From: Citricoccus zhacaiensis
GTDB taxonomy: Bacteria; Actinomycetota; Actinomycetes; Actinomycetales; Micrococcaceae
Length of the DNA: 64,000 nucleotides
NCBI RefSeq assembly: GCF_014645315.1
Contig: NZ_BMLQ01000009.1
Span: forward strand, 1-64,000
Reading direction: 5' to 3'
The first letter of the stretch is position 1; every line of letters starts with the position of its first letter. Shown here piece after piece: positions 1 through 64,000 of this stretch. Both the position numbers and the translations under genes were made by a program. A model generated the notes under the pieces. It saw only the letters and a list, made by a program, of their open reading frames with translations, did no database searches and was not told where the DNA came from.

Positions 1-116
1 GCACAGCCGCTTACGAGTCCTGGCTGCATCACTACAATCACCACAGACCCCACACTGGCATCGACGGCAAGACCCCCTCAGCCCGCGTTCACAACGTCAC
101 GGGGAAGTACAGCTAG
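1..116 (+). pseudogene. IS481-type transposase, C-terminal end only (5' end outside window)
   Basis: The frame beginning at base 3 reads to a TAG at 114-116 and ends with a YNHHRPHTGI stretch followed by VTGKYS. This is the usual C-terminus of IS481/IS3-group DDE integrases, which cut and join DNA during insertion-sequence transposition. The catalytic D, D and E residues would lie upstream of the window, so whether the element is intact cannot be judged. No terminal inverted repeat could be recognised after the stop. It may mark the edge of a mobile segment that includes the AT-richer genes up to about 2.75 kb. Confidence 0.75.
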
Positions 117-135
117 AGCTGGGAAACCCCAGCCG

Positions 136-963
136 TCAGAGGAGGGACTCCAGGGGTTCGATGAGCTCCGGACCGTTGTTGCGGACGTTGCCGACAGCAG
201 TGCCCACCTCATCCAGAGTCCAGGCAGACGCGGTCCGATAGGCCTGCTCCCGCACCTGAGCCACCAGAGCCTCGGCTGCCTCCGCGGACGGGAGCTTCAC
301 GGGATCCAACCAGGCGTCCAGGGTGTCCCGGTCCAGGGGCAACGGGAGCCGGTCGTGCAGTCCACCCAGCTGCTCGAGCGTGTCGAGACTCGCCTGGTTC
401 ATACCGTCCCGCCGGGCCGATTCGAGGTCAGCGGCATCGGGCGAGGGCCCCGTGAGGATGGTGCAGCTCAGCAGCCACCGCCCCGGGTCACCCTCCGGCA
501 CGGATTCGTCCTTCCACCACTCATAGAGTCCCGCGAAGTAGGTCGGCGAGCCGTCCGCGGAGTGGACGTAGAAGGGACGCTTCTTCGCAGACTTAGGCGC
601 GCCCGCGTCCGGTTTGAGCCATTCGTAGTACCCGTCCACGGGGACGGCACAGCGGCGGGCCCTCACCGCGGAGCGGAACGTCGGTTTCTCCGTGACGGTT
701 TCAGACCGCGCGTTGAACGCCCGCGAGCCGACGGACAGGTCCTTGGCCCACGGCGGGACCAGTCCCCACCGGGCCACGTGGATCTCCCGGCGCGTTCCGG
801 CCACGGAGCCCGACGTCGGCACGGCACGTTCCAGCACCACGGCCACATCATCGGTGGGCGCCACATTCCAGTTCGGCGGCAACACCAGTTCCTCGTCGAG
901 GTCCGCCCCCGAGTCCGCCACCAGGTCACCGATGGCCCTGGCCATCACATACCGTCCACACAT
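136..963 (-). CDS. yedK: SOS-response-associated peptidase family protein (SRAP/YedK)
   Basis: A 275-residue protein with the full SRAP/HMCES pattern. The N-terminus is MCGRY, so Cys2 becomes the N-terminal nucleophile after Met removal. WNVAPT, WGLVPPWAKD, FNARSET and a GYYEW segment follow, with GLHDRLPL near the end supplying the conserved His. Proteins of this family form a thiazolidine cross-link with abasic sites in single-stranded DNA and so protect them during replication. Length is slightly above the usual 220-250 residues because of an acidic insert near residue 150. It stands alone, converging on the transposase remnant. The Met-Cys requirement fixes the start. Confidence 0.92.
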   Translation of the reverse strand: MCGRYVMARAIGDLVADSGADLDEELVLPPNWNVAPTDDVAVVLERAVPTSGSVAGTRREIHVARWGLVPPWAKDLSVGSRAFNARSETVTEKPTFRSAVRARRCAVPVDGYYEWLKPDAGAPKSAKKRPFYVHSADGSPTYFAGLYEWWKDESVPEGDPGRWLLSCTILTGPSPDAADLESARRDGMNQASLDTLEQLGGLHDRLPLPLDRDTLDAWLDPVKLPSAEAAEALVAQVREQAYRTASAWTLDEVGTAVGNVRNNGPELIEPLESLL

Positions 964-1011
964 GGCTTCAGTCTGCCGCAGCCTCTCGTCTGATGGTCAA
1001 CCCGTCGGGGA

Positions 1012-2067
1012 TCAGTCTTCGACGAAGGGGTTGCCGCAGGCCCAGCCTTGCGGGTTCTCGTGGCAGTCCTCGGCGACGTTCTTGGACGTGGACCGCCAGA
1101 TGTCCGCGGTAACCGGCTCGCTCGGGACCTCGGCGGTGCCCGGGATCGCGATCCACGGGCCATCGTTGACGGAGAACTGCCCCCGGTAGGACGTGGTCAG
1201 CCCCACTGCGTATTGGCCGGTGTCCTCGTAAACGTGGCTGGTGGTGGTCTCTTGGTTGAACTCCACCTGCGGCCCACCCGGGTACGGATTCGACAGCGGC
1301 TCCGAGCCGTCCCCGTAGTCCCAGGTCCACTGCACCGGAACCGCCTGAATCGCCACCTGCTGACCCAACATCGTGGTGGTCAACGTCTGGTCCTCCTCGG
1401 TCGCGAAGAAATTCGTATTCCCACGAATCAAACCGAAGCCACCCGAGTCAGACTCGATCTCGGACGGGGCAATATCCAAAGCACGGAAATCAGCCAACGT
1501 CACCACCGGCATCGGCGGTCCCGCCGGAGTACCGGTCTGGCCGGCCGCCGGGTCCTCGACCACGGGTTCGGTGTCTGTAGAACAGAACGGCGAGCCCGTG
1601 CGTTGAAGAGTGTTGAGGTCACTTGCCCGGTACGCTGCGCGGATCAGCCACTGGCCGTCGGGCCCACATGCCGACTCTTCGGCCCCGAGGCAATCAACCA
1701 TCGACACGCCTTCAATGTCCATGCAGTAGACCTGAGAGATCACAATCGTCCGATTCGGGTCCGGACCGATCGATGCATCCGAGGTGTTCGCGTCATCGGA
1801 CGAGGCGACGGTCTTCTCAGACGGTTCCGGGGAAGGTTCGCTACCCCCACCGCCTCCTCCACCACTCTGTACTTTCGGGTTGCAGCCCTTTCCTGCCTGA
1901 ACGCCGAAAGAGGTCTCATGGGAAACCAATGATGAACTATGAGAGTGGGTACAAGTGTCGGCCCAAGCCGGAGAAGCGCTCCCCAACCCGATGGCCTGGA
2001 GCATCAACGTCAGGGCCAAAGCAACGAAGACTCCGATTGACAACCGACTGGAAGCAGACATCGTCAC
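1012..2067 (-). CDS. secreted protein with PKD-like region, unknown function
   Basis: A 351-residue product with an N-terminal signal sequence: a short charged start, then a hydrophobic run ending in a SPAWADT-type cleavage site. A low-complexity linker follows (Gly run, then Ser/Glu/Pro). The C-terminal half contains WTWDYGDGSEP and HVYEDTGQYAVGL, the two hallmarks of PKD-like beta-sandwich domains. Several cysteines in the middle may form disulfides. The GTG start overlaps the stop of the upstream DUF6318 lipoprotein (GTGA), so the two are translationally coupled and probably work together at the cell surface. Base composition is lower in GC than in neighbouring genes. No enzymatic motif was seen. 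Confidence 0.7.
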   Translation of the reverse strand: MTMSASSRLSIGVFVALALTLMLQAIGLGSASPAWADTCTHSHSSSLVSHETSFGVQAGKGCNPKVQSGGGGGGGSEPSPEPSEKTVASSDDANTSDASIGPDPNRTIVISQVYCMDIEGVSMVDCLGAEESACGPDGQWLIRAAYRASDLNTLQRTGSPFCSTDTEPVVEDPAAGQTGTPAGPPMPVVTLADFRALDIAPSEIESDSGGFGLIRGNTNFFATEEDQTLTTTMLGQQVAIQAVPVQWTWDYGDGSEPLSNPYPGGPQVEFNQETTTSHVYEDTGQYAVGLTTSYRGQFSVNDGPWIAIPGTAEVPSEPVTADIWRSTSKNVAEDCHENPQGWACGNPFVED

Positions 2068-2747
2068 TGCCCCTGAGCGTTAAGTTCGTCTAGCACCCAA
2101 TGACCACGGTCATCGTCAAAAGTCAGGGCTGCTACCCATGAATCGTCTTCAGTCTCGCCACCAGAGGCCTCAGGGACGTGCTCTCCGTTTGAACGAAATA
2201 GATCGACGGCCGACTCCGAAGAGAGAAACGCAGTCGTTCCGCCTCCATGATCTGGATCCAGTTTCGTAAATTGCATCTCAATCTCTGCTGGCCCCGTGAC
2301 CACCCAACTTCCAGCCTCGTAAATGTCCGTCAGCCGTACGACCTGGTCCGCGCAGAAGGCGCATTCTTCCGCGGAGACGTTTTTCATCGGCTCAGCGTCG
2401 CCAGTCTCGCGGAGATAGAAACTGGTTTCCCACCAGAACTCGACGGCCGCTTCGAGCCCCTCTTCCGTTGGTTCCTTCGCCGCTTCGGGCATCTCAGGTA
2501 CCGGCACGTTCTTGGCCGGAGAGGTCTCGGTCGCCGGCTCATACGATCCCGAGGCGGACGAACTCGGCGATGCACTCGACGAGCCATCGGATGAGGCAGA
2601 TTCACTCGACACCGCCGTGGCACTCGGCGTAGCAGGGGACGACTCCCCCTCTCCCCCGTCACCGGAACACCCGGTCAACGCCAAACCCACGGCCATGACA
2701 CCGGCCAGGCCAGCCAGTCGGACAGGACGATTCACCGGATCGGTCAT
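2064..2747 (-). CDS. DUF6318-type lipoprotein
   Basis: A 227-residue lipoprotein: basic N-terminus, hydrophobic segment and an LTGC lipobox. A long Ser/Ala/Thr-rich spacer follows (about residues 35-75), then a globular domain beginning near PVPEMPEAAKEP. That domain resembles DUF6318, a family common in Micrococcaceae, with a FWWETSFY segment and a CAFC pair. It should be anchored on the outer face of the membrane. A good Shine-Dalgarno (GGGAGGGG) precedes the ATG. It is the first gene of a two-gene operon with the PKD-like secreted protein. Function is unknown; the family name comes from recollection of the fold pattern. Confidence 0.65.
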   Translation of the reverse strand: MTDPVNRPVRLAGLAGVMAVGLALTGCSGDGGEGESSPATPSATAVSSESASSDGSSSASPSSSASGSYEPATETSPAKNVPVPEMPEAAKEPTEEGLEAAVEFWWETSFYLRETGDAEPMKNVSAEECAFCADQVVRLTDIYEAGSWVVTGPAEIEMQFTKLDPDHGGGTTAFLSSESAVDLFRSNGEHVPEASGGETEDDSWVAALTFDDDRGHWVLDELNAQGQ

Positions 2748-3072
2748 GCAGACCCCTCCCTCAGGGCCACAGGGCCACCGACCACGAACCCGGAAACCAA
2801 CTCATTCCCAGACGAGGCAGTACGCCGTCCCCACGGCTTGCCAACACGCATCAACACTGCAACCCAACCAGATCCCGCCTGCCAGGCTCCCGACCAGTCT
2901 AAACAGACCCCCATGAACCACGTCACAGATATCCACAACGCAAATCCGAGGCCTTCGGATACGTCTCACAGGGAACCTGCCACCCATGCCGCGCCAGATG
3001 TGATGGGATGGATCCGAAACCACCCACGAGTCGGAGCCCTGCCTCACCACGGGCCCCGGAAGGAGCAGCACC
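2748..3072. other. intergenic region between divergent operons
   Basis: This 325-base stretch separates the leftward lipoprotein pair from the rightward mscR operon, so it must carry both promoters. Shine-Dalgarno sequences are visible at both ends (GGGAGGGG before the lipoprotein, AAGGAG before mscR). I could not assign convincing -35/-10 boxes, inverted repeats or a small coding sequence. Confidence 0.5.
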
Positions 3073-4164
3073 GTGCCTCAGAAGGTCCAGGCGGTCGTCG
3101 CCACGGCGAAGGACGCCCCCGTCAGCATCGAGACCATCGTCATTCCGGATCCGGGTCCGGGTGAAGCCGTCGTCGACATCCTCACCTGCGGCGTGTGCCA
3201 CACCGACCTGCACTACGTCCAGGGCGGCATCGGTGACAACTACCCCTACCTGCTCGGCCACGAGGCCACCGGTGTCGTCTCCCAGATCGGTGAGGGCGTC
3301 ACGGACGTGGCCGTCGGTGACAAGGTCATCCTCAACTGGCGGGCCGTCTGCGGTGAGTGCCGCGCCTGCAAGAAGGGCCAGCTCCAGTACTGCTTCAACA
3401 CCCACAACGCCACCCAGAAGATGACGCTCGAGGACGGCACCGAGCTCGATCCGGCACTGGGCATCGGCGCCTTCGCCGAGAAGACCCTGGTCGCCGCCGG
3501 CCAGTGCACCAAGGTCGAGGGCGTCTCCGATGAGCAGAACGCCGCTGCCGGACTGCTCGGCTGCGGCATCATGGCTGGCATCGGCGCAGCGATCAACACC
3601 GGCGAGGCCAAGCGTGGCGAGTCCGTGGCCGTCATCGGATGCGGCGGCGTGGGCACTGCCGCCATCGCCGGAGCCAAGCTGGCCGGGGCCACCACCATCA
3701 TCGCCGTGGACCTCGATCAGCGGAAGCTGGACAAGGCCGTCGAGTTCGGAGCCACCCACACGGTCAACTCCAAGGACCAGGACGCCGTCGAGGCCATCCA
3801 GGCCCTCACCGGAGGATTCGGTGCCGATCTCGTCATCGACGCCGTCGGCCGTCCCGAGACCTACAAGCAGGCGTTCTACGCCCGCGACCTGGCCGGCCGC
3901 GTCGTCCTCGTCGGCGTCCCGACGCCGGAGATGCAGCTGGAACTGCCCTTGCTGGACGTCTTCGGCCGCGGCGGATCCCTGAAGTCCTCCTGGTACGGCG
4001 ACTGCCTGCCCTCCCGGGACTTCCAGATGCTGATCGACCAGTACAACCTGGGCCGCCTCGACCTGGATGCCTTCGTCACCGAGACCATCGGCCTCGGCGA
4101 CATCGAGTCCGCGTTCGCGAAGATGCACTCCGGTGACGTCCTTCGCTCGGTGGTGGTGCTCTGA
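3073..4164 (+). CDS. mscR: S-(hydroxymethyl)mycothiol dehydrogenase (mycothiol-dependent formaldehyde dehydrogenase)
   Basis: A zinc medium-chain dehydrogenase of 363 residues. Catalytic zinc ligands lie in CGVCHTDLH and GHEATGVV. The structural zinc loop is [16 protein letters not shown] Rossmann motif ([12 protein letters not shown]) lies near residue 190 and an acidic residue follows the second strand (AVDLDQ), as expected for NAD specificity. The enzyme oxidises the adduct of formaldehyde with mycothiol. It starts at GTG behind AAGGAG and overlaps the next gene, a metallo-beta-lactamase hydrolase, by one base. The same pairing occurs in mycobacteria and other actinobacteria. The role would be detoxification of formaldehyde, including any made by alcohol oxidation. 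Confidence 0.88.
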
Positions 4165-4811
4165 TGGCTCGCATCAACAAGATCGTCACCTCCGGCACCT
4201 TCTCCCTGGACGGCGGCACCTGGGAGGTGGACAACAACGTCTGGATCGTCGGTGACGACGAGACCTGTGTGGTCATCGATCCCGCCCACGACGCCCTCGA
4301 GGTCCAGAAGGCCGTCAACGGACGTCAGGTCCTGGCCATCCTGCTGACCCATGGACATGACGACCACATCCGCGCCGTCCAGGTGTTCCGATCCCTCGTG
4401 GACGCCCCCGTGCTGCTGCACGAGGCCGACCGGATGCTCTGGGACACCGTCTACCCGGACCAGGCCCCTGACGGCACCATCACCGACGGCGAGACGTTCA
4501 CCGTGGCCGGCATCCAGCTCACCGCGCTGCACACCCCGGGTCACTCCCCCGGCTCGGTCTGCTTCCACTCGCCGGAACTGGTCAGCGAGTCCGGAACCCA
4601 GGGCGTCGTCTTCTCCGGCGACACCCTCTTCCAGGGCGGACCGGGTGCCACCGGGCGGTCCTACTCGGACTTCGGTACCATCGTGGAGTCGATCAAGAAC
4701 CGGCTGTTGACGCTGCCGGACGAGACCACGGTCAACACCGGCCACGGGGACTCCACCACGATCGGCGCCGAAGCCCCGCACCTGCAGGAGTGGATCGACC
4801 GCGGTCACTAA
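4164..4811 (+). CDS. MBL-fold metallohydrolase, probable partner of mscR
   Basis: A 215-residue metallo-beta-lactamase-fold protein of the glyoxalase II-like branch. The zinc ligands are visible: LTHGHDDHI (HxHxDH), HTPGHSPGS and the bridging Asp in FSGDTLF, then NTGHGDST near the C-terminus. Its ATG overlaps the mscR stop (TGATG), so the two are translated together. The likely substrate is a mycothiol thioester or hemithioacetal, for example S-formylmycothiol produced by MscR. This is inferred from position and fold; other mycothiol conjugates are possible. Confidence 0.8.
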   Translation: MARINKIVTSGTFSLDGGTWEVDNNVWIVGDDETCVVIDPAHDALEVQKAVNGRQVLAILLTHGHDDHIRAVQVFRSLVDAPVLLHEADRMLWDTVYPDQAPDGTITDGETFTVAGIQLTALHTPGHSPGSVCFHSPELVSESGTQGVVFSGDTLFQGGPGATGRSYSDFGTIVESIKNRLLTLPDETTVNTGHGDSTTIGAEAPHLQEWIDRGH

Positions 4812-4867
4812 CCGCCGGGCCGGTTTCCCGCCAGGCGCCGCCAGTCTCTGACGGGAACACCGATTCT

Positions 4868-5488
4868 GTGAGCACCGCCTCCTCCGAACACCCTTCCGGA
4901 GGCCTCGTCCTGTTGGGCGGGGCCTCCGGTTCGGGCAAGTCCTATCTGGCCCGCACCTACGGCCGCCCGCACCTGCTGCTGGACTCCTTCTACCGGGAGA
5001 TCTCCGAGGACCAGAAGGCCGACCCGCAACGGTCGTTCCCCCGCACCGCCTACGGTGAGATCGACTGGGACCACCCACGGACGTGGAATGCACGCGCCGC
5101 CGTGGATGCGATCATCGAACTCCGGGAGACCGGCCGCACCCGCGTGCCCGACTACTCCATCACCACGTCATCCATCACCGGCTACGTGGACCTCGAATTG
5201 GCCGGAGGACCGATCGTCGCGGAGGGCATCTTCGCCGCAGAGCTCCCCCGCATCCTCACCCGGCTCGGCGTCGACTTCCAAGCCTGGTACATCGACCAGC
5301 ACCAGCTCACGACGGCGGCCCGCCGGTTGGCGCGCGACCTCGCCGAACGCCGGAAGCCAGTCCCCTTCCTCGTCCAGCGAGGCTGGTCCCTCCTCCGCAA
5401 GGAGCGGGAGATCCGCGACCACTACCTGGAAGCCGGCTTCACGCCGGTGCCGAAGGGCGAACTGCATCGGCGTCTCGCGGCGCGCTGA
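4868..5488 (+). CDS. uridine kinase-like P-loop NTPase
   Basis: A 206-residue P-loop kinase-like protein. Walker A is GASGSGKSYLA near the N-terminus. It is followed by LLLDSFYRE, the substrate-binding Asp motif of uridine kinases, and by DWDHPRTW, typical of the nucleoside kinase group. An IVAEGIFA strand lies mid-protein and an Arg-rich lid (RRLARDLAERRKP) in the second half. It probably phosphorylates a nucleoside or small metabolite. I chose the GTG at 4868 because longer starts run into the preceding gene; the true start is uncertain. The gene lies 56 bases past the MBL gene and may share its transcript. Confidence 0.72.
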   Translation: MSTASSEHPSGGLVLLGGASGSGKSYLARTYGRPHLLLDSFYREISEDQKADPQRSFPRTAYGEIDWDHPRTWNARAAVDAIIELRETGRTRVPDYSITTSSITGYVDLELAGGPIVAEGIFAAELPRILTRLGVDFQAWYIDQHQLTTAARRLARDLAERRKPVPFLVQRGWSLLRKEREIRDHYLEAGFTPVPKGELHRRLAAR

Positions 5489-5615
5489 CGGCGCGGTGCC
5501 AACGCCGCCGCGGACCACAGCGGTGGCCTACTCAGACTGACTACCGAGACGAACCACCGAGATGAAGCCGGCGAACCTCCGGACGGCTGACCCGATGACC
5601 GACTGACCGGATGAT

Positions 5616-6407
5616 CTAGCGTGGCGGAACCGTCCGGAGCAGGTCAGCCCAGGGCCGGTCCTCGACGGGCTGGTAGGCCGCGCGCAGTCCAGCGGCGAAC
5701 GTCTCCACATCCAGCCCCGGCACCGCGTCCGTGGCCGCTCCCGCCGTCGCCGGATCCCAGTCCAGGCCGAGTGCCTCGTAGACATCCACGAGCACGGCCC
5801 GGATCGGCGCGGGATCCTCCACCACGACCGATGAGGAGAACAACCAGGCCCCCTTGACGACCCGCTGCGCCGTGCCCGCCAGCTTCACAGGTCCACGCTC
5901 GGCACCGCCCGGGCCGGGCGGCAACGGCGTGTGCACCGAGTACTCCCCCGGGCAATACTCCCCGGGGATCTCCCCGACGGCGGCCGGTACCCCAGCGTTC
6001 CGGAACACCCGGGCGAACATCTCGCCGAACCCGGCGAAGCGGTCCTGGAACCCCTGCATCGCGTCCTGGTCACGCTGGAGGTGATCCACCACCACGCTAC
6101 CCTCGTGATAGGCCGCGGCCCGACCGCCCGCACGCCGGACCACGGGTGCGAAGCCGTGGGCACGGCACGCCTGCTGGGCTCGAGCGAAACCGGGCAGCCG
6201 GGTGTCCCGCTGGCCGAAGGCCACGGTGGGGGCGGGGCGGTAGAGGCGGACCATCGGGGAGGTGATCACGCCGTTCTGGGTGGCACGGAGCAGCGTGATC
6301 CCGTAGTCCAGATCCTCTGCCGGGCCCAGCGATGGCCCCTGCCGGGTCCACTGCAGCACGACCGGCGGAGCCGCGTGCCGAGCCGACGGCTGGACCATCT
6401 CAAGCAT
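5616..6407 (-). CDS. lipoate-protein ligase family protein
   Basis: A 263-residue member of the biotin/lipoate A/B ligase family. It shows the substrate-pocket segment VVRRAGGRAAAYHEGSVVV, matching the RR-GGG-V-H-G pattern of LplA, and KLAGTAQR, whose Lys is the catalytic or binding lysine of the family. It could attach lipoate or octanoate to E2 or GcvH domains, or act as an amidotransferase. The start (ATG CTT GAG ATG) overlaps the stop of the upstream thioesterase gene by eight bases. A second ATG at 6398 is also possible. The coupling to a thioesterase suggests acyl-chain handling. Confidence 0.75.
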   Translation of the reverse strand: MLEMVQPSARHAAPPVVLQWTRQGPSLGPAEDLDYGITLLRATQNGVITSPMVRLYRPAPTVAFGQRDTRLPGFARAQQACRAHGFAPVVRRAGGRAAAYHEGSVVVDHLQRDQDAMQGFQDRFAGFGEMFARVFRNAGVPAAVGEIPGEYCPGEYSVHTPLPPGPGGAERGPVKLAGTAQRVVKGAWLFSSSVVVEDPAPIRAVLVDVYEALGLDWDPATAGAATDAVPGLDVETFAAGLRAAYQPVEDRPWADLLRTVPPR

Positions 6408-7266
6408 CGGCGGACGGGACCTTCCGCACCGTCTGGATCTGTTCGGATCGCCCGAACGGGCCCCGTTCGTCATGGAGGATGGAGGAGGTCAGGCCGATCC
6501 CGTCCGAGCCCATGTTCGAGGTGGTCGCATAACCCAGCCACGGACCCACGGGGTCGCGGTAGAGGTGGATCTGCAGGTCGACGTTCGGGAAGCCGTAGCC
6601 GCCAGGTCCGGCGTCCAGCACGGGGGCGACCCCGTTGGCGGTGTCCGCCATCCCCATCAGCCGGACGAGGTCACTGGTCGGCTCCCCCGCGATCATGTCC
6701 ACCGCAGTGGTGGACCAGCAGCGCCCATGCCCGGGGGCGTGATCCGGGGCCACCCGCATCTCCAGCGACTTGATGTAGCCACCGGGCCACCGCTGTTCCA
6801 TCGCGGAGAACGGTCGGCTCTGAGCCACCGAGGTGAGGGCGGAGTCGTTCGTGAGAGCCACGTCGGCCGTGTCCGAGGTGACGAGGCGCCAGGCACGGGC
6901 CACCAGGACGGCACGCCCCTGGGCCACCAGGGTCGACTCCACCAGTTCGATGGTCCTCCCGGGGCGCACGGTGCGGGTGGTGACCGTCAGGGGCCCGTAG
7001 TGCAGTGTCCCGAGGATCTCGAAGGACAACCGGGCCAACCGCAGCTCGGGACGCGGATCGTGGGCCAGGATCTCTGCCGTCATCAGTCCGGAGACCGGGG
7101 CCATGTGGAGCTCATCGTCACGCCACGTGCCCTGGGCGTGGACCAGCGAGTCGAACTCCGAGGTACGCACCCCGTCCACCACGCTGGGAGGCGAGGTCCG
7201 CTGAAAGTTGGCGCCGACGTCGTGCCCCTCGATGCCGGAACCGCCGGCCATGGTGGTGGAAGTCAT
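6400..7266 (-). CDS. thioesterase-family protein (TesB-like double hotdog)
   Basis: A 288-residue protein resembling the actinobacterial acyl-CoA thioesterase family with two tandem hotdog domains. The N-terminal half contains RLSFEILGTLHYGPLTV and VRPGRTIELVESTLV, and the second half GPWLGYATTSNMGSDGIGLTSS, the usual TesB-like C-terminal pattern. It probably hydrolyses acyl-CoA or related thioesters in the cytoplasm. The ATG at 7266 lies just after GGAGGGC and is preferred over an upstream in-frame start lacking a ribosome site. The lipoate-ligase-family gene follows with overlap. Confidence 0.75.
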   Translation of the reverse strand: MTSTTMAGGSGIEGHDVGANFQRTSPPSVVDGVRTSEFDSLVHAQGTWRDDELHMAPVSGLMTAEILAHDPRPELRLARLSFEILGTLHYGPLTVTTRTVRPGRTIELVESTLVAQGRAVLVARAWRLVTSDTADVALTNDSALTSVAQSRPFSAMEQRWPGGYIKSLEMRVAPDHAPGHGRCWSTTAVDMIAGEPTSDLVRLMGMADTANGVAPVLDAGPGGYGFPNVDLQIHLYRDPVGPWLGYATTSNMGSDGIGLTSSILHDERGPFGRSEQIQTVRKVPSADA

Positions 7267-7316
7267 GCCCTCCATCCTGCCAGAACCGTGCCGTGGCACC
7301 CGGTTGCCCGCGGCCG

Positions 7317-10300
7317 CTACCGGCCCTGGTCGAACCGGTAGAGGATCCGGGCGACCTCACCGCGGGTGATGGACTGGTGCTGACGGAAACTGCCGTCCGT
7401 ATATCCGGTGGTGAGTCCAGCGTTCTTCATCCAGGCGATCGCGGCGTGGTGGGTGCTGCCCACGGGCACGTCCTTGAAGGACTTGCTCTTCGGCGCGGCC
7501 CCCTTCGGCTTGGCCGCCCGGTACAGGAAGGACGCGAATTCACCGCGGGTGACATTGTCATAGACGCCGAAAGCCCCGTCGGCGTGACCACGCGCGACGT
7601 TCGAGTCCTTGGCCCAGCTGATGGCGCCGTAGAAGCTGTTGCTCTTGACCACGTCCTTGAACGGCTGCTTCGCCGCGGGGGTGTGCTTCGGGTCCAGGTA
7701 GCGGTACAGGAAGGCGACCGACTCTCCGCGGCTGATGCTGCGGCCCGTACGGTACGTGTTGTCCCCCGCGTAGCCGGTCGAGACCCCGCTCCACTTCATC
7801 CAGTCCACCGCCTGGAAGGCCGCGTCATCGCTGGTGATGTCGGAGAAGGTGGCGTCGCACCGACTGGCCGTCATGGCCAGGTCCTGCGTCTGTCCCGATC
7901 GGGTCAGGGCCACCGAGGTGTACGTCACCGTGGCATTGTTCTCCAATTCCAGGCGGATGTTGGAGCCCTGGCCCACGGAGACGGCACAGACGGTCGGCCC
8001 GCCGGCCCTGATCTGCAGGCGTCCGGCTCTCTCTCCTCCGCGTTCCACGCGGATGTTGGCCGTGCCGGAAGCCACCTGGGCGGTCACAACGACACGATCA
8101 GCCTGGCCGGCGTTCTCGATCCGGATGGCCTCGCCCTTGGCGTCGGCCTGAATGGTGCCGGAGCCCTTCGTCGTGCCGTTGCCGTAGAAGATGTCATCAT
8201 CAGCCCAGCTCAGAGGTGCGGTGTGCTGGCCGAGGTACCGCTGGGCGCCGGCCACTCCGCCGCGGAGGGCCCGGACGGCGTACTGGGCTGTCTCACCGGG
8301 GGTGTTGGACAACTGCGTGCTCGTGCCCGTCACGGTCTTGCCGGCAATCCACGTCTGGTTGGACACCGCGCCGCCGCCCTGCGGAACCGCGCGGTACATG
8401 ATCTGGTAGTGATCCGCACCGGAAACGGCGTTCCAGCGAGCGGTGGCCTGCGCACCCGGGCTGCTCACCCGGTAGTGGTTGGACGGCAAGGACGGTGTTC
8501 CGGGCTTCTCATTGGCCTGGGCCGCGGCCACCAGGCGGTCCACATTCTTGCGAATGGTCGGCAGCTGGGCATTCAGGTACCGTCCCGGGCAGGCGGTGGT
8601 ATTGGTGACCCTGTGCCCCAGAATGGTGGGAACGGTGACCCTGGTGCCATCACTCCAGCGGGCACTGCTCTTGCCCCGCTGGGTCAACGTGACCGTGGCT
8701 GTCGGGTCGACGTCATACCGGTAGGCCTGCCAGGCGAGCACCTTCTCGATGGACCGCACCATGGGTGCCGGGGCCGAGGCGACGTCATAGTCGCCCATGG
8801 CGGAGATGCCGATGGTGTCCGAGTTGAACCCGCCAGCCTGGGCGCCCTGGACGGGCTTCTCGATCGATCCCCGGCGGCCCTGGAAGATGTTGCCGTACTT
8901 GTCCACCAGGAACTGGTAACCGATGTCACCCCAGTTCAGGGAGACCGCGTGGTACTTGAAGATGCCGCGGATCTGGGCGTAGGCGCCCGAGGCGGAGTAG
9001 TTGTTCGACCCGGCCGTGTGGTGCACGTACATGGCCTGGAGGTCCGTCGACGGGGTCCCCCAGTCCTGGACCACACTCTCGTCCGCCCCCCACTGCGCGC
9101 GGGTGATGATCTTCGGCTTGATCGCATCGGCCGAGGCGTTGGCTGTGGCGGTGGCCTGCGCGGTCCCGGTGATCAGTCCCTGCTGTTCGTGGATGGCGGG
9201 CCTGAAGGCCGAGTCGCTGCCCGTGCCGAGTGAAGCGGCCGGCACGGCGGTGGATCCCTGGGCGGACTGCGCCGATTCCTGGCTGGCCAGGCCGGCCTGC
9301 TGCTCGAGTTGCGCCAGGTCACCTGAGGCGACCGAGGCTGCCTCCAGCTTGCCGTCGGTCTCGGCCGTGCCCGGATCGATCAGTTCCAACTCCAGACCGG
9401 CCGGAACCTCGCCGTCCGCCGTGGTCACCCGGACCTGGATGGCATCGCCACCGCTGGAGATCAACGGCTCGGTGCCCACGCGGTCCGCATGGGGCGCCTC
9501 ATCGCCGTCATGGATCTCCATGCTGTTCCAGTCGGTCCACTCCCCGGCCTCACGCACACGCAGGGACACCTCGGTGACCTGGTCCGTCTCCGTGATATCC
9601 CACGTCACGCCCGCGACGATGAAGTCCATGGTCTCCACCGGCCGGGTCAGGGTCGCGATCCTCTCAACCTCGACCTCCTGCGTGGACGAGATGGCACCGT
9701 CGAAGACGGAGTCGGTCAGTTCCTCGGCTTCGGGGGCGACCGGTGCCTCGGCGGCAGTGCCGGAGGTGGTGTCGGTGTCAGTGGCGGGGGCGGTGCCTGC
9801 GGCTTTGGCCTGCAGTTCCCGGAGCACGACGTCGGAGGGCTGGGACACGCTGGCCGGGGACTCCGGTGCGGTGCCCGACGCGGGCGTAGAACGCGCCGAG
9901 AGCGTCGAGGACATCAACGAGACCTCGGGCTCAGAAGCCTCGGACTCAGCGGCCGCCGACTCGGTGGCGGTTTCGCTGACCTCGGGTGCCGAGGACGCCG
10001 ACGGCTCGGCGATGTCAGGCGTGTCCGTGACCGAGGGAGCCGGCGTGCTGTCAGGGGTTTGCGTCGCGTCAGGAGCCGGTGTCACCTCAGGGGTGTCCGG
10101 CACCTCGGGGAGGGCCTCAGGGTCGATGCCGCCGAGGGCGATGGACCGCTCCTCGGCCCCCTTGACCTCGGAGGCCACCTCACCTGACTCAATGGCCGGG
10201 TCAACGGCATTCTCGCTGGTGGCCGTGTCCACCACCGGAGCAGCAGTGGTGTCCGGCAGGACAGGCATGGCCGTGGCCGGAAGGACGGTGGTGGCGGTGA

Positions 10301-10361
10301 GCGTGAGTGCCAGTGCAGTGGCGGCACCGGCTTTCAGGACAGGGTGGAGCGTCCGGGACAT
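7317..10361 (-). CDS. secreted PGRP-type N-acetylmuramoyl-L-alanine amidase with three SLH domains
   Basis: A 1014-residue exported protein. Order: signal peptide (cleavage near TAMP), a long Thr/Pro/Ser/Ala-rich acidic region of about 200 residues, a beta-rich region, an Amidase_2/PGRP domain, a fibronectin-like stretch, and three C-terminal SLH repeats (DAAFQAVDWMKWSGVSTGY, FYGAISWAKDSNVARGH, HHAAIAWMKNAGLTTGY). The amidase domain shows the VHHTAG zinc His and TACPGRY zinc Cys, so it should cleave the MurNAc-L-Ala bond of peptidoglycan. SLH repeats would anchor it to cell-wall polymers. The ATG at 10361 follows GAGGGAAAAA; the longer reading has no ribosome site. A sigma70-like promoter lies about 70 bases upstream. 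Confidence 0.88.
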   Translation of the reverse strand: MSRTLHPVLKAGAATALALTLTATTVLPATAMPVLPDTTAAPVVDTATSENAVDPAIESGEVASEVKGAEERSIALGGIDPEALPEVPDTPEVTPAPDATQTPDSTPAPSVTDTPDIAEPSASSAPEVSETATESAAAESEASEPEVSLMSSTLSARSTPASGTAPESPASVSQPSDVVLRELQAKAAGTAPATDTDTTSGTAAEAPVAPEAEELTDSVFDGAISSTQEVEVERIATLTRPVETMDFIVAGVTWDITETDQVTEVSLRVREAGEWTDWNSMEIHDGDEAPHADRVGTEPLISSGGDAIQVRVTTADGEVPAGLELELIDPGTAETDGKLEAASVASGDLAQLEQQAGLASQESAQSAQGSTAVPAASLGTGSDSAFRPAIHEQQGLITGTAQATATANASADAIKPKIITRAQWGADESVVQDWGTPSTDLQAMYVHHTAGSNNYSASGAYAQIRGIFKYHAVSLNWGDIGYQFLVDKYGNIFQGRRGSIEKPVQGAQAGGFNSDTIGISAMGDYDVASAPAPMVRSIEKVLAWQAYRYDVDPTATVTLTQRGKSSARWSDGTRVTVPTILGHRVTNTTACPGRYLNAQLPTIRKNVDRLVAAAQANEKPGTPSLPSNHYRVSSPGAQATARWNAVSGADHYQIMYRAVPQGGGAVSNQTWIAGKTVTGTSTQLSNTPGETAQYAVRALRGGVAGAQRYLGQHTAPLSWADDDIFYGNGTTKGSGTIQADAKGEAIRIENAGQADRVVVTAQVASGTANIRVERGGERAGRLQIRAGGPTVCAVSVGQGSNIRLELENNATVTYTSVALTRSGQTQDLAMTASRCDATFSDITSDDAAFQAVDWMKWSGVSTGYAGDNTYRTGRSISRGESVAFLYRYLDPKHTPAAKQPFKDVVKSNSFYGAISWAKDSNVARGHADGAFGVYDNVTRGEFASFLYRAAKPKGAAPKSKSFKDVPVGSTHHAAIAWMKNAGLTTGYTDGSFRQHQSITRGEVARILYRFDQGR

Positions 10362-10429
10362 ATCAGTTTTTCCCTCAAGTGGTGCAGAGCGGTGGACGTG
10401 GACGTGGGTTTCCCCTCCACGCCACAGAT

Positions 10430-10457
10430 ATGTTATCAAGCGTTTATTGGCTTGTAA
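10430..10457 (-). promoter_or_regulatory. candidate promoter of the SLH amidase gene
   Basis: On the minus strand TTACAA (10457-10452) is separated by 16 bases from TAACAT (10435-10430), close to sigma70-type -35 and -10 boxes. It sits in the only AT-rich patch of the region, about 70 bases before the amidase ATG. A CAAGC/GCTTG inverted repeat (10437-10441 and 10450-10454) lies in the spacer and could bind a regulator. Confidence 0.5.
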
Positions 10458-10552
10458 TCACTTTTGTCCCTTTGGCCTCAGCCTTAACACAGAGTTCACT
10501 CCGTGGTTGGCGCTGATGACAAGCCAGAAGTTGATGACAGGCCAATACAAGA

Positions 10553-10599
10553 CAAAGGGACACCGAGTCACCCTCAGGGGTGGACCCGGTGTCCCTTTG
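10553..10599 (-). terminator. intrinsic terminator of the nrdHIEF operon
   Basis: A 13-base perfect inverted repeat (CAAAGGGACACCG at 10553-10565 and its complement at 10587-10599), with a further CACCC/GGGTG pairing inside the loop. It begins 41 bases after the nrdF stop and is followed on the minus strand by a T-rich run (TTTGTCTTGT). It should stop nrd transcription before the amidase promoter. Confidence 0.8.
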
Positions 10600-10639
10600 C
10601 GCGCCGTCGGTGGACGGCTGTCAGAGCTCTCCGCTGACC

Positions 10640-11668
<1,029 letters not shown>

Positions 11669-11746
11669 TCAGCCGGACGGGCCGCCGGGAAGGCGACCCG
11701 CCCGGCCAAGGCTAGTGGTCGGCGTCGGGCCCGGAAGCCTGACGGG

Positions 11747-13915
11747 TCAGAGCATGCAGGAGACGCAGCCCTCGACCTCGGTGCCTTCCAGCGCGAGCTG
11801 GCGCAGGCGGATGTAGTAGATGGTCTTGATGCCCTTGCGCCAGGCGTAGATCTGGGCCTTGTTCAGGTCACGGGTGGTGGCCGTATCCTTGAAGAACAGG
11901 GTCAGGGACAGGCCCTGGTCCACGTGCTGAGTGGCGGCGGCGTAGGTGTCGATGACCTTCTCGTAGCCGATCTCGTACGCATCGTCGTAGTACTCGAGGT
12001 TCTCGTTCGTCAGGTAGGGAGCCGGGTAGTAGACGCGGCCCAGCTTGCCCTCCTTGCGGATCTCGATCTTCGAGGCGACCGGGTGGATCGAGGAGGTCGA
12101 GTTGTTGATGTAGGAGATCGAACCGGTCGGCGGCACGGCCTGCAGGTTCTGGTTGAAGATGCCGTGCTCCATGACGGAGGCCTTCAGCTCGCGCCAATCG
12201 GCCTGGGTGGGGATGGTCACGTTGGCACCGGAGAACAGCTCGGCGACCCGTGGGGTGGCCGGCTCCCAGACCTGTTCGGTGTACTTGTCGAAGAACGTCC
12301 CGGAGGCGTACGTGGAGTCCTCGAAGCCGCCGAACGTCGAGCCGGTCTCCATCGCGATGCGGTTGGAGGACCGCAGGGCGTGGAACAGCACCGTGTAGAA
12401 GTAGATGTTCGTGAAGTCGATGCCTTCTTCGGAGCCGTAGTGCACCCGCTCGCGGGCCAGGTAGCCGTGCAGGTTCATCTGGCCCAGGCCGATGGCGTGC
12501 GAGGAGTTGTTGCCCTGGACGATGGACGGCACCGAGTTGATCTCAGACATGGTGGACACTGCGGTGAGCGCCCGGATGGCCGTCTCGATGGACTTGCCGA
12601 AGTCCGGCGAATCCATGGTCTTGGCGATGTTCATGGACCCGAGGTTGCAGGAGATGTCCTTGCCCACGGAGGCGTAGGTCAGGTCCTCGTTGAACTCCGA
12701 GGCCTCGGAGACCTGGAGGATCTCGGAGCACAGGTTGGACATGGTAATCCGGCCCTTGATCGGGTTGGCCTGGTTCACCGTGTCCTCGAAGACGATGTAC
12801 GGGTAGCCGGACTCGAACTGGATCTCGGCAAGGGTCTGGAAGAACTCGCGGGCGTTGATCTTGGTCTTCTTGATCCGCGCGTCGTCGACCATCTCGTAGT
12901 ACTTCTCCGACACCGAGATCTCGGTGAACGGCTTGCCGTAGACGCGCTGCACGTCGTACGGGCTGAAGAGGTACATGTCCTCGTTCTTCTTGGCCAGCTC
13001 GAACGTGATGTCCGGGATGACGACACCCAGGGACAGGGTCTTGATGCGGACCTTCTCGTCCGCGTTCTCACGCTTGGTGTCCAGGAACCGGTAGATGTCC
13101 GGGTGGTGGGCGTGCAGGTACACGGCGCCGGCACCCTGGCGGGCACCGAGCTGGTTCGCGTAGGAGAAGGAGTCTTCGAGGAGCTTCATCACCGGGATGA
13201 CGCCGGAGGACTGGTTCTCGATCTGCTTGATCGGGGCGCCGTGCTCACGGATGTTGGTGAGGGACAGCGCCACGCCGCCGCCGCGCTTGGACAGCTGCAG
13301 GGAGGAGTTGATGCTGCGTGCGATCGACTCCATGTTGTCCTCGATGCGCAGCAGGAAGCAGGAGACGAGCTCGCCGCGCTGGGCCTTGCCGGCGTTGAGG
13401 AAGGTCGGGGTGGCGGGCTGGAAGCGTCCGCCCACCATCTCCTCCACCAGGTCGATGGCGAGTTGCTCATCGCCCTGGGCCAGGTGCAGGGCCACCATGC
13501 AGACGCGGTCCTCGTAGCGCTCCAGGTAGCGATTGCCGTCGAAGGTCTTCAGCGCGTAAGACGTGTAGAACTTGAAGGCGCCCAGGAAGGTGGGGAAACG
13601 GAACTTCAGCCCGTAGGCGCGGTCCCAGAGACGCGTCCGGAACTCGGCGGAGTACTGCTCCAGCGTCTCGGCCTCGTAGTAGTCGTGCTCCACGAGGTAG
13701 GTCAGCTTCTCGTTCAGGTCGTGGAAGAAGACGGTGTTGTTGTTGACATGCTGCAGGAAGTACTGACGGGCCGCGGCATGGTCTGCCTCGAACTGGATCT
13801 TGCCGTCCGCACTGTAGAGGTTCAGCATGGCGTTCAGCTCGTGATAGCCCAGGTTCTGCCATGCCGCCGGCAGCTCCTTGGCCGACCTGATCATGTCCTG
13901 CTCGGTGATTGTCAT
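11747..13915 (-). CDS. nrdE: class Ib ribonucleotide reductase catalytic subunit
   Basis: A 722-residue NrdE. Visible features are the active-site region [20 protein letters not shown] with its first redox Cys, [10 protein letters not shown] and [12 protein letters not shown] in the barrel, the [18 protein letters not shown] loop, and the C-terminal redox pair CVSCML that is reduced by NrdH. It converts NDPs to dNDPs. The ATG at 13915 overlaps the nrdI stop (ATGA). The first eight residues (MTITEQDM) and the AAGG ribosome site eight bases before support this start over longer readings. Confidence 0.96.
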
Positions 13916-14382
13916 CCCCAAAACCTTTCCAGTCCTTCGCGCACGGCCGTGACGTCCTCCGGCGTGCCCATGAGTTCGAATCTGTACATCAGGGGCACCT
14001 CGCACTTGTGCGCCACGATGTCCCCGGCGAGGCAGTAGGCCTCGTAGAAGTTGGTGTTCCCTGCGGCAATGACGCCCCGGATCAGATTCCGGTTCGACTT
14101 GACGTTGAGGAATTTGATGACCTGCTTCGGCACGGCTCCCTTGCCGTCTCCTCCGCCATAGGTCGGCAGGATGAGGACGAAGGGCTCCGTGGCCAGGAGG
14201 GTCGGCTCCTTGGTGATGATCGGCAACCGCGCCGCTTCACCCTCCGGCAGTTCCAGTTTGGAGACGAATCGGTGGGTGTAGCCGGAGGCGGAGGAGAAAT
14301 AGATCAGGCGTGCGGCCGTCTGTTGTGGGGCCTGAGACCCCACAACACCTGTCGGTCTGCTGTCGCTGACCACGCTCGTCAT
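13912..14382 (-). CDS. nrdI: flavodoxin-like NrdI, activator of NrdF
   Basis: A 156-residue NrdI. The FMN phosphate loop is [11 protein letters not shown], and the second flavin loop is [14 protein letters not shown], both characteristic. It supplies superoxide or reducing equivalents to assemble the Mn2 tyrosyl cofactor of NrdF. It carries a roughly 25-residue N-terminal extension before the first strand (LIYFSSAS), so translation could start a little later than the ATG at 14382. Its stop overlaps the nrdE start, and nrdH lies 16 bases upstream. Confidence 0.93.
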
Positions 14383-14398
14383 GGTGACCTCGGGAACC

Positions 14399-14644
14399 TC
14401 AGGCCACCGAGGCGGCAGCGGCGGTGGCCAGCTCCTCGATCTTGTCCGGACGGAAACCGGACCAGTGCTCGGCACCCGAGATGACGACCGGGGCCTGCAT
14501 GTAGCCCAATGACCGAACGCGCTCCAGTGCCTCGGCATCCTGGGACATGTCCACGGTCTCGTAGGCGATGCCCTTCTTGTCCAGGGCGCGGTAGGTGGCA
14601 TTGCACTGCACGCAAGCCGGCTTGGAGTAAACGGTGACGGTCAT
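14399..14644 (-). CDS. nrdH: NrdH glutaredoxin-like redoxin
   Basis: An 81-residue redoxin with the [19 protein letters not shown] segment. The CVQC pair is the NrdH active site and reduces the C-terminal cysteines of NrdE, taking electrons from thioredoxin reductase. The C-terminal WSGFRPDKI motif is a NrdH hallmark. Two ATGs lie six bases apart (14650 and 14644). I chose the inner one because [11 protein letters not shown] matches relatives and GGGGA then lies six bases before it. It is the first gene of nrdHIEF; the promoter lies in the long region to 15180. Confidence 0.93.
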
Positions 14645-14837
14645 GGTCATTCCCCTGTCCTCGGTTACCGCGTCCGGATTGCCGGACCGGCGGGCGTTTC
14701 TGCTCTGTGGTCTGTGTTCTTGCGTCATGGCCGCGAAATCCGTCCAGGACCTGTTCAACAGGCCCCGCTACCGTGGATTCCGGGTCTGCCCGGACTCTCC
14801 GGCGTGAAAAACCGCGCGGTCCGAACTGCTGACATCA

Positions 14838-14853
14838 ATACTACATCTAGTGG
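14838..14853 (-). promoter_or_regulatory. NrdR box upstream of nrdHIEF
   Basis: On the minus strand the 16-mer CCACTAGATGTAGTAT agrees with the NrdR-box consensus acaCwAtATaTwGtgt at 11 of 16 positions. That includes the central C-T-A, A-T, T-A-G and T. A much weaker match (ACAGGATCTTGTGGTT, minus strand from 14883) lies 30 bases upstream, near the one-box-per-three-turns spacing typical of paired NrdR boxes. NrdR would repress the operon when dATP/ATP is high. Confidence 0.6.
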
Positions 14854-14912
14854 TGACCGTATGGAACAACCACAAGATCCTGTCTTACATGGTTGAGATT
14901 AGTTTCCCCCAG

Positions 14913-15082
14913 TTCGTCCACAGGCAGTGTGGATGAACGGACTGTAAACACATCCACCCGGAACGCCGGAATCTCGCCGATCGACGGTTGCGAGCCGGAG
15001 AACGTCCACAGGGTGTGGACGCAGAGGCCCGGCGTTGTGCACAGATTCTTTCGACCCCGCACGGCGGCGTGTCCCGTCCACA
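14913..15082. promoter_or_regulatory. cluster of DnaA-box-like 9-mers upstream of nrdHIEF
   Basis: Within 170 bases there are six close relatives of TTGTCCACA/TTATCCACA. They are TCGTCCACA (14914-14922), TCATCCACA (14928-14936, minus), ACGTCCACA (15002-15010), GCGTCCACA (15014-15022, minus), TTGTGCACA (15035-15043) and CCGTCCACA (15074-15082). The rest of the 536-base region between nrdH and the cupin gene shows no convincing coding sequence. Binding by DnaA is inferred only. Confidence 0.45.
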
Positions 15083-15180
15083 GTGGCGGCGTGTCGGCAC
15101 GGTGTCGCCACCGGCCGGCATCACGGACAGGACACGGCTAGCCTCAAAGCACCACAGGAGGCACCACAGAAGGGACTCCC

Positions 15181-15555
15181 ATGCCCACACCAGAGACACC
15201 CCGCCGCCTGGTCAACACCCAGAACCTCGTCGCCCACGCCGCCCACGCCGACCTCGCCGCGGGCGCGATCTGGAAACTCGAGGAGCCGGTCCGGGAGCTC
15301 GATTCGAACATCATCGCGTTGCCGGCCGGTGATGGGATCGACGCGCACCAGGGCCCGGACAACGACGTGATGATCCATGTCCTCAACGGCTCCGGCACGC
15401 TGGGAACCGCAGAGGGAGACCTGGCCCTACGGCCCGGAGACCTCCTGTGGATGCCCCGGCGTTCGATGCGCCGCTTCACCGCGGGTGATTCCGGACTGAT
15501 CTACCACACCGTCCACGTCAGGAAGCCGGGCCTGCTGCCGACTCTGCGCCGATGA
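15181..15555 (+). CDS. small cupin-domain protein
   Basis: A 124-residue single-domain cupin. The core pattern runs through a DAHQGPDNDVMIHVLNGSG stretch, GDLALRPGDLLWMPR and a late His (YHTVHV). The first metal motif keeps a His but lacks the full HxH set, so metal binding and catalysis are doubtful and a sensory or protective role is possible. The ATG at 15181 follows AGAAGGGACTCCC. Its 3' end overlaps the 3' end of the convergent flavoprotein gene by 38 bases. Confidence 0.75.
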   Translation: MPTPETPRRLVNTQNLVAHAAHADLAAGAIWKLEEPVRELDSNIIALPAGDGIDAHQGPDNDVMIHVLNGSGTLGTAEGDLALRPGDLLWMPRRSMRRFTAGDSGLIYHTVHVRKPGLLPTLRR

Positions 15556-17113
15556 CGTCGCTGCCGAACTGGGCGACCGCGTCCCCGATGGACCGGTGCA
15601 GGGTGGGGTAGGCCCATGGGATCCGGGCCAGCTCGGCCAGCGGCACCCGGGCGTGGACGGCCACGGTGAGCGCCCCGAGGATCTCCCCGGCATGAGGGCC
15701 CACGACCGCCGCGCCGACGAGCACTCCCCCACTCGTCCCGGTCCCGGCTCCCGGCCCAGTCCCCACCCCCGTCCCCTTCTCGTCCGCATTCCCCTCCGCC
15801 CGAGCCACCAGGGTCAGGTGCCCTCGAACCTCGTCGATCCAGCCCCGGCTCGAGGCCCCGAGATCCACCCTCACCACGTGGACCTCCGAGGCATCGCCGC
15901 CCTGATGCTCCACGGCCTTCCGGGCCTCACCCTCAGAGAGCCCGACGGCGGCCACCTCCGGATCCGTGTACGTCACCCGGGGTACGGCATGCCGGGGGAA
16001 GGGGCGCGGAGCCGCTCCGGCCAGGAGCTGGTCCGCCACCACCGCCGCCTGGGCCATGGACGTGTGGGTGAAGGGGCCAACACCGGTCATGTCCCCGATG
16101 GCGTATCGGCCCGGCACGGGCTGCCCACCCTCCGCGGCCGCGCCGTCCAGGACGCGGCACCAGTCATCCACGTCCACGGGGTCCCGCGGCACCCGGCCGG
16201 TGGCCAGCAGCACTCGGTCCACGGTCAGCCGGTCCCCCGTGGTCAGCTCCAGGTCCACGGGGCCGGCCGAGGCCGGGATGCCGTGCGACGTCTCATACCG
16301 GGAGGCCTCCCCGGCCTGCACACCACTGATCTCCGTCCCCGTACGGACGTCGATCCCCTCGGACCGGAACCGCTCCGCCACCAGCTCGCCGGCCTCCGGG
16401 GCCTCGCCCGAGAGCAACCGTCCACCGCGCACCAGGAGGCTGACGCGGACCCCGAACCCGGTCAGCGCCTGCGCCAGTTCACATCCCACGGGCCCACCGC
16501 CCACGATGGCGAGGGAGGCCGGGAGTGTCTCCGCCGTCACCACGTCCCGGTGGGTCCACGTCACCGCATCCGGCAGGCCGGGCACCGGGATCCGCACCGA
16601 TTCCGAGCCGGTGTTCAGGACCACCGCACGGCGGGCCGTCCAGGTCTGGCGCGCGCCGCCGTCGTTCGGGGTGACGGTGACGCTGGTGCCGTCTGAGGCC
16701 GGGCCGGTTGCGGGGCCTCCCGCGATCTCGGCCCGGCCGTGGACGAACGTCGCGCCGGTGCCGAGCAGCCGCTCCACGGCCACCCCGTCGTCCCAGTGGT
16801 CCGTGGCCTCCTCGCGGATCCGCTGCGCCACCCTCGCCCACGAGGCGTCCGCCCTTCGGGACTCGTGCAGCATCATCTTCGACGGGATGCAGCCGTAGTA
16901 CGGGCATTCGCCGCCGACCAGGTGCTCGTCCACGGCCAGCACCGACCAGCCGCCGCGCGCCAGCCGTGCGGCGATGTCCTCCCCGCCGGGCCCGAGTCCG
17001 ATCACGATGGCGTCGACCGTCCTGGACGCCGAGATGGACGTGACAGACGTGGCGGCGGGCGTGGGAATCGACGCCGGGATGGGAGTGGACGCTGGGGTGG
17101 AGGGGGAAGCCAT
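15518..17113 (-). CDS. FAD-dependent pyridine nucleotide-disulfide oxidoreductase (dihydrolipoyl dehydrogenase/mercuric reductase-like)
   Basis: A 531-residue flavoprotein. After a Thr/Pro/Ala/Ser-rich N-terminal tail of about 30 residues comes the FAD motif IVIGLGPGGEDIAARLA. The redox disulfide GGECPYYGCIPSK follows, then an NAD(P) motif VGGGPVGCELAQAL and the second FAD motif YAIGDMTGVGPFTH. The usual C-terminal dimer-interface His-x4-Glu of lipoamide dehydrogenase is not evident (IPWAYPTLHRSIGD is close), so it belongs to the broader uncharacterised group. The Gly/Thr-rich insert before the last strand is unusual. It is monocistronic and its substrate is unknown. Confidence 0.8.
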   Translation of the reverse strand: MASPSTPASTPIPASIPTPAATSVTSISASRTVDAIVIGLGPGGEDIAARLARGGWSVLAVDEHLVGGECPYYGCIPSKMMLHESRRADASWARVAQRIREEATDHWDDGVAVERLLGTGATFVHGRAEIAGGPATGPASDGTSVTVTPNDGGARQTWTARRAVVLNTGSESVRIPVPGLPDAVTWTHRDVVTAETLPASLAIVGGGPVGCELAQALTGFGVRVSLLVRGGRLLSGEAPEAGELVAERFRSEGIDVRTGTEISGVQAGEASRYETSHGIPASAGPVDLELTTGDRLTVDRVLLATGRVPRDPVDVDDWCRVLDGAAAEGGQPVPGRYAIGDMTGVGPFTHTSMAQAAVVADQLLAGAAPRPFPRHAVPRVTYTDPEVAAVGLSEGEARKAVEHQGGDASEVHVVRVDLGASSRGWIDEVRGHLTLVARAEGNADEKGTGVGTGPGAGTGTSGGVLVGAAVVGPHAGEILGALTVAVHARVPLAELARIPWAYPTLHRSIGDAVAQFGSDVIGAESAAGPAS

Positions 17114-17244
17114 GGGACCAGACTTCCATCAGCGCACCCCGGGTGGCGAGAGACAGTGAACCCGGCCCACGCCGAACGCGGGCGTCCGAGCCCGGCGACC
17201 GGACACCCTCCCCCTGAAGGCGTCCCGGCCCCTACGCTGAGCCC

Positions 17245-18966
17245 ATGGTCACCGTTGCCGAGAACCTCATCCAGACCCTCTTCCTCAATGGCGTCAAGCG
17301 CATCTACGGCCTGCCCGGTGATTCGCTCAATGCCATCACGGAGTCCCTCCGGACCCACCCCGGGATGGAGTGGGTGCACGTGCGCCACGAGGAGACCGCG
17401 GCGTTCGCCGCCGGGGCCGAGGCCGAGATGACCGGAGATGTGGCGGTCTGTGCGGGCAGTTGCGGGCCGGGAAACCTGCATCTGATCAACGGGCTCTACG
17501 ATGCCCAGCGCAGCCGTGTCCCGATGCTCGCGCTCGCCGCCCACATCCCCACGGAGGAGATCGGCACCACCTACTTCCAGGAGACCCACCCGCAGGAGCT
17601 GTTCCGGGAATGCTCCGTCTATGTGGAGTACGTGGCCGATCCGAAGCAGATGCCCCGCCTGCTGGAGATCGCCCTGCGCACCGCCATCGAGCAACGCGGC
17701 GTGGCGGTCCTGGTGATCCCCGGCGATGTCGCCTCGGCGGCCGCCCACGACGATCGCCGCACCCTCGTGCGGAAGGCCCGCTCCGCCGTCGTGCCCCTGC
17801 CGGACCAGTTGCAAGAGGCTGCCGGGATCCTCAACGCGGCGCGGAACGTCACCATTCTGGGCGGTGCGGGGACCGCGGGAGCGCACGCCGAGGTGATGCA
17901 GTTGGCCGAGCGGCTGGCCTCGCCGATCGTGCACGCGATGCGCGGCAAGGAACACCTGGAGTACGACAGCCCCTATGACGTCGGCATGACCGGCCTGCTC
18001 GGCTTCGCCAGCGGGTACAAGGCCATGTACGAGGCGGACGCCATCCTCATGCTGGGCACGGACTTCCCGTACCCGCAGTTCTATCCGGACGATGCCCGGG
18101 TGGTCCAGGTCGATCTCAGAGGCGAGCAGATCGGGCGCCGGCATCCCGTGGACGTTGCCCTGGTGGGTGGGGTCCAGGAGACGGCGGCCGCGCTGGTCCC
18201 GCTGCTGGAGCAGAAGAAGGGCAAGCACCTCGCGGACGCGCGGAAGCACTACGCCAAGACGCGTGCGAAGCTGGACGACCTGGCCACCCCGGCCCGGAAG
18301 GGCGCAGCGGTGCATCCGCAGTACCTGGCACGGCGGATCAGCGCGCTGGCGGCCGAGGACGCCGTGTTCATCCCGGACGTCGGCTCCCCCGTGGTCTACG
18401 CCGCCCGGTACCTGGAGATGAACGGACGACGCCGGCTGCTCGGCTCGTTCTCGCACGGCTCCATGGCGAATGCGGTCCCGCAGGCGATCGGCGTGCTGGC
18501 CCAGGATCGCGCCCGGCAGACCGTCACGCTCTCCGGCGACGGCGGGCTGACCATGTTGCTCGGTGACCTGCTCACGCTGGTGCAGATGAGGCTGCCGGCG
18601 AAGGTGGTGGTGTTCAACAACTCGTCCCTGAACTTCGTGGAGCTCGAGATGAAGGCCGCCGGGCAGCTGCCCTTCGCCACGAGCCTGGAGAACCCCGACT
18701 TCGCCGCCGTGGCCCGGGCCATGGGCATCAAGGGCATCCGGGTGGAGGACTCCGGTGACGTGGACGCGGCCCTCACGGAGGCCTTCGCGCACGACGGCCC
18801 GGCTCTGGTGGACGTGGTGACGGACCCGCAGGAACTCACCATTCCGCCGGCCATCCAGTTCGAACAGGCCAAGGGCTTCGCGCTGTACTCGCTCCGCACG
18901 GTCCTCTCGGGCCGCGGCGACGAGCTGTTCGACCTGGCGAAGACGAACCTGCGCCGGTTGTTCTAG
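17245..18966 (+). CDS. poxB: pyruvate dehydrogenase (quinone)/pyruvate oxidase, thiamine-diphosphate dependent
   Basis: A 573-residue TPP enzyme with three domains. The N-terminal pyrimidine-binding part carries the catalytic Glu in VRHEETAAFAA. The central FAD-binding part follows. The C-terminal pyrophosphate-binding part has GDGGLTMLLGDLLTLVQM...VVFNN, the GDG-x(n)-NN TPP motif. Related PoxB enzymes decarboxylate pyruvate to acetate and CO2 and pass electrons to quinone at the membrane. The C-terminal membrane-activation helix is short here but a hydrophobic tail is present. It starts at ATG 17245, 131 bases from the divergent flavoprotein gene. The TM2 gene follows. Confidence 0.88.
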   Translation: MVTVAENLIQTLFLNGVKRIYGLPGDSLNAITESLRTHPGMEWVHVRHEETAAFAAGAEAEMTGDVAVCAGSCGPGNLHLINGLYDAQRSRVPMLALAAHIPTEEIGTTYFQETHPQELFRECSVYVEYVADPKQMPRLLEIALRTAIEQRGVAVLVIPGDVASAAAHDDRRTLVRKARSAVVPLPDQLQEAAGILNAARNVTILGGAGTAGAHAEVMQLAERLASPIVHAMRGKEHLEYDSPYDVGMTGLLGFASGYKAMYEADAILMLGTDFPYPQFYPDDARVVQVDLRGEQIGRRHPVDVALVGGVQETAAALVPLLEQKKGKHLADARKHYAKTRAKLDDLATPARKGAAVHPQYLARRISALAAEDAVFIPDVGSPVVYAARYLEMNGRRRLLGSFSHGSMANAVPQAIGVLAQDRARQTVTLSGDGGLTMLLGDLLTLVQMRLPAKVVVFNNSSLNFVELEMKAAGQLPFATSLENPDFAAVARAMGIKGIRVEDSGDVDAALTEAFAHDGPALVDVVTDPQELTIPPAIQFEQAKGFALYSLRTVLSGRGDELFDLAKTNLRRLF

Positions 18967-18985
18967 TCCCGGCTAGGGTTGCCGG

Positions 18986-19237
18986 GTGGACCGTACGCCG
19001 AAGAACCTCATCCTCGCCTACGTCCTGTGTGTGGCCCTCGGACTGGTGGGGGCACACCGGTTCTACCTGGGGCATCGTGCGCTCGGCGTGGTGTACCCGG
19101 TCCTGACTGTGGCCGGCCTCGCCAGCGCTCCGTGGGGCATCGGGTTCGTGTTCGGCGGGATCGTGATCCTGCTGTGCCTGCTCGACCTGGTGCGCCTGCC
19201 CGGACTCGTCCGGCGGGCCGACGGCGGCCTCAACTAG
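18986..19237 (+). CDS. TM2-domain membrane protein
   Basis: An 83-residue protein with two hydrophobic segments (about residues 8-26 and 45-70). Between them is the AHRFYLGHRALGV loop that defines TM2 proteins. It starts at GTG, 19 bases after poxB, so it is probably cotranscribed. TM2 proteins are small inner-membrane proteins of unknown molecular function. Confidence 0.8.
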   Translation: MDRTPKNLILAYVLCVALGLVGAHRFYLGHRALGVVYPVLTVAGLASAPWGIGFVFGGIVILLCLLDLVRLPGLVRRADGGLN

Positions 19238-19275
19238 GCAGTTCACCGTTGCGGGATGCGGCCCCTGCAGTGCGA

Positions 19276-20073
19276 CTACCAGGTGGCGGCGACGAAGCCG
19301 TGCAGGTCGGCCTCCAACTCGATCCGTGAGCGCATCAGCTCAGCGACCAGGCCGGCGTCGAGAGCAGTACGCAAGCGGTCCCGGGGCACGGAGACGGTCA
19401 TCCCGGCCACCGCTGCGCCCGAGCTGTCCCGGACGGCCACCCCGACCGCGCCGACGCCCTCCTCGGTGCCCTGATCGTTGATGGCGAAGCCGCGGATCCG
19501 GATCATCGCCAGTTCGGCGGCGAGCCGCGTGTGGGACCGCGCGTCGAAGGGACTGCCGACCAGTTCAGCCTGGTGGCGGTACAGCTGTTCGACCGTGGCC
19601 GGGTCCATCGTCGCGAGCAGGGCCTTACCGCCCGAGGCCGCGGCGGCCGGCAGGGCCACGCCCTGGCGGTCGCCCACTCGAACGGAGTGGTCCCCCTCCA
19701 CGGAGGTCAGAAAACGAACCTCGGTGCCGGCACGGACCATCAGGTTGGCCGTCTCCCGCAGCCGGCCGGCCAGCATCTCCAGGTGCGGATAACTGCGGTG
19801 ACGTAGCTCGGCCGTCCAGGGGACCCCCACCGGCGGCAGACCCAGGGCCGGGCCCGGGATGTAGCGACGGGAGGCGTCCTGGACGGCGTACCCGCGGTAG
19901 ACCAGCATCGCCATGAGGCGGTGTGCCGTGGAGACGGAGACGCCCAACAGCCGGGCCGCAACACTGATGCGCACCCGGCCGTAGTCACGCACCATCTCCA
20001 TCAGGGTCAGGGCGTGGTCCACGGAGTCGACGGGATACCTCGGCGACTGCCGCAGGGATGGCGTTTTCTGCAC
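19276..20073 (-). CDS. IclR-family transcriptional regulator
   Basis: A 265-residue IclR protein. The N-terminal winged helix (VDHALTLMEMVRDYGRVRISVAARLLGVSVST region) precedes the effector domain, which has DRQGVALPAAAASGGKALLA, TRLAAELAMIRIRGFAINDQ and AVAGMTVSVPRDR. It is divergent from the MFS transporter gene 48 bases away and very likely controls it. The GTG start lies inside a CACAGTAGATC repeat and has no visible Shine-Dalgarno, so autoregulation through that site is likely. A slightly later start cannot be excluded. Confidence 0.85.
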   Translation of the reverse strand: MQKTPSLRQSPRYPVDSVDHALTLMEMVRDYGRVRISVAARLLGVSVSTAHRLMAMLVYRGYAVQDASRRYIPGPALGLPPVGVPWTAELRHRSYPHLEMLAGRLRETANLMVRAGTEVRFLTSVEGDHSVRVGDRQGVALPAAAASGGKALLATMDPATVEQLYRHQAELVGSPFDARSHTRLAAELAMIRIRGFAINDQGTEEGVGAVGVAVRDSSGAAVAGMTVSVPRDRLRTALDAGLVAELMRSRIELEADLHGFVAATW

Positions 20074-20120
20074 AGTAGATCATTTTGGCAGTGTTCCTGT
20101 GCTGAGGTTCACAGTAGATC
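20071..20120. promoter_or_regulatory. paired direct repeats in the iclR/MFS intergenic region
   Basis: The 11-mer CACAGTAGATC occurs at 20071-20081 and again at 20110-20120, 39 bases apart. One copy overlaps the start codon of the IclR gene and the other ends one base before the ATG assigned to the MFS gene. This layout is what an autoregulated divergent operator would show. Confidence 0.5.
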
Positions 20121-20121
20121 T

Positions 20122-21468
20122 ATGATCCAGAGCACATCCGCCTCGGACGCACCGTCCGTGGCGCCCCACCGACAGGCCGCCATCACCGTCCAGGGCTCAC
20201 CGCAGGGCAGTGGGCTGTCCCGCCGCCAGGCCACCCTGGCCGTGGTGGTCTGCTGGCTCCTCGTGGTCTTCGATGGCTACGACCTCATCGTCTTCGGCAC
20301 CGTCCAGACTTCGCTGCTGGAGAACACCGGCTGGGGCCTGGACAACGCCACCCTCGGCCTCATGGGGTCCATGGCGTTCGTCGGGATGATGATCGGCGCC
20401 CTGCTGGCCGGGCGGATGGCCGATTCCTGGGGCCGCCGCCGTACCATCCTGGCGTGCGCCGTCACCTTCTCGATCTTCACGATTCTCTGTGCCATCGCCC
20501 CGAGCGCCTGGGTCTTCGGAGCTTTCCGGCTGCTGGCCGGGATCGGCCTCGGCGGCCTGGTGCCCTCGGCCAACGCCATGGTGGCCGAGCTGGTCCCCGA
20601 ACGCTGGCGCTCCTCCATCGCCACGTTGATGATGTCCGGCGTCCCGATCGGCGGTTCCCTGGCCGCCCTCATCGGCATCCCCCTGATTCCGGCCCTCGGC
20701 TGGCAGTCGATGTTCCTCGTGGCCGTCCTGGCCCTCGTCATCGTGGTCCCGATGGGCCTGGCCTACCTCCCCGAGACCCTGCCGTCCGAAGCCGCGGCCC
20801 GGGATCGCCCCGGCGCCTCACCGGCCACTGGCAAGGCGGCGAAGGCCGGCGGTTTCTCCCTGTTGCTCCGTGATCCCTTCCTGCTGGCCTCCATCATGTT
20901 CGCCCTGGCCACCCTGGCCACGCTGTTCGCCTGGTACGGACTCGGCACGTGGCTGCCGCGCGCCATGGAAGCCCAGGGCTATGACCTCGGCTCCGCCCTG
21001 ACCTTCTCGCTGTCCCTGAACGTCGGTGCCGTTCTCGGCTCGATCGTCACGGCCTGGGCCGGCGACCGCTTCGGCGCTGTCCGCTCCAGCGTCATCGCCG
21101 CCGCTCTGGCCGGCGTGGCCCTGCTCGGCCTGTTGCTCTCCCCGCCCGTGTGGCTCGTGTACGTGATCTTGATGGTGGCCGGCGTCGGGACGCACGGCAC
21201 GCAGTGCCTGATCATCGCCGCCGTGGCCAACCACTACCCGGGGCACCTGCGCGGCACGGCCCTCGGCTGGGCCCTGGGCGTGGGGCGCCTGGGTGCCGTG
21301 ACGGCCCCGCTGGTGGCCGGTTTCCTGCTCGACGGCGGCTTCGGCGCCGGATCGATCTTCGTCGCCTTCGGCGTGGCAGCCCTGGTGGCGGCGGTGCTGC
21401 TGGTCGTCATCATCGCCCAGGGCAACGGCGGGCGCGGCGTCGGATCGCGCCAGGTCACGGCGAGCTGA
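20122..21468 (+). CDS. MFS transporter, aromatic acid:H+ symporter-like
   Basis: A 448-residue 12-helix MFS transporter. TM1 carries VFDGYDLIVFGTV, whose DGYD motif is diagnostic of the AAHS aromatic-acid symporters. The loop after TM2 has GRMADSWGRRR (motif A). A hydrophilic central loop near residue 230 separates the halves. The likely substrate is an aromatic or other organic acid. No Shine-Dalgarno precedes ATG 20122, and a later GTG (for example at VAPHRQ) would still leave all helices intact. It is divergent from the IclR gene and converges with the SMP-30 gene. Confidence 0.82.
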   Translation: MIQSTSASDAPSVAPHRQAAITVQGSPQGSGLSRRQATLAVVVCWLLVVFDGYDLIVFGTVQTSLLENTGWGLDNATLGLMGSMAFVGMMIGALLAGRMADSWGRRRTILACAVTFSIFTILCAIAPSAWVFGAFRLLAGIGLGGLVPSANAMVAELVPERWRSSIATLMMSGVPIGGSLAALIGIPLIPALGWQSMFLVAVLALVIVVPMGLAYLPETLPSEAAARDRPGASPATGKAAKAGGFSLLLRDPFLLASIMFALATLATLFAWYGLGTWLPRAMEAQGYDLGSALTFSLSLNVGAVLGSIVTAWAGDRFGAVRSSVIAAALAGVALLGLLLSPPVWLVYVILMVAGVGTHGTQCLIIAAVANHYPGHLRGTALGWALGVGRLGAVTAPLVAGFLLDGGFGAGSIFVAFGVAALVAAVLLVVIIAQGNGGRGVGSRQVTAS

Positions 21469-21499
21469 ATCGTCTGACAGAGTTCCACGGCCGGGGTCA

Positions 21500-22351
21500 T
21501 CAGCCCGCGAACGGGCGCGTCGGGATTCCGGGCACCCCTACCTCCGCCACGAACAAGGCACCGGCCAGCGGGTCCGCATCGGTATCCACGTCTTCCTGCG
21601 AGGTGGTGATGAACAGCCGGTCCAGGTGCTCACCGCCGAAGGTGCAGGCGGTGGTCTTGGTGGCCGGCACCTCGATGACCTCGTCGAGGTGGCCATCCGG
21701 CCGGTACCGGTGGATCACGCCCTGGTCCACCACGGCCACCCAGACCCCTCCGTCGGCGTCCACGGTCAACCCGTCCGGCTGGCCGCCGCCGGGAATACGC
21801 ACGAAGGTCCGCCGGCCGCTCAGGCCGGACTCGGTGTCATAGTCGAAGACCGAGACCAGACCGGTCGGCGTGTCGTTGTAGTAGGCCAGGGACCCGTCCG
21901 GGCTCCAGTCCAGCCCGTTCGAGTTGGTGACGCCGTCCAGGACCACATCGACCCGGCCGTCGGCATCCAGGCGGTAGAGGGAGGCAGCACCCGGCGTCTG
22001 GTCATACGCCATGGATCCGCAGTAGAACCGGCCGTCCGGATCGCAGGCGCCCTCGTTCATCCGCACGCCGGTCGAGGCCCACACCGGGGACAGGGTGGCG
22101 ATGGAGCCGTCGGGCTCCTCCAGGGCGAAGCCCCGTTCGACGCCGATCACCGCGCCCCCGCCACGGCGTGGCCGCACCGCGGCGGCCACCGAACCGACGT
22201 GGTGGCGGGTCACCGTGTCCCCCGCGTCCCCGGACAGCGTGAGGATGTCCCCGGCCAGCATGTCCACCCAGCGCAGGCCTCCCCACTGCTCAGACCAGAC
22301 CGGCCCCTCGCCGTGGTAGGCGACCGGGTCGGTGATCTGCTGGGCACGCAT
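21500..22351 (-). CDS. SMP-30/gluconolactonase-family lactonase
   Basis: A 283-residue six-bladed beta-propeller. The metal site is visible: an early Glu (GEGPVWSEQWGGLRWVDM), Asn in RMNEGACDPDGRFYCGSMAYD, Asn in VTNSNGLDWSPDG, and Asp in GQPDGLTVDADGGVWVA. Such enzymes hydrolyse sugar or other lactones using Ca2+ or Zn2+. It converges with the MFS gene. The start ATG follows AGGAGGTCCCC. The natural substrate cannot be told from sequence. Confidence 0.85.
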   Translation of the reverse strand: MRAQQITDPVAYHGEGPVWSEQWGGLRWVDMLAGDILTLSGDAGDTVTRHHVGSVAAAVRPRRGGGAVIGVERGFALEEPDGSIATLSPVWASTGVRMNEGACDPDGRFYCGSMAYDQTPGAASLYRLDADGRVDVVLDGVTNSNGLDWSPDGSLAYYNDTPTGLVSVFDYDTESGLSGRRTFVRIPGGGQPDGLTVDADGGVWVAVVDQGVIHRYRPDGHLDEVIEVPATKTTACTFGGEHLDRLFITTSQEDVDTDADPLAGALFVAEVGVPGIPTRPFAG

Positions 22352-22457
22352 GGGGACCTCCTGTGTGGGGCAACGCGGAAGCGATGACGGGCGGACGGGA
22401 ATGAGGGCTCACCCTCAGACAACCCCGTCGGCGTGCTGGGTGCAAGGGGTTCCTTCC

Positions 22458-22477
22458 GGTCCTCGAGCTCGAGGACC
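22458..22477. promoter_or_regulatory. 20-base perfect palindrome in the SMP-30 upstream region
   Basis: GGTCCTCGAGCTCGAGGACC reads identically on both strands with no spacer. It lies 106 bases before the SMP-30 start and 120 bases past the end of the response-regulator gene, in a 246-base interval without a recognisable gene. It could be an operator or a cruciform/hairpin end signal. Confidence 0.4.
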
Positions 22478-22597
22478 AGTTCCTCTGGTCGGCAGAGGTC
22501 GGCCGCATCCCGGATGCCGCGCATACGGGACCGGGTCACCCTGCTGGGCCTCGAGAATGCGGCGGGCGGGCCGATCTCGGTACTGAGCCTCCGCGGC

Positions 22598-23242
22598 CTA
22601 CCGGAGCAGACCGTCCCGCAGGGCGCGGAGCACCGCGTTCGTCCGGTCCCGCGCACCCAGCTTCAGGAGGATGGTGGAGACGTGGTTCTTCACCGTGCCC
22701 TCGGCGAGAAACAGGGCCTGGGCGATCTGCCGATTGGGGTAGCCCTCGGCCATCAGCCGCAGCACCTCCTGTTCCCGGTCGGTGAGGTCCTGGGCGGGCA
22801 CCGAAGCCTCCGGCGTGGGTACAGCGCCGGCGCGGATCGCCCGCAGCAACCGGTCGGTGATGGACGGGGCGATGAGCGTTCCGCCGTCCGCCAGGGTCTG
22901 CACCGCATAGGTGAGTTGTTCGACCGTCACGTCCTTGAGGAGATAGCCGCGAGCGCCGGACTGCAGGGCGTCCAGCACGAGGGTGTCATCGTCGAAGGTC
23001 GTCAGTACCAGCACGGGCACCTCGATCCCCCGGTCCCGCAGGTGCCGCAGGGTCCACAACCCGTCGTAGCGGGGCATCCGCAAATCCAGGAGCACGACGT
23101 CGGGCGCCTCCTGAGCGATCACCTCCAGCGCCGCAGCGCCGTCGTCCGCCTCCCCCACCACCTCGACGTGTGCGATGTCCAGGAGGGTTCGGATCCCGTG
23201 CCGCACGAGGGTCTGGTCGTCGACGACCACCACGCGGGTCAT
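22598..23242 (-). CDS. NarL/LuxR-family response regulator
   Basis: A 214-residue regulator. The receiver domain has acidic DD at residues 8-9, the phospho-acceptor Asp in VVLLDLRMPRYDG, the Thr of LTTFDDD and the Lys of YLLKDV. The C-terminal LuxR-type helix-turn-helix is LTDREQEVLRLMAEGYPNRQIAQ...VKNHVSTIL. It is coupled by ATGA overlap to the upstream histidine kinase and probably controls the divergent ABC exporter. ATG 23242 is preferred over a long upstream reading through kinase sequence. Confidence 0.9.
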   Translation of the reverse strand: MTRVVVVDDQTLVRHGIRTLLDIAHVEVVGEADDGAAALEVIAQEAPDVVLLDLRMPRYDGLWTLRHLRDRGIEVPVLVLTTFDDDTLVLDALQSGARGYLLKDVTVEQLTYAVQTLADGGTLIAPSITDRLLRAIRAGAVPTPEASVPAQDLTDREQEVLRLMAEGYPNRQIAQALFLAEGTVKNHVSTILLKLGARDRTNAVLRALRDGLLR

Positions 23243-24456
23243 GCGGACGGCACCCGGGCGACGACGCGGAACCCCTGGCCCACGGGGTCGCGGCCACGAG
23301 CAGTGCTTCCAGTGCTTACAGTCCTTGCAATCCGTGGAGCGGCGGTTCCGAACTCCGCCGTGCCGCCCAGCAACTCGAACCGTTCTGCAATCCCCCGCAG
23401 CCCGTTCCCACCTGCGCCCGCGTCCCGGGGCCCACACCCGTCGTCCTCGGCCGCGAGCACCACATCCCCGCAGAGGCGACCGTCCCGGCCGTCCAGCCCC
23501 ACCGTGATCCACAACCGGGTGGCGTCGGCGTGACGGAGGGTATTGGTGGTGATCTCCTGCACGGCACGGACAAGGGCCTCGGTGCGTGCCTCATCCAGGC
23601 TGATCTCCGGTTCCACGTCAAGCTCCACGTGGAGTCCGGGCAGGTCCGCCACCACCTCTTCCAGAGCCCGGGCCAGGTCGGTCGGTTCGGTGCGCAACTG
23701 CTCCACGGTGGCGCGCAGGTCCGCCAGCAGCTCCCGGGCCACGGATCCGGCCCGTTCGACGTGCTCCCTCTCCGGCCCCGGCGTCCGGTGCCTGGCCGCC
23801 TCCAATTCGAGGGCGAGAACGGTGAGCTGGTGACCGATCGTGTCATGCAGGTCCCGGGAGATCCGCAGCCGTTCGGCAGCGCGGGCGTTCACGGCCAGCA
23901 CGGCGGAGGCCGCCCGCAGATCCACATGGGCCCGGGCCAGTTCGCGGCGCTGCCGTTGTTCACGGATCAGGGTCACGGTACTCAGCAGCGTCGCGACCTG
24001 GATCATCAGGTAGAACCCGAGGAACAGTCCGACCTCCATCAGGGCGGCGTCTGGGAGGGCGCCGTCCCCCGATGGCGCGGTTTCCTGCACGGCATCCACC
24101 GCGAGGACCACCGTGTTGATTCCGACCAGCGCGAACCCACCCCACACGGGCACCAGGTAGGCGCTGATGGCGGCGGTCAGCACGAGGAGGACATTCAGCA
24201 GTCCCATCCCCGGGGCGGTCAGCACCAGCACCCAGGAGAACACGACGGCGGCACAGAACCCGATCAGGTCCACCCGCCGTGCCATTCCGGACACGGCGGC
24301 GCCGAGGTTGAGCAGGAAGACCACGAACAGGCTGGTCCACAGGGTGCGGTCGATCGAGGGCTCGACGGCGCCGAGCAGGACCGGGGACGCCACGGCGATG
24401 GCGACGACCAGCATCGCCAGTCCCGACCAGATCTCATACCCGTACCGCTGGCTCAT
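23239..24456 (-). CDS. sensor histidine kinase (DesK/LiaS-type)
   Basis: A 405-residue kinase with about five N-terminal membrane helices and a short coiled region (REQRQRRELARAHVDLRA). The dimerisation helix with the phosphorylated His is in RISRDLHDTIGHQL, and an HATPase domain follows (QEITTNTLRHADA, DDGCGPRD, GNGLRGIAERFELLGG). It lacks a large extracellular loop, so it probably senses membrane state or a partner such as the nearby ABC transporter. It is cotranscribed with its regulator. Confidence 0.9.
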   Translation of the reverse strand: MSQRYGYEIWSGLAMLVVAIAVASPVLLGAVEPSIDRTLWTSLFVVFLLNLGAAVSGMARRVDLIGFCAAVVFSWVLVLTAPGMGLLNVLLVLTAAISAYLVPVWGGFALVGINTVVLAVDAVQETAPSGDGALPDAALMEVGLFLGFYLMIQVATLLSTVTLIREQRQRRELARAHVDLRAASAVLAVNARAAERLRISRDLHDTIGHQLTVLALELEAARHRTPGPEREHVERAGSVARELLADLRATVEQLRTEPTDLARALEEVVADLPGLHVELDVEPEISLDEARTEALVRAVQEITTNTLRHADATRLWITVGLDGRDGRLCGDVVLAAEDDGCGPRDAGAGGNGLRGIAERFELLGGTAEFGTAAPRIARTVSTGSTARGRDPVGQGFRVVARVPSA

Positions 24457-24506
24457 CTTCCGAGTCTAGAAGGGCGTGGGGTACCGGCGCCCGTGCCGAT
24501 GGTCAT

Positions 24507-24518
24507 GGGCGGTCGCCC
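24507..24518. promoter_or_regulatory. short palindrome between two-component system and ABC exporter
   Basis: GGGCG-GT-CGCCC sits in the 121-base divergent region, flanked by an outer TCATG (24503) and CATGA (24524) pair. The arrangement resembles a dyad for a LuxR-type regulator, but GC-rich dyads this short occur by chance. Confidence 0.25.
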
Positions 24519-24577
24519 ACCACCATGATGACGGGCGGCACCTGTGCGCGCGGCTCGAGATGCCTAGCGTCAGGACC

Positions 24578-25363
24578 ATGACGTCTCCAGCATCAGCACC
24601 GGCCATCCACGCCGAGAATCTGCGCAAGTCCTATCGCGGCAGGACCGCCGTGGACGACATCTCCCTGTCCGTTCAGCCCGGTGAGGTGATGGGCGTCCTC
24701 GGGGCCAACGGTGCCGGCAAGACCACCACCGTGGAGATGATCGCCGGACTGCGCACGCCGGAGACCGGCACCGTCCGCGTCCTCGGCCTCGATCCCCGGC
24801 ACGAACGCGGTGCGGTGCGCCAAGTCCTCGGCGTCCAATTGCAGCAGTCCTACCTGCACGGGGCGTTGACCGTGGCCGAGCTCATGGACCTGTATCGCAG
24901 CTTCTACCCTGACCCGGTCCCGGCGGCGGAGCTCATCGACCGCGTGGGCCTTGCCTCACAGCGCCGGACCCGGTTCGAGAGGCTCTCCGGCGGCCAGCAA
25001 CAGCGGGTGTCCATCGCGCTCGCCCTGGCCGGCCGCCCGCGCGTCGTGATCCTGGACGAGTTGACCACGGGACTGGACCCGCGGGCACGCCGACGGCTGT
25101 GGTCGCTGGTCGAACAGATGCGCGATGACGGCGTGACCGTGCTGCTCGTCAGCCACGCCATGGACGAGGTGGAGCACCTGTGTGACCGGCTCGTCGTGCT
25201 CGACGCCGGACGCGTCATCGCCCGCGGCACCCCCGGCGAGATCACCTCGGCCACCAGGACGCCCTCCTTGGAGGAGGCCTTCCTGGCCCTGACCGGCCGG
25301 GATATCGACGAGGACGACGACCGCCCAGCAGAGCGATCCGCCACGGAAGCAGAGGCCCACTGA
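24578..25363 (+). CDS. ABC transporter ATP-binding protein (drug/lantibiotic export type)
   Basis: A 261-residue ABC ATPase with Walker A GANGAGKTTT, Q-loop GVQLQQSYLHG, signature LSGGQQQRVSIALAL and Walker B VVILDELTTGLDP. The H-loop is LLVSHAMDE. The Walker B continues with LTTG rather than the usual PTNG/PTSG. The C-terminal tail is short and acidic. It is coupled to the permease by a TGATG overlap and divergent from the two-component genes, a common antimicrobial or cell-envelope stress module. ATG 24578 follows TCAGGACC. Confidence 0.9.
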   Translation: MTSPASAPAIHAENLRKSYRGRTAVDDISLSVQPGEVMGVLGANGAGKTTTVEMIAGLRTPETGTVRVLGLDPRHERGAVRQVLGVQLQQSYLHGALTVAELMDLYRSFYPDPVPAAELIDRVGLASQRRTRFERLSGGQQQRVSIALALAGRPRVVILDELTTGLDPRARRRLWSLVEQMRDDGVTVLLVSHAMDEVEHLCDRLVVLDAGRVIARGTPGEITSATRTPSLEEAFLALTGRDIDEDDDRPAERSATEAEAH

Positions 25364-26142
25364 TGACAACCGACATTGTGCCCACACCGACGGCACGACG
25401 CCCCGGCCCGAAATCCTGGCTGGCCCTGGTGGGCGCCGAGGCGAAGATGGTCACCCGGGACACCTCCGGGCTCATCATCCCGCTGGGCCTTCCCCTCCTG
25501 ATCCTGGTGATGAGCGCAGCTCCGGCCTCTCAGGAGGTCATCGTGAACGGACGTACCGCGCTGGACCTGTTCGTGCTGCCGCTGGTGCTGACCGTCATCA
25601 TCGCGACGATCGGCATCATCAACATGCCCAGCTTCCTGGCGTACTACCGCCGCTCGGGCATCCTGCGCCGGCTGGCCGTCACCCCGGCGTCTCCGGCGAT
25701 GGTGCTGGTGGCACAGGTGGTGGTGAGCCTGCTGCAGGCCGTGCTCGGAATGATTCTCGCCCTGGCGGTGGCGTTCTGGGGGTTCGGGGCGAACCCGCCC
25801 GCGCACCTGTGGGCCGGCGTCGGGATCTTCCTCCTGGCCCTGGCGGCCATGTATGCCCTGGGAATGATGGTGGCCGCCGTCGCCCCGACGCCGAACTCGG
25901 CTGTGGCGATCGGCCTGGTCCTGTTCTTCGCCTTCGGCGCCCTGGGCGGGTTGTTCGGTGGGGTGCAGATGCTGCCTGAGGCTCTGGCACCGCTGGCCGA
26001 CTGGCTGCCGTTCGGAGCCGCGGTGCAGGCGTTGGGATCAGCCTGGGCCGGCGTCGCCCTCGAGCTGACGCACCTGATCAGCCTCGTGACCACCACGGTG
26101 GTCGGGACCGGGGTGGCGATCTGGCTGTTCCGCTGGGAGTAG
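25363..26142 (+). CDS. ABC-2 type transporter permease
   Basis: A 259-residue membrane protein with six predicted helices and the YYRRSGILRRLAVTP amphipathic loop typical of ABC-2 permeases. The late GVQMLPEALAPLADWLPF segment also fits the family. It pairs with the upstream ATPase. Overlap of start and stop (TGATG) fixes the start. The role is probably export of an amphipathic compound. Confidence 0.9.
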   Translation: MTTDIVPTPTARRPGPKSWLALVGAEAKMVTRDTSGLIIPLGLPLLILVMSAAPASQEVIVNGRTALDLFVLPLVLTVIIATIGIINMPSFLAYYRRSGILRRLAVTPASPAMVLVAQVVVSLLQAVLGMILALAVAFWGFGANPPAHLWAGVGIFLLALAAMYALGMMVAAVAPTPNSAVAIGLVLFFAFGALGGLFGGVQMLPEALAPLADWLPFGAAVQALGSAWAGVALELTHLISLVTTTVVGTGVAIWLFRWE

Positions 26143-26152
26143 GACTCCCGCG

Positions 26153-26545
26153 TCAGGAACCCTTCGGGACCTTGACCGCGATCACCGGGACGGATGCGCC
26201 CAGCAGGATCTCCTGGGCGTTCGAGCCGAGCAGCAGCTTGCCCACCGGACTGCGGTGCTTGATACCGACCACGATCACGGACGCGTTCAGTTCCTCGGCC
26301 ACATCCAGCAGATCACCGGCGGCATCCCGGCTGCGGGCATCCGGCTGACGGTGCGTGATGGCGAGACCTGCCGGCGCCGGGTCGCCGGCCAGACCGGCGT
26401 CGGGGTCCAGGGCTCCGGACCCAGCCGCGCCGCCGTCGAGGTCGAAGACGATGAGGTCCTCCCCACGGCGCGTGGCCTCAGCCACCGCGAAGTCCACCGC
26501 AGCCCGGCCCTCCGGGCTGCCCGTCCGCCCCACCAATACCGACAT
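26153..26545 (-). CDS. universal stress protein (UspA family)
   Basis: A 130-residue single USP domain. The ATP-binding pattern G-2x-G-9x-G-S/T is present in modified form (GIKHRSPVGKLLLGSNAQEILL) and the family-ending VPVIAVKV strand is intact. It opens directly at the first strand (MSVLVGRTGS), where relatives often carry a few more residues. It converges with the ABC permease gene with only ten bases between. It probably binds ATP. Confidence 0.82.
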   Translation of the reverse strand: MSVLVGRTGSPEGRAAVDFAVAEATRRGEDLIVFDLDGGAAGSGALDPDAGLAGDPAPAGLAITHRQPDARSRDAAGDLLDVAEELNASVIVVGIKHRSPVGKLLLGSNAQEILLGASVPVIAVKVPKGS

Positions 26546-26679
26546 GCCGACTCCCTCCGGTGTGCGGACGCGTCACCACGACGCTCCCGCCCTTCGTCCA
26601 TGACTGTGACTCAGGATACATTTCCCTGTAGACCAGGGGAGCACCAGCCCGTGAGCCAGTCCAGAGGGGGACATCCAGC

Positions 26680-27690
26680 ATGGCAGCTGACCACCACGCC
26701 ACACCCGGTAGACCCGGCGCCGGCATGATCATCTATGGCGTGATAGCAGCCCTGGTGATCGGGACGGCGTCGTTCTTCTCGATCCAGTCGGCCACGGCCG
26801 GGGCGGACCTGCGCAGCAACCTGACCCTGATCGCGCCGGCGGGCGCCGGCGGCGGCTGGGATGGGTTCACCCGCTCCCAGCAGTCCGCGATGCGCGTCAA
26901 CGGGATCGTCAACAACGCCCAGGTCGTCAACATCCCGGGCGCCGGCGGAACCATCGGCCTCGGCCGGTTCAGCACCATGCACGGACAGGCGGACACCCTC
27001 ATGGCCACCGGCTCGGTGATGCTCGGGGGGATCGAACTGAACAACTCCCCCGTGGACCTCTCGGACGTGCGGCCCATCGCCCGGCTCTCGGACGACTTCG
27101 ATGCGATCGTCGTCCCGGCCGATTCGCCCTACGAGACGATCGACGACCTGGTGGCGGACTGGAGGAAGGACCCAGCCTCATTCCCGTGGACCGGCGGCTC
27201 GGTCGGCTCCATCGATCACCTGATCATCGCCGAGCTGGCCCTGGAGGCCGGCATCGACCCGGCCGAGATCACCTACATCCCGAAGACCTCCGGCGGCGAG
27301 GCGATCCAGACCATCGCCTCCGGCACCGCGAAGGCGGCGACCTCCGGATACAACGAGTTCGCGGATCAGATCGAGGCGGGCCGGATCAGGGCCCTGGGCA
27401 TCTCCAGTCCTGAGCGGCTCGATGGCGTGGACGTCCCCACCATCACCGAGCAGGGGTATGACGTGGTCATGGCCAATTGGCGCGGCATGCTCGCCGCCCC
27501 GGGCATCACCGATGAGCAGTTCGAGGAGCTCGAGGCCATCGTCACGGAGACGTCCCAGACACCCGAGTGGCGTCAGGCCCTCGAGGACAACCAGTGGACC
27601 GACTCCTTCATGACCGGCGAGGAGTTCGAACAGTTCATTGCCGAGGACCAGGAGAAGATCGCCGCCCTGATCGAGGAGTTGGACCTGTGA
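26680..27690 (+). CDS. tctC: tripartite tricarboxylate transporter substrate-binding protein
   Basis: A 336-residue TctC/Bug-family protein. A hydrophobic N-terminal segment (about residues 16-36) serves as a signal or anchor. The mature part has the family loops LIAPAGAGGGWD (first carboxylate site), NIPGAGGTIGLGRF, and SGYNEFADQIEAGRIRALGISSPERL. It captures a carboxylate outside the membrane for the TctAB permease. It starts a three-gene operon in CBA order, with the stop overlapping the tctB start (GTGA). Confidence 0.9.
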   Translation: MAADHHATPGRPGAGMIIYGVIAALVIGTASFFSIQSATAGADLRSNLTLIAPAGAGGGWDGFTRSQQSAMRVNGIVNNAQVVNIPGAGGTIGLGRFSTMHGQADTLMATGSVMLGGIELNNSPVDLSDVRPIARLSDDFDAIVVPADSPYETIDDLVADWRKDPASFPWTGGSVGSIDHLIIAELALEAGIDPAEITYIPKTSGGEAIQTIASGTAKAATSGYNEFADQIEAGRIRALGISSPERLDGVDVPTITEQGYDVVMANWRGMLAAPGITDEQFEELEAIVTETSQTPEWRQALEDNQWTDSFMTGEEFEQFIAEDQEKIAALIEELDL

Positions 27691-28292
27691 GCCAGTCCCA
27701 GCCCACCGCCCCCTCCCACCCCGTGGGCGACGCCGGCCCCGCCACCGCCCGAGGCTGGTGGCACGGACGCAGCGGCCTCTTCCTCGCCGCCTTCATGGCG
27801 GCCTTCTCCACCTACCTGCTGGTCGGCGTCCTCACCATGGCCGTCCCGGACGGCGCCGACGCCCCTGGCCCGCAGTTCGTCCCCCTGATCATCGCGGTGG
27901 CCGGGTACATCCTCGCCGCCCTGCTGGCCGTCCACTACATCCGCACACCCGAGCCGGCGGTCACCCCCACCTTCACCGCCGAGGACGATGCGACCGATGA
28001 GGAGCGGCGCGCGGCAGAGGCCGCCGCCACCGTGCAGTACCGGACCTTCTCAGACTGGTATGCGGTGGGCTGGAGCGTCGCCGGGTTCCTGGCCTTCGCA
28101 CTGCTGCTGAACGTGCTCGGCTGGATCCTCGGAGCGGCGCTGCTCTTCTGGTGCGTGGCTCACGGGATCGGCAGCCGCCGCCACCTCTTCGACGCCAGCC
28201 TGGGCCTACTGCTGAGCAGTTTCATCTACCTGGCCTTCGACGTGGGACTGGGCCTGTCCCTGCCCTCCGGCCTGCTGGGAGGGGTGTTCTGA
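27687..28292 (+). CDS. tctB: tripartite tricarboxylate transporter small membrane protein
   Basis: A 201-residue TctB with four hydrophobic segments and a hydrophilic, acidic cytoplasmic loop (about residues 92-118, FTAEDDATDEERR). It has no sequence motif beyond fold and position, but its place between tctC and tctA with tight overlap is diagnostic. The GTG at 27687 overlaps the tctC stop and excludes longer starts. Confidence 0.85.
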   Translation: MSQSQPTAPSHPVGDAGPATARGWWHGRSGLFLAAFMAAFSTYLLVGVLTMAVPDGADAPGPQFVPLIIAVAGYILAALLAVHYIRTPEPAVTPTFTAEDDATDEERRAAEAAATVQYRTFSDWYAVGWSVAGFLAFALLLNVLGWILGAALLFWCVAHGIGSRRHLFDASLGLLLSSFIYLAFDVGLGLSLPSGLLGGVF

Positions 28293-28293
28293 G

Positions 28294-29799
28294 ATGGAAT
28301 CCATCATGAACCTCATGGACGGTTTCGGCTCGGCGCTCTCTCCCATGAACCTCCTGTGGGTCATCGTCGGCTGCCTGCTCGGCACCGCGGTCGGAGTACT
28401 GCCCGGACTGGGCTCCTCCATGGCCGTGGCCTTGCTGTTACCCATGACCTTCGCCTTGGACCCCACGGGTGCCTTCATCATGTTCGCCGGCGTCTACTTC
28501 GGTGGACTCTTCGGCGATTCCACCATGGCCATCCTCATGAACACCCCGGGCCAGGCCTCGGCCATCGCCTCCACGTTCGAGGGGCATCGCATGGCGAAGG
28601 CCGGGCGGGCACCCCAGGCCCTGGCCACCGCCGCCATCGGCGCTTTCATCGGCGGCATGATCGGCTCCATCGTGGTGGTCTTCCTGGCCCCGGCACTGGC
28701 CGACTTCTCGGCCAACTTCGGCCCCCAGGAGTTCTTCGCCCTGGCCCTGTTCGCCTTCGTGGCCACGTCCTCCGTGGTAGCCGACTCGATCCTGAAGGGC
28801 CTGTGCTCGCTGATCATCGGACTGGGCATCGCCGTGGTCGGCATTGACCAGACCTCGGGGGCCGAGCGGTTCAGCTTCGGGGTCCCCCAGCTCTTCGACG
28901 GCATCTCCCTGGTGACCGTGACCGTCGCGATCCTGGCCCTCGGCGAGGTCTTCCATATCGCCTCGAGGGTGCGCCGCGATCCCACCAACCGCGTCATCCA
29001 GGCCAAGGGCCGGCCGTTCCTGTCCGGTCGGGAGTTCCGCGAGGCCCTCCCTGCCTGGCTCCGAGGTACCGGCATCGGCCTGCCCTTCGGCGTCATCCCG
29101 GCCGGTGGAGCAGATGTCCCGACCTTCGTGGCCTACGGCCTGGAGCGTCAGCTCGACCGTCGGCGCAGGAAGCCCCAGTTCGGCAAGGGGGCCATCCGTG
29201 GACTCGCTGCCCCGGAGGCCGCCGGCAATGCCACTACGGGTACCGCCATGGGTGCGCTGCTGTCCCTGGGCCTGCCCATCTCCGCCACCGCAGCCATCAT
29301 GCTCGCCGCCTTCGAGCAGTACGGATTGCAACCCGGACCGCTGATGTTCGACCGGTCACCCGATCTGGTCTGGGCGTTGCTGGCCAGTTTCTTCATCGCG
29401 ATGATTGTGCTACTGATCCTCAACCTGCCCTTCGCGCCGCTCTGGGCCAAGCTGCTGGCGATCCCCCGCCCCTATCTCTACGCCGGGATCACGGTCTTCT
29501 GCGGCATGGGCGTCTACGCGACCTCGGGTTCCACCTTCGATCTGCTGATGCTCTTGGGCATCGGCCTGCTGGGTTTCGCGCTGCGCCGGTTCGGCGTGCC
29601 GCTGGCCCCGCTGATGATCGGCATGGTCCTCGGCCCCCTGTTCGAGACGAGCATGCGGGACGCCCTGGCCAGCTCCAACCAGAGCTACGGAGTCTTCGTC
29701 GATGGACCGATCCCCGTGGCCATCTACACGCTCCTCGCCCTATCCCTGGTGATCTCCATCGTGGGCCGCGTCCGGTCAACGGCACGGAAGGACACCTGA
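28294..29799 (+). CDS. tctA: tripartite tricarboxylate transporter large permease
   Basis: A 501-residue TctA with about 11-12 helices. The family signature GVLPGLGSSMAVALLLPMT is near residue 40 and its second copy GLAAPEAAGNATTGTAMGALLSLGLP is near residue 310, the pseudo-symmetric carboxylate gates. It imports a di- or tricarboxylate with protons or sodium. The preceding TctB stop is one base away. Nothing regulatory was seen before tctC, although the region downstream holds an iron box for the next gene. Confidence 0.92.
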   Translation: MESIMNLMDGFGSALSPMNLLWVIVGCLLGTAVGVLPGLGSSMAVALLLPMTFALDPTGAFIMFAGVYFGGLFGDSTMAILMNTPGQASAIASTFEGHRMAKAGRAPQALATAAIGAFIGGMIGSIVVVFLAPALADFSANFGPQEFFALALFAFVATSSVVADSILKGLCSLIIGLGIAVVGIDQTSGAERFSFGVPQLFDGISLVTVTVAILALGEVFHIASRVRRDPTNRVIQAKGRPFLSGREFREALPAWLRGTGIGLPFGVIPAGGADVPTFVAYGLERQLDRRRRKPQFGKGAIRGLAAPEAAGNATTGTAMGALLSLGLPISATAAIMLAAFEQYGLQPGPLMFDRSPDLVWALLASFFIAMIVLLILNLPFAPLWAKLLAIPRPYLYAGITVFCGMGVYATSGSTFDLLMLLGIGLLGFALRRFGVPLAPLMIGMVLGPLFETSMRDALASSNQSYGVFVDGPIPVAIYTLLALSLVISIVGRVRSTARKDT

Positions 29800-29860
29800 C
29801 CACCGCGTCCCTGTGTGACGTGGGAAGCGGTATGAGTTCGCACTCCACACGGAGAAGAGT

Positions 29861-29879
29861 TTAGGTTAGGCTTACCTTA
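29861..29879. promoter_or_regulatory. DtxR/IdeR-type iron box upstream of the CobW-like gene
   Basis: TTAGGTTAGGCTTACCTTA matches the 19-base IdeR/DmdR consensus (TTAGGTTAGGCTAACCTAA) at 17 positions. It lies 130 bases before the CobW-like start and 61 bases after tctA. Fe2+-loaded DtxR/IdeR would bind here and repress under iron-replete conditions. Confidence 0.8.
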
Positions 29880-30008
29880 CATACTGGAAGTGAGCCGTTC
29901 CCAGACCACCGAGCACCTGAAACGCCCCACTCACGACGCCGGAAGTGCAGTCCCAGCGGACCAGGCCACCGGACGTGGTGCCGGGCGCGCCGAAAGGGAA
30001 AAGTCATC

Positions 30009-31064
30009 ATGATCTCACAGGACAACGCACGGCCTTCGGCCGGTGTGCCCATGCTCGCCGTGGTGGGCACGCGCCCGGACGCGCGGCTGGAGTACGCCAC
30101 GGAGCTGGCCCGAATCCTGAACCGGCAGCTGGTGACCTCCTTTCAGCTGCGGGCGGCCGAGGAGCCCGTGGCCGAGGCCAGTCGGCTGACTGCCGCAGTA
30201 AAGGCGCCGGCCGGTGCCGTGGTGGAGATCCCCGATCGGGTGTCTACGGCAGATCTCGCCGCCGAACTGTCCTCGCCCGTGTCCGCCACGCGGCTGGAGG
30301 GTGTGATCTGCGTGGTGGACGCCGCTCACGGCGTGCAGGACCTGTTCCGCGAGGACTACCTGGTCCCCCGGAGCGGTCACCCCTCCACCGCCACGGCCCG
30401 GTCCCTCGTGTCCATCACGCACGTGGAATACGCCTCCCTGATCGTCCTGGTCAACTGGGAGGACGTCGCCACGGACGAGCTCCGCACCCTGTTAGCGCTG
30501 CTCCACCATCTCAGTCCGCTGGCGCGGATACGCCTGCTGGAGGACCTGGCAGACATGGGGCACACCCTGCCGGATCTGCCTGCGATCCCCGGATATGACG
30601 CTCACCTGGACCGCCCCGGTTGGACGAAGCTGCTGGCCCGCGGTTTCGAGACCTTCATCCACGATGACCGCGTGACGGCCCTCCACTACGACTGCGCCCG
30701 GCCGTTCCATCCCGTGCGGATGCATGAGCTGGTCCACGAGCTGATGTCCCCGGAGCGGTTCGGTACCGTGGTCCGCTCCGCCGGCTACTGCCGGGTGGCC
30801 AGCAGCGCCAACGTCACCGGGCATTGGAACCACGTGGGCAAGGTGATGGCGCTCAGCCCGGTCAGCCTCGACGACGACCTTGAGCTGTTGCTGGACCCCT
30901 GGGCGGACACGGACCCGCTGACCGTCGGCCAGAACCTGGCCTTCATCGGCCTGGACCTGGACCGCGAGGGGCTGATCAACGCCCTCGACCGGGCCGTGCT
31001 GACGGACGAGGAGTTCCTCGCAGGACCCTCCGCGTGGGCAGAACAGGTGAAGCGGCTTCGGTAG
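30009..31064 (+). CDS. CobW-like protein lacking a recognisable P-loop
   Basis: A 351-residue protein resembling the actinobacterial CobW/YciC metallochaperone family. The opening strand MLAVVGTRPDARLEYATELAR stands where GxxGxGKT should be, but no GKT is present. The G4 region reads VLVNWEDV instead of an NKxD, and the CxCC metal motif is missing. The CobW C-terminal domain is recognisable: RPFHPVRMHELVHELMSP, YCRVASSANVTGHW and LAFIGLDLDREGLINALDRAVLTDEE. It is probably not a functional GTPase and may bind metal or protein through the C-terminal domain. The upstream iron box implies induction under iron limitation. Confidence 0.72.
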   Translation: MISQDNARPSAGVPMLAVVGTRPDARLEYATELARILNRQLVTSFQLRAAEEPVAEASRLTAAVKAPAGAVVEIPDRVSTADLAAELSSPVSATRLEGVICVVDAAHGVQDLFREDYLVPRSGHPSTATARSLVSITHVEYASLIVLVNWEDVATDELRTLLALLHHLSPLARIRLLEDLADMGHTLPDLPAIPGYDAHLDRPGWTKLLARGFETFIHDDRVTALHYDCARPFHPVRMHELVHELMSPERFGTVVRSAGYCRVASSANVTGHWNHVGKVMALSPVSLDDDLELLLDPWADTDPLTVGQNLAFIGLDLDREGLINALDRAVLTDEEFLAGPSAWAEQVKRLR

Positions 31065-31080
31065 CTTTGGATTCCCTGGC

Positions 31081-32142
31081 TCAGGGAACCAGCATCACCT
31101 TGAGGGCCTCACGGGCGTCCATGGCGGCGTAGGCGGCCGGTGCCTGCGTGAGCGGCATGGTGACGTCGAAGACACGCCCGGGGTTGATCTCCCCGGCGAC
31201 GACCTGGGCCGTGGCGGACTCGAGGTAGCGGCGCACGGGAGCCGTTCCTCCCGTCAGCGTGATGTTGTTCAAGAACAGGCTGCCGCCGATCGGGGCCTCC
31301 CGGTACTGGGGGACGCCCACGCGGGAGATCGTCCCGCCGGCGCGCACCACCCCGACCGCCTGCTCGTAGGCCGGGCGGTGGCCCACGGCCTCGAGCACCA
31401 CATGTGAACCGTGGCCATCCGTGAGATCCCGCACCAGCCCGATCCCCTCCTGACCACGTTCAGCCACGACGTCCGTGGCGCCGAACTCGCGGCCGAGGTC
31501 CGTGCGCGAGGCGTGCCGGCCCATGAGGATGATCCGGTCGGCACCGAGCTGGCGGGACGCCAGGACGGCGGAGAGCCCCACGGCACCGTCACCGATCACG
31601 GTCACGGTCTGCCCGGGGCCCACCCGGCCCATCGTCGCGGCGTGGTATCCGGTCAGGTAGACGTCGGAGAGACTCAGCAGGCTCGCGAGCAGCTCCTCAG
31701 AGCCGTTGCCCGTCTCATCGACGGCAGAACCGTCGGCGGCTCGGACCGCCACCAGGGTGCCGTCGGCGAGCGGGACGCGGACAAACTCGGATTGCAGGCC
31801 GATCCCCTGGCCACCGAAGAACCCGCCATGCAGGCAGGAGACGTGGAATCCCTCGCGGCAGAACTCGCAGGTGTTGTCCTGGTAGGTGAAGGAGGAGATC
31901 ACCAGGTCGCCCGGGCGCAGCGAGGTCACGGCCGCGCCGATCTCCTCCACCACGCCCATGGCCTCGTGGCCCATCGGGCTGCCCTGCTCCGAGGCCTCCA
32001 TCGAGTGATAGGGATGCAGGTCCGAGCCGCACACGCAGGAGCGCACCGTGCGGATGACGGCGTCCGTCGGCTCGATCAGCCTCGGGTCGGGAATGGTCTC
32101 GACGCGGACGTCTCCGGCACCGTACATGAAGGTCGCTTTCAT
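31081..32142 (-). CDS. zinc-dependent medium-chain alcohol dehydrogenase
   Basis: A 353-residue MDR enzyme. Catalytic zinc residues are in SCVCGSDLHPY and MGHEAMGVVEEIG. The structural zinc loop has three Cys (CEFCREGFHVSC) rather than four. The Rossmann motif is VIGDGAVGLSAVLA, with GRHASR after the next strand suggesting NADP preference. It follows the aconitase X genes by 65 bases on the same strand and may act in the same pathway. It converges with the CobW-like gene. ATG 32142 has GGGAGG immediately before it, closer than ideal, so GTG 32151 is an alternative. Confidence 0.82.
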   Translation of the reverse strand: MKATFMYGAGDVRVETIPDPRLIEPTDAVIRTVRSCVCGSDLHPYHSMEASEQGSPMGHEAMGVVEEIGAAVTSLRPGDLVISSFTYQDNTCEFCREGFHVSCLHGGFFGGQGIGLQSEFVRVPLADGTLVAVRAADGSAVDETGNGSEELLASLLSLSDVYLTGYHAATMGRVGPGQTVTVIGDGAVGLSAVLASRQLGADRIILMGRHASRTDLGREFGATDVVAERGQEGIGLVRDLTDGHGSHVVLEAVGHRPAYEQAVGVVRAGGTISRVGVPQYREAPIGGSLFLNNITLTGGTAPVRRYLESATAQVVAGEINPGRVFDVTMPLTQAPAAYAAMDAREALKVMLVP

Positions 32143-32207
32143 ACCTCCCACGCTACCGGCAGTCTCCCGTCCGAGCGTCCTGGTCGCCGGCCAACCGTCG
32201 TGAGGCC

Positions 32208-32651
32208 CTACCCCACGATGGTGACGGTTCCCGCGTCCCCATCCACCTCCACGATGTCGCCGGTGCGGATGACCTGGACCGGGTCACGGTCGAACTCGCT
32301 GACGGTGGGGACACGGGTCACGACGGCGCCGAGCACGGCCTTGGTGGTCACCGTGGTGAACACCATCGCTGCCGGGGCCGTTCCAAGCAACCGTGTGCTC
32401 TGGAAGAAGCCCGACCACCCGGACGAGCCCTTGGCCCCGGGGAAGACCAGGACCTTGCCGGTGAAGCACACCCCGCACAAGGCGTGGCGCCGCTCGATGA
32501 TGGTGCCCTGGGCCGGGTCGATGCCGCCCCACCCGGAGATGGTCTCCGGGGAGACGAGGGCCTCAGCCCGGACGATTCCGGGAACGATACCCCTTCCTCT
32601 CAACACCGTTCCCCGTGCTACGGCGCGGGCTTCTGTGGAGGGCACGCTCAT
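32208..32651 (-). CDS. aconitase X small (swivelling-domain, DUF126) subunit
   Basis: A 147-residue DUF126 protein, the swivelling domain of aconitase X. The conserved active-site loop is FPGAKGSSGWSGFFQ, whose Ser is required in characterised AcnX dehydratases. ETISGWGGIDPAQGTII is the second family segment. Together with the large subunit it would dehydrate a hydroxy acid using an Fe-S cluster. The ATG overlaps the large-subunit stop (ATGA). Known AcnX activities are cis-3-hydroxy-L-proline dehydratase in bacteria and phosphomevalonate dehydratase in archaea. Confidence 0.88.
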   Translation of the reverse strand: MSVPSTEARAVARGTVLRGRGIVPGIVRAEALVSPETISGWGGIDPAQGTIIERRHALCGVCFTGKVLVFPGAKGSSGWSGFFQSTRLLGTAPAAMVFTTVTTKAVLGAVVTRVPTVSEFDRDPVQVIRTGDIVEVDGDAGTVTIVG

Positions 32652-33928
32652 GACAGCTCTCCTTTCCAGGTCCCGGTGATCGCGGCCTGAACGCAGTCGG
32701 CCGTGGTGCCGAACCAGGCCTCGATCCCGAGGATGGCGGGCAGATAGTGGGCTTGCTTGGCACTGTCGGTGGCGAAGACCCGCGTGCCCTTCGGCGCTGT
32801 GCGGGACATGGCCGGACAGGAGTCCGTCAGGAGGCGCCCACCGGCACGGTGGATGACCTCTGTGTAGCCGTTGCGGTCAGCCACGGCCCGCAAGGCTCGC
32901 GGCGTCATGATCCACAGCTCCGTCCCGGGATGCAGGGTCCGCCCGTCCAGCAGCGCGGCGATCTCCCCCAATTGGTCCAGGGAGGCATGGGGACAGCCCA
33001 GCAGCACGAAGTCGACGTCCTCGGTGTCCCCCTGGTTGTTGAGCAGTTCGTACATCTGGCGTCGATCCGACGCGGTGAACGCGACGGGTTCCGGGACCTC
33101 GTGCGGACCGAAGGCAGCCTCCACCGAGGGCGCCTCCGGCGTGACACCGGGCAGGTGGAAGATCTCCACACCCCCGGTAGTCGCCAGGGCCGCCCCGAGA
33201 TGCTTCAGGTCGGCCTGGCTGGGCAGGCCCAGCTCGCCCGTCAGGACAGGCCGCTCCTCCTGGACCACGTGCCCCGCGAAGTACCCGAACAGTCCCCAGT
33301 CCAGGAAGGAGTCGATGGGCACGTCCGCCCGGATCAGGTGGGATCCGTGGCGGTTCTCATCCAGGTGGTTGCCCCAATAGGGGATGCGGCCGGTCAGGCC
33401 GGCCGCTCCCGTGGACGCAGTGCCCTCGCAGTTGGACTTGGCTCCGATGACCGAGTTCGCGTAGACCACCGCCGAGGATTCCATCCAGGCGATGTGCTCT
33501 CCCCGCACGGGCAGGTTGCCCACCTGGTAGGGCGTGCACGTGGCCAGGATGTTGATGCCCCGGTCACTGGCGAAGGCCTCGGCGTCGGCCTGCAACTCCA
33601 CCAGGTGGGGGTTGTAGGGGGTGATGTTGAGGGCATCGGCACTGAATCCGTGCTGCAATTGGCACGTGGGGACCCGCATCTTCGGGATCTCGATCTCGTC
33701 GTCGCAGTCGAGGTTGATGACGGCATACGCCTTGTTCCAGCCGCCCTCGGCGGCGATCTTCTCCTTCGCAGGCGTGGGTTGGGTGGAGGTTCCGGCCACA
33801 TTGCGGACACTGCACAGCCTCTCGGCCCCCAGTCCCTCCCCGTAGCGGACCAGCAGGTCCATGGCCGCCGCCACGGCGTCACCGTCCCGCCCGTCCCGCA
33901 TGGCCCGGTCGTCGTCAGTGAGCAGCAT
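32648..33928 (-). CDS. aconitase X large (catalytic, DUF521) subunit
   Basis: A 426-residue AcnX catalytic subunit. Conserved segments are HIAWMESSAVVYANSVIGAK followed by NCEGTASTGAAGLTGRIPYWGNHLDENR, and late LLTDSCPAM, which contributes a cluster Cys. LLGCPHASLDQL supplies another Cys. The start at ATG 33928 is set by AAGGAG seven bases before it; it overlaps the upstream FAD oxidoreductase stop by 14 bases. Two separate subunits place it in the type II group. No proline-pathway gene (ketimine reductase, racemase) is nearby, so the substrate is open. Confidence 0.88.
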   Translation of the reverse strand: MLLTDDDRAMRDGRDGDAVAAAMDLLVRYGEGLGAERLCSVRNVAGTSTQPTPAKEKIAAEGGWNKAYAVINLDCDDEIEIPKMRVPTCQLQHGFSADALNITPYNPHLVELQADAEAFASDRGINILATCTPYQVGNLPVRGEHIAWMESSAVVYANSVIGAKSNCEGTASTGAAGLTGRIPYWGNHLDENRHGSHLIRADVPIDSFLDWGLFGYFAGHVVQEERPVLTGELGLPSQADLKHLGAALATTGGVEIFHLPGVTPEAPSVEAAFGPHEVPEPVAFTASDRRQMYELLNNQGDTEDVDFVLLGCPHASLDQLGEIAALLDGRTLHPGTELWIMTPRALRAVADRNGYTEVIHRAGGRLLTDSCPAMSRTAPKGTRVFATDSAKQAHYLPAILGIEAWFGTTADCVQAAITGTWKGELS

Positions 33929-35300
33929 GGAGGGGCTCCTTTTCTTCGTCTTTCTCCTCATGACGGTCGCTGGCTGGCACCCCGGCCGGAACCGCGCCGT
34001 CCCCGGCCTCGTCCGGACCGATATTGGCCCGGAGGCGTTCGCGCAACTGGGCCCGGTCGATCTCGGCCACAGGACCGCCGTCGGCCAGGTCGAGCGCGTG
34101 GGCCGCGGCCTCCCCCATGGCTGCACAGGGACCCATCACGCGGATGCTGGAGAGGGCGGCTGCGTCGCCGTCCACGCACCGTCCGGCAGCCAACAGGTTG
34201 ACGGCACCTCGGGGGGTGATGCTGCCCAGGGGCACATAGTGCACGTGATCGCCGTCGAATTGCTCCCAGACGTACCCCTCGGGCTGGTCATGCAGCTCGA
34301 TGGGCCAGGAGGTCCGGGCGATCGCGTCCTCGAACCGGAACCCTGAGCGCACCTCGTGTTCGGTGAGCTGGTGCTCACCGGCAATCCATCGTGTCTGGCG
34401 CCGGCCCGGAAGACCGTAGAAGCGGACGGAGGCCTGGCCGAAGGCCGCCGGATGGTGGTCCCGGAGGAATTGGATGACGCGATCGGCCTGATCCTTGCCG
34501 CGCAGTTGGGCCTCAGCGGCCCCCACAGCCTCAAGAGGGGATTCGATATGGGTCATGTTCAGCACCGCCGTGTCCCGGCCGGGGAAGAAGAAGGCCAGCC
34601 CGTCCCGACGGATCAGCCCGTATTCGTCGGCATGGTCGTACACGCTCTGGGCCAGGTCCTGAGGATCCGGCGCGGCTGAGGGGACGAGCCCCTCGACGCG
34701 CACCTGCTGCGATCCCCAGATGGTCCGTTCCGGGACCCGGCATTCGAGGCCGGCTTCCCAGGTCAGCGCCGCGTCTCCGGAGGCGTCGATGAAGGAATCC
34801 GCCTCGACCTTCAGCAGTCCGTAGCGGGTTGCGAACGTCACTGACCGCAGGTGACCGGCGTCGTTGTCCACCGAGAGGATGGAGGCTCCAGTCACGGGAA
34901 CCACTCCCGACTGGACGATCTCGCGTTCCATCCAGCGGCCCACGGCGTGCTCGTCATAGTTCACCGTGATGGTGTGGCGGTGGTTGTAGGAGAGATCGCC
35001 CGTCTTCTCCAGGTCGGGGAACATCCGGTCGAAGAGGCCGTGCGTGAGCTGGCGGTATTCCGGCCCGTTGCCGTAGACCCCGCAGAACAGTCCGATCAGG
35101 GAGTTCGCGCACTGTCCGCCCAGCATGGGCAGGGCATCCACGAGGATCACCCGCCGGCCCAGACCCGCCGCGGTCAGGGCGGCGGAGACGCCGGCGATGC
35201 CGGCGCCGACGACGCAGAGGTCTCCGCGCAGTTCCTCCAGCGGTCCGCTCGGTGGTTTCGTGATGGTGTGGATCTTCACGTCGGTCAGCTTGTGGGGCAT
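33915..35300 (-). CDS. FAD-dependent oxidoreductase (FAD_oxidored family)
   Basis: A 461-residue flavoprotein. The dinucleotide fold is LCVVGAGIAGVSAALTAAGLG, with VILVDALPMLGGQC after it. The second FAD contact is FIDASGDAALTWEAG and the C-terminal AGRCVDGDAAALSSIRVMGPCAAMGEAAAHA segment is the family ending. This family oxidises or reduces small carbon compounds of unknown type. It begins one base into the stop of the IlvD/Edd gene (TGATG). The last 20 residues are highly charged. Placement between two dehydratases suggests it oxidises or reduces an intermediate between two dehydration steps. Confidence 0.85.
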   Translation of the reverse strand: MPHKLTDVKIHTITKPPSGPLEELRGDLCVVGAGIAGVSAALTAAGLGRRVILVDALPMLGGQCANSLIGLFCGVYGNGPEYRQLTHGLFDRMFPDLEKTGDLSYNHRHTITVNYDEHAVGRWMEREIVQSGVVPVTGASILSVDNDAGHLRSVTFATRYGLLKVEADSFIDASGDAALTWEAGLECRVPERTIWGSQQVRVEGLVPSAAPDPQDLAQSVYDHADEYGLIRRDGLAFFFPGRDTAVLNMTHIESPLEAVGAAEAQLRGKDQADRVIQFLRDHHPAAFGQASVRFYGLPGRRQTRWIAGEHQLTEHEVRSGFRFEDAIARTSWPIELHDQPEGYVWEQFDGDHVHYVPLGSITPRGAVNLLAAGRCVDGDAAALSSIRVMGPCAAMGEAAAHALDLADGGPVAEIDRAQLRERLRANIGPDEAGDGAVPAGVPASDRHEEKDEEKEPLHAAH

Positions 35301-37015
35301 CAGGAGTCCTTGGCGTAGTGGTGGTGCTGCAGTGCGGGGGCGGTCTCAGGGACCAGGGTGGCGCCGCGTTCGAGCGGCGTGACGGTCCGGGCGTAGACGC
35401 CCAGCCACCCCTCGGTCGTGGTGGGCTCGCGGGCCGGCTGGGTCAACCGGCGTCGCTCGAGCTCCTCGCCGGAGACAAGCAGGTCCACGCTCCTGGCCGG
35501 GATGTCGGCTCGGATCGGGTCGCCGTCGTGGACCAGCCCGAGGGGGCCCTCCAGGGCTCCTTCCGGCTTGACCTCGCCGACGACGATGCCCTGGTTCACG
35601 AGCCCGGAGAGCTGGCCGTCGGTCACCACGGCCACCTGACCGGTGAGTCCGGCGCCGTTGAGGGCGAACACGACATTGGAAGCCATACCCATCCCCGGTG
35701 TTCCGGAGGGACCCAGGCCGCGCAGGACCAGAACGGTCCCCGCCTCGACCTGATGTGTGTTGATGGCCGCGATGGCCTCTGCCGCGTCCTCGAAGACCCG
35801 GGCAGGGCCCTCGAAGCTGTCCTGGCGGCGCTCGGTGGCGGAGAGCTTGACGATCGAACCGGCCGGCGCCAGGGACCCGTACAAGATCTGGATGGTGGCG
35901 TGTGTGGCGCGAGGCTCATGCAGGGGGTGGATGACACTCGCGTCCGGCTCCGGTGCCCGTTGCAGGACCTCGCCCAGCGTTCGCCCGCCGATGGTGGCGA
36001 CCTCGAGGTCCAGGACGGGCTGCAGTTGCGAGAGGACGCCGAGTGCTCCCCCGGCGGCCTCCAGGTCTTCGATGCTGTCCGGGCCACTCGGCCGGATGGC
36101 CGTGAGTGGACCCACCTCGCGGCCGAGCTCGGCGAACAGTGCACTGATGTCCACGTCCACACCGGATTCCACCGCGATGGCCTGCAGGTGCTTGACGCTG
36201 TTGATCGATCCACTCACGGCCAGCACGGCCGCGACGGCGTTGCGGAAGGCGCCCGGGGTCAGGATGTCCCGGGGACGACGCTGGGTCAGCACCGCCTCGA
36301 CGATGGTCCGGGCGGAGGCACGTGCGTTCTCCCACATCGCAGTGCTGTTGGCCGCCACGGGTGCCGATCCCGGCAGGCTCATGCCGAGTGCCTCGGCCAT
36401 GATGTGCATGGTGTTGGCGGTTCCCATGCCGGTACAGACGCCGGGGCCGGCGATGGCCCGGTCGCTGATCGTGCAGAGGTCCTCGATGGTGATGCCTCCG
36501 GTGGCCACGTGGCCGGCCTTCAGGAAGACCTCCTCGATGTCCGCGGGCTCGCCGTTGTCCAGGATTCCGCAGGGCTGGTATCCGCAGGGCACCACGATGG
36601 TGGGCACGTTGATCCGTCCGGCCGCCATCAGCTGGCCCGGTGTCGTCTTGTCGCACGAGGCCAGGCAGATCATGCCGTCCAGTTGGCTGCCCTCCACGGC
36701 CGCTTCGATGTCATTGGCCAGGAGGTCCCGGCTGGACAGGACGTAGCCGCCTCGGCCCCCGGCGGCCATGATGAAGTCGGTGGGTGCCACCGTCCGGATC
36801 TCGAAGCCCACAGCTCCGGCCTCCCGGATGGCCTCGACCACCTGGTCGGCGATGGCGTCGAGATGGCTGAAGCAGGGTGAGAGTTTCGAGGAGGAGTTGA
36901 CCACGGCGATCTTCGGCTTGACCACATCCTCGTCGCTCAGGCCGAGTGCCTTCCATTGCGTCCGGCGGGTCGCCCACCGGGGAGAGCCGACGGGGAAGTT
37001 GCTGCGCAGTTCCAT
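35300..37015 (-). CDS. IlvD/Edd-family dehydratase (sugar-acid dehydratase-like)
   Basis: A 571-residue dehydratase. Three cluster cysteines are visible: KLSPCFSH near residue 48, LASCDKTTPG near 120 and GVCTGMGTANTMH near 193. The last two match the [2Fe-2S] ligands of IlvD/Edd enzymes. The C-terminal half has the GMGMAS and VTDGQLSGL motifs (Ser base). SPC rather than TPCN argues for a hydroxy- or sugar-acid substrate over dihydroxyisovalerate. Its start abuts the permease stop exactly. It is part of the ABC-IlvD-FAD-AcnX operon. Confidence 0.87.
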   Translation of the reverse strand: MELRSNFPVGSPRWATRRTQWKALGLSDEDVVKPKIAVVNSSSKLSPCFSHLDAIADQVVEAIREAGAVGFEIRTVAPTDFIMAAGGRGGYVLSSRDLLANDIEAAVEGSQLDGMICLASCDKTTPGQLMAAGRINVPTIVVPCGYQPCGILDNGEPADIEEVFLKAGHVATGGITIEDLCTISDRAIAGPGVCTGMGTANTMHIMAEALGMSLPGSAPVAANSTAMWENARASARTIVEAVLTQRRPRDILTPGAFRNAVAAVLAVSGSINSVKHLQAIAVESGVDVDISALFAELGREVGPLTAIRPSGPDSIEDLEAAGGALGVLSQLQPVLDLEVATIGGRTLGEVLQRAPEPDASVIHPLHEPRATHATIQILYGSLAPAGSIVKLSATERRQDSFEGPARVFEDAAEAIAAINTHQVEAGTVLVLRGLGPSGTPGMGMASNVVFALNGAGLTGQVAVVTDGQLSGLVNQGIVVGEVKPEGALEGPLGLVHDGDPIRADIPARSVDLLVSGEELERRRLTQPAREPTTTEGWLGVYARTVTPLERGATLVPETAPALQHHHYAKDS

Positions 37016-37810
37016 TCAGCCCACGTCCTTTCGCCCATAGACGGATTCGTGCCAGGGGATCGCCACGCGCTTGAAGGAGGTCACGATGAAGTACATGATC
37101 AGCCCCACGGTCGCCAGCATCAGGATGACCGCGAACAACGCCGGTGCATTGAGTTCGTTGAGGGTCTTCACCACCATGTAGCCCAGCCCCTCGTTGCCAC
37201 CCAGGTACTCTCCGACGATGGTGCCGATCACCGCCAGCACGATGGCCGTCTCCATGCCGGCGAAGACGTGCGGCATCATGCTCTTGTACTCCAGGTGCCG
37301 GAAGGTCTGCCACCGGCTGGCGTTGATGCTCTGCATCAGGTCTCGGTGCCCCCGTTCCACGGAGCGCACGCCCAGCAGGACGTTGAGCATGACGGGGAAG
37401 AAGGCCAGGAGGCCGGCGATGATGACCTTGGTGGTCATGCCGAACCCGAACCAGATGACGAACAGCGGGATGAGGGCGACCTTCGGCACCACCTCCAGTG
37501 CGATGATCAAGGGCCTGACGCTGGCTTCCACCAACGGCAGCTTCCCCAGAACGACCCCGACGAGGACGCCCGCCAGGACGCCGGCCACGAAGCCGAGGAC
37601 GATCTCGATGACGGTCACCCGCACGTTGTCCCAGGTGGTGGGCTGGGCGAGGAGTTCGCCGAGGTTCTCGAAGATCATGGTCGGCGGAGGCAGGATGAGC
37701 GGCGAGACATCCAACGCCTTGACGCTCAGCTCCCAGATCACGAACAGCACCACGAGGAGTCCGGGAGTGGTGATCCACGGAAGGACCTTCAGCAGTTTCT
37801 TACGATTCAT
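37016..37810 (-). CDS. ABC transporter permease (SsuC/TauC type)
   Basis: A 264-residue permease with six helices. The cytoplasmic EAA loop is visible as EVVPKVALIPLFVIWFGFG, the form found in nitrate/sulfonate/taurine/pyrimidine-precursor importers. The start overlaps the ATPase stop by 11 bases. It imports the substrate recognised by the upstream-encoded binding protein. Confidence 0.9.
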   Translation of the reverse strand: MNRKKLLKVLPWITTPGLLVVLFVIWELSVKALDVSPLILPPPTMIFENLGELLAQPTTWDNVRVTVIEIVLGFVAGVLAGVLVGVVLGKLPLVEASVRPLIIALEVVPKVALIPLFVIWFGFGMTTKVIIAGLLAFFPVMLNVLLGVRSVERGHRDLMQSINASRWQTFRHLEYKSMMPHVFAGMETAIVLAVIGTIVGEYLGGNEGLGYMVVKTLNELNAPALFAVILMLATVGLIMYFIVTSFKRVAIPWHESVYGRKDVG

Positions 37811-38648
37811 GGTCGTCCTCTTCGTTCAGTGAGGTGTGCAGGTTCCCGACCAGCCCGTGGAAGGCGGCGTCCTTCTTGATCTCGAGTCCGCGGGGCCGGG
37901 CCAGGGGGACCTCGACGACGTCCTTGATGCGACCGGGGCGCGGGGTGAGGTGGACGACCCGATCCCCCAGGGCCACCGCCTCGTCGATGTCATGGGTGAC
38001 GAAGACGACGGTGGCGCGGGTCGCCAGGGCGATGCGCTGGATCTCCATGTTCATCTTCTCCCGGGTCAGCGCGTCCAGGGCGCCGAACGGCTCGTCCATC
38101 AGGAGGAGCTCGGGGTTGTCACTGAGCGCCCGGGCGATGGCGACGCGCTGGCGCATGCCGCCGGACAGCTCGCGGGGATAGTTGGGGAGGAAGTTCTCCA
38201 GCCCCACCAGTGCGGCCAGTTCCCGGACCCGGTCCCGCCGCTCGTTCTTCTTGACCCCGCGCAGGCGCAGGGGCAGGGCGATGTTGTCCTCGATGTTGTA
38301 CCAGGGGAAGAGATTCGAATCCTGGAACACGACGCCGAGACGGCGGATGACGGACGAGTCGACGGTCTCCTGGTGCCACAGGGCGCGTCCGCCGATCTCG
38401 ACGTGGCCGGCGGTGGGCGGGACCAGTCCGGCCATGATGCGCAGCAGTGTCGTCTTGCCGCAGCCGGAACGGCCGATCAGGGAGACGAACTCCTCCTTGC
38501 GGATGTCCAGGTTGATGTCGGAGAGCGCGTGGGTGGTCCCGCGTTCGGTCTTGTAGGTCTTGCCGAGTCCGGAGACCCGGATCTCCGGACTCGGGTCGGG
38601 CGCCGCGGTCTCAGGCATTGCCACGGTGGGCTGGGTTTGCATGCTCAT
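37800..38648 (-). CDS. ABC transporter ATP-binding protein (SsuB/TauB type)
   Basis: A 282-residue ATPase: Walker A GRSGCGKTTL, Q-loop VFQDSNLFPW, signature LSGGMRQRVAIARAL, Walker B LLLMDEPFGALD and H-loop VTHDIDEA. LTPRPGRI near the end is typical of this importer class. About 25 Pro/Thr-rich residues precede the ATPase core. ATG 38648 follows GAGGAGC six bases away. It lies 26 bases after the binding-protein gene. Confidence 0.92.
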   Translation of the reverse strand: MSMQTQPTVAMPETAAPDPSPEIRVSGLGKTYKTERGTTHALSDINLDIRKEEFVSLIGRSGCGKTTLLRIMAGLVPPTAGHVEIGGRALWHQETVDSSVIRRLGVVFQDSNLFPWYNIEDNIALPLRLRGVKKNERRDRVRELAALVGLENFLPNYPRELSGGMRQRVAIARALSDNPELLLMDEPFGALDALTREKMNMEIQRIALATRATVVFVTHDIDEAVALGDRVVHLTPRPGRIKDVVEVPLARPRGLEIKKDAAFHGLVGNLHTSLNEEDDHES

Positions 38649-38674
38649 GGTTGCTCCTCGGGGATGGGCGGAAC

Positions 38675-39748
38675 TCAGGAGGTGGGCAAGTAGCTGTTGT
38701 CCAGCCACTCCAACGGGTCCGAGCCGGCCTCGACCATCCCGGCAGCGACGAGCTCCTCGTACCCTTCGGCCCAGTAGCCCTCATCCGTGGTGAGCAGAGG
38801 CTGGGTGCCCTTCGCGGTCCAGAGATCCCTGCTCTGGCTCAGGGATTCCTTGGCGACGTCGTCGTCATCCAGGGACCCGAAGGAGTACTTCGACCGCATC
38901 GTCTCGATGACCGATTCCAGAGATTCGTCGTCGACGATCTCCTGGACGGCATCCCGGATGGCGGCCATGTAAGCCTTGATGTGTTCACCGTGCTCCTCCA
39001 GGGACTGCTGGGTGGCGGTGTAGATCTGGGAGTCGGCGCGCACGGCATCGCCGGCGTCGAAGGCCTGTGCCTCGCCCGCGAACTGCTGCTGGGTGACGAT
39101 GGCCTGGTCGATACTGACCATGTACCCGGCGATGTCCCCGCGCTTGACCAATTCGAAGGTCCCGGGGCCCAGGCCGACGACCTGGCGTGCGACGTCGTCG
39201 GGGTTCAGGCCGGCCTTGTGCAGCATCAGGGACAGCGACTTGTCGCTGGTACCGCCCTCGGATGGCACGCCGATGGTCTTGCCGAGGAAGTCCCCGGGCT
39301 TCTCCAGCGGGTTCGCCGTGGAGTTGAGGATACGGATGGATGAGCCGCGCACGATGCTGCCGACATTGACGAGGGGCTGCCCGTCCGCAGCTGCGGTGAT
39401 CAGGTCGATGGCCCCCACGCGGGTCAGCGGCCCCGCCCCGGCCACGAGCGTCTGGATGGCCTGGGGTGAGCCCTTGGTGGACTGGAACGTGACGTGGAGG
39501 CCGTGGTTCTCGAAGTGGCCGCCGGCGTCCGCCAACAGTTCGGGAGCGACCGAGAGGGTCTCCATCGGCAGGTAGCTCAGGTATGTGAACGGGGCGGTTC
39601 CGCCCTCACCGCCCCCCGCGGCACCGGAGGACGCGGTACCGCAGCTGGTGAGAAGGCCGGTCATGCCGAGTGCCGACAGTCCCAGTGTGCCGGCAAGGAA
39701 GCCGCGCCGGTTGACCTGAGAACGGACGAGTGGGGATTGCAGGGACAT
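38675..39748 (-). CDS. ABC transporter substrate-binding lipoprotein (SsuA/THI5-like), Tat-exported
   Basis: A 357-residue solute-binding protein. The signal has a twin-arginine motif (NRRGFLAG), a hydrophobic core and an LTSCG lipobox, so it should leave folded through Tat and be lipid-anchored. The mature domain has the NMT1/THI5-like pattern: LPMETLSVAPELLADAGGHF, GSPQAIQTLVAGAG and GVPSEGGTSDKSLSLMLHKAG. ATG 39748 follows AAGGAG. It heads the operon, 110 bases downstream of the IclR gene. Confidence 0.88.
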   Translation of the reverse strand: MSLQSPLVRSQVNRRGFLAGTLGLSALGMTGLLTSCGTASSGAAGGGEGGTAPFTYLSYLPMETLSVAPELLADAGGHFENHGLHVTFQSTKGSPQAIQTLVAGAGPLTRVGAIDLITAAADGQPLVNVGSIVRGSSIRILNSTANPLEKPGDFLGKTIGVPSEGGTSDKSLSLMLHKAGLNPDDVARQVVGLGPGTFELVKRGDIAGYMVSIDQAIVTQQQFAGEAQAFDAGDAVRADSQIYTATQQSLEEHGEHIKAYMAAIRDAVQEIVDDESLESVIETMRSKYSFGSLDDDDVAKESLSQSRDLWTAKGTQPLLTTDEGYWAEGYEELVAAGMVEAGSDPLEWLDNSYLPTS

Positions 39749-39815
39749 CGTTGACTCCTTGTTCGGATGGATCGCCGAACACGACTTTGCCAACGGGGGT
39801 GACGCGGCTCTACAG

Positions 39816-39836
39816 AGATCTCAGTCAGTGAGATCT
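39816..39836. promoter_or_regulatory. inverted repeat before the ABC-dehydratase operon
   Basis: AGATCTCA-GTCAG-TGAGATCT is a perfect 8-base inverted repeat with a five-base spacer. It lies in the 110-base gap between the IclR gene and the binding-protein gene, 68 bases before the latter's start. It is a good candidate operator for the neighbouring IclR protein. Confidence 0.5.
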
Positions 39837-39858
39837 GAGTCACAGCACGAGACGAAAA

Positions 39859-40650
39859 CTACCGGTTCATCTGGACGTTCAGTGCCATTGACCTCGTGAT
39901 GGCCAAGGCGGTCGTCTGAACGGCATGCGCCATGGTCTGTTCCTTCAGGCTCCCCAGGGGCGTGTTGACGGACAGGGCCGCGATGACCTGGCCATGGGTG
40001 TCACGGATCGGCGCCGCCACCGAGATGGCGTCCATGACGACCTGACGGTCACTGACGGCGAAGCCCCGTGACCTGATCGAGGCCAGCATCCGCCGCAGTT
40101 CCTGGGGACTGGTGACAGTCAAGGGCGTCCGCTGCTCCAGGCGGCCCGACAGGTAGTCCTCCTGAGTCTCCACGGGTGCGTGGGCCAGCAGCATCAATCC
40201 CACTGAGGTCAGATGCAGCGGATAATGGCTTCCGATGTAGGGGCGGGAGTTCCGCGCACGCCAATGTGACATCCGTTCGATGAAGACGGCTTGCGACCCC
40301 TCCCGCACTGCCAGGTGGACCGGGTGACCGGTGATGTCCATGAGGTCCTGCATGAACGGCAGTGCCGCCTGCTGCACCCCGCCGGACCGCGGCGCATGGG
40401 CAGCCACCTCCCACAGCCACAGGCCCACGTGATAGCGGTGCCCCTCGCCGATCTCCAGCACTCCCTCCTCGGCCAGGGAGCGCATGATCCGGTGGCAGGT
40501 GGAGGCCGGCAGCCCCGTCCGACGGCTGACCTCGGTGGCGGTCAGTTCCTCCGCGCCCCGCTCGAAGGCTCGGAGGATGGACGCCATCCTGGACAGCATG
40601 CTTCGTTGATCCTCGCCAGCCAGGGCTCCTCCTCCTCGTGTGCCTCTCAT
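39859..40650 (-). CDS. IclR-family transcriptional regulator
   Basis: A 263-residue IclR protein. The winged helix is in the first 70 residues (LTATEVSRRTGLPASTCHRIMRSL). The effector domain carries RPYIGSHYPLHLTSVGLMLLAH, RSRGFAVSDRQVVMDAISVAAPI and VIAALSVNTPLG. It precedes the ABC-dehydratase operon in the same orientation and probably senses its substrate. It starts 57 bases after the mftD stop, so read-through from the mft operon could reach it. Confidence 0.87.
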   Translation of the reverse strand: MRGTRGGGALAGEDQRSMLSRMASILRAFERGAEELTATEVSRRTGLPASTCHRIMRSLAEEGVLEIGEGHRYHVGLWLWEVAAHAPRSGGVQQAALPFMQDLMDITGHPVHLAVREGSQAVFIERMSHWRARNSRPYIGSHYPLHLTSVGLMLLAHAPVETQEDYLSGRLEQRTPLTVTSPQELRRMLASIRSRGFAVSDRQVVMDAISVAAPIRDTHGQVIAALSVNTPLGSLKEQTMAHAVQTTALAITRSMALNVQMNR

Positions 40651-40707
40651 CACACGATAGTCGCCGAGGCGGATGGCCAGCGCCCAGGGTGGGGGCAGAT
40701 CAGGAGG

Positions 40708-41988
40708 TCAGAAGCTCAGGGGTGGGCGGGTGGCTGGACCCAGCCCTCCGGCGGCCCCTTCGATGGCGGAGGAGCCGAGGGCCGGAGCACCCCAGACGTG
40801 GCCCTCGTCGCCTCCGGCGGTGATGGCGAATCCCGGCGGAATGAGCAGGTCCTGGGCGGAGATCTCGGACAGGGTCGCATGGCCGTTGCCCATCATGGCG
40901 GCCTTCAGGCCGTCCTTCATGATGTCCAGGACGTTCTCCACTCCGGCCTGCCCGTTGGCGCTCATGCCCCACAAGTAGGCCCGGCCGATCAGCACACCGC
41001 GGGCCCCCAGTGCCAGGGCCTTGTAGACGTGGGAGCCGCGGCGGATGCCGCCGTCGAGGTACACCTCGACGTCGTGACCGATGGCCTCCGCGACGGCGGG
41101 CAGCAGGCGGATGGTGGCCGGCGTCGTATCGAGGTTGTTGCCGCCGTGGTTGGACACGGAGACAGCGGTGACGCCAGCGTCCCGGGCGGCCTTGGCGTCG
41201 TCCACCCGGGTGATGCCCTTGACCATGAACGGCCCGTCCCACTGGCGGCGCAGCCAGGCGATGTCCTCCCAGGTCGGGATCTCGGTCTGGCGCCACCAGC
41301 CCATGGCCTCGAAGAACCCCGGTGCGGGCTCGCCCTTCGGCACGGCGTTCGGCACGGAGAGCTCCGGCGGACGCAATGTCCTGGCCCAGTCCAGGGCGTA
41401 GCCGAACTTGCCGCCCCGGATGATCTCCGGGGCGTACTTGAGGATGGCCTTGAGGTTCATCTCCTGCGGGATCTCCGGGCTGCCCCAGTCCCGGCCGTAG
41501 CCGTTCGTCCAGTCGAGGGTGATGATCAGGCCTGCCGCCCCGGCGTCCTTGGCACGCTGTGCGAGCGCCAGCATCTGGTCACGGCCTCCCGACCAGTACA
41601 GCTGGAAGAAGGTCCGGCCGGGGTTCTCCGGGATGACATCCTCCATGGCCTTGGAGGAGTATGCCCCGAGCCCCATGGCCGCGCCCCGGTTGTTCGCCGC
41701 CCGGGCGACCGCGATCTCACCGTCGGGATGAACGGCCTGGACCCCGGTGGGAGAGATCATCACCGGCGACTCGACGGGCACACCCATGATGGTGGTCCTG
41801 GTGTCCTGTGCGAGCGGGTTCCCAGTGATCTTTGGCGCGAAGCCGAGCTCGGCGAAGGCGTCGATGTTGTTCTGCACGGTCATGCCGCGCTCCGAACCGG
41901 CCACCAGGGCCATGTACACGGACGCCGGCAGGCGCTTCTTCGCGCGGCGCTGGGCCTCTGCCACGCTTTCGAACCACGGATTGGTCAT
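40708..41988 (-). CDS. mftD: pre-mycofactocin synthase MftD (FMN-dependent, lactate dehydrogenase-like)
   Basis: A 426-residue FMN enzyme of the alpha-hydroxy-acid oxidase fold. Visible features are SPTGVQAVHPDGEIAVARAA, MGLGAYSSKAMEDV, GPFMVKGI with the flavin Lys, VSNHGGNNLDTTPATI with the catalytic His, and VYLDGGIRRGSHVYKALALGA, the phosphate-binding region. It oxidatively deaminates the AHDP intermediate to pre-mycofactocin. Here it is the last gene of the mftABC operon, separated from mftC by three SDRs and a MoxR/VWA pair. In mycobacteria it follows mftC directly. Confidence 0.92.
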   Translation of the reverse strand: MTNPWFESVAEAQRRAKKRLPASVYMALVAGSERGMTVQNNIDAFAELGFAPKITGNPLAQDTRTTIMGVPVESPVMISPTGVQAVHPDGEIAVARAANNRGAAMGLGAYSSKAMEDVIPENPGRTFFQLYWSGGRDQMLALAQRAKDAGAAGLIITLDWTNGYGRDWGSPEIPQEMNLKAILKYAPEIIRGGKFGYALDWARTLRPPELSVPNAVPKGEPAPGFFEAMGWWRQTEIPTWEDIAWLRRQWDGPFMVKGITRVDDAKAARDAGVTAVSVSNHGGNNLDTTPATIRLLPAVAEAIGHDVEVYLDGGIRRGSHVYKALALGARGVLIGRAYLWGMSANGQAGVENVLDIMKDGLKAAMMGNGHATLSEISAQDLLIPPGFAITAGGDEGHVWGAPALGSSAIEGAAGGLGPATRPPLSF

Positions 41989-42043
41989 GGTGATGCCGTC
42001 CTCACTGTTGGATGTCGTTGGTCGTTGTTGATCAGGGTGAATC

Positions 42044-42991
42044 TCATGGGCTCAGGATCCTGGACAGTGCCCGCGGCAGGTCCCGGAAGGTGCGCACGGT
42101 CTCCAGCCGTCCGCGCCCGAGCCGGGCCAGGTCGCGCCCCAGGTCCACGTCCTTCTCCCCCGAGGTGTCGAGGAGGACGTCCAGCCGAGGCAGGCTGGCG
42201 GCCGCAGCGCGCGGGTCCGGTCCGGCGTTGTGCACGCAGTCGGACAGCAGCAGCACACGGCCCTCGGCCGCGGGGGCCCTGGCCAGTTCGTCGCGCGCCA
42301 GGCGCAGCGGATGCTCCACATTGGTCAGCCCGCGTGCCGGGATGCGCACGAGCGTCTCGAGGATCCCGCCCGGAGTGCCAACCTGGCCCATCGGTACGAT
42401 GCGGGCGGCATCGGACCAGAACGCGATCACGGCCAGATCGTCCCGGGCGAACTCCCCCACGATCGCGCCCACGGCAGCAGCGGCCGAGCGGACTCTCTCC
42501 CCGCGCATCGAGCCGGAGACATCGAGGAGGAGCACCATCGCCCGGCGTTGCCGGATGCGCTCGCGCACCACGATGTCCGAGGGCTCCGGGACCGGCCTGG
42601 CCACCAGGTTCTCGACCGTCGCCTCCAGGTCGATGTCCTCGGCACTGCCACGGAAGGGAAGTTGCTCCAGGTCGCCCAGCCCGCGCCGCGCCGTGGCCCG
42701 CCGCGGCGGCTGGGGAATCGCCAACGCCAGGGCGATCTCCCGTGCCCGGCGCAGCACCTCCCCGTCGGCGTGCTCGTCCAGGTCCTCCAGGTCGATGACC
42801 TGACTGTCCTCGCCGGTCTCCCCCGGCGCAGCTGTTCCCCTGACCCGAGCGGCGGTGGCGTCCTTGCCGGCTCCGCTGGCCGTCAACACCTGCCCTCCAC
42901 CCTCGCCGGTCGCCGGCTCGAAGACCGTCGGGGCCTCCTCGAGCACCTTCGGCCTGCGACGCCGGCCCGGCGCCTTCTGCGACCGGCGCAC
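42044..42991 (-). CDS. VWA-domain protein paired with the MoxR ATPase
   Basis: A 315-residue protein. The first 130 residues are basic, then acidic and low in predicted structure. A von Willebrand A domain begins with LLLDVSGSMRGE, whose DxSxS metal site is intact, and ends with the strand RLDVLLDTSGE. VWA proteins encoded next to MoxR-type ATPases insert cofactors into, or activate, partner enzymes. It starts at GTG 42991 in the same frame as the upstream ATPase, separated by its TGA and nine codons, without a clear Shine-Dalgarno. The likely client is an MFT-dependent or MFT-making enzyme, by context only. Confidence 0.8.
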   Translation of the reverse strand: MRRSQKAPGRRRRPKVLEEAPTVFEPATGEGGGQVLTASGAGKDATAARVRGTAAPGETGEDSQVIDLEDLDEHADGEVLRRAREIALALAIPQPPRRATARRGLGDLEQLPFRGSAEDIDLEATVENLVARPVPEPSDIVVRERIRQRRAMVLLLDVSGSMRGERVRSAAAAVGAIVGEFARDDLAVIAFWSDAARIVPMGQVGTPGGILETLVRIPARGLTNVEHPLRLARDELARAPAAEGRVLLLSDCVHNAGPDPRAAAASLPRLDVLLDTSGEKDVDLGRDLARLGRGRLETVRTFRDLPRALSRILSP

Positions 42992-43018
42992 GATCGGAGC
43001 GTCGTCCTCGATCTGCTT

Positions 43019-44008
43019 TCAACCCGGCTCCGCCGCTGCAGGTCTCAGGATGAAATGGTCCTCCCAGATCTCCCGCAGCACGCGCTCGGGCGTGGTCCCC
43101 GCCGCCTCGTCCACGTGGATCCGCCCCGAGAGGGAGACCATGGCCGCATCCAGGATGACGTCGGCATAACGGCGCCGCAGGGTGTTCTCTGCGCCCACCC
43201 GGCCTTCGCCCGGAGTATCGAGGCCGTGCAGGTTCAGCAGTTGGGCGGCCACCAGTGCCAGGTCGATGGCGCCTCGCACCGAACTGCCCTGGCGGGTGTC
43301 CTCATGCTCCCGGGTGGCCCGGGTCAGGGCGACGGCGTCCGTGACCAGCGCGGAGGCGAGCCGCGCTGGGACATCTTGGCCGCCGTCGGGCCCCAGGCCG
43401 GTGCGCAGCGCCACGATCTGATGCTCCGCCGCGGCGTCCTGATACCCGAGGACGAGGCGGTTGAAGCGGTCATGCACCGAGGTGGACAGGCGGGTGGTCC
43501 CGACGTTGTCATAGGGATTCATCGATCCGATGATGCGGAACGTCGGCTGGGCCGTGATGGTTCCGATCCGCGGGATCGTGACCTGCCGCTCCGCCATGGC
43601 CGTCAGCAGCGTGTTGAGCGTGTCATCCGGCGCACGGTTGAACTCCTCGATGTAGAGGAAGCCGCCCTCGCGCATGGCCCGCACGAGTGGGCCGTCCACG
43701 AAGTTCTCATCCCGGTATCCCTCCCGCAGGACACGGGCGGGATCATGCCCTCCGAGGAGCTTCGACGGGGTCAGGTCCGCATTGCCCTCGACCAGGACGA
43801 AGGCGATGCCCCACTCCTCGGCGATGGCCCGCAGGATCGTGGACTTGGACGTCCCCGGGGGGCCCTCGAGCAGGATGTCCCGCCCAGCCGCCACCGCGGC
43901 GAGGACCAGGTCGAGTTCGCGTTCGCGGCCGACGACGCGGTGGCCGAGGCTCTCGCGGACGCGGGTCACGTGACTGCTGTCCCGCAGGCCCGTTGACTGG
44001 ATGCTCAT
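43019..44008 (-). CDS. MoxR-type AAA+ ATPase in the mycofactocin operon
   Basis: A 329-residue AAA+ protein. Walker A is LEGPPGTSKST, Walker B LYIEEFNRA, sensor 1 Asn in IIGSMNPYD and the arginine-finger region SVHDRFNRLVLGY. MoxR ATPases act with VWA proteins as chaperones for metal or cofactor insertion, as with CoxD/CoxE and NorQ/NorD. ATG 44008 follows AGGACGAGC and lies eight bases after the SDR stop, so it belongs to the mft operon. No CO dehydrogenase, NO reductase or chelatase genes are in the window. Confidence 0.87.
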   Translation of the reverse strand: MSIQSTGLRDSSHVTRVRESLGHRVVGRERELDLVLAAVAAGRDILLEGPPGTSKSTILRAIAEEWGIAFVLVEGNADLTPSKLLGGHDPARVLREGYRDENFVDGPLVRAMREGGFLYIEEFNRAPDDTLNTLLTAMAERQVTIPRIGTITAQPTFRIIGSMNPYDNVGTTRLSTSVHDRFNRLVLGYQDAAAEHQIVALRTGLGPDGGQDVPARLASALVTDAVALTRATREHEDTRQGSSVRGAIDLALVAAQLLNLHGLDTPGEGRVGAENTLRRRYADVILDAAMVSLSGRIHVDEAAGTTPERVLREIWEDHFILRPAAAEPG

Positions 44009-44015
44009 GCTCGTC

Positions 44016-44858
44016 CTACTGGATCGCCGCGCCTCCGTCGACCGGAATCTGGCCGCCGGAAACGTAGTACGACTCATCGGATGCGAGCCACAGGACTGCG
44101 TTGGACACGTGGATGGGCTCGATCCACGCCTTCCCGAAGGGATTCAGCCCGGCGAATGCAGCTTCGGCGTCAGACGCTGTCGGTTCGTCCAGGTCCGGCC
44201 GGAAGAGCCGGTACGCACTCTTGTTCTTGACCATGGGCGTGTCAATCGAATTCGGATGGATGGTGTTGACGCGAATACCGTGTGGACCCAGCTCGTTCGC
44301 GAGCACCTTCATCAGACCGACAATGCCGTGCTTCGCGGTGGTATACGCGGCGACGTTCGCCAGTCCCTTGAATCCGGCAAGAGAGGAGATGATGATGACC
44401 GACCCACCCTTGCCGGCCTTGATCAGGTGCTCGGCAGCCGCGGCGTAGGTGTGCCAAACGCCAGTGAGATTGATGTCCTGGATGTCGTTCCACGTCGTCT
44501 CGCTGACCTCATGCGTGTTTGCCCCGAAGGTGAAGATCCCCGCATTGGCGACGATGATATTGACGGCACCGAGTTCGGCCACGCCATCGTTGACGGCCGA
44601 CTTCAGTGCGTCGAGATCCCGCACGTCTGCAACGCGAGTCACCACTCGACGGTCCAGCGCCTCCACTTGACGCGCGGTCTCCTGCAGCTCGTCCTCTCCC
44701 GGCAGTTCGTAGAAGCCTTCAAGGCTGTCCACCGGTGCGCAGAGGTCGACTGCGATGATGTCCGCGCCCTCCTCCGCCAGCCGGATTGCGTGGCTCCGGC
44801 CCTGCCCTCGTGCGGCCCCGGTGATGAAGGCGACCTTGCCTTTCAGACGTCCTGTCAT
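44016..44858 (-). CDS. mycofactocin-coupled SDR oxidoreductase, copy 1
   Basis: A 280-residue short-chain dehydrogenase. The nicotinamide motif is ITGAARGQGRSHAIRLAEEGAD. The MFT-type insertion lies between strand two and three (LCAPVDSLEGFYELPGEDEL). The catalytic Ser is in IIISSLAG, with YTTAKHG as YxxxK. MFT-coupled SDRs hold NAD(P) tightly and hand electrons to mycofactocin. It is the most divergent of three tandem copies and has lower GC in places (one 60-base line at 44221 is 50%). It is 66 bases after copy 2 and precedes the MoxR gene. Confidence 0.87.
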   Translation of the reverse strand: MTGRLKGKVAFITGAARGQGRSHAIRLAEEGADIIAVDLCAPVDSLEGFYELPGEDELQETARQVEALDRRVVTRVADVRDLDALKSAVNDGVAELGAVNIIVANAGIFTFGANTHEVSETTWNDIQDINLTGVWHTYAAAAEHLIKAGKGGSVIIISSLAGFKGLANVAAYTTAKHGIVGLMKVLANELGPHGIRVNTIHPNSIDTPMVKNKSAYRLFRPDLDEPTASDAEAAFAGLNPFGKAWIEPIHVSNAVLWLASDESYYVSGGQIPVDGGAAIQ

Positions 44859-44924
44859 GATGTGTGGCTCCTGTGTCGTGATGCGGTGATGGTGTCGAGA
44901 GCGATAAAAGGTCAGGCGGCGGGC

Positions 44925-45773
44925 TCAGAAGACGACGGACTTGAGGCCGGCGCCGGCGTCGACGGGCAGCGGTACGCCGGTGATGTATCTGCCCTCGTCC
45001 GAGGAGAGGAAGAGGACGGCGTTGGAGATGTCCACGGGCTCGACCCACGGGATGGGCAGGGAGTTCATGGATTGGGAGGTTGCGGCGAAATCCTCGTCGG
45101 TGGGGTTCTCCAGGTCGGGGCGGAAGAGCTTCTTCGTGGCCTCGTTCATGATCATGGGGGTGTCCACCTGCGTCGGGTGGATGGAGTTCACGCGGATGCT
45201 GTGCGGGGCCAGCTCGAGGGCGAGCGTCCGCATCAGGCCGACCACGCCGTGCTTGGCCGAGACATAGTGGGCGATGTTGCCCATGCCCTTGAGGCCGGCC
45301 AGGGAACTGGTGAGGACGATCGAGCCGCCGTTGCCACCGGCCTTGATGTGCGGGATCGCGGCCTTGGCCGTGTGCCACACCCCCGTGAGGTTGATGTCGA
45401 TCATCGTCTGCCAGCCGCCTTCCGACATGACGTCTGCTTCGGCCATCTCGCCAGAGATCCCGGCATTGGCCGAGACGATGTCGATACGGCCGAACTCGGC
45501 GAAGCCCTCGTCGGCCACGGCTTTGATGGCGTCGAAGTCACGGACGTCGGCTTGGCGGGCGATGATGCGCCGGTCCAGGGCCTCAACCTGACGGACTGTC
45601 TCCGCCAGGTCCTCTGCGGTGGGGCCTGCGTAGGGAACGTGTTCGACATCCTGGCAGATGTCGAACGTGATGATGTCGGCGCCTTCCTCCGCGAGCCGGA
45701 CGGCATGGCTTCTGCCCTGCCCCCGTGCTCCTCCGGAGATGAACGCGACCTTGCCTTCGAGACGTGCACCCAT
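44925..45773 (-). CDS. mycofactocin-coupled SDR oxidoreductase, copy 2
   Basis: A 282-residue SDR close to copy 3. It has the motif SGGARGQGRSHAVRLAEEGAD, and the MFT-type insertion begins FDICQDVEHVPYAGPTAEDL. The catalytic Ser is in VLTSSLAG and YVSAKHG gives YxxxK. ATG 45773 is chosen because the first residues (MGARLEGKVAF) equal those of copy 3. An in-frame TTG six bases earlier is unlikely. The carveol-dehydrogenase branch of this family oxidises terpenoid or aliphatic secondary alcohols; the actual substrate is unknown. Confidence 0.88.
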   Translation of the reverse strand: MGARLEGKVAFISGGARGQGRSHAVRLAEEGADIITFDICQDVEHVPYAGPTAEDLAETVRQVEALDRRIIARQADVRDFDAIKAVADEGFAEFGRIDIVSANAGISGEMAEADVMSEGGWQTMIDINLTGVWHTAKAAIPHIKAGGNGGSIVLTSSLAGLKGMGNIAHYVSAKHGVVGLMRTLALELAPHSIRVNSIHPTQVDTPMIMNEATKKLFRPDLENPTDEDFAATSQSMNSLPIPWVEPVDISNAVLFLSSDEGRYITGVPLPVDAGAGLKSVVF

Positions 45774-45776
45774 GAT
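45653..45776. repeat. 124-base near-identical repeat, copy in SDR 2 (second copy 46508-46631)
   Basis: The 124 bases covering the first 41 codons of SDR 2 match those of SDR 3 at 46508-46631 with a single difference (C/A, about 43 bases in). The remainder of the two genes has diverged clearly. The repeats are direct and 855 bases apart, suggesting recent gene conversion or a young duplication with selection on the rest. Confidence 0.85.
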
Positions 45777-45791
45777 CAATATCCCTTCTGC

Positions 45792-46628
45792 TTAGAGGCT
45801 CGTCTGGCCGGCGTCGACCTTGAGCTGCTGACCGGTGATGTAGCGGGCCTCGTCGGAGGCGAGGAATAGCAGCGCGTTCGAGATGTCCCGGGCCTCGACC
45901 CAGTCGATGTCCAGCGCCTGCATCGTCCGGGAGACCTCTGCGAAGTCCTCCCGGGTGGGATTGTCCTTGCCGGGGACGAACAGTTTGTAGATCGCCTCGT
46001 TCTGGATCATGTCCGTGTCCACCTGCGTGGGGTGGATGGTGTTGACACGGATGTTCTCCTGGCCCAGCTCAAGTACCAAGGTCTTCATGAGTCCCACCAC
46101 GCCGTGCTTCGCGGCAACGTAGTGGGTCATGTTCGCGTAGCCCTTGATGCCGGCCGTCGAGCTGGTGAGGACGATCGCACCACCGTTGCCACCGGTCCGG
46201 AGGTGCGGAAGGGCGGCTTTCACCGTGTGGCGGACACCGGTGAGGTTGATGTCGATCATCTCCTGCCAGCCCTCTTCGGACTGGTCAGCCAGGGGATTGA
46301 TCTCGCCCAGGATGCCGGCATTGGCCGAGACGATGTCGAGTCGCCCGAACTCGGCAAAGCCCTCGTCTGCAACGGCCTTGACTGCCGCGAAGTCGCGGAC
46401 GTCGGCCTCACGGGCGATGATGCGGCGGTCCAGGGCTTCCACCTGGCGGACCGTCTCCGCCAGGTCCTCGGCACGCGGACCGGGATAGGGATTCGACTTC
46501 ACGTCCCGGCAGATGTCGAACGTGATGATGTCGGCGCCTTCCTCCGCGAGACGGACGGCATGGCTTCTGCCCTGCCCCCGTGCTCCTCCGGAGATGAACG
46601 CGACCTTGCCTTCGAGACGTGCACCCAT
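45792..46628 (-). CDS. mycofactocin-coupled SDR oxidoreductase, copy 3
   Basis: A 278-residue SDR, first of the three tandem copies. The motif SGGARGQGRSHAVRL is followed by FDICRDVKSNPYPGPRAEDL (MFT insertion). Catalytic Ser is in VLTSSTAG and YVAAKHG carries Tyr and Lys. It lies 105 bases after mftC. The C-terminal substrate-lid region differs most from copy 2 (DNPTREDFAEVSRTMQALD), so the two probably accept different alcohols. Confidence 0.88.
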   Translation of the reverse strand: MGARLEGKVAFISGGARGQGRSHAVRLAEEGADIITFDICRDVKSNPYPGPRAEDLAETVRQVEALDRRIIAREADVRDFAAVKAVADEGFAEFGRLDIVSANAGILGEINPLADQSEEGWQEMIDINLTGVRHTVKAALPHLRTGGNGGAIVLTSSTAGIKGYANMTHYVAAKHGVVGLMKTLVLELGQENIRVNTIHPTQVDTDMIQNEAIYKLFVPGKDNPTREDFAEVSRTMQALDIDWVEARDISNALLFLASDEARYITGQQLKVDAGQTSL

Positions 46629-46733
46629 GATGTGACTCCTTGTTCAGATTGCTGTTCTGATTGCCGTGGGGGTGGCTTGACGGTGGATGGAGGTGGATGT
46701 GGTTCAGGGGGGTGATGGCGGAGGGGGATCTGG

Positions 46734-47993
46734 TCAGGACGATGAGGCCGTGGCGGCGCCAGGAGGCACGAATCCGGCCAGGGGGTCGATCTCGCAGGCG
46801 CTGACCGGTGGGCGGGCGGGTGCGCCCATGCCGATGCTCACCGGGACCGGGCGGGACTTCGCGCGCGGGCGGGGCGGTGAGGTCCGGTGGGACCGGTCAA
46901 CACTCGGCCGCGGGAACTCCAGGTCCGCCTCGCGTCCCTGGAGGAGTTCCTCGCCGAGACCACGCACGCATTCGGGGTCCGGTCCGTCGAGCGGCAGGCC
47001 GGTGAAGAACTTCGCGGCCATGCAGCCGCCGCGGCAGGTGTCCATGAACTGACACCCGGCGCAGGCGCCACCCGTCTGCGGCTCGCGCAGCTCGGTGAAC
47101 AGCTCGGCACCCCGCCAGACCGCAGCGAAACCGCCGTCGGTCACCGTGTTGCCGGCCTTGAACTCATCGTGGATCGCGAAGGGACAGGCATAGACATCGC
47201 CCACCGGGTCGATCAGGCACACCACCCGCCCGGCACCGCAGAGGTTCAGCCCGGGCAGGGTCTGCCCATAGGCGGAGAGGTGGAAGAACGAGTCACCGGT
47301 CAGCACGCCCTCCCCGTGGGCCACGAGCCAGTCGTAGAGCTCGCGCTGCTGCTCGGGACGCGGGTGGATGTCATCCCAGACATCCACCGCCCGCCCGGAG
47401 GGCCGCAACCGGGTGATGCGCAGCGTGGCACCGTACTCGTCCGCCAGGGCCTTGAACTCATCGAGCTGTGGGATGTTGTGCCGGGTCATGACCACGGAGA
47501 TCTTGAACCCCTCGACGCCGGCATCCTTCAGGTTCTGCATCGCCCGGACCGCAAGGTCGAAGGAGCCCTTGCCCCGCAGGGCGTCGTTGACCTCCGCGGT
47601 AGCCCCATCGAGGGAGATCTGCACGTCGATGTAACCGTTGTCGGCAATCCGCTGCGCGGCCTCCGGCGTGATACGCACCCCGTTCGTGGAGAACTTCACA
47701 CCGACGTCGTGGCTGGTGGCATACTCGACGATCTCCCAGAAGTCAGAGCGGACGGTCGGCTCACCACCGCCGATATTGACGTAGAAGACCTGCATCCGCT
47801 GGAGCTCGTCAATGATCTCCTTGCACTGCTCCGTGGACAGCTCGTTCGGATCGCGGCGGCCGGAGGCCGAGAGGCAGTGCGAACAACTGAGGTTGCAGGC
47901 GTAGGTCAGCTCCCAGGTCAGGCAGATCGGCGAATCGAGACCGCGTTCGAAGTGGTCGATGAGGGAAGGACGGCGCTCGGGCGCGAGGGTCAA
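46734..47993 (-). CDS. mftC: mycofactocin radical SAM maturase MftC
   Basis: A 419-residue radical SAM enzyme. The cluster motif is CNLSCSHC (C33, C37, C40), followed by NIGGGEPTVR and KFSTNGVRI. A C-terminal SPASM domain carries two auxiliary clusters (GAGRVVCLIDPVGDVYACPF, CAGCQFMDTCRGGC). MftC decarboxylates the C-terminal Tyr of MftA and cross-links it to the penultimate Val. I place the start at TTG 47993, with GGAG six bases before it and 16 bases after the mftB stop. The N-terminus then matches relatives (PSLIDHFERGLDSPICLTWE). The last 65 residues are a Pro/Arg-rich tail beyond the usual end. Confidence 0.93.
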   Translation of the reverse strand: MTLAPERRPSLIDHFERGLDSPICLTWELTYACNLSCSHCLSASGRRDPNELSTEQCKEIIDELQRMQVFYVNIGGGEPTVRSDFWEIVEYATSHDVGVKFSTNGVRITPEAAQRIADNGYIDVQISLDGATAEVNDALRGKGSFDLAVRAMQNLKDAGVEGFKISVVMTRHNIPQLDEFKALADEYGATLRITRLRPSGRAVDVWDDIHPRPEQQRELYDWLVAHGEGVLTGDSFFHLSAYGQTLPGLNLCGAGRVVCLIDPVGDVYACPFAIHDEFKAGNTVTDGGFAAVWRGAELFTELREPQTGGACAGCQFMDTCRGGCMAAKFFTGLPLDGPDPECVRGLGEELLQGREADLEFPRPSVDRSHRTSPPRPRAKSRPVPVSIGMGAPARPPVSACEIDPLAGFVPPGAATASSS

Positions 47994-48009
47994 GGCAAAC
48001 TCCAGGGGT

Positions 48010-48348
48010 TCAGGCGTGGTCGGTGGACGGCAGCAGCATGTCCGTGTCGGCGAGCCGTTGCAGGGCGGACACGTAGCCCGGACGGGCATCCTCGGCGATC
48101 CCCAGGGCAGCGAACGTCGCATCCACGCTCGGGAAGTCGGCCAGTGCGGTGACCAGATCGACGAGCCGGGTGTCCTTGAGGAAGCTGAGGCGGCGGGTGC
48201 CGAAGTGGTAGAGCAGGGCCCCGAAGGGCTCAGGCCGCACCGCCACGCGGGGATTCAGGGTCCAGGCCGTCCCGGGATCGAGGACGAGCCCCGATCCCGG
48301 ATCCACAGCCCGGTGTGTGGTGGTGGCCAAGGTCAGTAGACCCCGCAC
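48010..48348 (-). CDS. mftB: mycofactocin peptide chaperone MftB (RRE domain)
   Basis: A protein of up to 112 residues with the MftB pattern WTLNPRVAVRPEPFGALLYHFGTRRLSFLKD. This is a PqqD-like RiPP recognition element that binds the MftA leader and presents it to MftC. The GTG at 48348 overlaps the last 16 bases of mftA; internal GTG/TTG starts would give a product nearer the usual 90-100 residues. It ends 16 bases before the mftC start. Confidence 0.9.
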   Translation of the reverse strand: MRGLLTLATTTHRAVDPGSGLVLDPGTAWTLNPRVAVRPEPFGALLYHFGTRRLSFLKDTRLVDLVTALADFPSVDATFAALGIAEDARPGYVSALQRLADTDMLLPSTDHA

Positions 48349-48434
48349 ATGCCGTCGATCGAGACATCCTCGACGAGGTCGTCCGCCGTGACTTCGGGGT
48401 CAGTGCTCTGGGCGTGGGCGCTGGACTGATCCAT
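48333..48434 (-). CDS. mftA: mycofactocin precursor peptide MftA
   Basis: A 33-residue peptide too short for ordinary gene callers, ending in IDGMCGVY before TGA. The C-terminal Val-Tyr is the part converted to the redox cofactor, and IDGMCGVY is the diagnostic MftA ending. The N-terminal leader is acidic (STDPEVTADDLVEDVS) and is read by MftB. ATG 48434 follows GGAGG closely. A promoter and inverted repeat lie directly upstream, shared with the divergent mftR. Confidence 0.95.
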   Translation of the reverse strand: MDQSSAHAQSTDPEVTADDLVEDVSIDGMCGVY

Positions 48435-48462
48435 AGTTCCTCCGTGGAAAGTGCCGTGAATG

Positions 48463-48482
48463 TGTGAGTTGGATCACTCACA
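48463..48482. promoter_or_regulatory. candidate MftR operator between mftA and mftR
   Basis: TGTGAGT-TGGATC-ACTCACA is a perfect seven-base inverted repeat with a six-base spacer. It lies 29 bases before the mftA start and just downstream of the proposed -10 box, where a bound TetR protein would block transcription. A TetR-family regulator gene starts 88 bases away on the other side. Confidence 0.55.
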
Positions 48483-48489
48483 TGATGGG

Positions 48490-48518
48490 AGACTAAATGA
48501 CACTGGGTGCCAATGCAA
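48490..48518 (-). promoter_or_regulatory. candidate promoter of the mftA operon
   Basis: On the minus strand TTGCAT (48518-48513) and TAGTCT (48495-48490) are 17 bases apart, resembling sigma70-type boxes. Transcription would start about 48483, at the edge of the inverted repeat. Confidence 0.45.
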
Positions 48519-48570
48519 TGGATCGTGCACAACGTGGTGAACAATCTTTCTAGAGGTGAGAGGAGGGGCC

Positions 48571-49302
48571 ATGACCGAGAACCAGGAGACGCCTGACCGG
48601 ACCCTGGGCCGTCCCCGTGCCACCACGCATGACGTACTGGCCGAGATCGGCGTGGAGCTCTTCACCCGCCACGGGTATGAGCACGTCTCGGTCCAGCAGA
48701 TCGCCGATGCGGCGGGAGTGTCCCGACGGACGTTCTTCCGCTACTTCCCGACGAAGGCGGACCTGCCCTGGGGGGACTTCGCCCGGGAGGTGGAACGGCT
48801 CCGCGGAGAACTGGCCCTCGTACCGGATGACATCCCCCTGATGGCCGCCGTGCGCCATGCCGTCGTGGAATTCAACCGCGTCCCGCCGGAGGCCGTCGAC
48901 CAGCACCGTGCCCGGCTCGGACTCATCCTCACGGAACCCGAGTTGATCGCCCGGTCCCTGTTGAAATTCCGCGACTGGCGGCAAGTCATCGCGGAGTTCA
49001 CGGCTCGGCGCCTCAATCTGGATCCCACATCCTTCTTCCCCGAGCTGGTCGGTGAGGTCGCCTTGAGCGCGGCCGTCGCCGCCTATCGGCAGTGGATCCC
49101 CTCACTCGACACCGACCTCTCGACCTTCATCGACACCGCCTTCGCCGCAATCGTGGACCTGGACCGGCTGGAGCAGGGCGTCGCCGCTCAGCTGTCGATG
49201 CGACTGGACACCCGGGGGCGGGACCACAGGAGAATCACGGGCACCGCGACGATCCAGGAAATGCAGGAATCGCAGGAGGAGAACGCCGATGAGACTCGCT
49301 GA
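48571..49302 (+). CDS. mftR: mycofactocin system TetR-family regulator MftR
   Basis: A 243-residue TetR protein. The DNA-binding helix-turn-helix is HVSVQQIADAAGVSRRTFFRYF, the form typical of MftR. The C-terminal ligand domain is longer than usual, with a Glu/Gln-rich tail. MftR in mycobacteria represses mft genes and is released by long-chain acyl-CoA. ATG 48571 follows GAGGAGG. It is divergent from mftA, unlike the mycobacterial order, and its last 14 bases overlap mftE, so it is cotranscribed with the peptidase gene. Confidence 0.85.
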   Translation: MTENQETPDRTLGRPRATTHDVLAEIGVELFTRHGYEHVSVQQIADAAGVSRRTFFRYFPTKADLPWGDFAREVERLRGELALVPDDIPLMAAVRHAVVEFNRVPPEAVDQHRARLGLILTEPELIARSLLKFRDWRQVIAEFTARRLNLDPTSFFPELVGEVALSAAVAAYRQWIPSLDTDLSTFIDTAFAAIVDLDRLEQGVAAQLSMRLDTRGRDHRRITGTATIQEMQESQEENADETR

Positions 49303-49975
49303 CGCCACCTGGCCGGACATCCGACCGCAGACCTTCGGCGGCGCGGCCCCGGTGCTCGTGCTCCCGGTCGGGGCGTTGGAGCAGCACGGTCCGCACCTCC
49401 CCCTGGACACGGATGCCGTCACCGCCACGGCGGTGGCCACCGCCGTGGCAGACGCCAGACCTCGTGCCGCCCTCGCCCCGACCCTCCCGATCGGTGCCAG
49501 CGGGGAACATGCCGACTTCCCCGGCACGCTGTCCATCGGCAGTGACGCCCTGCGTCAGCTCATCGTCGAGGTGGTTCGCAGCTCCACCCCGACGTTCTCA
49601 GCGGTCATGGTGGTGAACGGACATGGCGGCAATGTGGATGCCCTCCGGTCCGCAGCCGAACTGTGCACGGCCGAAGGACGGACACTCCTCGCCCACCACC
49701 TCGGCCTGCCGGGCATGGACGCCCATGCCGGCCGGACGGAGACCTCGCTGATGCTGCACCTGACCCCGGAGCGGGTGCGGCTGGATCACGCGGAGCCCGG
49801 CAACACCACTCCCGTGCGAGAGCTCCTCGCCGAGATGAAGGCGCACGGGGTGCGGGGCGTCAGTCCGAACGGCGTGCTCGGCGATCCGACCGGGGCCAGC
49901 GCCACCGAGGGAGCGGAGCTGTTCGCCCGGCTCCGCGACCGGGCCATCGCAGCGTTCGACGGCATCCCGGGTTAG
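49289..49975 (+). CDS. mftE: mycofactocin precursor peptidase MftE (creatininase family)
   Basis: A 228-residue creatininase-like metallopeptidase. The metal ligands are in GALEQHGPHLPLDTDAVTA (Glu, His, Asp) and GEHADFPGTLSIG, then VVNGHGGNVDALRSAA and HAGRTETSLMLHL. It cuts the modified MftA peptide to release the cyclised Val-Tyr unit AHDP. It overlaps mftR by 14 bases and converges with mftF, with 38 bases between. Confidence 0.9.
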   Translation: MRLADATWPDIRPQTFGGAAPVLVLPVGALEQHGPHLPLDTDAVTATAVATAVADARPRAALAPTLPIGASGEHADFPGTLSIGSDALRQLIVEVVRSSTPTFSAVMVVNGHGGNVDALRSAAELCTAEGRTLLAHHLGLPGMDAHAGRTETSLMLHLTPERVRLDHAEPGNTTPVRELLAEMKAHGVRGVSPNGVLGDPTGASATEGAELFARLRDRAIAAFDGIPG

Positions 49976-50013
49976 ACGACAGAGCGCAGCAGAAACAGCA
50001 GAGGCGGCGGAAC

Positions 50014-51543
50014 CTATGCCCCGCTCTGGCGCAGCCGCGGCCGCAGCACCGCCCACCGCCGGGACCGCACCGCGGCACGGAGCACGCCGGTACCGTAGGC
50101 CGCGTCCGCGACGAGTCGCAGCGCAAGGTGCCGGGCGGGATCGAGGGCTGCGCCGGCGTCGTGCGCTGGGCCGTCATGGCTGAGGCGGTCCTGAACCCAG
50201 TGCCGGGCAGCCTGCACGGTGTCCGGCACCGTGGGAGCCAGGGCCAGCACGACGACGGCGCGCGCCACCCGCCTCGCCCGGCTCACCGGAGCCGCGCACA
50301 CCATGGACACCGCGAGGGCCAGCGCCCCGAGCGGCCACCATTCGCGACGCAGGGCGTTGCCGACGGCGGTGACCTCGGACCGCAGTCCGAGCACGGCGAC
50401 CTCGGCGCCGCCGGACACGGGCAGACCCCGACGGTGGAAGCGGCGGACGCTGGCGCCGAGCTGGACCGCTGACCCGCCCACGGCACCCGCAACACCCAGG
50501 GCGCGCACCGGTCCGCGACCACCCACTGCCACCAGGCTTCCAGCGAGCACCGCCAGGCCGGGCCACCCCCAGGTCGCTGGAGCGAGCCGGCCAGGGTGCC
50601 GGTCCTCGAGCGGGACGGCCGAGGTTCCATAGGCCGTATGCCGCTGGCACCATCCCGCCAGCCCAGCGCGGACCTCATGATGGACCTCGGCGGAGGGCAC
50701 ATACCGGACGGTGTGTCCGGCGGCGACGAGGCGCCAGATGAGGTCGACGTCCTCCCCCACCCTCAGCCCGGGTTCGAAGGGCGGATCCGGCAGGGCCGCG
50801 CGACGCACGAGCAGGGCAGCGGTGGGGACGTAGCCGATCTGCCCCCCCGGGGCGACGCGCCGTGCCTGGGGCCCGAGGTCGAGTCCGCCGCGCCGGGACT
50901 CGAACCGTTCCAGGACGGTGCCGGGGCCGGCACCGGTCACGGAGCCCCGGACCCGGGGAGCTGCGACGGCCACTGTCGGGTCGTCGACGTGAGGAAACAG
51001 GACGTCCAACCAGTACTCGGTGGGCACGGTGTCCGCGTCCAGGAACGCGACGAAGTCGGCCGGTCCCTCGGCTGAATCGGTCGACGCGGCCAGGCCGGCG
51101 TTGCGGGCGCCGCCGGGTCCGACGTTCTCGGGCAGGACCACCAGACGCACGCCGTGGGCTGCGCAGACCCGTTCGATCTCCCGGGCATCGGTGGCGCTCG
51201 AGGCATCATCCACCACGGTCACCCGATGGCCGTGCACGGCCGGGAGGAGACGCGTCAGGGGCACGGCCGAACCGTGGACCGGCACGATCACCTCCACCTC
51301 GTCCGGACGGGGCCGCCGGGGCGGGTGGACGGGCAGGGCCAGACCTCGGTCCACGAGCAGTCGTGCGGTGGCGCGTTCCACGTCGTCGACCGGCTCGACG
51401 GCCCCGGCGCCGCGGCGCAGGACCTTCCTGGCAAAGGGACGGGCCGGAGCGGACAGCCGGGCCAGTCCCCACGGCGATCCGCCGAACACCAGTTCGCCGT
51501 GGCGGCGGGTGTAGGAGCCCTGGGTCCGGGCGATGGCCGTCAT
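50014..51543 (-). CDS. mftF: mycofactocin glycosyltransferase MftF
   Basis: A 509-residue GT2-family glycosyltransferase. After about 80 residues containing the MftF-specific SWGLARL-like segment, the GT-A domain shows VEVIVPVHG, VTVVDDASS, ENVGPGGARNAGL, FLDADTVP (DxD) and RVGEDVDLIWRLVAAGH. The C-terminal third has several hydrophobic stretches, so it is likely membrane-bound. MftF adds beta-1,4-glucose units to premycofactocin. Its ATG overlaps the mftG stop (ATGA). Confidence 0.92.
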   Translation of the reverse strand: MTAIARTQGSYTRRHGELVFGGSPWGLARLSAPARPFARKVLRRGAGAVEPVDDVERATARLLVDRGLALPVHPPRRPRPDEVEVIVPVHGSAVPLTRLLPAVHGHRVTVVDDASSATDAREIERVCAAHGVRLVVLPENVGPGGARNAGLAASTDSAEGPADFVAFLDADTVPTEYWLDVLFPHVDDPTVAVAAPRVRGSVTGAGPGTVLERFESRRGGLDLGPQARRVAPGGQIGYVPTAALLVRRAALPDPPFEPGLRVGEDVDLIWRLVAAGHTVRYVPSAEVHHEVRAGLAGWCQRHTAYGTSAVPLEDRHPGRLAPATWGWPGLAVLAGSLVAVGGRGPVRALGVAGAVGGSAVQLGASVRRFHRRGLPVSGGAEVAVLGLRSEVTAVGNALRREWWPLGALALAVSMVCAAPVSRARRVARAVVVLALAPTVPDTVQAARHWVQDRLSHDGPAHDAGAALDPARHLALRLVADAAYGTGVLRAAVRSRRWAVLRPRLRQSGA

Positions 51544-53168
51544 CGGCCCTCCCGGATCCGGGACCCGGCGAGGTGCCCCAGTGCCATGGCCACCGCGGCC
51601 GTCCCTCCAGAGGGGTGCGTGGGCAGGACGGAGAGGTCCGCCACGTGCAGCCCGTCGATGCCGCGCACCCGTAGCTGCTCATCCACGACGGCGTCCGGTC
51701 CGCCGGCCGCGCAAGTCCCCACGGCGTGGTAGATGCCGCCACCGGACGTGCGGACGAAGGCGGCGGCAGCCTCGTCATCACCGCCGGCGACGCTGACGCC
51801 CGGCAGCTCCTCGTCAATGACCACGCCCGAGAGCGCCGGTGCGGCGAGCGCGGCGCGGGCCGTCTTCAGGGCACGGGCGGCCGCGTCCCGGTCGCGGGGA
51901 TCCTCGAGCAGGGGCGCACGGACGTGCGGGGGCCGGCAAGGATCGGTGTTGGCCGCATGGACTGACCCCGTGGAGTACGGACTGAGGGCATAGGCCTGGA
52001 TCATCAGTCCGGCATGGTCCGCCGGTTCCAGGCCCGTGCCGTCCGTGGAGATGTCGGTGAGCAGAAGTTGCAGATCCGGCCGGTTCCCGCCGGTCGAGTC
52101 CACGGAGGCGGCGAGCGGGTAGGGGCCGGAGGCAAGCGGCCCCGACCGGGTCACGAGGTATTGAGCGGCGGCACCGAGCAGTCCTCGGGTGGTCCCGAGC
52201 CGGCCGTTGAGGCCCAGCCCGAAGCGGATCCGGGCCTTGACGGTGGCCCCGCGTTGTTCCCGGAGGCCCTCGCCCACCCGCGGCGCTGAGACGACGGGGT
52301 CGATGCCGAGGTGCCGCAACCGGTCCGGGTCTCCGATGCCCGAGCGCTCCAGGAGCGACGGCGTCTCCAACGTCCCCGCGGTGAGCACCACCTGACGTCG
52401 GGCGTGGTGACGAATGCGGCTGCCGTCTGCGAGGACAGTCTCCACGCCGACCGCACGGTCACCGGCGGTCAGCACCCGCACGGTCGTCTGCCCCGTGAGC
52501 ACCCTCAGGTTCCCTGCACGGAGCCCGGGTCGCAACAACGTGGCTGCACTCCGCCGCATTCCGCCTCGGATGGTGGCTGGGGTGCGTCCCACCCGAGGCC
52601 CGACGGCGGCGCGCACGTCCGGCACCAACGGCACCCCGGTCTCCCCGAGGCCGGCGATCAGGGCCCGCAGGACCTCGGACGGAGGTTCAGACGAGGGTTC
52701 GGACGGGGGCGCGGAGACGGGCAGTACGGCTTCCAGGTGATCGAAGGCGCGTCCGAAGGCAGGCCAGGACCAGTCCGCGCCGAGATGATCCGCCAGGCCG
52801 TCGTAGAGGTGCGACTCTCCGCGCAGGTACATGGTGCCATTGATGAGCGTGGAGCCGCCGACCCCGCGGCCCCGCCGCCACACGTCCACGGGGCCCGGTT
52901 CCCGTGCCGGGAGCGCCGGGTACTCGAGGCTGATCCGCGGGTCGAACATGGTCCGCACAAAGCCCTTCGGCACGGCCACCAGGGGGTTGCGGTTCCACGG
53001 GCCGGCTTCCACGACCAGCACCCGCAGGGACGGATCCTCAGCGAGGGCGGCAGCCATCGCACATCCGGCCGCACCGGCACCGACCACGATGACATCGGCG
53101 GTCAGTCCGCGCGCCGCCTCAGGCGGGTCAGGGGATCCAGCGCGAGAGCCGGCGGGACGTGGTGTCAT
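51540..53168 (-). CDS. mftG: mycofactocin dehydrogenase MftG (GMC oxidoreductase)
   Basis: A 542-residue GMC flavoprotein. FAD fold: VIVVGAGAAGCAMAAAL. GMC signature: GRGVGGSTLINGTMYLRG. The C-terminal active-site region is GGGIYHAVGTCAAGG with the His, then LHVADLSVLPTHPSGGT. MftG reoxidises mycofactocinol and passes electrons to the respiratory chain. I set the start at ATG 53168 (MTPRPAG), about 30 residues before the Rossmann fold; an upstream extension would overlap the AraC gene. It forms a coupled pair with mftF. Confidence 0.9.
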   Translation of the reverse strand: MTPRPAGSRAGSPDPPEAARGLTADVIVVGAGAAGCAMAAALAEDPSLRVLVVEAGPWNRNPLVAVPKGFVRTMFDPRISLEYPALPAREPGPVDVWRRGRGVGGSTLINGTMYLRGESHLYDGLADHLGADWSWPAFGRAFDHLEAVLPVSAPPSEPSSEPPSEVLRALIAGLGETGVPLVPDVRAAVGPRVGRTPATIRGGMRRSAATLLRPGLRAGNLRVLTGQTTVRVLTAGDRAVGVETVLADGSRIRHHARRQVVLTAGTLETPSLLERSGIGDPDRLRHLGIDPVVSAPRVGEGLREQRGATVKARIRFGLGLNGRLGTTRGLLGAAAQYLVTRSGPLASGPYPLAASVDSTGGNRPDLQLLLTDISTDGTGLEPADHAGLMIQAYALSPYSTGSVHAANTDPCRPPHVRAPLLEDPRDRDAAARALKTARAALAAPALSGVVIDEELPGVSVAGGDDEAAAAFVRTSGGGIYHAVGTCAAGGPDAVVDEQLRVRGIDGLHVADLSVLPTHPSGGTAAVAMALGHLAGSRIREGR

Positions 53169-53217
53169 AGTGCGTTCATCGTAGTCACGGGAGGGACTCA
53201 GGCCGTCACCGCCAACA

Positions 53218-54072
53218 TCAGGCCCTCTCGATAGGAATCCACAGTTGGCCGCTGCCGCTCGTTCCTCCCTCGTCCGATTGCACGGAGAGCAATTCGGGGC
53301 CCGGAGCCCATCGGTACGGATTGGCCGGGAACCACTCGGTCGCCGCATCGGCCCAGAGCTGTTGCAGTGCCTCAGGGAAGTCGCCTTCCGCTTGGAAGAC
53401 GACCCACAGACCAGCCGAGACGTCGAGCGATTCCAGGCCGGCCGGCGTCGGGCGCGTGGTGGCGACCGCGCGCCAATAATCCAGCCAGCTGCCCTCCGAG
53501 CGAGGTGCGTCGATGTTGACGGTGACGGCGAGGCTGCCGGCCGGTTCCTGATCCGAGAGCTCGGCCAGCTGCGTCCGGATGGTGGGGTCTATAGAACGTT
53601 CGAAGTCGGCGATGGCGGCGTTCTCCCCCTCGTGGATGAGCGGGACGCGGGTATGGACTCCCACCAGGGTGAAGGCGGCCTTCTCGATGATGCGGTGCTT
53701 CACGTCTGTGGTCCCTTCGACGGTCAGATGGAATCTGAGTTGCGGTTGAGAATGGAGGACGGCGCCGGGACGACGTGCCTCGGTCGGTGTCATGCCGTGC
53801 AGTGATTTGAAGGCCCGGTTGAACGCCTCGGCAGAGCCGTAGCCATAACGCACGGCCACGTCCAGCACCGTGGAGCCATCCAGGATCTCGGCGGTGGCCG
53901 CGGTGAGACGCCGGCGTCGGACGTACTCGGACAGCGGCATGCCGGCAAGGGTGGAGAACATCCGGCGGAAGTGATACTCCGAGGTCATGGCAGTCCTGGC
54001 CAGTGCCTGGACGTCGACGGCGGCCGTCAGATCCGCTTCGATGTCGCCGATGGCGCGATTCCATTGCTGCAT
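53218..54072 (-). CDS. AraC-family regulator with GyrI-like effector domain
   Basis: A 284-residue protein. The N-terminal third carries two AraC helix-turn-helix motifs (YHFRRMFSTLAGMPLSEYVRRRR and YGYGSAEAFNRAFKSLHGMTP). The rest is a GyrI-like small-molecule domain, as in Rob and SoxS-like transcription activators that bind hydrophobic ligands. It lies 49 bases upstream of mftG on the same strand with no evident terminator, so it could control or be cotranscribed with mftG-mftF. Confidence 0.85.
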   Translation of the reverse strand: MQQWNRAIGDIEADLTAAVDVQALARTAMTSEYHFRRMFSTLAGMPLSEYVRRRRLTAATAEILDGSTVLDVAVRYGYGSAEAFNRAFKSLHGMTPTEARRPGAVLHSQPQLRFHLTVEGTTDVKHRIIEKAAFTLVGVHTRVPLIHEGENAAIADFERSIDPTIRTQLAELSDQEPAGSLAVTVNIDAPRSEGSWLDYWRAVATTRPTPAGLESLDVSAGLWVVFQAEGDFPEALQQLWADAATEWFPANPYRWAPGPELLSVQSDEGGTSGSGQLWIPIERA

Positions 54073-54084
54073 GGTGTCCTCCCT

Positions 54085-55662
54085 TCACAGCCCAACTGTA
54101 GGGAGGAACCGCTGTCCACCACCCGAGAAATCGTGCCCGGTTGGGTTGGAGCCGGCCCCACTGCGTTCCAGCCGATGGTCAGGCCCGGTCAAGGCAGCCG
54201 CCATGGAGAGTCGCGCCAGTGTCCTCGCGGTGTTCCACCCGGACATGACGGCAGCAGCACGCGCCTCGGGGGCGCTCGAATGCCTTGGTCTCTCATGACG
54301 AGATGGATACATTCGGCTGAGGAGGGGCGATGTCCGGTTCTCGTAACGGTGGCCGGTGGGGGTGATGACGCCCAGTCCGTCAGGGGTGGCCTCGTGACGC
54401 CAGCCGGCGTTCTCCTTGGTGTAGTTGCACCGCGCGCACAGCCCCGAGCCATTGTTGAAGCTCGTCAGGCCTCCCTCGCTGTGCGGCGTCGCATGGTCGG
54501 CGTGCCTGATGGGCGCCTCACACCACGGGGTGCGGCAGACGTCGTCCCGCAGGACGAGCATCCTGCGCAGTAGCGGCGGGAACACCCGGGCCTTCGAGTC
54601 CATGGCCACCAAATGCGCGGATTCCGGTGCCGTGAAAAGCCGACGGAGGAAGACCTCGGCTTCAGGGTCAGTCACCATCTGCCGGGCCTGCTCCGCTGGG
54701 ATCGGCCCCTGGCCGGGCAACCAGCCGGAGGCGGGGTCTCCATCCAACAGGGTGGCGTCCGTCATCACGAGGTGGATCTCCGTGGGGATCGCCGGCGCCG
54801 AGGACTGTCCGGTGGCGCGTTCCACCAGGAGGTCGGCCATGGTCTGGTCCCGCGTCCGCCCCTCCGCATCGCCCACCCCCACGGCAGTGCTGGCGTCCCG
54901 GTGCAGGTTCGCGTACACCGCCACGGCCTGGGGCATCGGCAGCAGAGCCGTCAGGTAGGCCATGCCGCCGGTGGCCGGACGGACTGAGACCCGGCGTTCG
55001 GCCGTGCCCCGCTCCAGCTGGGCGACGGCGGACTCCTGATCCAGACGCTGGGCATGGGCCCTGGCCTCAGCGGCCAGCTTCTTCACGCCGATGGGTCCCA
55101 GACGGCATGACATCAACTCGTCCACGGTCCGGCGGTGTTCCACCGGCAGCCAGGCCGTCTCGCGTGCCATGGCCGTGGCGTGCTCCTCGGAGATCTCACC
55201 GTCCGTCAGGGCGCGGAGGGTATTCGGCATCTCGTGGCAGAGGGCACGGGCCAGGCCGATGTGGCGTCCGCCCCGTTGTGCCGGATCCCGGCGGGCCAAT
55301 GCCACCTCGCCGCCGACTCCACGACCCTGTTGATCGGCCGGCACTCCTTCTGCGGCTTCCCGATTTCGGCGCAGGCCATCCAGGGCCACCGCCTCGCGGG
55401 CCTGGAGTGCCGCGCACGTCGCTTTGAGGGACTCCAGGACCCGGATCCTGTCTATGGCCTCGACCTCAGTTCCAGCAGAGGCCATCCCCGCGAGGGCTTC
55501 CCGGAGTTCCGTGAGTTGCTCGGAGCTCTTCACCTGCCCGAACAGAGCTCCGGCCACATCCGCAGGGGGTTCGCAGGTGGCGCTTCTGGTACCAACGCGC
55601 GCGTCACCGACGGCCCCGTCGGCGGAGCCGAGGGCCGAAGCGATGCACGCGAGTTCTTCCAT
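54085..55662 (-). CDS. DUF222/HNH endonuclease-domain protein
   Basis: A 525-residue protein of the DUF222-HNH family common in actinobacteria, often in several copies. The long helical DUF222 region covers about residues 50-330 (EISEEHATAMARETAWLP). The HNH nuclease motif is near residue 400: CRTPWCEAPIRHADHATPHS followed by NNGSGLCARCNYTKEN, with four Cys for structural zinc. A roughly 70-residue Arg/Ser-rich tail follows. It is probably a DNA-binding nuclease; the biological role is unproved. The AraC gene begins 12 bases downstream. Confidence 0.85.
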   Translation of the reverse strand: MEELACIASALGSADGAVGDARVGTRSATCEPPADVAGALFGQVKSSEQLTELREALAGMASAGTEVEAIDRIRVLESLKATCAALQAREAVALDGLRRNREAAEGVPADQQGRGVGGEVALARRDPAQRGGRHIGLARALCHEMPNTLRALTDGEISEEHATAMARETAWLPVEHRRTVDELMSCRLGPIGVKKLAAEARAHAQRLDQESAVAQLERGTAERRVSVRPATGGMAYLTALLPMPQAVAVYANLHRDASTAVGVGDAEGRTRDQTMADLLVERATGQSSAPAIPTEIHLVMTDATLLDGDPASGWLPGQGPIPAEQARQMVTDPEAEVFLRRLFTAPESAHLVAMDSKARVFPPLLRRMLVLRDDVCRTPWCEAPIRHADHATPHSEGGLTSFNNGSGLCARCNYTKENAGWRHEATPDGLGVITPTGHRYENRTSPLLSRMYPSRHERPRHSSAPEARAAAVMSGWNTARTLARLSMAAALTGPDHRLERSGAGSNPTGHDFSGGGQRFLPTVGL

Positions 55663-55794
55663 GTTCTGACCCTATGAGAGGGCCCGGACACGTTAAGGCG
55701 ACGCCGGCGAGCCTGTGGACATCCGCTTCTTGTGGGCGCTGGTGGGCGTCGCGTGATGGACCTTACATGAAGGGCGAGGACTCGAGAACGATTT

Positions 55795-56184
55795 CTAGTG
55801 TGCGGCGCGGCCGTCGGAGGGCCGCTCGATCAGGGTGTCCATGGCGGTGGAGAATTCGAGGACGATCCGGGCGCAGGCGATCCAGAGCACGGCGGGTATC
55901 CAGCCGAGCAGCAGGGCCAGGATCCCCAGCGGGATGCCCTGACTGAACCCGATGACCACCACGGCCACCCAGGTCACCACGATGCCCACCACGACCACGG
56001 CATAGATGGCACGGGCCAGGCCCATCGACATCCGCTGGTCCCCGTTCAATTCGAAGAGGGCCCGGAAGAGGGACACGGGTCCGTGCGGCTCTGGCGGGGA
56101 GTGCTCCGGGTGGCGATACGGGCTGAAGTGGCTGGTGGGATCCTGCCGACCAGCGGCCGGCCGCGAATCATGGGAGACAACCAT
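55795..56184 (-). CDS. small membrane protein, DUF4282-like
   Basis: A 129-residue protein. The hydrophilic N-terminus (SRPAAGRQDP) is followed by the segment SLFRALFELNGDQRMSMGLAR, which resembles DUF4282, and two adjacent transmembrane helices. IACARIVLEFSTAMDTLIE is typical of the family end. ATG 56184 is preceded by AGGAGG at six bases. A longer reading begins before this ribosome site and was not used. Function unknown. Confidence 0.7.
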   Translation of the reverse strand: MVVSHDSRPAAGRQDPTSHFSPYRHPEHSPPEPHGPVSLFRALFELNGDQRMSMGLARAIYAVVVVGIVVTWVAVVVIGFSQGIPLGILALLLGWIPAVLWIACARIVLEFSTAMDTLIERPSDGRAAH

Positions 56185-56305
56185 CTCGGACCTCCTGCAT
56201 CGGACCGGGTGCACCACGGCGGATCAGGAAGATCACGTGCATCAGGTGCACCACATACCTTCACCCTAGGACTGCCGTTGAGCAGTGTGAAGATGCCGTG
56301 GACGC

Positions 56306-57346
56306 TCACGTGGAAGCAGGAGAACCGGAGTGCACGGCTCGGCCGACCGGCTCCGCCACCGCCGCGTTCTCGAGGTACCCGATCACCGCATGCGGCTTAT
56401 CGCCCGCGTTGACCCGCACGTCCCGGATCTGCCCCGTCACGGCCTGCTTCAGACGGGGGGCCAACGGGTTCAGGATCGCCACCACATCACGTACGTCATA
56501 GCCGTTCACCCAGGCCGAACGCCGGACCGGGACCACCGCAGGCACCGGCACCGGCCCCGCCCCGGCTCCCCCGAGCAGATGCCTCTGCACCACCGGCAGT
56601 CCCAGCGGACTCCCGGTGGTCGCCACCAGGGCGATCGTTCGTCCCTGCGCACCCCGGGTCAGTGCATCGTAGGCGACCACGCTGCCCAGGCTGTGCCCGA
56701 CCACCACCACGGGTTCCCCTCTCGGGACATCGGCGAGCGCCCGCTCCACGATCGCCAGCACGGTCTGACGCACCTCGGCGCAGCCCAGATAGTAGGCCAC
56801 GTCCGTGAAGTACTCCTCGATCACCCGAGCCGAGACCCCTGCCCTCTCTGCCAGGAACTGCAGGGCCGCTCGCAGCCACGGCACCCTCAGCAGCTCGTCC
56901 AGTTCCCACCACGGACGCCCGACGCCGGCCGGGACACCTCGGGCGGTCGGCTCACCGGCCGCGGGGTGAAGGGACTCGGGGTGAAGGGATGCAGAGGCCG
57001 GGTCGAACCGCAAGTGTTCGGTGACGTCATGGACCAAGCCGGCTTTGACCTCGCAGACCGCCTGCACGTCGGCGGGCAACGGCTCGCCGGTACTCCAGCG
57101 GGCGAGGTCCGGTCCCGGGCCGGAGCCCTCGCGTTCGGCGACCGCGTCGCGGAACGCATTGCCGTAGAACGGGAACAGGACGGGGGCGGCGTCCGGGATC
57201 GGCGGCCGGCCGGCGTCGTGAAGTCCGGTGTTCAGGGCCTGCAGCCATCGGCGGCGAATGGCGTCCGCATGCTCTGCGACCTGACTAGGCGGGATACCCG
57301 GAGCGGTGTGCTGGCCCCGCCCGTGGATGAGGAACAACGTGGTCAT
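56306..57346 (-). CDS. alpha/beta-hydrolase-fold protein
   Basis: A 346-residue protein. It opens with TLFLIHGRGQH (first strand and oxyanion loop) and has VVVVGHSLGSVVAYDAL, the nucleophile elbow with the catalytic Ser. Later residues VNGYDVRDVVAIL and KPHAVIGYL fit the acid and His positions of hydrolases of this kind. The region between (DLARWSTGEPL to FTDVAYYLG) is a long helical insert. Substrate is unknown; it could be a lipase or esterase. ATG 57346 is preceded by AGGAGG. Confidence 0.75.
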   Translation of the reverse strand: MTTLFLIHGRGQHTAPGIPPSQVAEHADAIRRRWLQALNTGLHDAGRPPIPDAAPVLFPFYGNAFRDAVAEREGSGPGPDLARWSTGEPLPADVQAVCEVKAGLVHDVTEHLRFDPASASLHPESLHPAAGEPTARGVPAGVGRPWWELDELLRVPWLRAALQFLAERAGVSARVIEEYFTDVAYYLGCAEVRQTVLAIVERALADVPRGEPVVVVGHSLGSVVAYDALTRGAQGRTIALVATTGSPLGLPVVQRHLLGGAGAGPVPVPAVVPVRRSAWVNGYDVRDVVAILNPLAPRLKQAVTGQIRDVRVNAGDKPHAVIGYLENAAVAEPVGRAVHSGSPAST

Positions 57347-57483
57347 GGTCTGCCTCCTGGCCACAGACTAAACCTTGACGTTCGCTGAACACGTCACATC
57401 TACTGGCCGGGTTCAGGAGGCAGAGCCCGTGGACGAGGACGTCCGACCGGGCCCCGCCTCAACCAAGGAGGAGGGCATTTCCC

Positions 57484-58869
57484 ATGGGACACAAGAAAAG
57501 ACTGACCGCTGTAGGCTGCGTGCTGGCCCTGGCCGGCACGGCACTGGTGGCTGGCCCGACGGCCGCCGCACCGGACACGAGCGAAACAGCAGCAAGGGCT
57601 GACACGGCGGACACGCAGGCCCTGGAGCGGTCGTTGACCGAGGCTCCGTCACGAGGCCTGCAGACACCGTTCGAGGCCAGCAACGGGGCGAACTGGACCA
57701 CGGTCGAGGAGGCGCAGGCGTTCCTGGAGGACCTCGACGCGGGCAGCAAGCGCGTGGCCCTGCAGCAGGTGGGCGAGTCGGTGGAGGGCCACCCCCTCAA
57801 CCTCGTCACCGTCGGTTCCCCCGCAGCGGAATCGTACGAGGAGGTCGCCGACGGCTCCATGATCCTGTTCAACTGCTCGATCCACGGCGATGAGCCCTCC
57901 GGGCGGGAGGGGTGCCTCCAGCTGGCCCGGGACCTGAGCACCACCAAGGATCCGGCGTGGAAGCGGCTGCTGAACAGGACCACGGTGGGCTTCACCTTCA
58001 TCAACCCGGACGGCTGGGAGGCCGACACCCGGGAGAATGCCGATGATGTGGACATCAACCGGGACTTCCTCGCCCTGGCCACCCCGGAGGCCCAGGCCCT
58101 GGCGACGGTCATGCGGGACTGGAATCCAGACGTGCTCAACGACCTGCACGAGTTCGGTCCGCGCGAGTTCTATGACACGCAGGCCCTGGTCCTGTGGCCC
58201 CGCAACCGGAACGTGGACTCGACCATCCATGATCTGTCCGAGCGGATGGTGAACGACTACACGGCCGCACAGATCGAGGCCAATGGCATGACCAGCGGGA
58301 TCTACGGCCTGCTGGTCAAGGACGGTGAGCCGTTCCAGCAGGTGGCCGGTGACCACCAGGCCAGGATCCTGCGCAACTACACGGGCCTGAAGCACATCAC
58401 CGGGCAGCTGACGGAGGCGGCGCAAGGCCCGGTGACCCCGGAGGAGGAGAACGACCCGCTGTTGGCGAACCGCCGTGCCGTGGACGTGCAGTACTCGAGC
58501 GCCGTCGGCTCACTGGCCATGATCTCGGAGAACCGGACCAGGCTCGCCCGCCAGTCGGCCCAGGCCGCCGAACGTGCCACCCAGGCCGGTGCCGACCAAG
58601 CCGGCGTCGTCTACTTCAGCGGCCAGGACAACATGCTCCCGACCACCAGTGACGGCGCCGAGCCCCACCCCATGTGCGGATACCAGCTGACCGAGGCGCA
58701 GCTGTCCGAGGTGGGGTCCACCCTGGAACTGCATGAGATCGCGTGGGAGGAGAACGCCGAGGGCGCCTTCGTCACCATGGCGCAGCCCGGCAAGACGCTG
58801 ATCCCGCTGCTGCTCGATGAGCGTGCCGAGTACGGGTTGACGGAGGCCACCCCACTGGACGACTGCTGA
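57484..58869 (+). CDS. secreted M14-family zinc carboxypeptidase
   Basis: A 461-residue exported peptidase. Signal peptide: KKRLTAVGCVLALAGTALVAG with cleavage near AAAP. The peptidase M14 domain has the zinc ligands in NCSIHGDEPSGREG (His and Glu), then FINPDGWEADTRENADDVDINRDF, where the substrate-binding Asn-Arg is present. LNDLHEFG carries the later zinc His and a Glu. The C-terminal part is beta-rich and ends with a lone Cys. It should release C-terminal residues from peptides outside the cell. A hairpin terminator follows. Confidence 0.82.
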   Translation: MGHKKRLTAVGCVLALAGTALVAGPTAAAPDTSETAARADTADTQALERSLTEAPSRGLQTPFEASNGANWTTVEEAQAFLEDLDAGSKRVALQQVGESVEGHPLNLVTVGSPAAESYEEVADGSMILFNCSIHGDEPSGREGCLQLARDLSTTKDPAWKRLLNRTTVGFTFINPDGWEADTRENADDVDINRDFLALATPEAQALATVMRDWNPDVLNDLHEFGPREFYDTQALVLWPRNRNVDSTIHDLSERMVNDYTAAQIEANGMTSGIYGLLVKDGEPFQQVAGDHQARILRNYTGLKHITGQLTEAAQGPVTPEEENDPLLANRRAVDVQYSSAVGSLAMISENRTRLARQSAQAAERATQAGADQAGVVYFSGQDNMLPTTSDGAEPHPMCGYQLTEAQLSEVGSTLELHEIAWEENAEGAFVTMAQPGKTLIPLLLDERAEYGLTEATPLDDC

Positions 58870-58897
58870 GACGACCAGGTCCGTCAGCGACGGTGCT

Positions 58898-58936
58898 GCC
58901 CGGCGCCGGCCACCCCTGCGGTGGCCGGCACCGGGC
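58898..58936. terminator. strong hairpin between convergent M14 peptidase and response-regulator genes
   Basis: A 17-base stem with one C/A mismatch (left arm 58898-58914, right arm 58920-58936) encloses a five-base CCTGC loop. It lies 28 bases past the peptidase stop and 20 bases before the end of the response-regulator gene. It could end transcription in both directions, although neither side has a long T run. Confidence 0.65.
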
Positions 58937-58956
58937 GGACTCGTTCTCGCGGTCTG

Positions 58957-59658
58957 TCACTGCCCCGCGTTGACCAGTCCCGACTCATAGGCGGTGACCA
59001 CGATCTGTGTCCGGTCCCGCAGGCCGAGTTTGGCCAGGATCCGGGACACGTGGGTCTTGATGGTCTGCTCGGAGAGGAACAGCTCGCCGGCCAGCTCCGC
59101 GTTGGACCGCCCGGTGGCCACGAGCCGCATGACCTCCAGTTCCCGCTCGGTCAGCTCCCCCAGCACGGTCACATCCGGCTGGCGCGCCACCGGCCGGCTG
59201 ACGTAGTCAGCGATCAGCTTCTGGGTGATCGACGGCGCCAGCAGGGCCTCCCCGGCCGCGACCACCCGCACGGCGTTCGCGAGGTCCTCGGCGGTGGCGT
59301 CCTTGAGCAGGAAGCCGCTGGCACCGGCCTGCAGGGCGGCGAAGACATACTCGTCCGCGTCGAAGGTGGTCAGCATGATCACCCGCGGATGGGTGTCCCC
59401 CGGCATCGCGAAGACCGCACGCGTGGCATCCAGCCCATTGACCACCGGCATGCGGATGTCCATCAGCACCACGTCCGGCCGGGACCGCTTGACCAGGTCC
59501 ACCACCTCGGCCCCATCCTGTGCGCTCCCGACGACGGTCATGTCCGCCTGCGCGTCCAGCAGAGCCCCGAAGCCCTGGCGGACCATGGCCTGGTCATCCA
59601 CGATGAGGATGCGGATCGGGTGGACGGCGGAGAACGGATCCGCGGGTGTCGGGCTCAC
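58957..59658 (-). CDS. NarL/LuxR-family response regulator
   Basis: A 233-residue regulator. It has the acidic pair in RILIVDDQAMV, the phospho-acceptor Asp in VVLMDIRMPVVNG, the Lys in FLLKDATAED, and a LuxR helix-turn-helix (LTERELEVMRLVATGRSNAELAG). Its cognate kinase is probably the one at 60476, encoded divergently. ORF start ATG 59658 leaves a 14-residue linker before the receiver domain. Confidence 0.88.
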   Translation of the reverse strand: MSPTPADPFSAVHPIRILIVDDQAMVRQGFGALLDAQADMTVVGSAQDGAEVVDLVKRSRPDVVLMDIRMPVVNGLDATRAVFAMPGDTHPRVIMLTTFDADEYVFAALQAGASGFLLKDATAEDLANAVRVVAAGEALLAPSITQKLIADYVSRPVARQPDVTVLGELTERELEVMRLVATGRSNAELAGELFLSEQTIKTHVSRILAKLGLRDRTQIVVTAYESGLVNAGQ

Positions 59659-59759
59659 CCGACCAGCGTAACCGTCACGCCCTGGTACCCCTCACGTAGC
59701 CCCCACGTTCACCCTGCCGAGTGATGACTGGCCCCGGCCGACTCCGTAGCTTCGCCAGC

Positions 59760-60470
59760 ATGAACTCCGAACCCTCCCTGACCCACCGCACGCGCCTCGG
59801 GTCCGTCCTGACCCGCCTCGGCCGTGACTTCGCCTTCGTCCTGCCCGGCTTCTTCATCTCCCTGTTCGCCTTCGTCCTGCTCGTACCGCTGTTCACGCTG
59901 GCCCTCGGCACGGCCGTCATCTGGATCGGCGTCTGGCTGCTGCCCCTCGTCCTCCTGGTGGCCACCGGGTTCGCCGAACTGTCTCGCAGCAGGGTACGGC
60001 TGTGGGGCGGCCGGCTCGACCAACCTGCCTACCGCCGAGGCGGCACCGGTATCACCGGCTCCCTCCGCTACCTCACCGACCCGCGGCGCTGGCTGGACCT
60101 GCTCTTCGAGACCCTTATCGCCTTCCCCGTGCGCACCCTCACCTTCGTGGTCTCCGTGACCTGGACTGCCGGGACCCTCGGGGGGACCACCTACGTCCTG
60201 TGGGGCCACTACCTCCCCCGCGGCGATCAGGACTCCCCGCTGGCCGCCGGCATGCTCGAGGCCCTGACCGGCGGAGCCATCCCGGATGCCGTGGCCACCA
60301 GCTATGCGGTCGAATCCGTGTTCAACTTCCTGGTCGGCGTGGTCTTCCTGCTCACCCTTCCCGCCGTGATGCGCGGACTCGCGCTGCTCGACGCCACGAC
60401 CACCTCGGCTGCGCTCGGGGCCGGGCCGGCGTCGGGATATCCGGTGCCCGCCGGCGCACGGGTAGCGTGA
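59760..60470 (+). CDS. membrane protein of the putative-sensor family
   Basis: A 236-residue protein with about four hydrophobic segments (near 20-55, 115-140, 180-205). The LGRDFAFVLPGFFISL start and the LTDPRRWLDLLFETL segment match the sensor-like family usually found N-terminal to, or next to, histidine kinases. Its stop overlaps a GTG of the kinase gene (GTGA). It may feed signals to that kinase. ATG 59760 is used. Confidence 0.75.
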   Translation: MNSEPSLTHRTRLGSVLTRLGRDFAFVLPGFFISLFAFVLLVPLFTLALGTAVIWIGVWLLPLVLLVATGFAELSRSRVRLWGGRLDQPAYRRGGTGITGSLRYLTDPRRWLDLLFETLIAFPVRTLTFVVSVTWTAGTLGGTTYVLWGHYLPRGDQDSPLAAGMLEALTGGAIPDAVATSYAVESVFNFLVGVVFLLTLPAVMRGLALLDATTTSAALGAGPASGYPVPAGARVA

Positions 60471-60475
60471 ACACC

Positions 60476-61795
60476 ATGCGCGCCGCCGAGCCGTCTGCTC
60501 CCTCGTCAATCTCCTCCACTCCATCCTCTGGTGAGGGACTATCCCCTGGACCGTCAACCGTCCGGGCCAGCGTCTCGCGCCGTGGATGGACCTGGCTCCT
60601 GACGTCCTGCGCCGCCGTGGTCCTGATCGCCACGGGCTGGCCCATCCTCGCCGCGGTCCACCACGTCCACGTCGCCATCGCCATGGTGCTGGCCGTAGCC
60701 CAGGCCGTCGCCCTCCCGCTCGCGGTGCGGCGCCCACTGCCCGCGATCGGCTTGGGACTGGCGGCGTCCTTGGGCACGATGTCCGCTGTGGACCCGGACT
60801 CGGGCCCGTGGCCCTGGCCGGTTACCACCTTGATCGCCTACGTGTTGCTCGTCCTGGTGCTCTCGCTCCGCCATCCTTGGCGGCTTGGGGCCGCGGGCTG
60901 GCTCGCCGGTGCCGTGGTCGGAGGGCTCGGACTCGCACTCATCCCGGACACAGGACTACCCCCCGAAATGGTGATCTCCAACGTCACGACGGTGGCCTCC
61001 CTCACCGGTGGTGCCCTGGCCGTCGGCAGCGGCCTGCAGGTCCTCCTGGCCAGCCGCAGTCAACTGGACCACGAACGCCAGCTCACCGCCGAGGAGGAGA
61101 CCAAGCGCCGAGAGCTGCAGCAGCGCAACCGCATCGCCCAGGAGTTGCATGACGTGGTGGCACATTCCATGTCCGTGATCTCCGTGCAGGCCACCACCGC
61201 CCCCTATCGGTTGCCCGGCATGGACGAGCCGACGCGGGGCGAGTTCCACTCGATCGCGGATTCCTCCCGCCGCGCGCTGACCGAGATGCGGGGGCTGCTC
61301 GCCATCCTGCGCGGAGACGATGCCGCCGACACCACGCCCCAGCCGACCATCGCGGACATCCCCCAGCTGGTCATCACCACGCGGTCCTCCGGGGCGCAGG
61401 TGGAACTGGAGATCGATCCGGAACTCCTCCCGCTGGGCGGGGTGACAACGGCTGGCGGGACCGGAGTCCCCGGTGCGGCGAGTGCGGCCGGTGACTGGTC
61501 CGCCGTCGTGCCTCCCGCCTCGGGTCTGACCGCCTACCGGGTGGTGCAGGAGGCGATCAGCAACGCCCTGCGGCACGCGCCCGGTGCCGCCATCCGCGTG
61601 CAGGTCTCCGTGGGTGACCAGATCGGCATCCGCATCGCCAACGGACCGCCCGCCCGCGGGGGTTTCGTGGCGTCGCCGGGCGCCGGCCTCGGCCTGAAGG
61701 GCATCCGGGAACGCGTGTCCGCGCTCGGCGGCACGGTCAAGGCCGGCCCGACGCCGGAGGGCGGCTACACGGTGAAGGCCCGGCTGCCGCTGTAG
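60476..61795 (+). CDS. sensor histidine kinase (NarL-partner type)
   Basis: A 439-residue kinase. N-terminal Ser-rich tail, then about five helices, a coiled segment (DHERQLTAEEETKRRELQQRN), the phosphorylated His in RIAQELHDVVAHSMSVI and an ATPase domain (VQEAISNALRHAPG, NGPPARGG, GLGLKGIRERVSALGG). It follows the sensor-like membrane gene with overlap. Either GTG 60467 or ATG 60476 may be the start. The response regulator gene lies divergently upstream of the sensor gene. Confidence 0.85.
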   Translation: MRAAEPSAPSSISSTPSSGEGLSPGPSTVRASVSRRGWTWLLTSCAAVVLIATGWPILAAVHHVHVAIAMVLAVAQAVALPLAVRRPLPAIGLGLAASLGTMSAVDPDSGPWPWPVTTLIAYVLLVLVLSLRHPWRLGAAGWLAGAVVGGLGLALIPDTGLPPEMVISNVTTVASLTGGALAVGSGLQVLLASRSQLDHERQLTAEEETKRRELQQRNRIAQELHDVVAHSMSVISVQATTAPYRLPGMDEPTRGEFHSIADSSRRALTEMRGLLAILRGDDAADTTPQPTIADIPQLVITTRSSGAQVELEIDPELLPLGGVTTAGGTGVPGAASAAGDWSAVVPPASGLTAYRVVQEAISNALRHAPGAAIRVQVSVGDQIGIRIANGPPARGGFVASPGAGLGLKGIRERVSALGGTVKAGPTPEGGYTVKARLPL

Positions 61796-61862
61796 CCGCC
61801 TGCGCGGGAACTAGCCACCGGGGCTGATTCTCCTTACAGTGACCCCAAGAGAAGGAGGACCC

Positions 61863-62363
61863 ATGGGAATCTCTAGAAAAGCTGCGATGACCAGCGGATT
61901 CGTGGCCACCGCGGTGGCCCTGACGGTGACCGGCTGCACGTCCTCGGCATATCCGGCTGACCCGGACGGGACCTTTGACGACGTCTCGGGTGGCACGCTC
62001 TCCGTGGGCGTGGTCCACCATCCTCCGTATGTGGATGCCACCGGCGCTGAGCCCACCGGCAGCGAGGTGGAACTCATCCAGGCCTTCGCCGAGGAGATCG
62101 ATGCGGAGATCGAATGGACCGCCTCCGGCGAGGAGGCCCTCATCACGGCCCTGGAGACCGGGGACGTGGACCTGATGGCCGGAGGACTGACCGACCAGTC
62201 CCCCTGGTCCTCCCAAGCGGCCCTCACCCGCTCCTATGCGGAGGACACCGGGCCGGACGGCAAGACCGTCAATCTCGTCCTGGCCGTCCCGCTGGGTGAG
62301 AACCAGATGCTCGGCGAGCTCGAGCGGTTCCTTGACGAGCACCACCCCGGGGTCACCCCGTGA
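61863..62363 (+). CDS. short solute-binding lipoprotein coupled to a cation-efflux gene
   Basis: A 166-residue lipoprotein. Signal with an LTVTGC lipobox, then LSVGVVHHPPYVDATG and ITALETGDVDLMAGGLTDQSPW, as in the first domain of family-3 amino-acid-binding proteins. It is much shorter than the usual 250 residues because the second domain is nearly absent, so ligand binding in the usual cleft is doubtful. AGAAGGAGG precedes the ATG. Its stop overlaps the GTG of the cation transporter gene, so both are translated together. Confidence 0.75.
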   Translation: MGISRKAAMTSGFVATAVALTVTGCTSSAYPADPDGTFDDVSGGTLSVGVVHHPPYVDATGAEPTGSEVELIQAFAEEIDAEIEWTASGEEALITALETGDVDLMAGGLTDQSPWSSQAALTRSYAEDTGPDGKTVNLVLAVPLGENQMLGELERFLDEHHPGVTP

Positions 62364-63379
62364 ACCAGACCGATCGCCGCTTCGGGCACACCGAGCTCTC
62401 CCCCGAGCTGCAGCGGTCCCTGCGCCGGGCCATGCGGCTCCAGTGGATCACCATCGGCTACCTGGCCGTCACCGTCTCACTGATCGCCCTGGTCATGGGC
62501 AGTTCCCAGGCGATGAAGGCAGCGTGGATCGAGGACATGCTCTCCTTCGTCCCGCCCATCGCCTTCCTCGTGGCCGTGACGGTCGTAAACAGACGCCCCA
62601 CGCTCCAGCGCCCCTACGGGAACCACCGGGCCGTGGGCGTGGGTCATCTCGTGGCCGCGGTGGCGTTGCTGGTGATGGGTTCATACCTGATCATCGATTC
62701 GGCCATGGGTCTGATCCAGGGCGAGCACCCGCCGATCGGCACGTTCCACCTCTTCGGCCAGACCGTGTGGCAGGGCTGGTTCATGATCGCCCTCATGCTG
62801 CTCCTCATCCCCGTTCCGGTGTTCCTCGGTCGCCTGAAGATGCAGGTCGCGACCGAACTGCACAACAAGGTCCTCTATGCGGATGCGGACATGCTCAAGG
62901 CCGACTGGCGGACCAGCCTGGGCACCGCCATCGGCGTGGCCGGCCTGGGGTTGGGGTGGTGGTGGTTCGATGCGGCTGCCGCCATCTTCATCGGCCTGAG
63001 CATCGTCAAGGACGGTGTCAGCAACGTGCGCACCGCGATCACGGACCTGGCCGATGCCCGGGCCCGAACCATCACTGGTGAGGATCCACACCCCTTGGTG
63101 GAGAAGGCGGAGGCCTACGCCCGGTCGGTCGACTGGGTGGAGGATGCCGGAGCCCGTGTCCGGGATGAGGGGCATGTGTTCCACACGGAGATATTCGTGG
63201 TCCCCCATGAGGGCGCGGCACAGTCTCCCGCACGCCTGCGCGAGCTGGCCGAGGGCATCGTCGACCTGGATTGGAAGCTGGAGGACGTGGTGGTGGCCCT
63301 CGTCGAGGAGCTGCCCGCAGAGGTCCACGGCGGCGTCGAGCGGGACAAGCAGTCCGAGGGTGGCCGGGCGTCCCGCTGA
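62360..63379 (+). CDS. cation diffusion facilitator (CDF)-family efflux protein
   Basis: A 339-residue CDF protein with about five to six helices and a C-terminal soluble domain. The membrane part shows ADADMLKADWRTSLG, the helix-V metal-site segment, and GLSIVKDG. The cytoplasmic domain (HTEIFVVPHE) has the ferredoxin-like metal-binding fold. It probably exports Zn2+, Mn2+ or Fe2+ in exchange for protons. Helix II lacks a clear HxxxD. The GTG start overlaps the upstream lipoprotein. Confidence 0.8.
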   Translation: MNQTDRRFGHTELSPELQRSLRRAMRLQWITIGYLAVTVSLIALVMGSSQAMKAAWIEDMLSFVPPIAFLVAVTVVNRRPTLQRPYGNHRAVGVGHLVAAVALLVMGSYLIIDSAMGLIQGEHPPIGTFHLFGQTVWQGWFMIALMLLLIPVPVFLGRLKMQVATELHNKVLYADADMLKADWRTSLGTAIGVAGLGLGWWWFDAAAAIFIGLSIVKDGVSNVRTAITDLADARARTITGEDPHPLVEKAEAYARSVDWVEDAGARVRDEGHVFHTEIFVVPHEGAAQSPARLRELAEGIVDLDWKLEDVVVALVEELPAEVHGGVERDKQSEGGRASR

Positions 63380-63383
63380 GCCT

Positions 63384-64000
63384 TCAGGTCCAGCTACGCT
63401 CGCGGACCACCAGGGGAAGGGCACGGACCAGCACCACCATGATCACCAGTTCCACCAGGGTCTGGGTCACCACCACCAGCGGTGCGAGGTCGAAGGGGGC
63501 CGGCAGGGCGAGCACCAGCGGCAGCACCACGAGCGAGTTGCGGGTCACGCCGCTGTACACCACTGCCCTGCGGCCCGGGGCGTCCAGTCTGGCCAGCCGG
63601 CCGGCCGCCAGACCGATGACCACCATGACCACCGCGAACCCCACGAACACCGGGATCACGGCAAGCAGGCCGCCCAGGTGCGCGCCGACGCCGTGGATCT
63701 GAGACGCGACCACCACGGCCAGGGTCGCCATCATCAGGGGGACCATGGCGGCGAGCGCCCCGTCACGGAGCCATCGCCCGGCACGCCAGCGGGCGGCGGC
63801 CGTCTGGGTGAGCCACGCGGCGGCCAGCGGCAGGGCGATGAGGAGGACGAAGGCCTCGAGGAAGGGGCCGGCGTCGACCGTCTGGACGAGCCCCTCCCCC
63901 ACCATCAGCCGCAGGTAGACGGGCAACAGCGCCATCTGGGCGAGCATGAGCAGTGGCGTGGCCGCCAGCAGGCGGTCCGCGGCGCCGCCGGCCAGGCGCG
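63384..64000 (-). CDS. bile-acid/arsenite (ACR3-BASS) family permease, 5' end outside window
   Basis: The reading frame is open from the window edge through at least 205 residues to its stop. It shows ATPLLMLAQMALLPVYLRLM, SQIHGVGAHLGGLLAVIPVF and GVTRNSLVVLPLVLALP, the last being the helix pair with the conserved NS motif of the BASS/ACR3 fold. About six helices are visible. It is probably an arsenite or organic-anion permease. It converges with the CDF gene, four bases away. Confidence 0.8.
   Translation of the reverse strand, partial: RLAGGAADRLLAATPLLMLAQMALLPVYLRLMVGEGLVQTVDAGPFLEAFVLLIALPLAAAWLTQTAAARWRAGRWLRDGALAAMVPLMMATLAVVVASQIHGVGAHLGGLLAVIPVFVGFAVVMVVIGLAAGRLARLDAPGRRAVVYSGVTRNSLVVLPLVLALPAPFDLAPLVVVTQTLVELVIMVVLVRALPLVVRERSWT

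Follow-up and report, generated by a model that had tools for sequence, protein, structure and literature searches.

A MoxR-VWA pair tied to mycofactocin gene clusters, with a possible role in remodelling mycofactocin-coupled dehydrogenases

In the NorQ/NorD system, a MoxR-type ATPase and a VWA protein activate their operon partner, according to the available part of PMC9976466. Mycofactocin (MFT)-coupled SDRs of family TIGR03971 hold a buried, non-exchangeable NAD, and NAD-bound crystal structures of mycobacterial members exist (PMC5264612, likewise in the part available); in our own reading, these crystals were made without a MoxR-VWA partner. No link between MoxR/VWA proteins and MFT was found among the matches listed in the literature searched, which had preprints and most subscription journals outside it, and in the accessible parts of PMC8191103 and PMC7105596 the two sets of terms occur separately, in tables or in one line of a supplement. 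Here, we describe a pair of this type within an MFT locus of Citricoccus zhacaiensis and compare it across related genomes.

Composition of the locus

The window (the whole 64,000-nucleotide stretch analysed) carries mftA-F, mftR, three TIGR03971 SDRs and a MoxR/VWA pair, all within positions 40708-53348 (Table 1). Gene identities were tested against NCBIfam curated cut-offs, Pfam and solved structures. An mftA with the IDGxCGVY ending was found together with mftB and mftC, as expected of an MFT biosynthesis locus, and mftD, mftE, mftF and mftR each scored above the curated cut-off. The cluster is of the MFT biosynthesis-and-use type seen in many Micrococcales.

Table 1. Genes of the mycofactocin locus in window coordinates, with the model scores that identify them
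Feature	Coordinates	Strand	Evidence and remarks
mftD, pre-mycofactocin synthase	40708..41988	-	TIGR03966 584 bits, cut-off 471; C-terminal extension of ~38 aa past the model match
VWA protein, MoxR partner	42044..42991	-	PF13519 54.6 bits; PF05762 VWA_CoxE 33 bits; start codon uncertain
MoxR-type AAA+ ATPase	43019..44008	-	PF07728 AAA_5 94 bits; longest ORF from 44077, ATG at 44008, just after SDR1, likelier
SDR1, mycofactocin-coupled, directly upstream of MoxR	44016..44858	-	TIGR03971 376 bits, cut-off 300
SDR2, mycofactocin-coupled	44925..45779	-	TIGR03971 410 bits, cut-off 300
SDR3, mycofactocin-coupled	45792..46628	-	TIGR03971 399 bits, cut-off 300
mftC, radical SAM maturase	46734..48122	-	TIGR03962 634 bits, cut-off 265; domain 46950-47957, true start probably internal
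mftB, chaperone	48010..48348	-	TIGR03967 108.6 bits, cut-off 33; likely TTG start near 48330
mftA, 33-aa precursor ending IDGMCGVY	48333..48434	-	TIGR03969 50.1 bits, cut-off 25
mftR, TetR-type regulator	48556..49302	+	TIGR03968 232.6 bits, cut-off 224.9; ATG at 48571
mftE, peptidase	49289..49975	+	TIGR03964 277 bits, cut-off 172; overlaps mftR by 14 bp
mftF, glycosyltransferase	50014..51543	-	TIGR03965 309.5 bits, cut-off 280
GMC oxidoreductase coupled to mftF	51540..53348	-	PF00732/PF05199; start uncertain; 4-bp overlap with mftF

The first-pass annotation had listed seven core genes, mftA-G, plus mftR; mftA-F and mftR passed their cut-offs, and mftG did not stand. The GMC gene scored below the cut-off of all three MftG models (TIGR03970, 173 against 387 bits; TIGR04542, 108 against 400; NF038210, 46 against 300), and was rejected as MftG on that ground; it is 29-30% identical to a pair of MftGs scoring above their own cut-off. 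It is therefore another GMC enzyme, and the set is complete as mftA-F plus mftR. The proposed coupled unit of mftG and mftF was upheld in its overlap and not in the name of its first gene. GMC relatives in loci L025 and L028 likewise fail the MftG cut-offs, and those of L027, L044, L057 and L060 pass. The mftF-coupled enzyme is a possible stand-in for MftG, and a concrete candidate for a question that PMC11778925, in its available part, leaves open, namely what takes the place of MftG where it is missing.

A 345-aa ORF (41985-43022) was tried as the VWA gene and matched nothing in Pfam, NCBIfam or among solved structures; it was therefore taken as a shadow frame of the VWA CDS in Table 1. The VWA protein (315 aa) has an N-terminal EAPTVFEP motif and an intact MIDAS (DVSGSM...GLTN...LLSDC), the elements of which (DxSxS-T-D) were present in 24/24 aligned relatives. 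Its neighbour is an AAA_5 ATPase whose alignments keep GPPGT(S/G)K, Y(I/V/L)EE and MNP, which we take to be Walker A, Walker B and sensor 1; the Walker B reads E-E, not D-E. Its best solved-structure matches were, in order, midasin, NorQ, an uncharacterised protein and CbbQ, those to NorQ and CbbQ being distant (E 8e-14 to 4e-11). In five genomes searched, members of this family scored ~260 bits or more and ordinary MoxRs 80 or less. Neither MoxR nor VWA of the window exceeded any NCBIfam cut-off; MoxR reached 51.8 bits against the MadB ATPase model (cut-off 475), and no paper joining MadB with mycofactocin was found in the literature searched. In L072, L085 and L113 the two proteins are naturally fused, with a single open frame running through both.

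Gene order, neighbours and distribution of the pair

As first described, mftD is displaced from mftC by 4.7 kb (stop to start), and mftR is coupled to mftE by overlapping frames. The comparison contradicts a reading of the order as peculiar to this genome. Among 64 loci retrieved through VWA, many of them close relatives and thus dependent samples, mftC-SDRn-MoxR-VWA recurred in 38, with one to six SDR genes between mftC and MoxR, and the full consensus, mftR< A B C SDRn MoxR VWA D E F, occurred in 26, ruling out a unique order. The window departs from this consensus in the placement of mftE, mftF and the GMC gene. Unusual features, shared with the one sampled same-genus genome that has this cluster type (L025), are the placement of mftE next to mftR and that of mftF next to a non-MftG GMC. 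Another genome of the genus, G060, has an A-B-C-D-E-F cluster (L027), and VWA was not found in it.

Genes were scored as adjacent when their tblastn matches lay no more than 450 bp apart, the largest SDR gap being 380. On this measure, an SDR lay directly upstream of MoxR on the same strand in 55/62 evaluable loci, the exceptions being L038, L039, L072, L075, L081, L085 (which has an LldD-type flavoenzyme upstream) and L092. All 56 upstream SDRs scanned (52 of the 55, plus four from the class sample) belonged to TIGR03971 (E<=1e-89); the ORFs were picked with a simple gene caller that gets some frames wrong. mftD followed VWA directly in 34/65 loci and lay within two genes downstream in 41/65, so that the expected tie to mftD gave way to a steadier one with SDRs. 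In none of the 66 loci tallied did mftC or mftF lie directly upstream of MoxR. The idea that one dedicated SDR ortholog fills the slot next to MoxR was rejected, as the slot SDRs do not form one clade, with 29 changes on the tree, a count to be read broadly since the window's SDRs were wrongly entered as unlinked and that of L038 wrongly as upstream; alignment A4 excludes L038.

The class sample comprised 296 genomes, including that of the window, of which 91 were mftC-positive and 205 mftC-negative. VWA was detected in 16/296 and the window's MoxR family in 17/296, together 18 genomes when the window's own is counted, all of them among the 91 mftC-positive and none among the 205 mftC-negative (hypergeometric P 1.7e-10, treating genomes as independent of kinship). 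Scoring covered the best seven first-look candidates per genome, and some may escape; on this basis, no such pair was found in 73/91 mftC-positive genomes, and MFT dehydrogenases can therefore work without it. The suggestion that the extra genes are part of MFT biology was borne out, MoxR/VWA being confined to mftC-positive genomes of this sample and the SDRs being TIGR03971, and these data support the assignment of the pair to mycofactocin biology. In the family sample, VWA occurred in 3/100 genomes (the window's included), each time <70 bp upstream of an over-cut-off MftD, and MftD passed its cut-off in 5/100. Separately, four draft genomes kept mftD, with A, B, C and E not found in them, which suggests precursor salvage.

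MFT-type dehydrogenases of two kinds adjoin the pair. In the class sample, 20/23 MoxR loci touch one (10 with an SDR upstream, eight with an ADH upstream and two with a convergent SDR downstream), and the remaining three have neither beside MoxR, one of them having pirin upstream. The ADH scored over the TIGR03989 cut-off in 2/2 scanned, and the MoxRs directly behind these NDMA-dependent alcohol dehydrogenases (8/23 sampled loci) form a diverged second clade. The MoxR tree splits into a side of eight (seven ADH-linked, one neither) and a side of 74 containing every SDR-linked row, with SH-aLRT 100 from a quick search that gave long-branch warnings. Rooting with ordinary MoxRs was poor: two outgroup rows had a branch length of 10 and the outgroup did not fall on one side of a branch.

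A proposed role on the using side of the cluster

Judging from gene context, the neighbouring dehydrogenases are likely the clients of MoxR-VWA. We propose, with moderate confidence, that the pair is a NorQD-like ATP-driven remodeller on the using side of the MFT cluster, in which a MoxR ring with a VWA adaptor would act on MFT-coupled dehydrogenases, the TIGR03971 SDRs in the window and the TIGR03989 zinc alcohol dehydrogenases in the sister clade. SDRs have no catalytic metal, and metal insertion therefore cannot be the shared step. That the step concerns bound NAD is a tentative hypothesis: opening the lid over the tightly held NAD would permit loading of NAD, or a reset from a dead-end state of the cofactor, before electrons pass to MFT. 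Slightly more speculative still is the full picture of a 'nicotinoprotein activase', which might open MFT-dependent dehydrogenases so that their buried NAD can be loaded, swapped or reset; one MoxR clade would then be specialised for clients of the SDR fold and another for those of the MDR fold (zinc ADH). We know of no AAA+ system described for pyridine-nucleotide loading. Counting against the proposal are the mftC-positive class genomes in which no pair was found, the cluster of G060, the NAD-bound crystal structures of mycobacterial SDRs, the loci in which MoxR has no SDR upstream or neither dehydrogenase beside it, and the scatter of the slot SDRs over more than one clade.

The positions of mftD could instead mean that MoxR-VWA matures or regulates MftD, the flavoenzyme making pre-mycofactocin, and so belongs to biosynthesis. 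Besides the counts downstream of VWA and the close spacing in all three family members, the MftD-like LldD-family enzyme upstream of MoxR in L085 fits such a role. We nevertheless consider it unlikely, as in 24/65 loci mftD is not among the two genes that follow VWA, and SDR-MoxR-VWA stays together where mftD is inverted (G302) or ~14-16 kb from mftC (Kineosporia G137 and G139). Around the ADH-linked pairs, moreover, the stretch covered contains no mftD, and the 73 mftC-positive genomes in which no pair was found count against it too.

A marginally less probable alternative is action on another MFT component (MftC, MftF, or trafficking or presentation of the glycosylated cofactor), or insertion of metal into the zinc-type dehydrogenases only. 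The commonest neighbours, SDRs, need no metal, mftC and mftF are absent from the slot upstream of MoxR, and mft clusters also occur without the pair, all of which weigh against a precedent in its favour, the insertion of metals by MoxR-VWA systems already known (NorQD; PMC9976466 and PMC13036017, in their available parts). It is highly improbable that the pair is a general stress chaperone carried along as a passenger by a mobile, SDR-rich operon and has no MFT role: the one-to-six-gene range of the SDR array implies an operon that gains and loses genes, yet the family is missing from all mftC-negative class genomes, lies far from ordinary MoxRs, meets two client folds across two MoxR clades, and still adjoins SDRs where the pair is on a contig other than that of mftC (G201, G233 and G414).

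A well-separated MoxR-VWA family, confined in the class sample to mycofactocin genomes and mostly found next to such dehydrogenases of two folds, makes testable how enzymes with buried, non-exchangeable NAD acquire it and escape when the cofactor is in a wrong or stuck state. The proposed role would extend MoxR-VWA chaperones beyond metal and rubisco clients. Annotators gain two mycofactocin-linked proteins.

Comparison with known systems

Like mycobacterial mftABCDEFG, the window has the core genes and an IDGMCGVY precursor, and its order does differ from the mycobacterial one, as first claimed: three SDRs and MoxR/VWA separate mftC from mftD, mftE sits with mftR, and mftF with a non-MftG GMC. 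All three SDRs pass the cut-off of the TIGR03971 carveol-dehydrogenase-like family with buried NAD; for its mycobacterial members, the available part of PMC5264612 mentions no MoxR/VWA partner.

As in NorQ/NorD (PMC9976466, available part), genes for a MoxR ATPase and for a VWA protein whose MIDAS is intact stand side by side and share an operon with the presumed client. In the window, however, the VWA protein is shorter, the presumed clients are NAD-bound dehydrogenases, Walker B differs as described above and the closest solved sequence is midasin, ahead of NorQ. The pair is a distant sequence match to, rather than a member of, NorQD or CbbQO proper, and no nitric oxide reductase or rubisco client gene was found among the cluster genes scanned. 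With the rubisco activase CbbQ/CbbO and with CoxD/CoxE of CO dehydrogenase, as far as the sources available describe them, it would share a MoxR-VWA logic in which a finished enzyme is remodelled, and the VWA_CoxE match of its VWA protein adds a likeness to CoxE, whereas its client and genome context set it apart from both.

Gene content and order of the mycofactocin cluster

On the minus strand of the window, mftA, mftB and mftC are followed by three SDRs, a MoxR-type AAA+ ATPase, a VWA protein and mftD. The plus-strand genes mftR and mftE share 14 bp of sequence, confirming the coupling proposed by the first-pass annotation; beyond them, back on the minus strand, a GMC oxidoreductase gene shares 4 bp with mftF. 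All three SDRs passed TIGR03971, the mycofactocin-coupled SDR model, and every mft gene except the GMC gene named mftG passed its curated NCBIfam cut-off. The reported set of seven core genes plus mftR therefore stands for mftA to mftF and mftR, and the coupled mftG-mftF unit stands as an overlap, but the GMC failed all three MftG models (173 bits in one, cut-off 387). The VWA gene starts 27 bp past the MoxR stop and ends 55 bp ahead of mftD. With its coordinates and the GMC identity corrected, the initial description of the locus was right. A 345-aa ORF overlying the VWA gene had no matches and was rejected as a shadow frame that would misguide gene calling by its length.

GMC kin in L025, a same-genus locus with the window's cluster type, and in L028, from another genus of the family (49% identity), likewise failed the MftG cut-offs, which the GMCs of L027, L044, L057 and L060 passed. 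In both the window and L025 this group is coupled to mftF; in L028 it lies near the mft cluster. It is a possible candidate for MftG replacement.

A VWA-alignment search of GTDB genome contigs retrieved 64 loci, a set that includes close relatives, is thus non-independent and, being picked via VWA, is uninformative on the share of mft loci without the pair. The order mftC-SDRn-MoxR-VWA occurred in 38 of these loci, extending to mftD directly or past one SDR in 31, and the intact order mftR< A B C SDRn MoxR VWA (SDR) D E F was found in 26, with SDR arrays of 1 to 6 genes. The arrangement is not confined to this genome and is ordinary in its lineages. Most hosts are presumably Microbacteriaceae and Micrococcaceae; others belong to Streptomyces, Kineosporia, Gordonia or uncultured lineages. 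The window and L025 depart from the consensus in that mftE pairs with mftR and mftF pairs with the GMC, each pair forming a separate unit. G060, a same-genus genome (L027), has the order A-B-C-D-E-F and a true MftG, and a search of it for VWA found none; the two cluster types may reflect whole-cluster exchange.

Several further features were recorded. A catabolic unit flanks the window's cluster, its IclR regulator adjoining mftD, and an IclR gene also follows mftD in L025. In two Kineosporia genomes, two neighboring copies of mftD face in opposite directions at a distance of roughly 14-16 kb from mftC, and one of the copies in G139 has an internal stop. In Cryobacterium sp. Y11 (L031, G102), mftA and mftC were present and a genome search for mftE gave no match; another peptidase may perform this step.

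Coordinates and loci of the features discussed
Feature	Locus or contig	Coordinates	Remark
mftA to mftD	window	48434 to 40708	minus strand
VWA gene	window	42044-42991	
Shadow ORF	window	41985-43022	rejected
Catabolic unit	window	31081-40653	zinc dehydrogenase, aconitase-X/cis-3-hydroxyproline dehydratase-like protein, FAD oxidoreductase, IlvD-type dehydratase, sulfonate-type ABC transporter, IclR regulator
GMC distinct from MftG	window	51540-53348	named mftG at first
GMC distinct from MftG	L025	1641-3257	
GMC distinct from MftG	L028	250-1833	
MoxR-VWA in one frame (~604-642 aa)	L072	8990-10912	
MoxR-VWA in one frame (~604-642 aa)	L085	about 9005-10909	
MoxR-VWA in one frame (~604-642 aa)	L113	9082-10896	
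Gene after ADH-MoxR-VWA trio	L115	7670-8530	G160
Paired mftD copies	G137 C23	325969-328463	Kineosporia
Paired mftD copies	G139 C19	4214-6614	Kineosporia
Candidate salvager	L036		Cryobacterium sp. Y50
Candidate salvager	L042, L167		Leucobacter sp. wl10
Candidate salvager	L057		Homoserinimonas sp. OAct 916
Candidate salvager	L060		Leucobacter weissii

Association of the MoxR/VWA pair with mycofactocin

The MoxR/VWA pair is a mycofactocin trait. In 100 genomes of the family, VWA occurred in 3 (the window's among them), in each case with less than 70 bp separating it from a downstream MftD that passes its cut-off; 5 of the 100 have an MftD of this kind. In the class sample, scored on the best seven candidates per genome so that absence is not strict, VWA occurred in at least 16 of 296 genomes (7 of 115 genera) and MoxR of the VWA-paired family in at least 17 (23 loci; 8 genera). 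Their union, at least 18 genomes including the window's, was entirely mftC-positive, mftC itself occurring in 91 genomes, while neither was found among the best seven candidates of any of the 205 mftC-negative genomes (P 1.7e-10, uncorrected for kinship). The suggestion that extra genes here belong to mycofactocin biology thus holds for this pair, a link for which no report was found in the literature searched. The MoxR family was well separated, scoring ~260 bits or more inside and at most 80 for other MoxRs in five genomes searched.

Across the genomes of the 64 loci, mftC was found in 44 of 50 checked. The six others were four draft genomes that keep mftD and two MAGs, L053, in which mftA and mftE were nevertheless found, and L056, a 3.4 kb contig from a MAG named Mucilaginibacter. 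Outside this check were 14 loci, 13 carrying mftC within the locus and one (L066) from the same assembly as L062.

The four draft genomes carry SDR-MoxR-VWA and an MftD over cut-off, together with mftF, mftG and mftR; mftA, mftB and mftC gave no match and mftE none over cut-off. In L057 and L060, mftR, mftD, mftF and MftG passed their cut-offs, and mftR lies directly against the SDRs, at the expected place of mftABC. L167 reads mftG< mftR< mftD> mftF> SDR> by tblastn, and the mftG match of L036 is split in two pieces. The lost genes are those making AHDP. The kept genes act on AHDP, the substrate of mftD (PMC11162802), and use the product. A case of this kind is described in PMC11778925: Herbiconiux sp. 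L3-i23 lacks mftB, mftC and mftE but has mftD, mftF, mftG and possibly mftA. On gene content, the simplest reading would be that these strains take up AHDP, or an intermediate further along the pathway, from neighbors, making the four candidate AHDP/pre-mycofactocin salvagers.

Dehydrogenases beside the pair and a proposed role

The steadiest neighbor of the pair is a mycofactocin-type dehydrogenase. Among the window, L025 and the 64 loci (n = 66), a same-strand SDR lay directly upstream of MoxR in 55 of 62 evaluable loci, three having no MoxR on the stretch and one lying at an edge. Directly after VWA came mftD in 34 of 65, an SDR in 9 (then mftD in 7) and mftE in 7, with no queried gene within 450 bp in 15; mftD was within two genes of VWA in 41 of 65. 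All 56 aligned SDRs, comprising 52 of the 55 upstream (L029, L056 and L079 left out) and 4 of the class sample, matched TIGR03971 (E<=1e-89). At the 23 class-sample MoxR loci, an NDMA-dependent alcohol dehydrogenase (ADH) was directly upstream in 8 (6 called by tblastn only, 395-747 bits), an SDR upstream in 10 (window included), a convergent SDR downstream in 2 and neither in 3. The ADH beside the pair in G234 matched TIGR03989, the mycofactocin-tied alcohol dehydrogenase model, at 573 bits (cut-off 440), as did a 371-aa ORF ahead of the diverged pair in G160 (521 bits). A quick MoxR tree that included 7 of the 8 ADH-linked loci was divided by a branch with SH-aLRT 100: one side, of 8 rows, holds those 7 and one locus with neither neighbor, with long-branch warnings for several ADH-side rows, and the other, of 74, contains every SDR-linked row. 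The link points to dehydrogenases more than to mftD. The gene after the G160 trio looked nitroreductase-like by eye and recurs in L117 and L118; it had no NCBIfam match at 1e-20.

MoxR and VWA share one frame at three loci, AAA_5 and VWA_2 both being detected in that of L072, and therefore probably act together. SDRs use no metal, so metal is not what the SDR and ADH neighbors share; common to both are a tightly held NAD and mycofactocin as proposed acceptor. In TIGR03971 SDRs an insertion loop covers the NAD, for which NMR showed no exchange (PMC5264612), and TIGR03989 is the zinc-ADH counterpart associated with mycofactocin (PMC3023750). Since NAD is the shared feature, we hypothesize that MoxR-VWA would open mycofactocin-type dehydrogenases, allowing NAD to be loaded or reset. 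Gene identities, co-occurrence, adjacency, motifs and fusion are the direct observations behind this. Two points speak against it: in the class sample, most genomes with mycofactocin had no pair among their best seven candidates, and mycobacterial SDRs have been solved with NAD bound. The pair would therefore assist or repair these enzymes and not be strictly required for loading. NorQ/NorD-type MoxR-VWA pairs use ATP to remodel a dedicated enzyme, which is probably held through the VWA MIDAS (PMC9976466, PMC13036017). We infer that the clients of the mycofactocin pair are the neighboring dehydrogenases.
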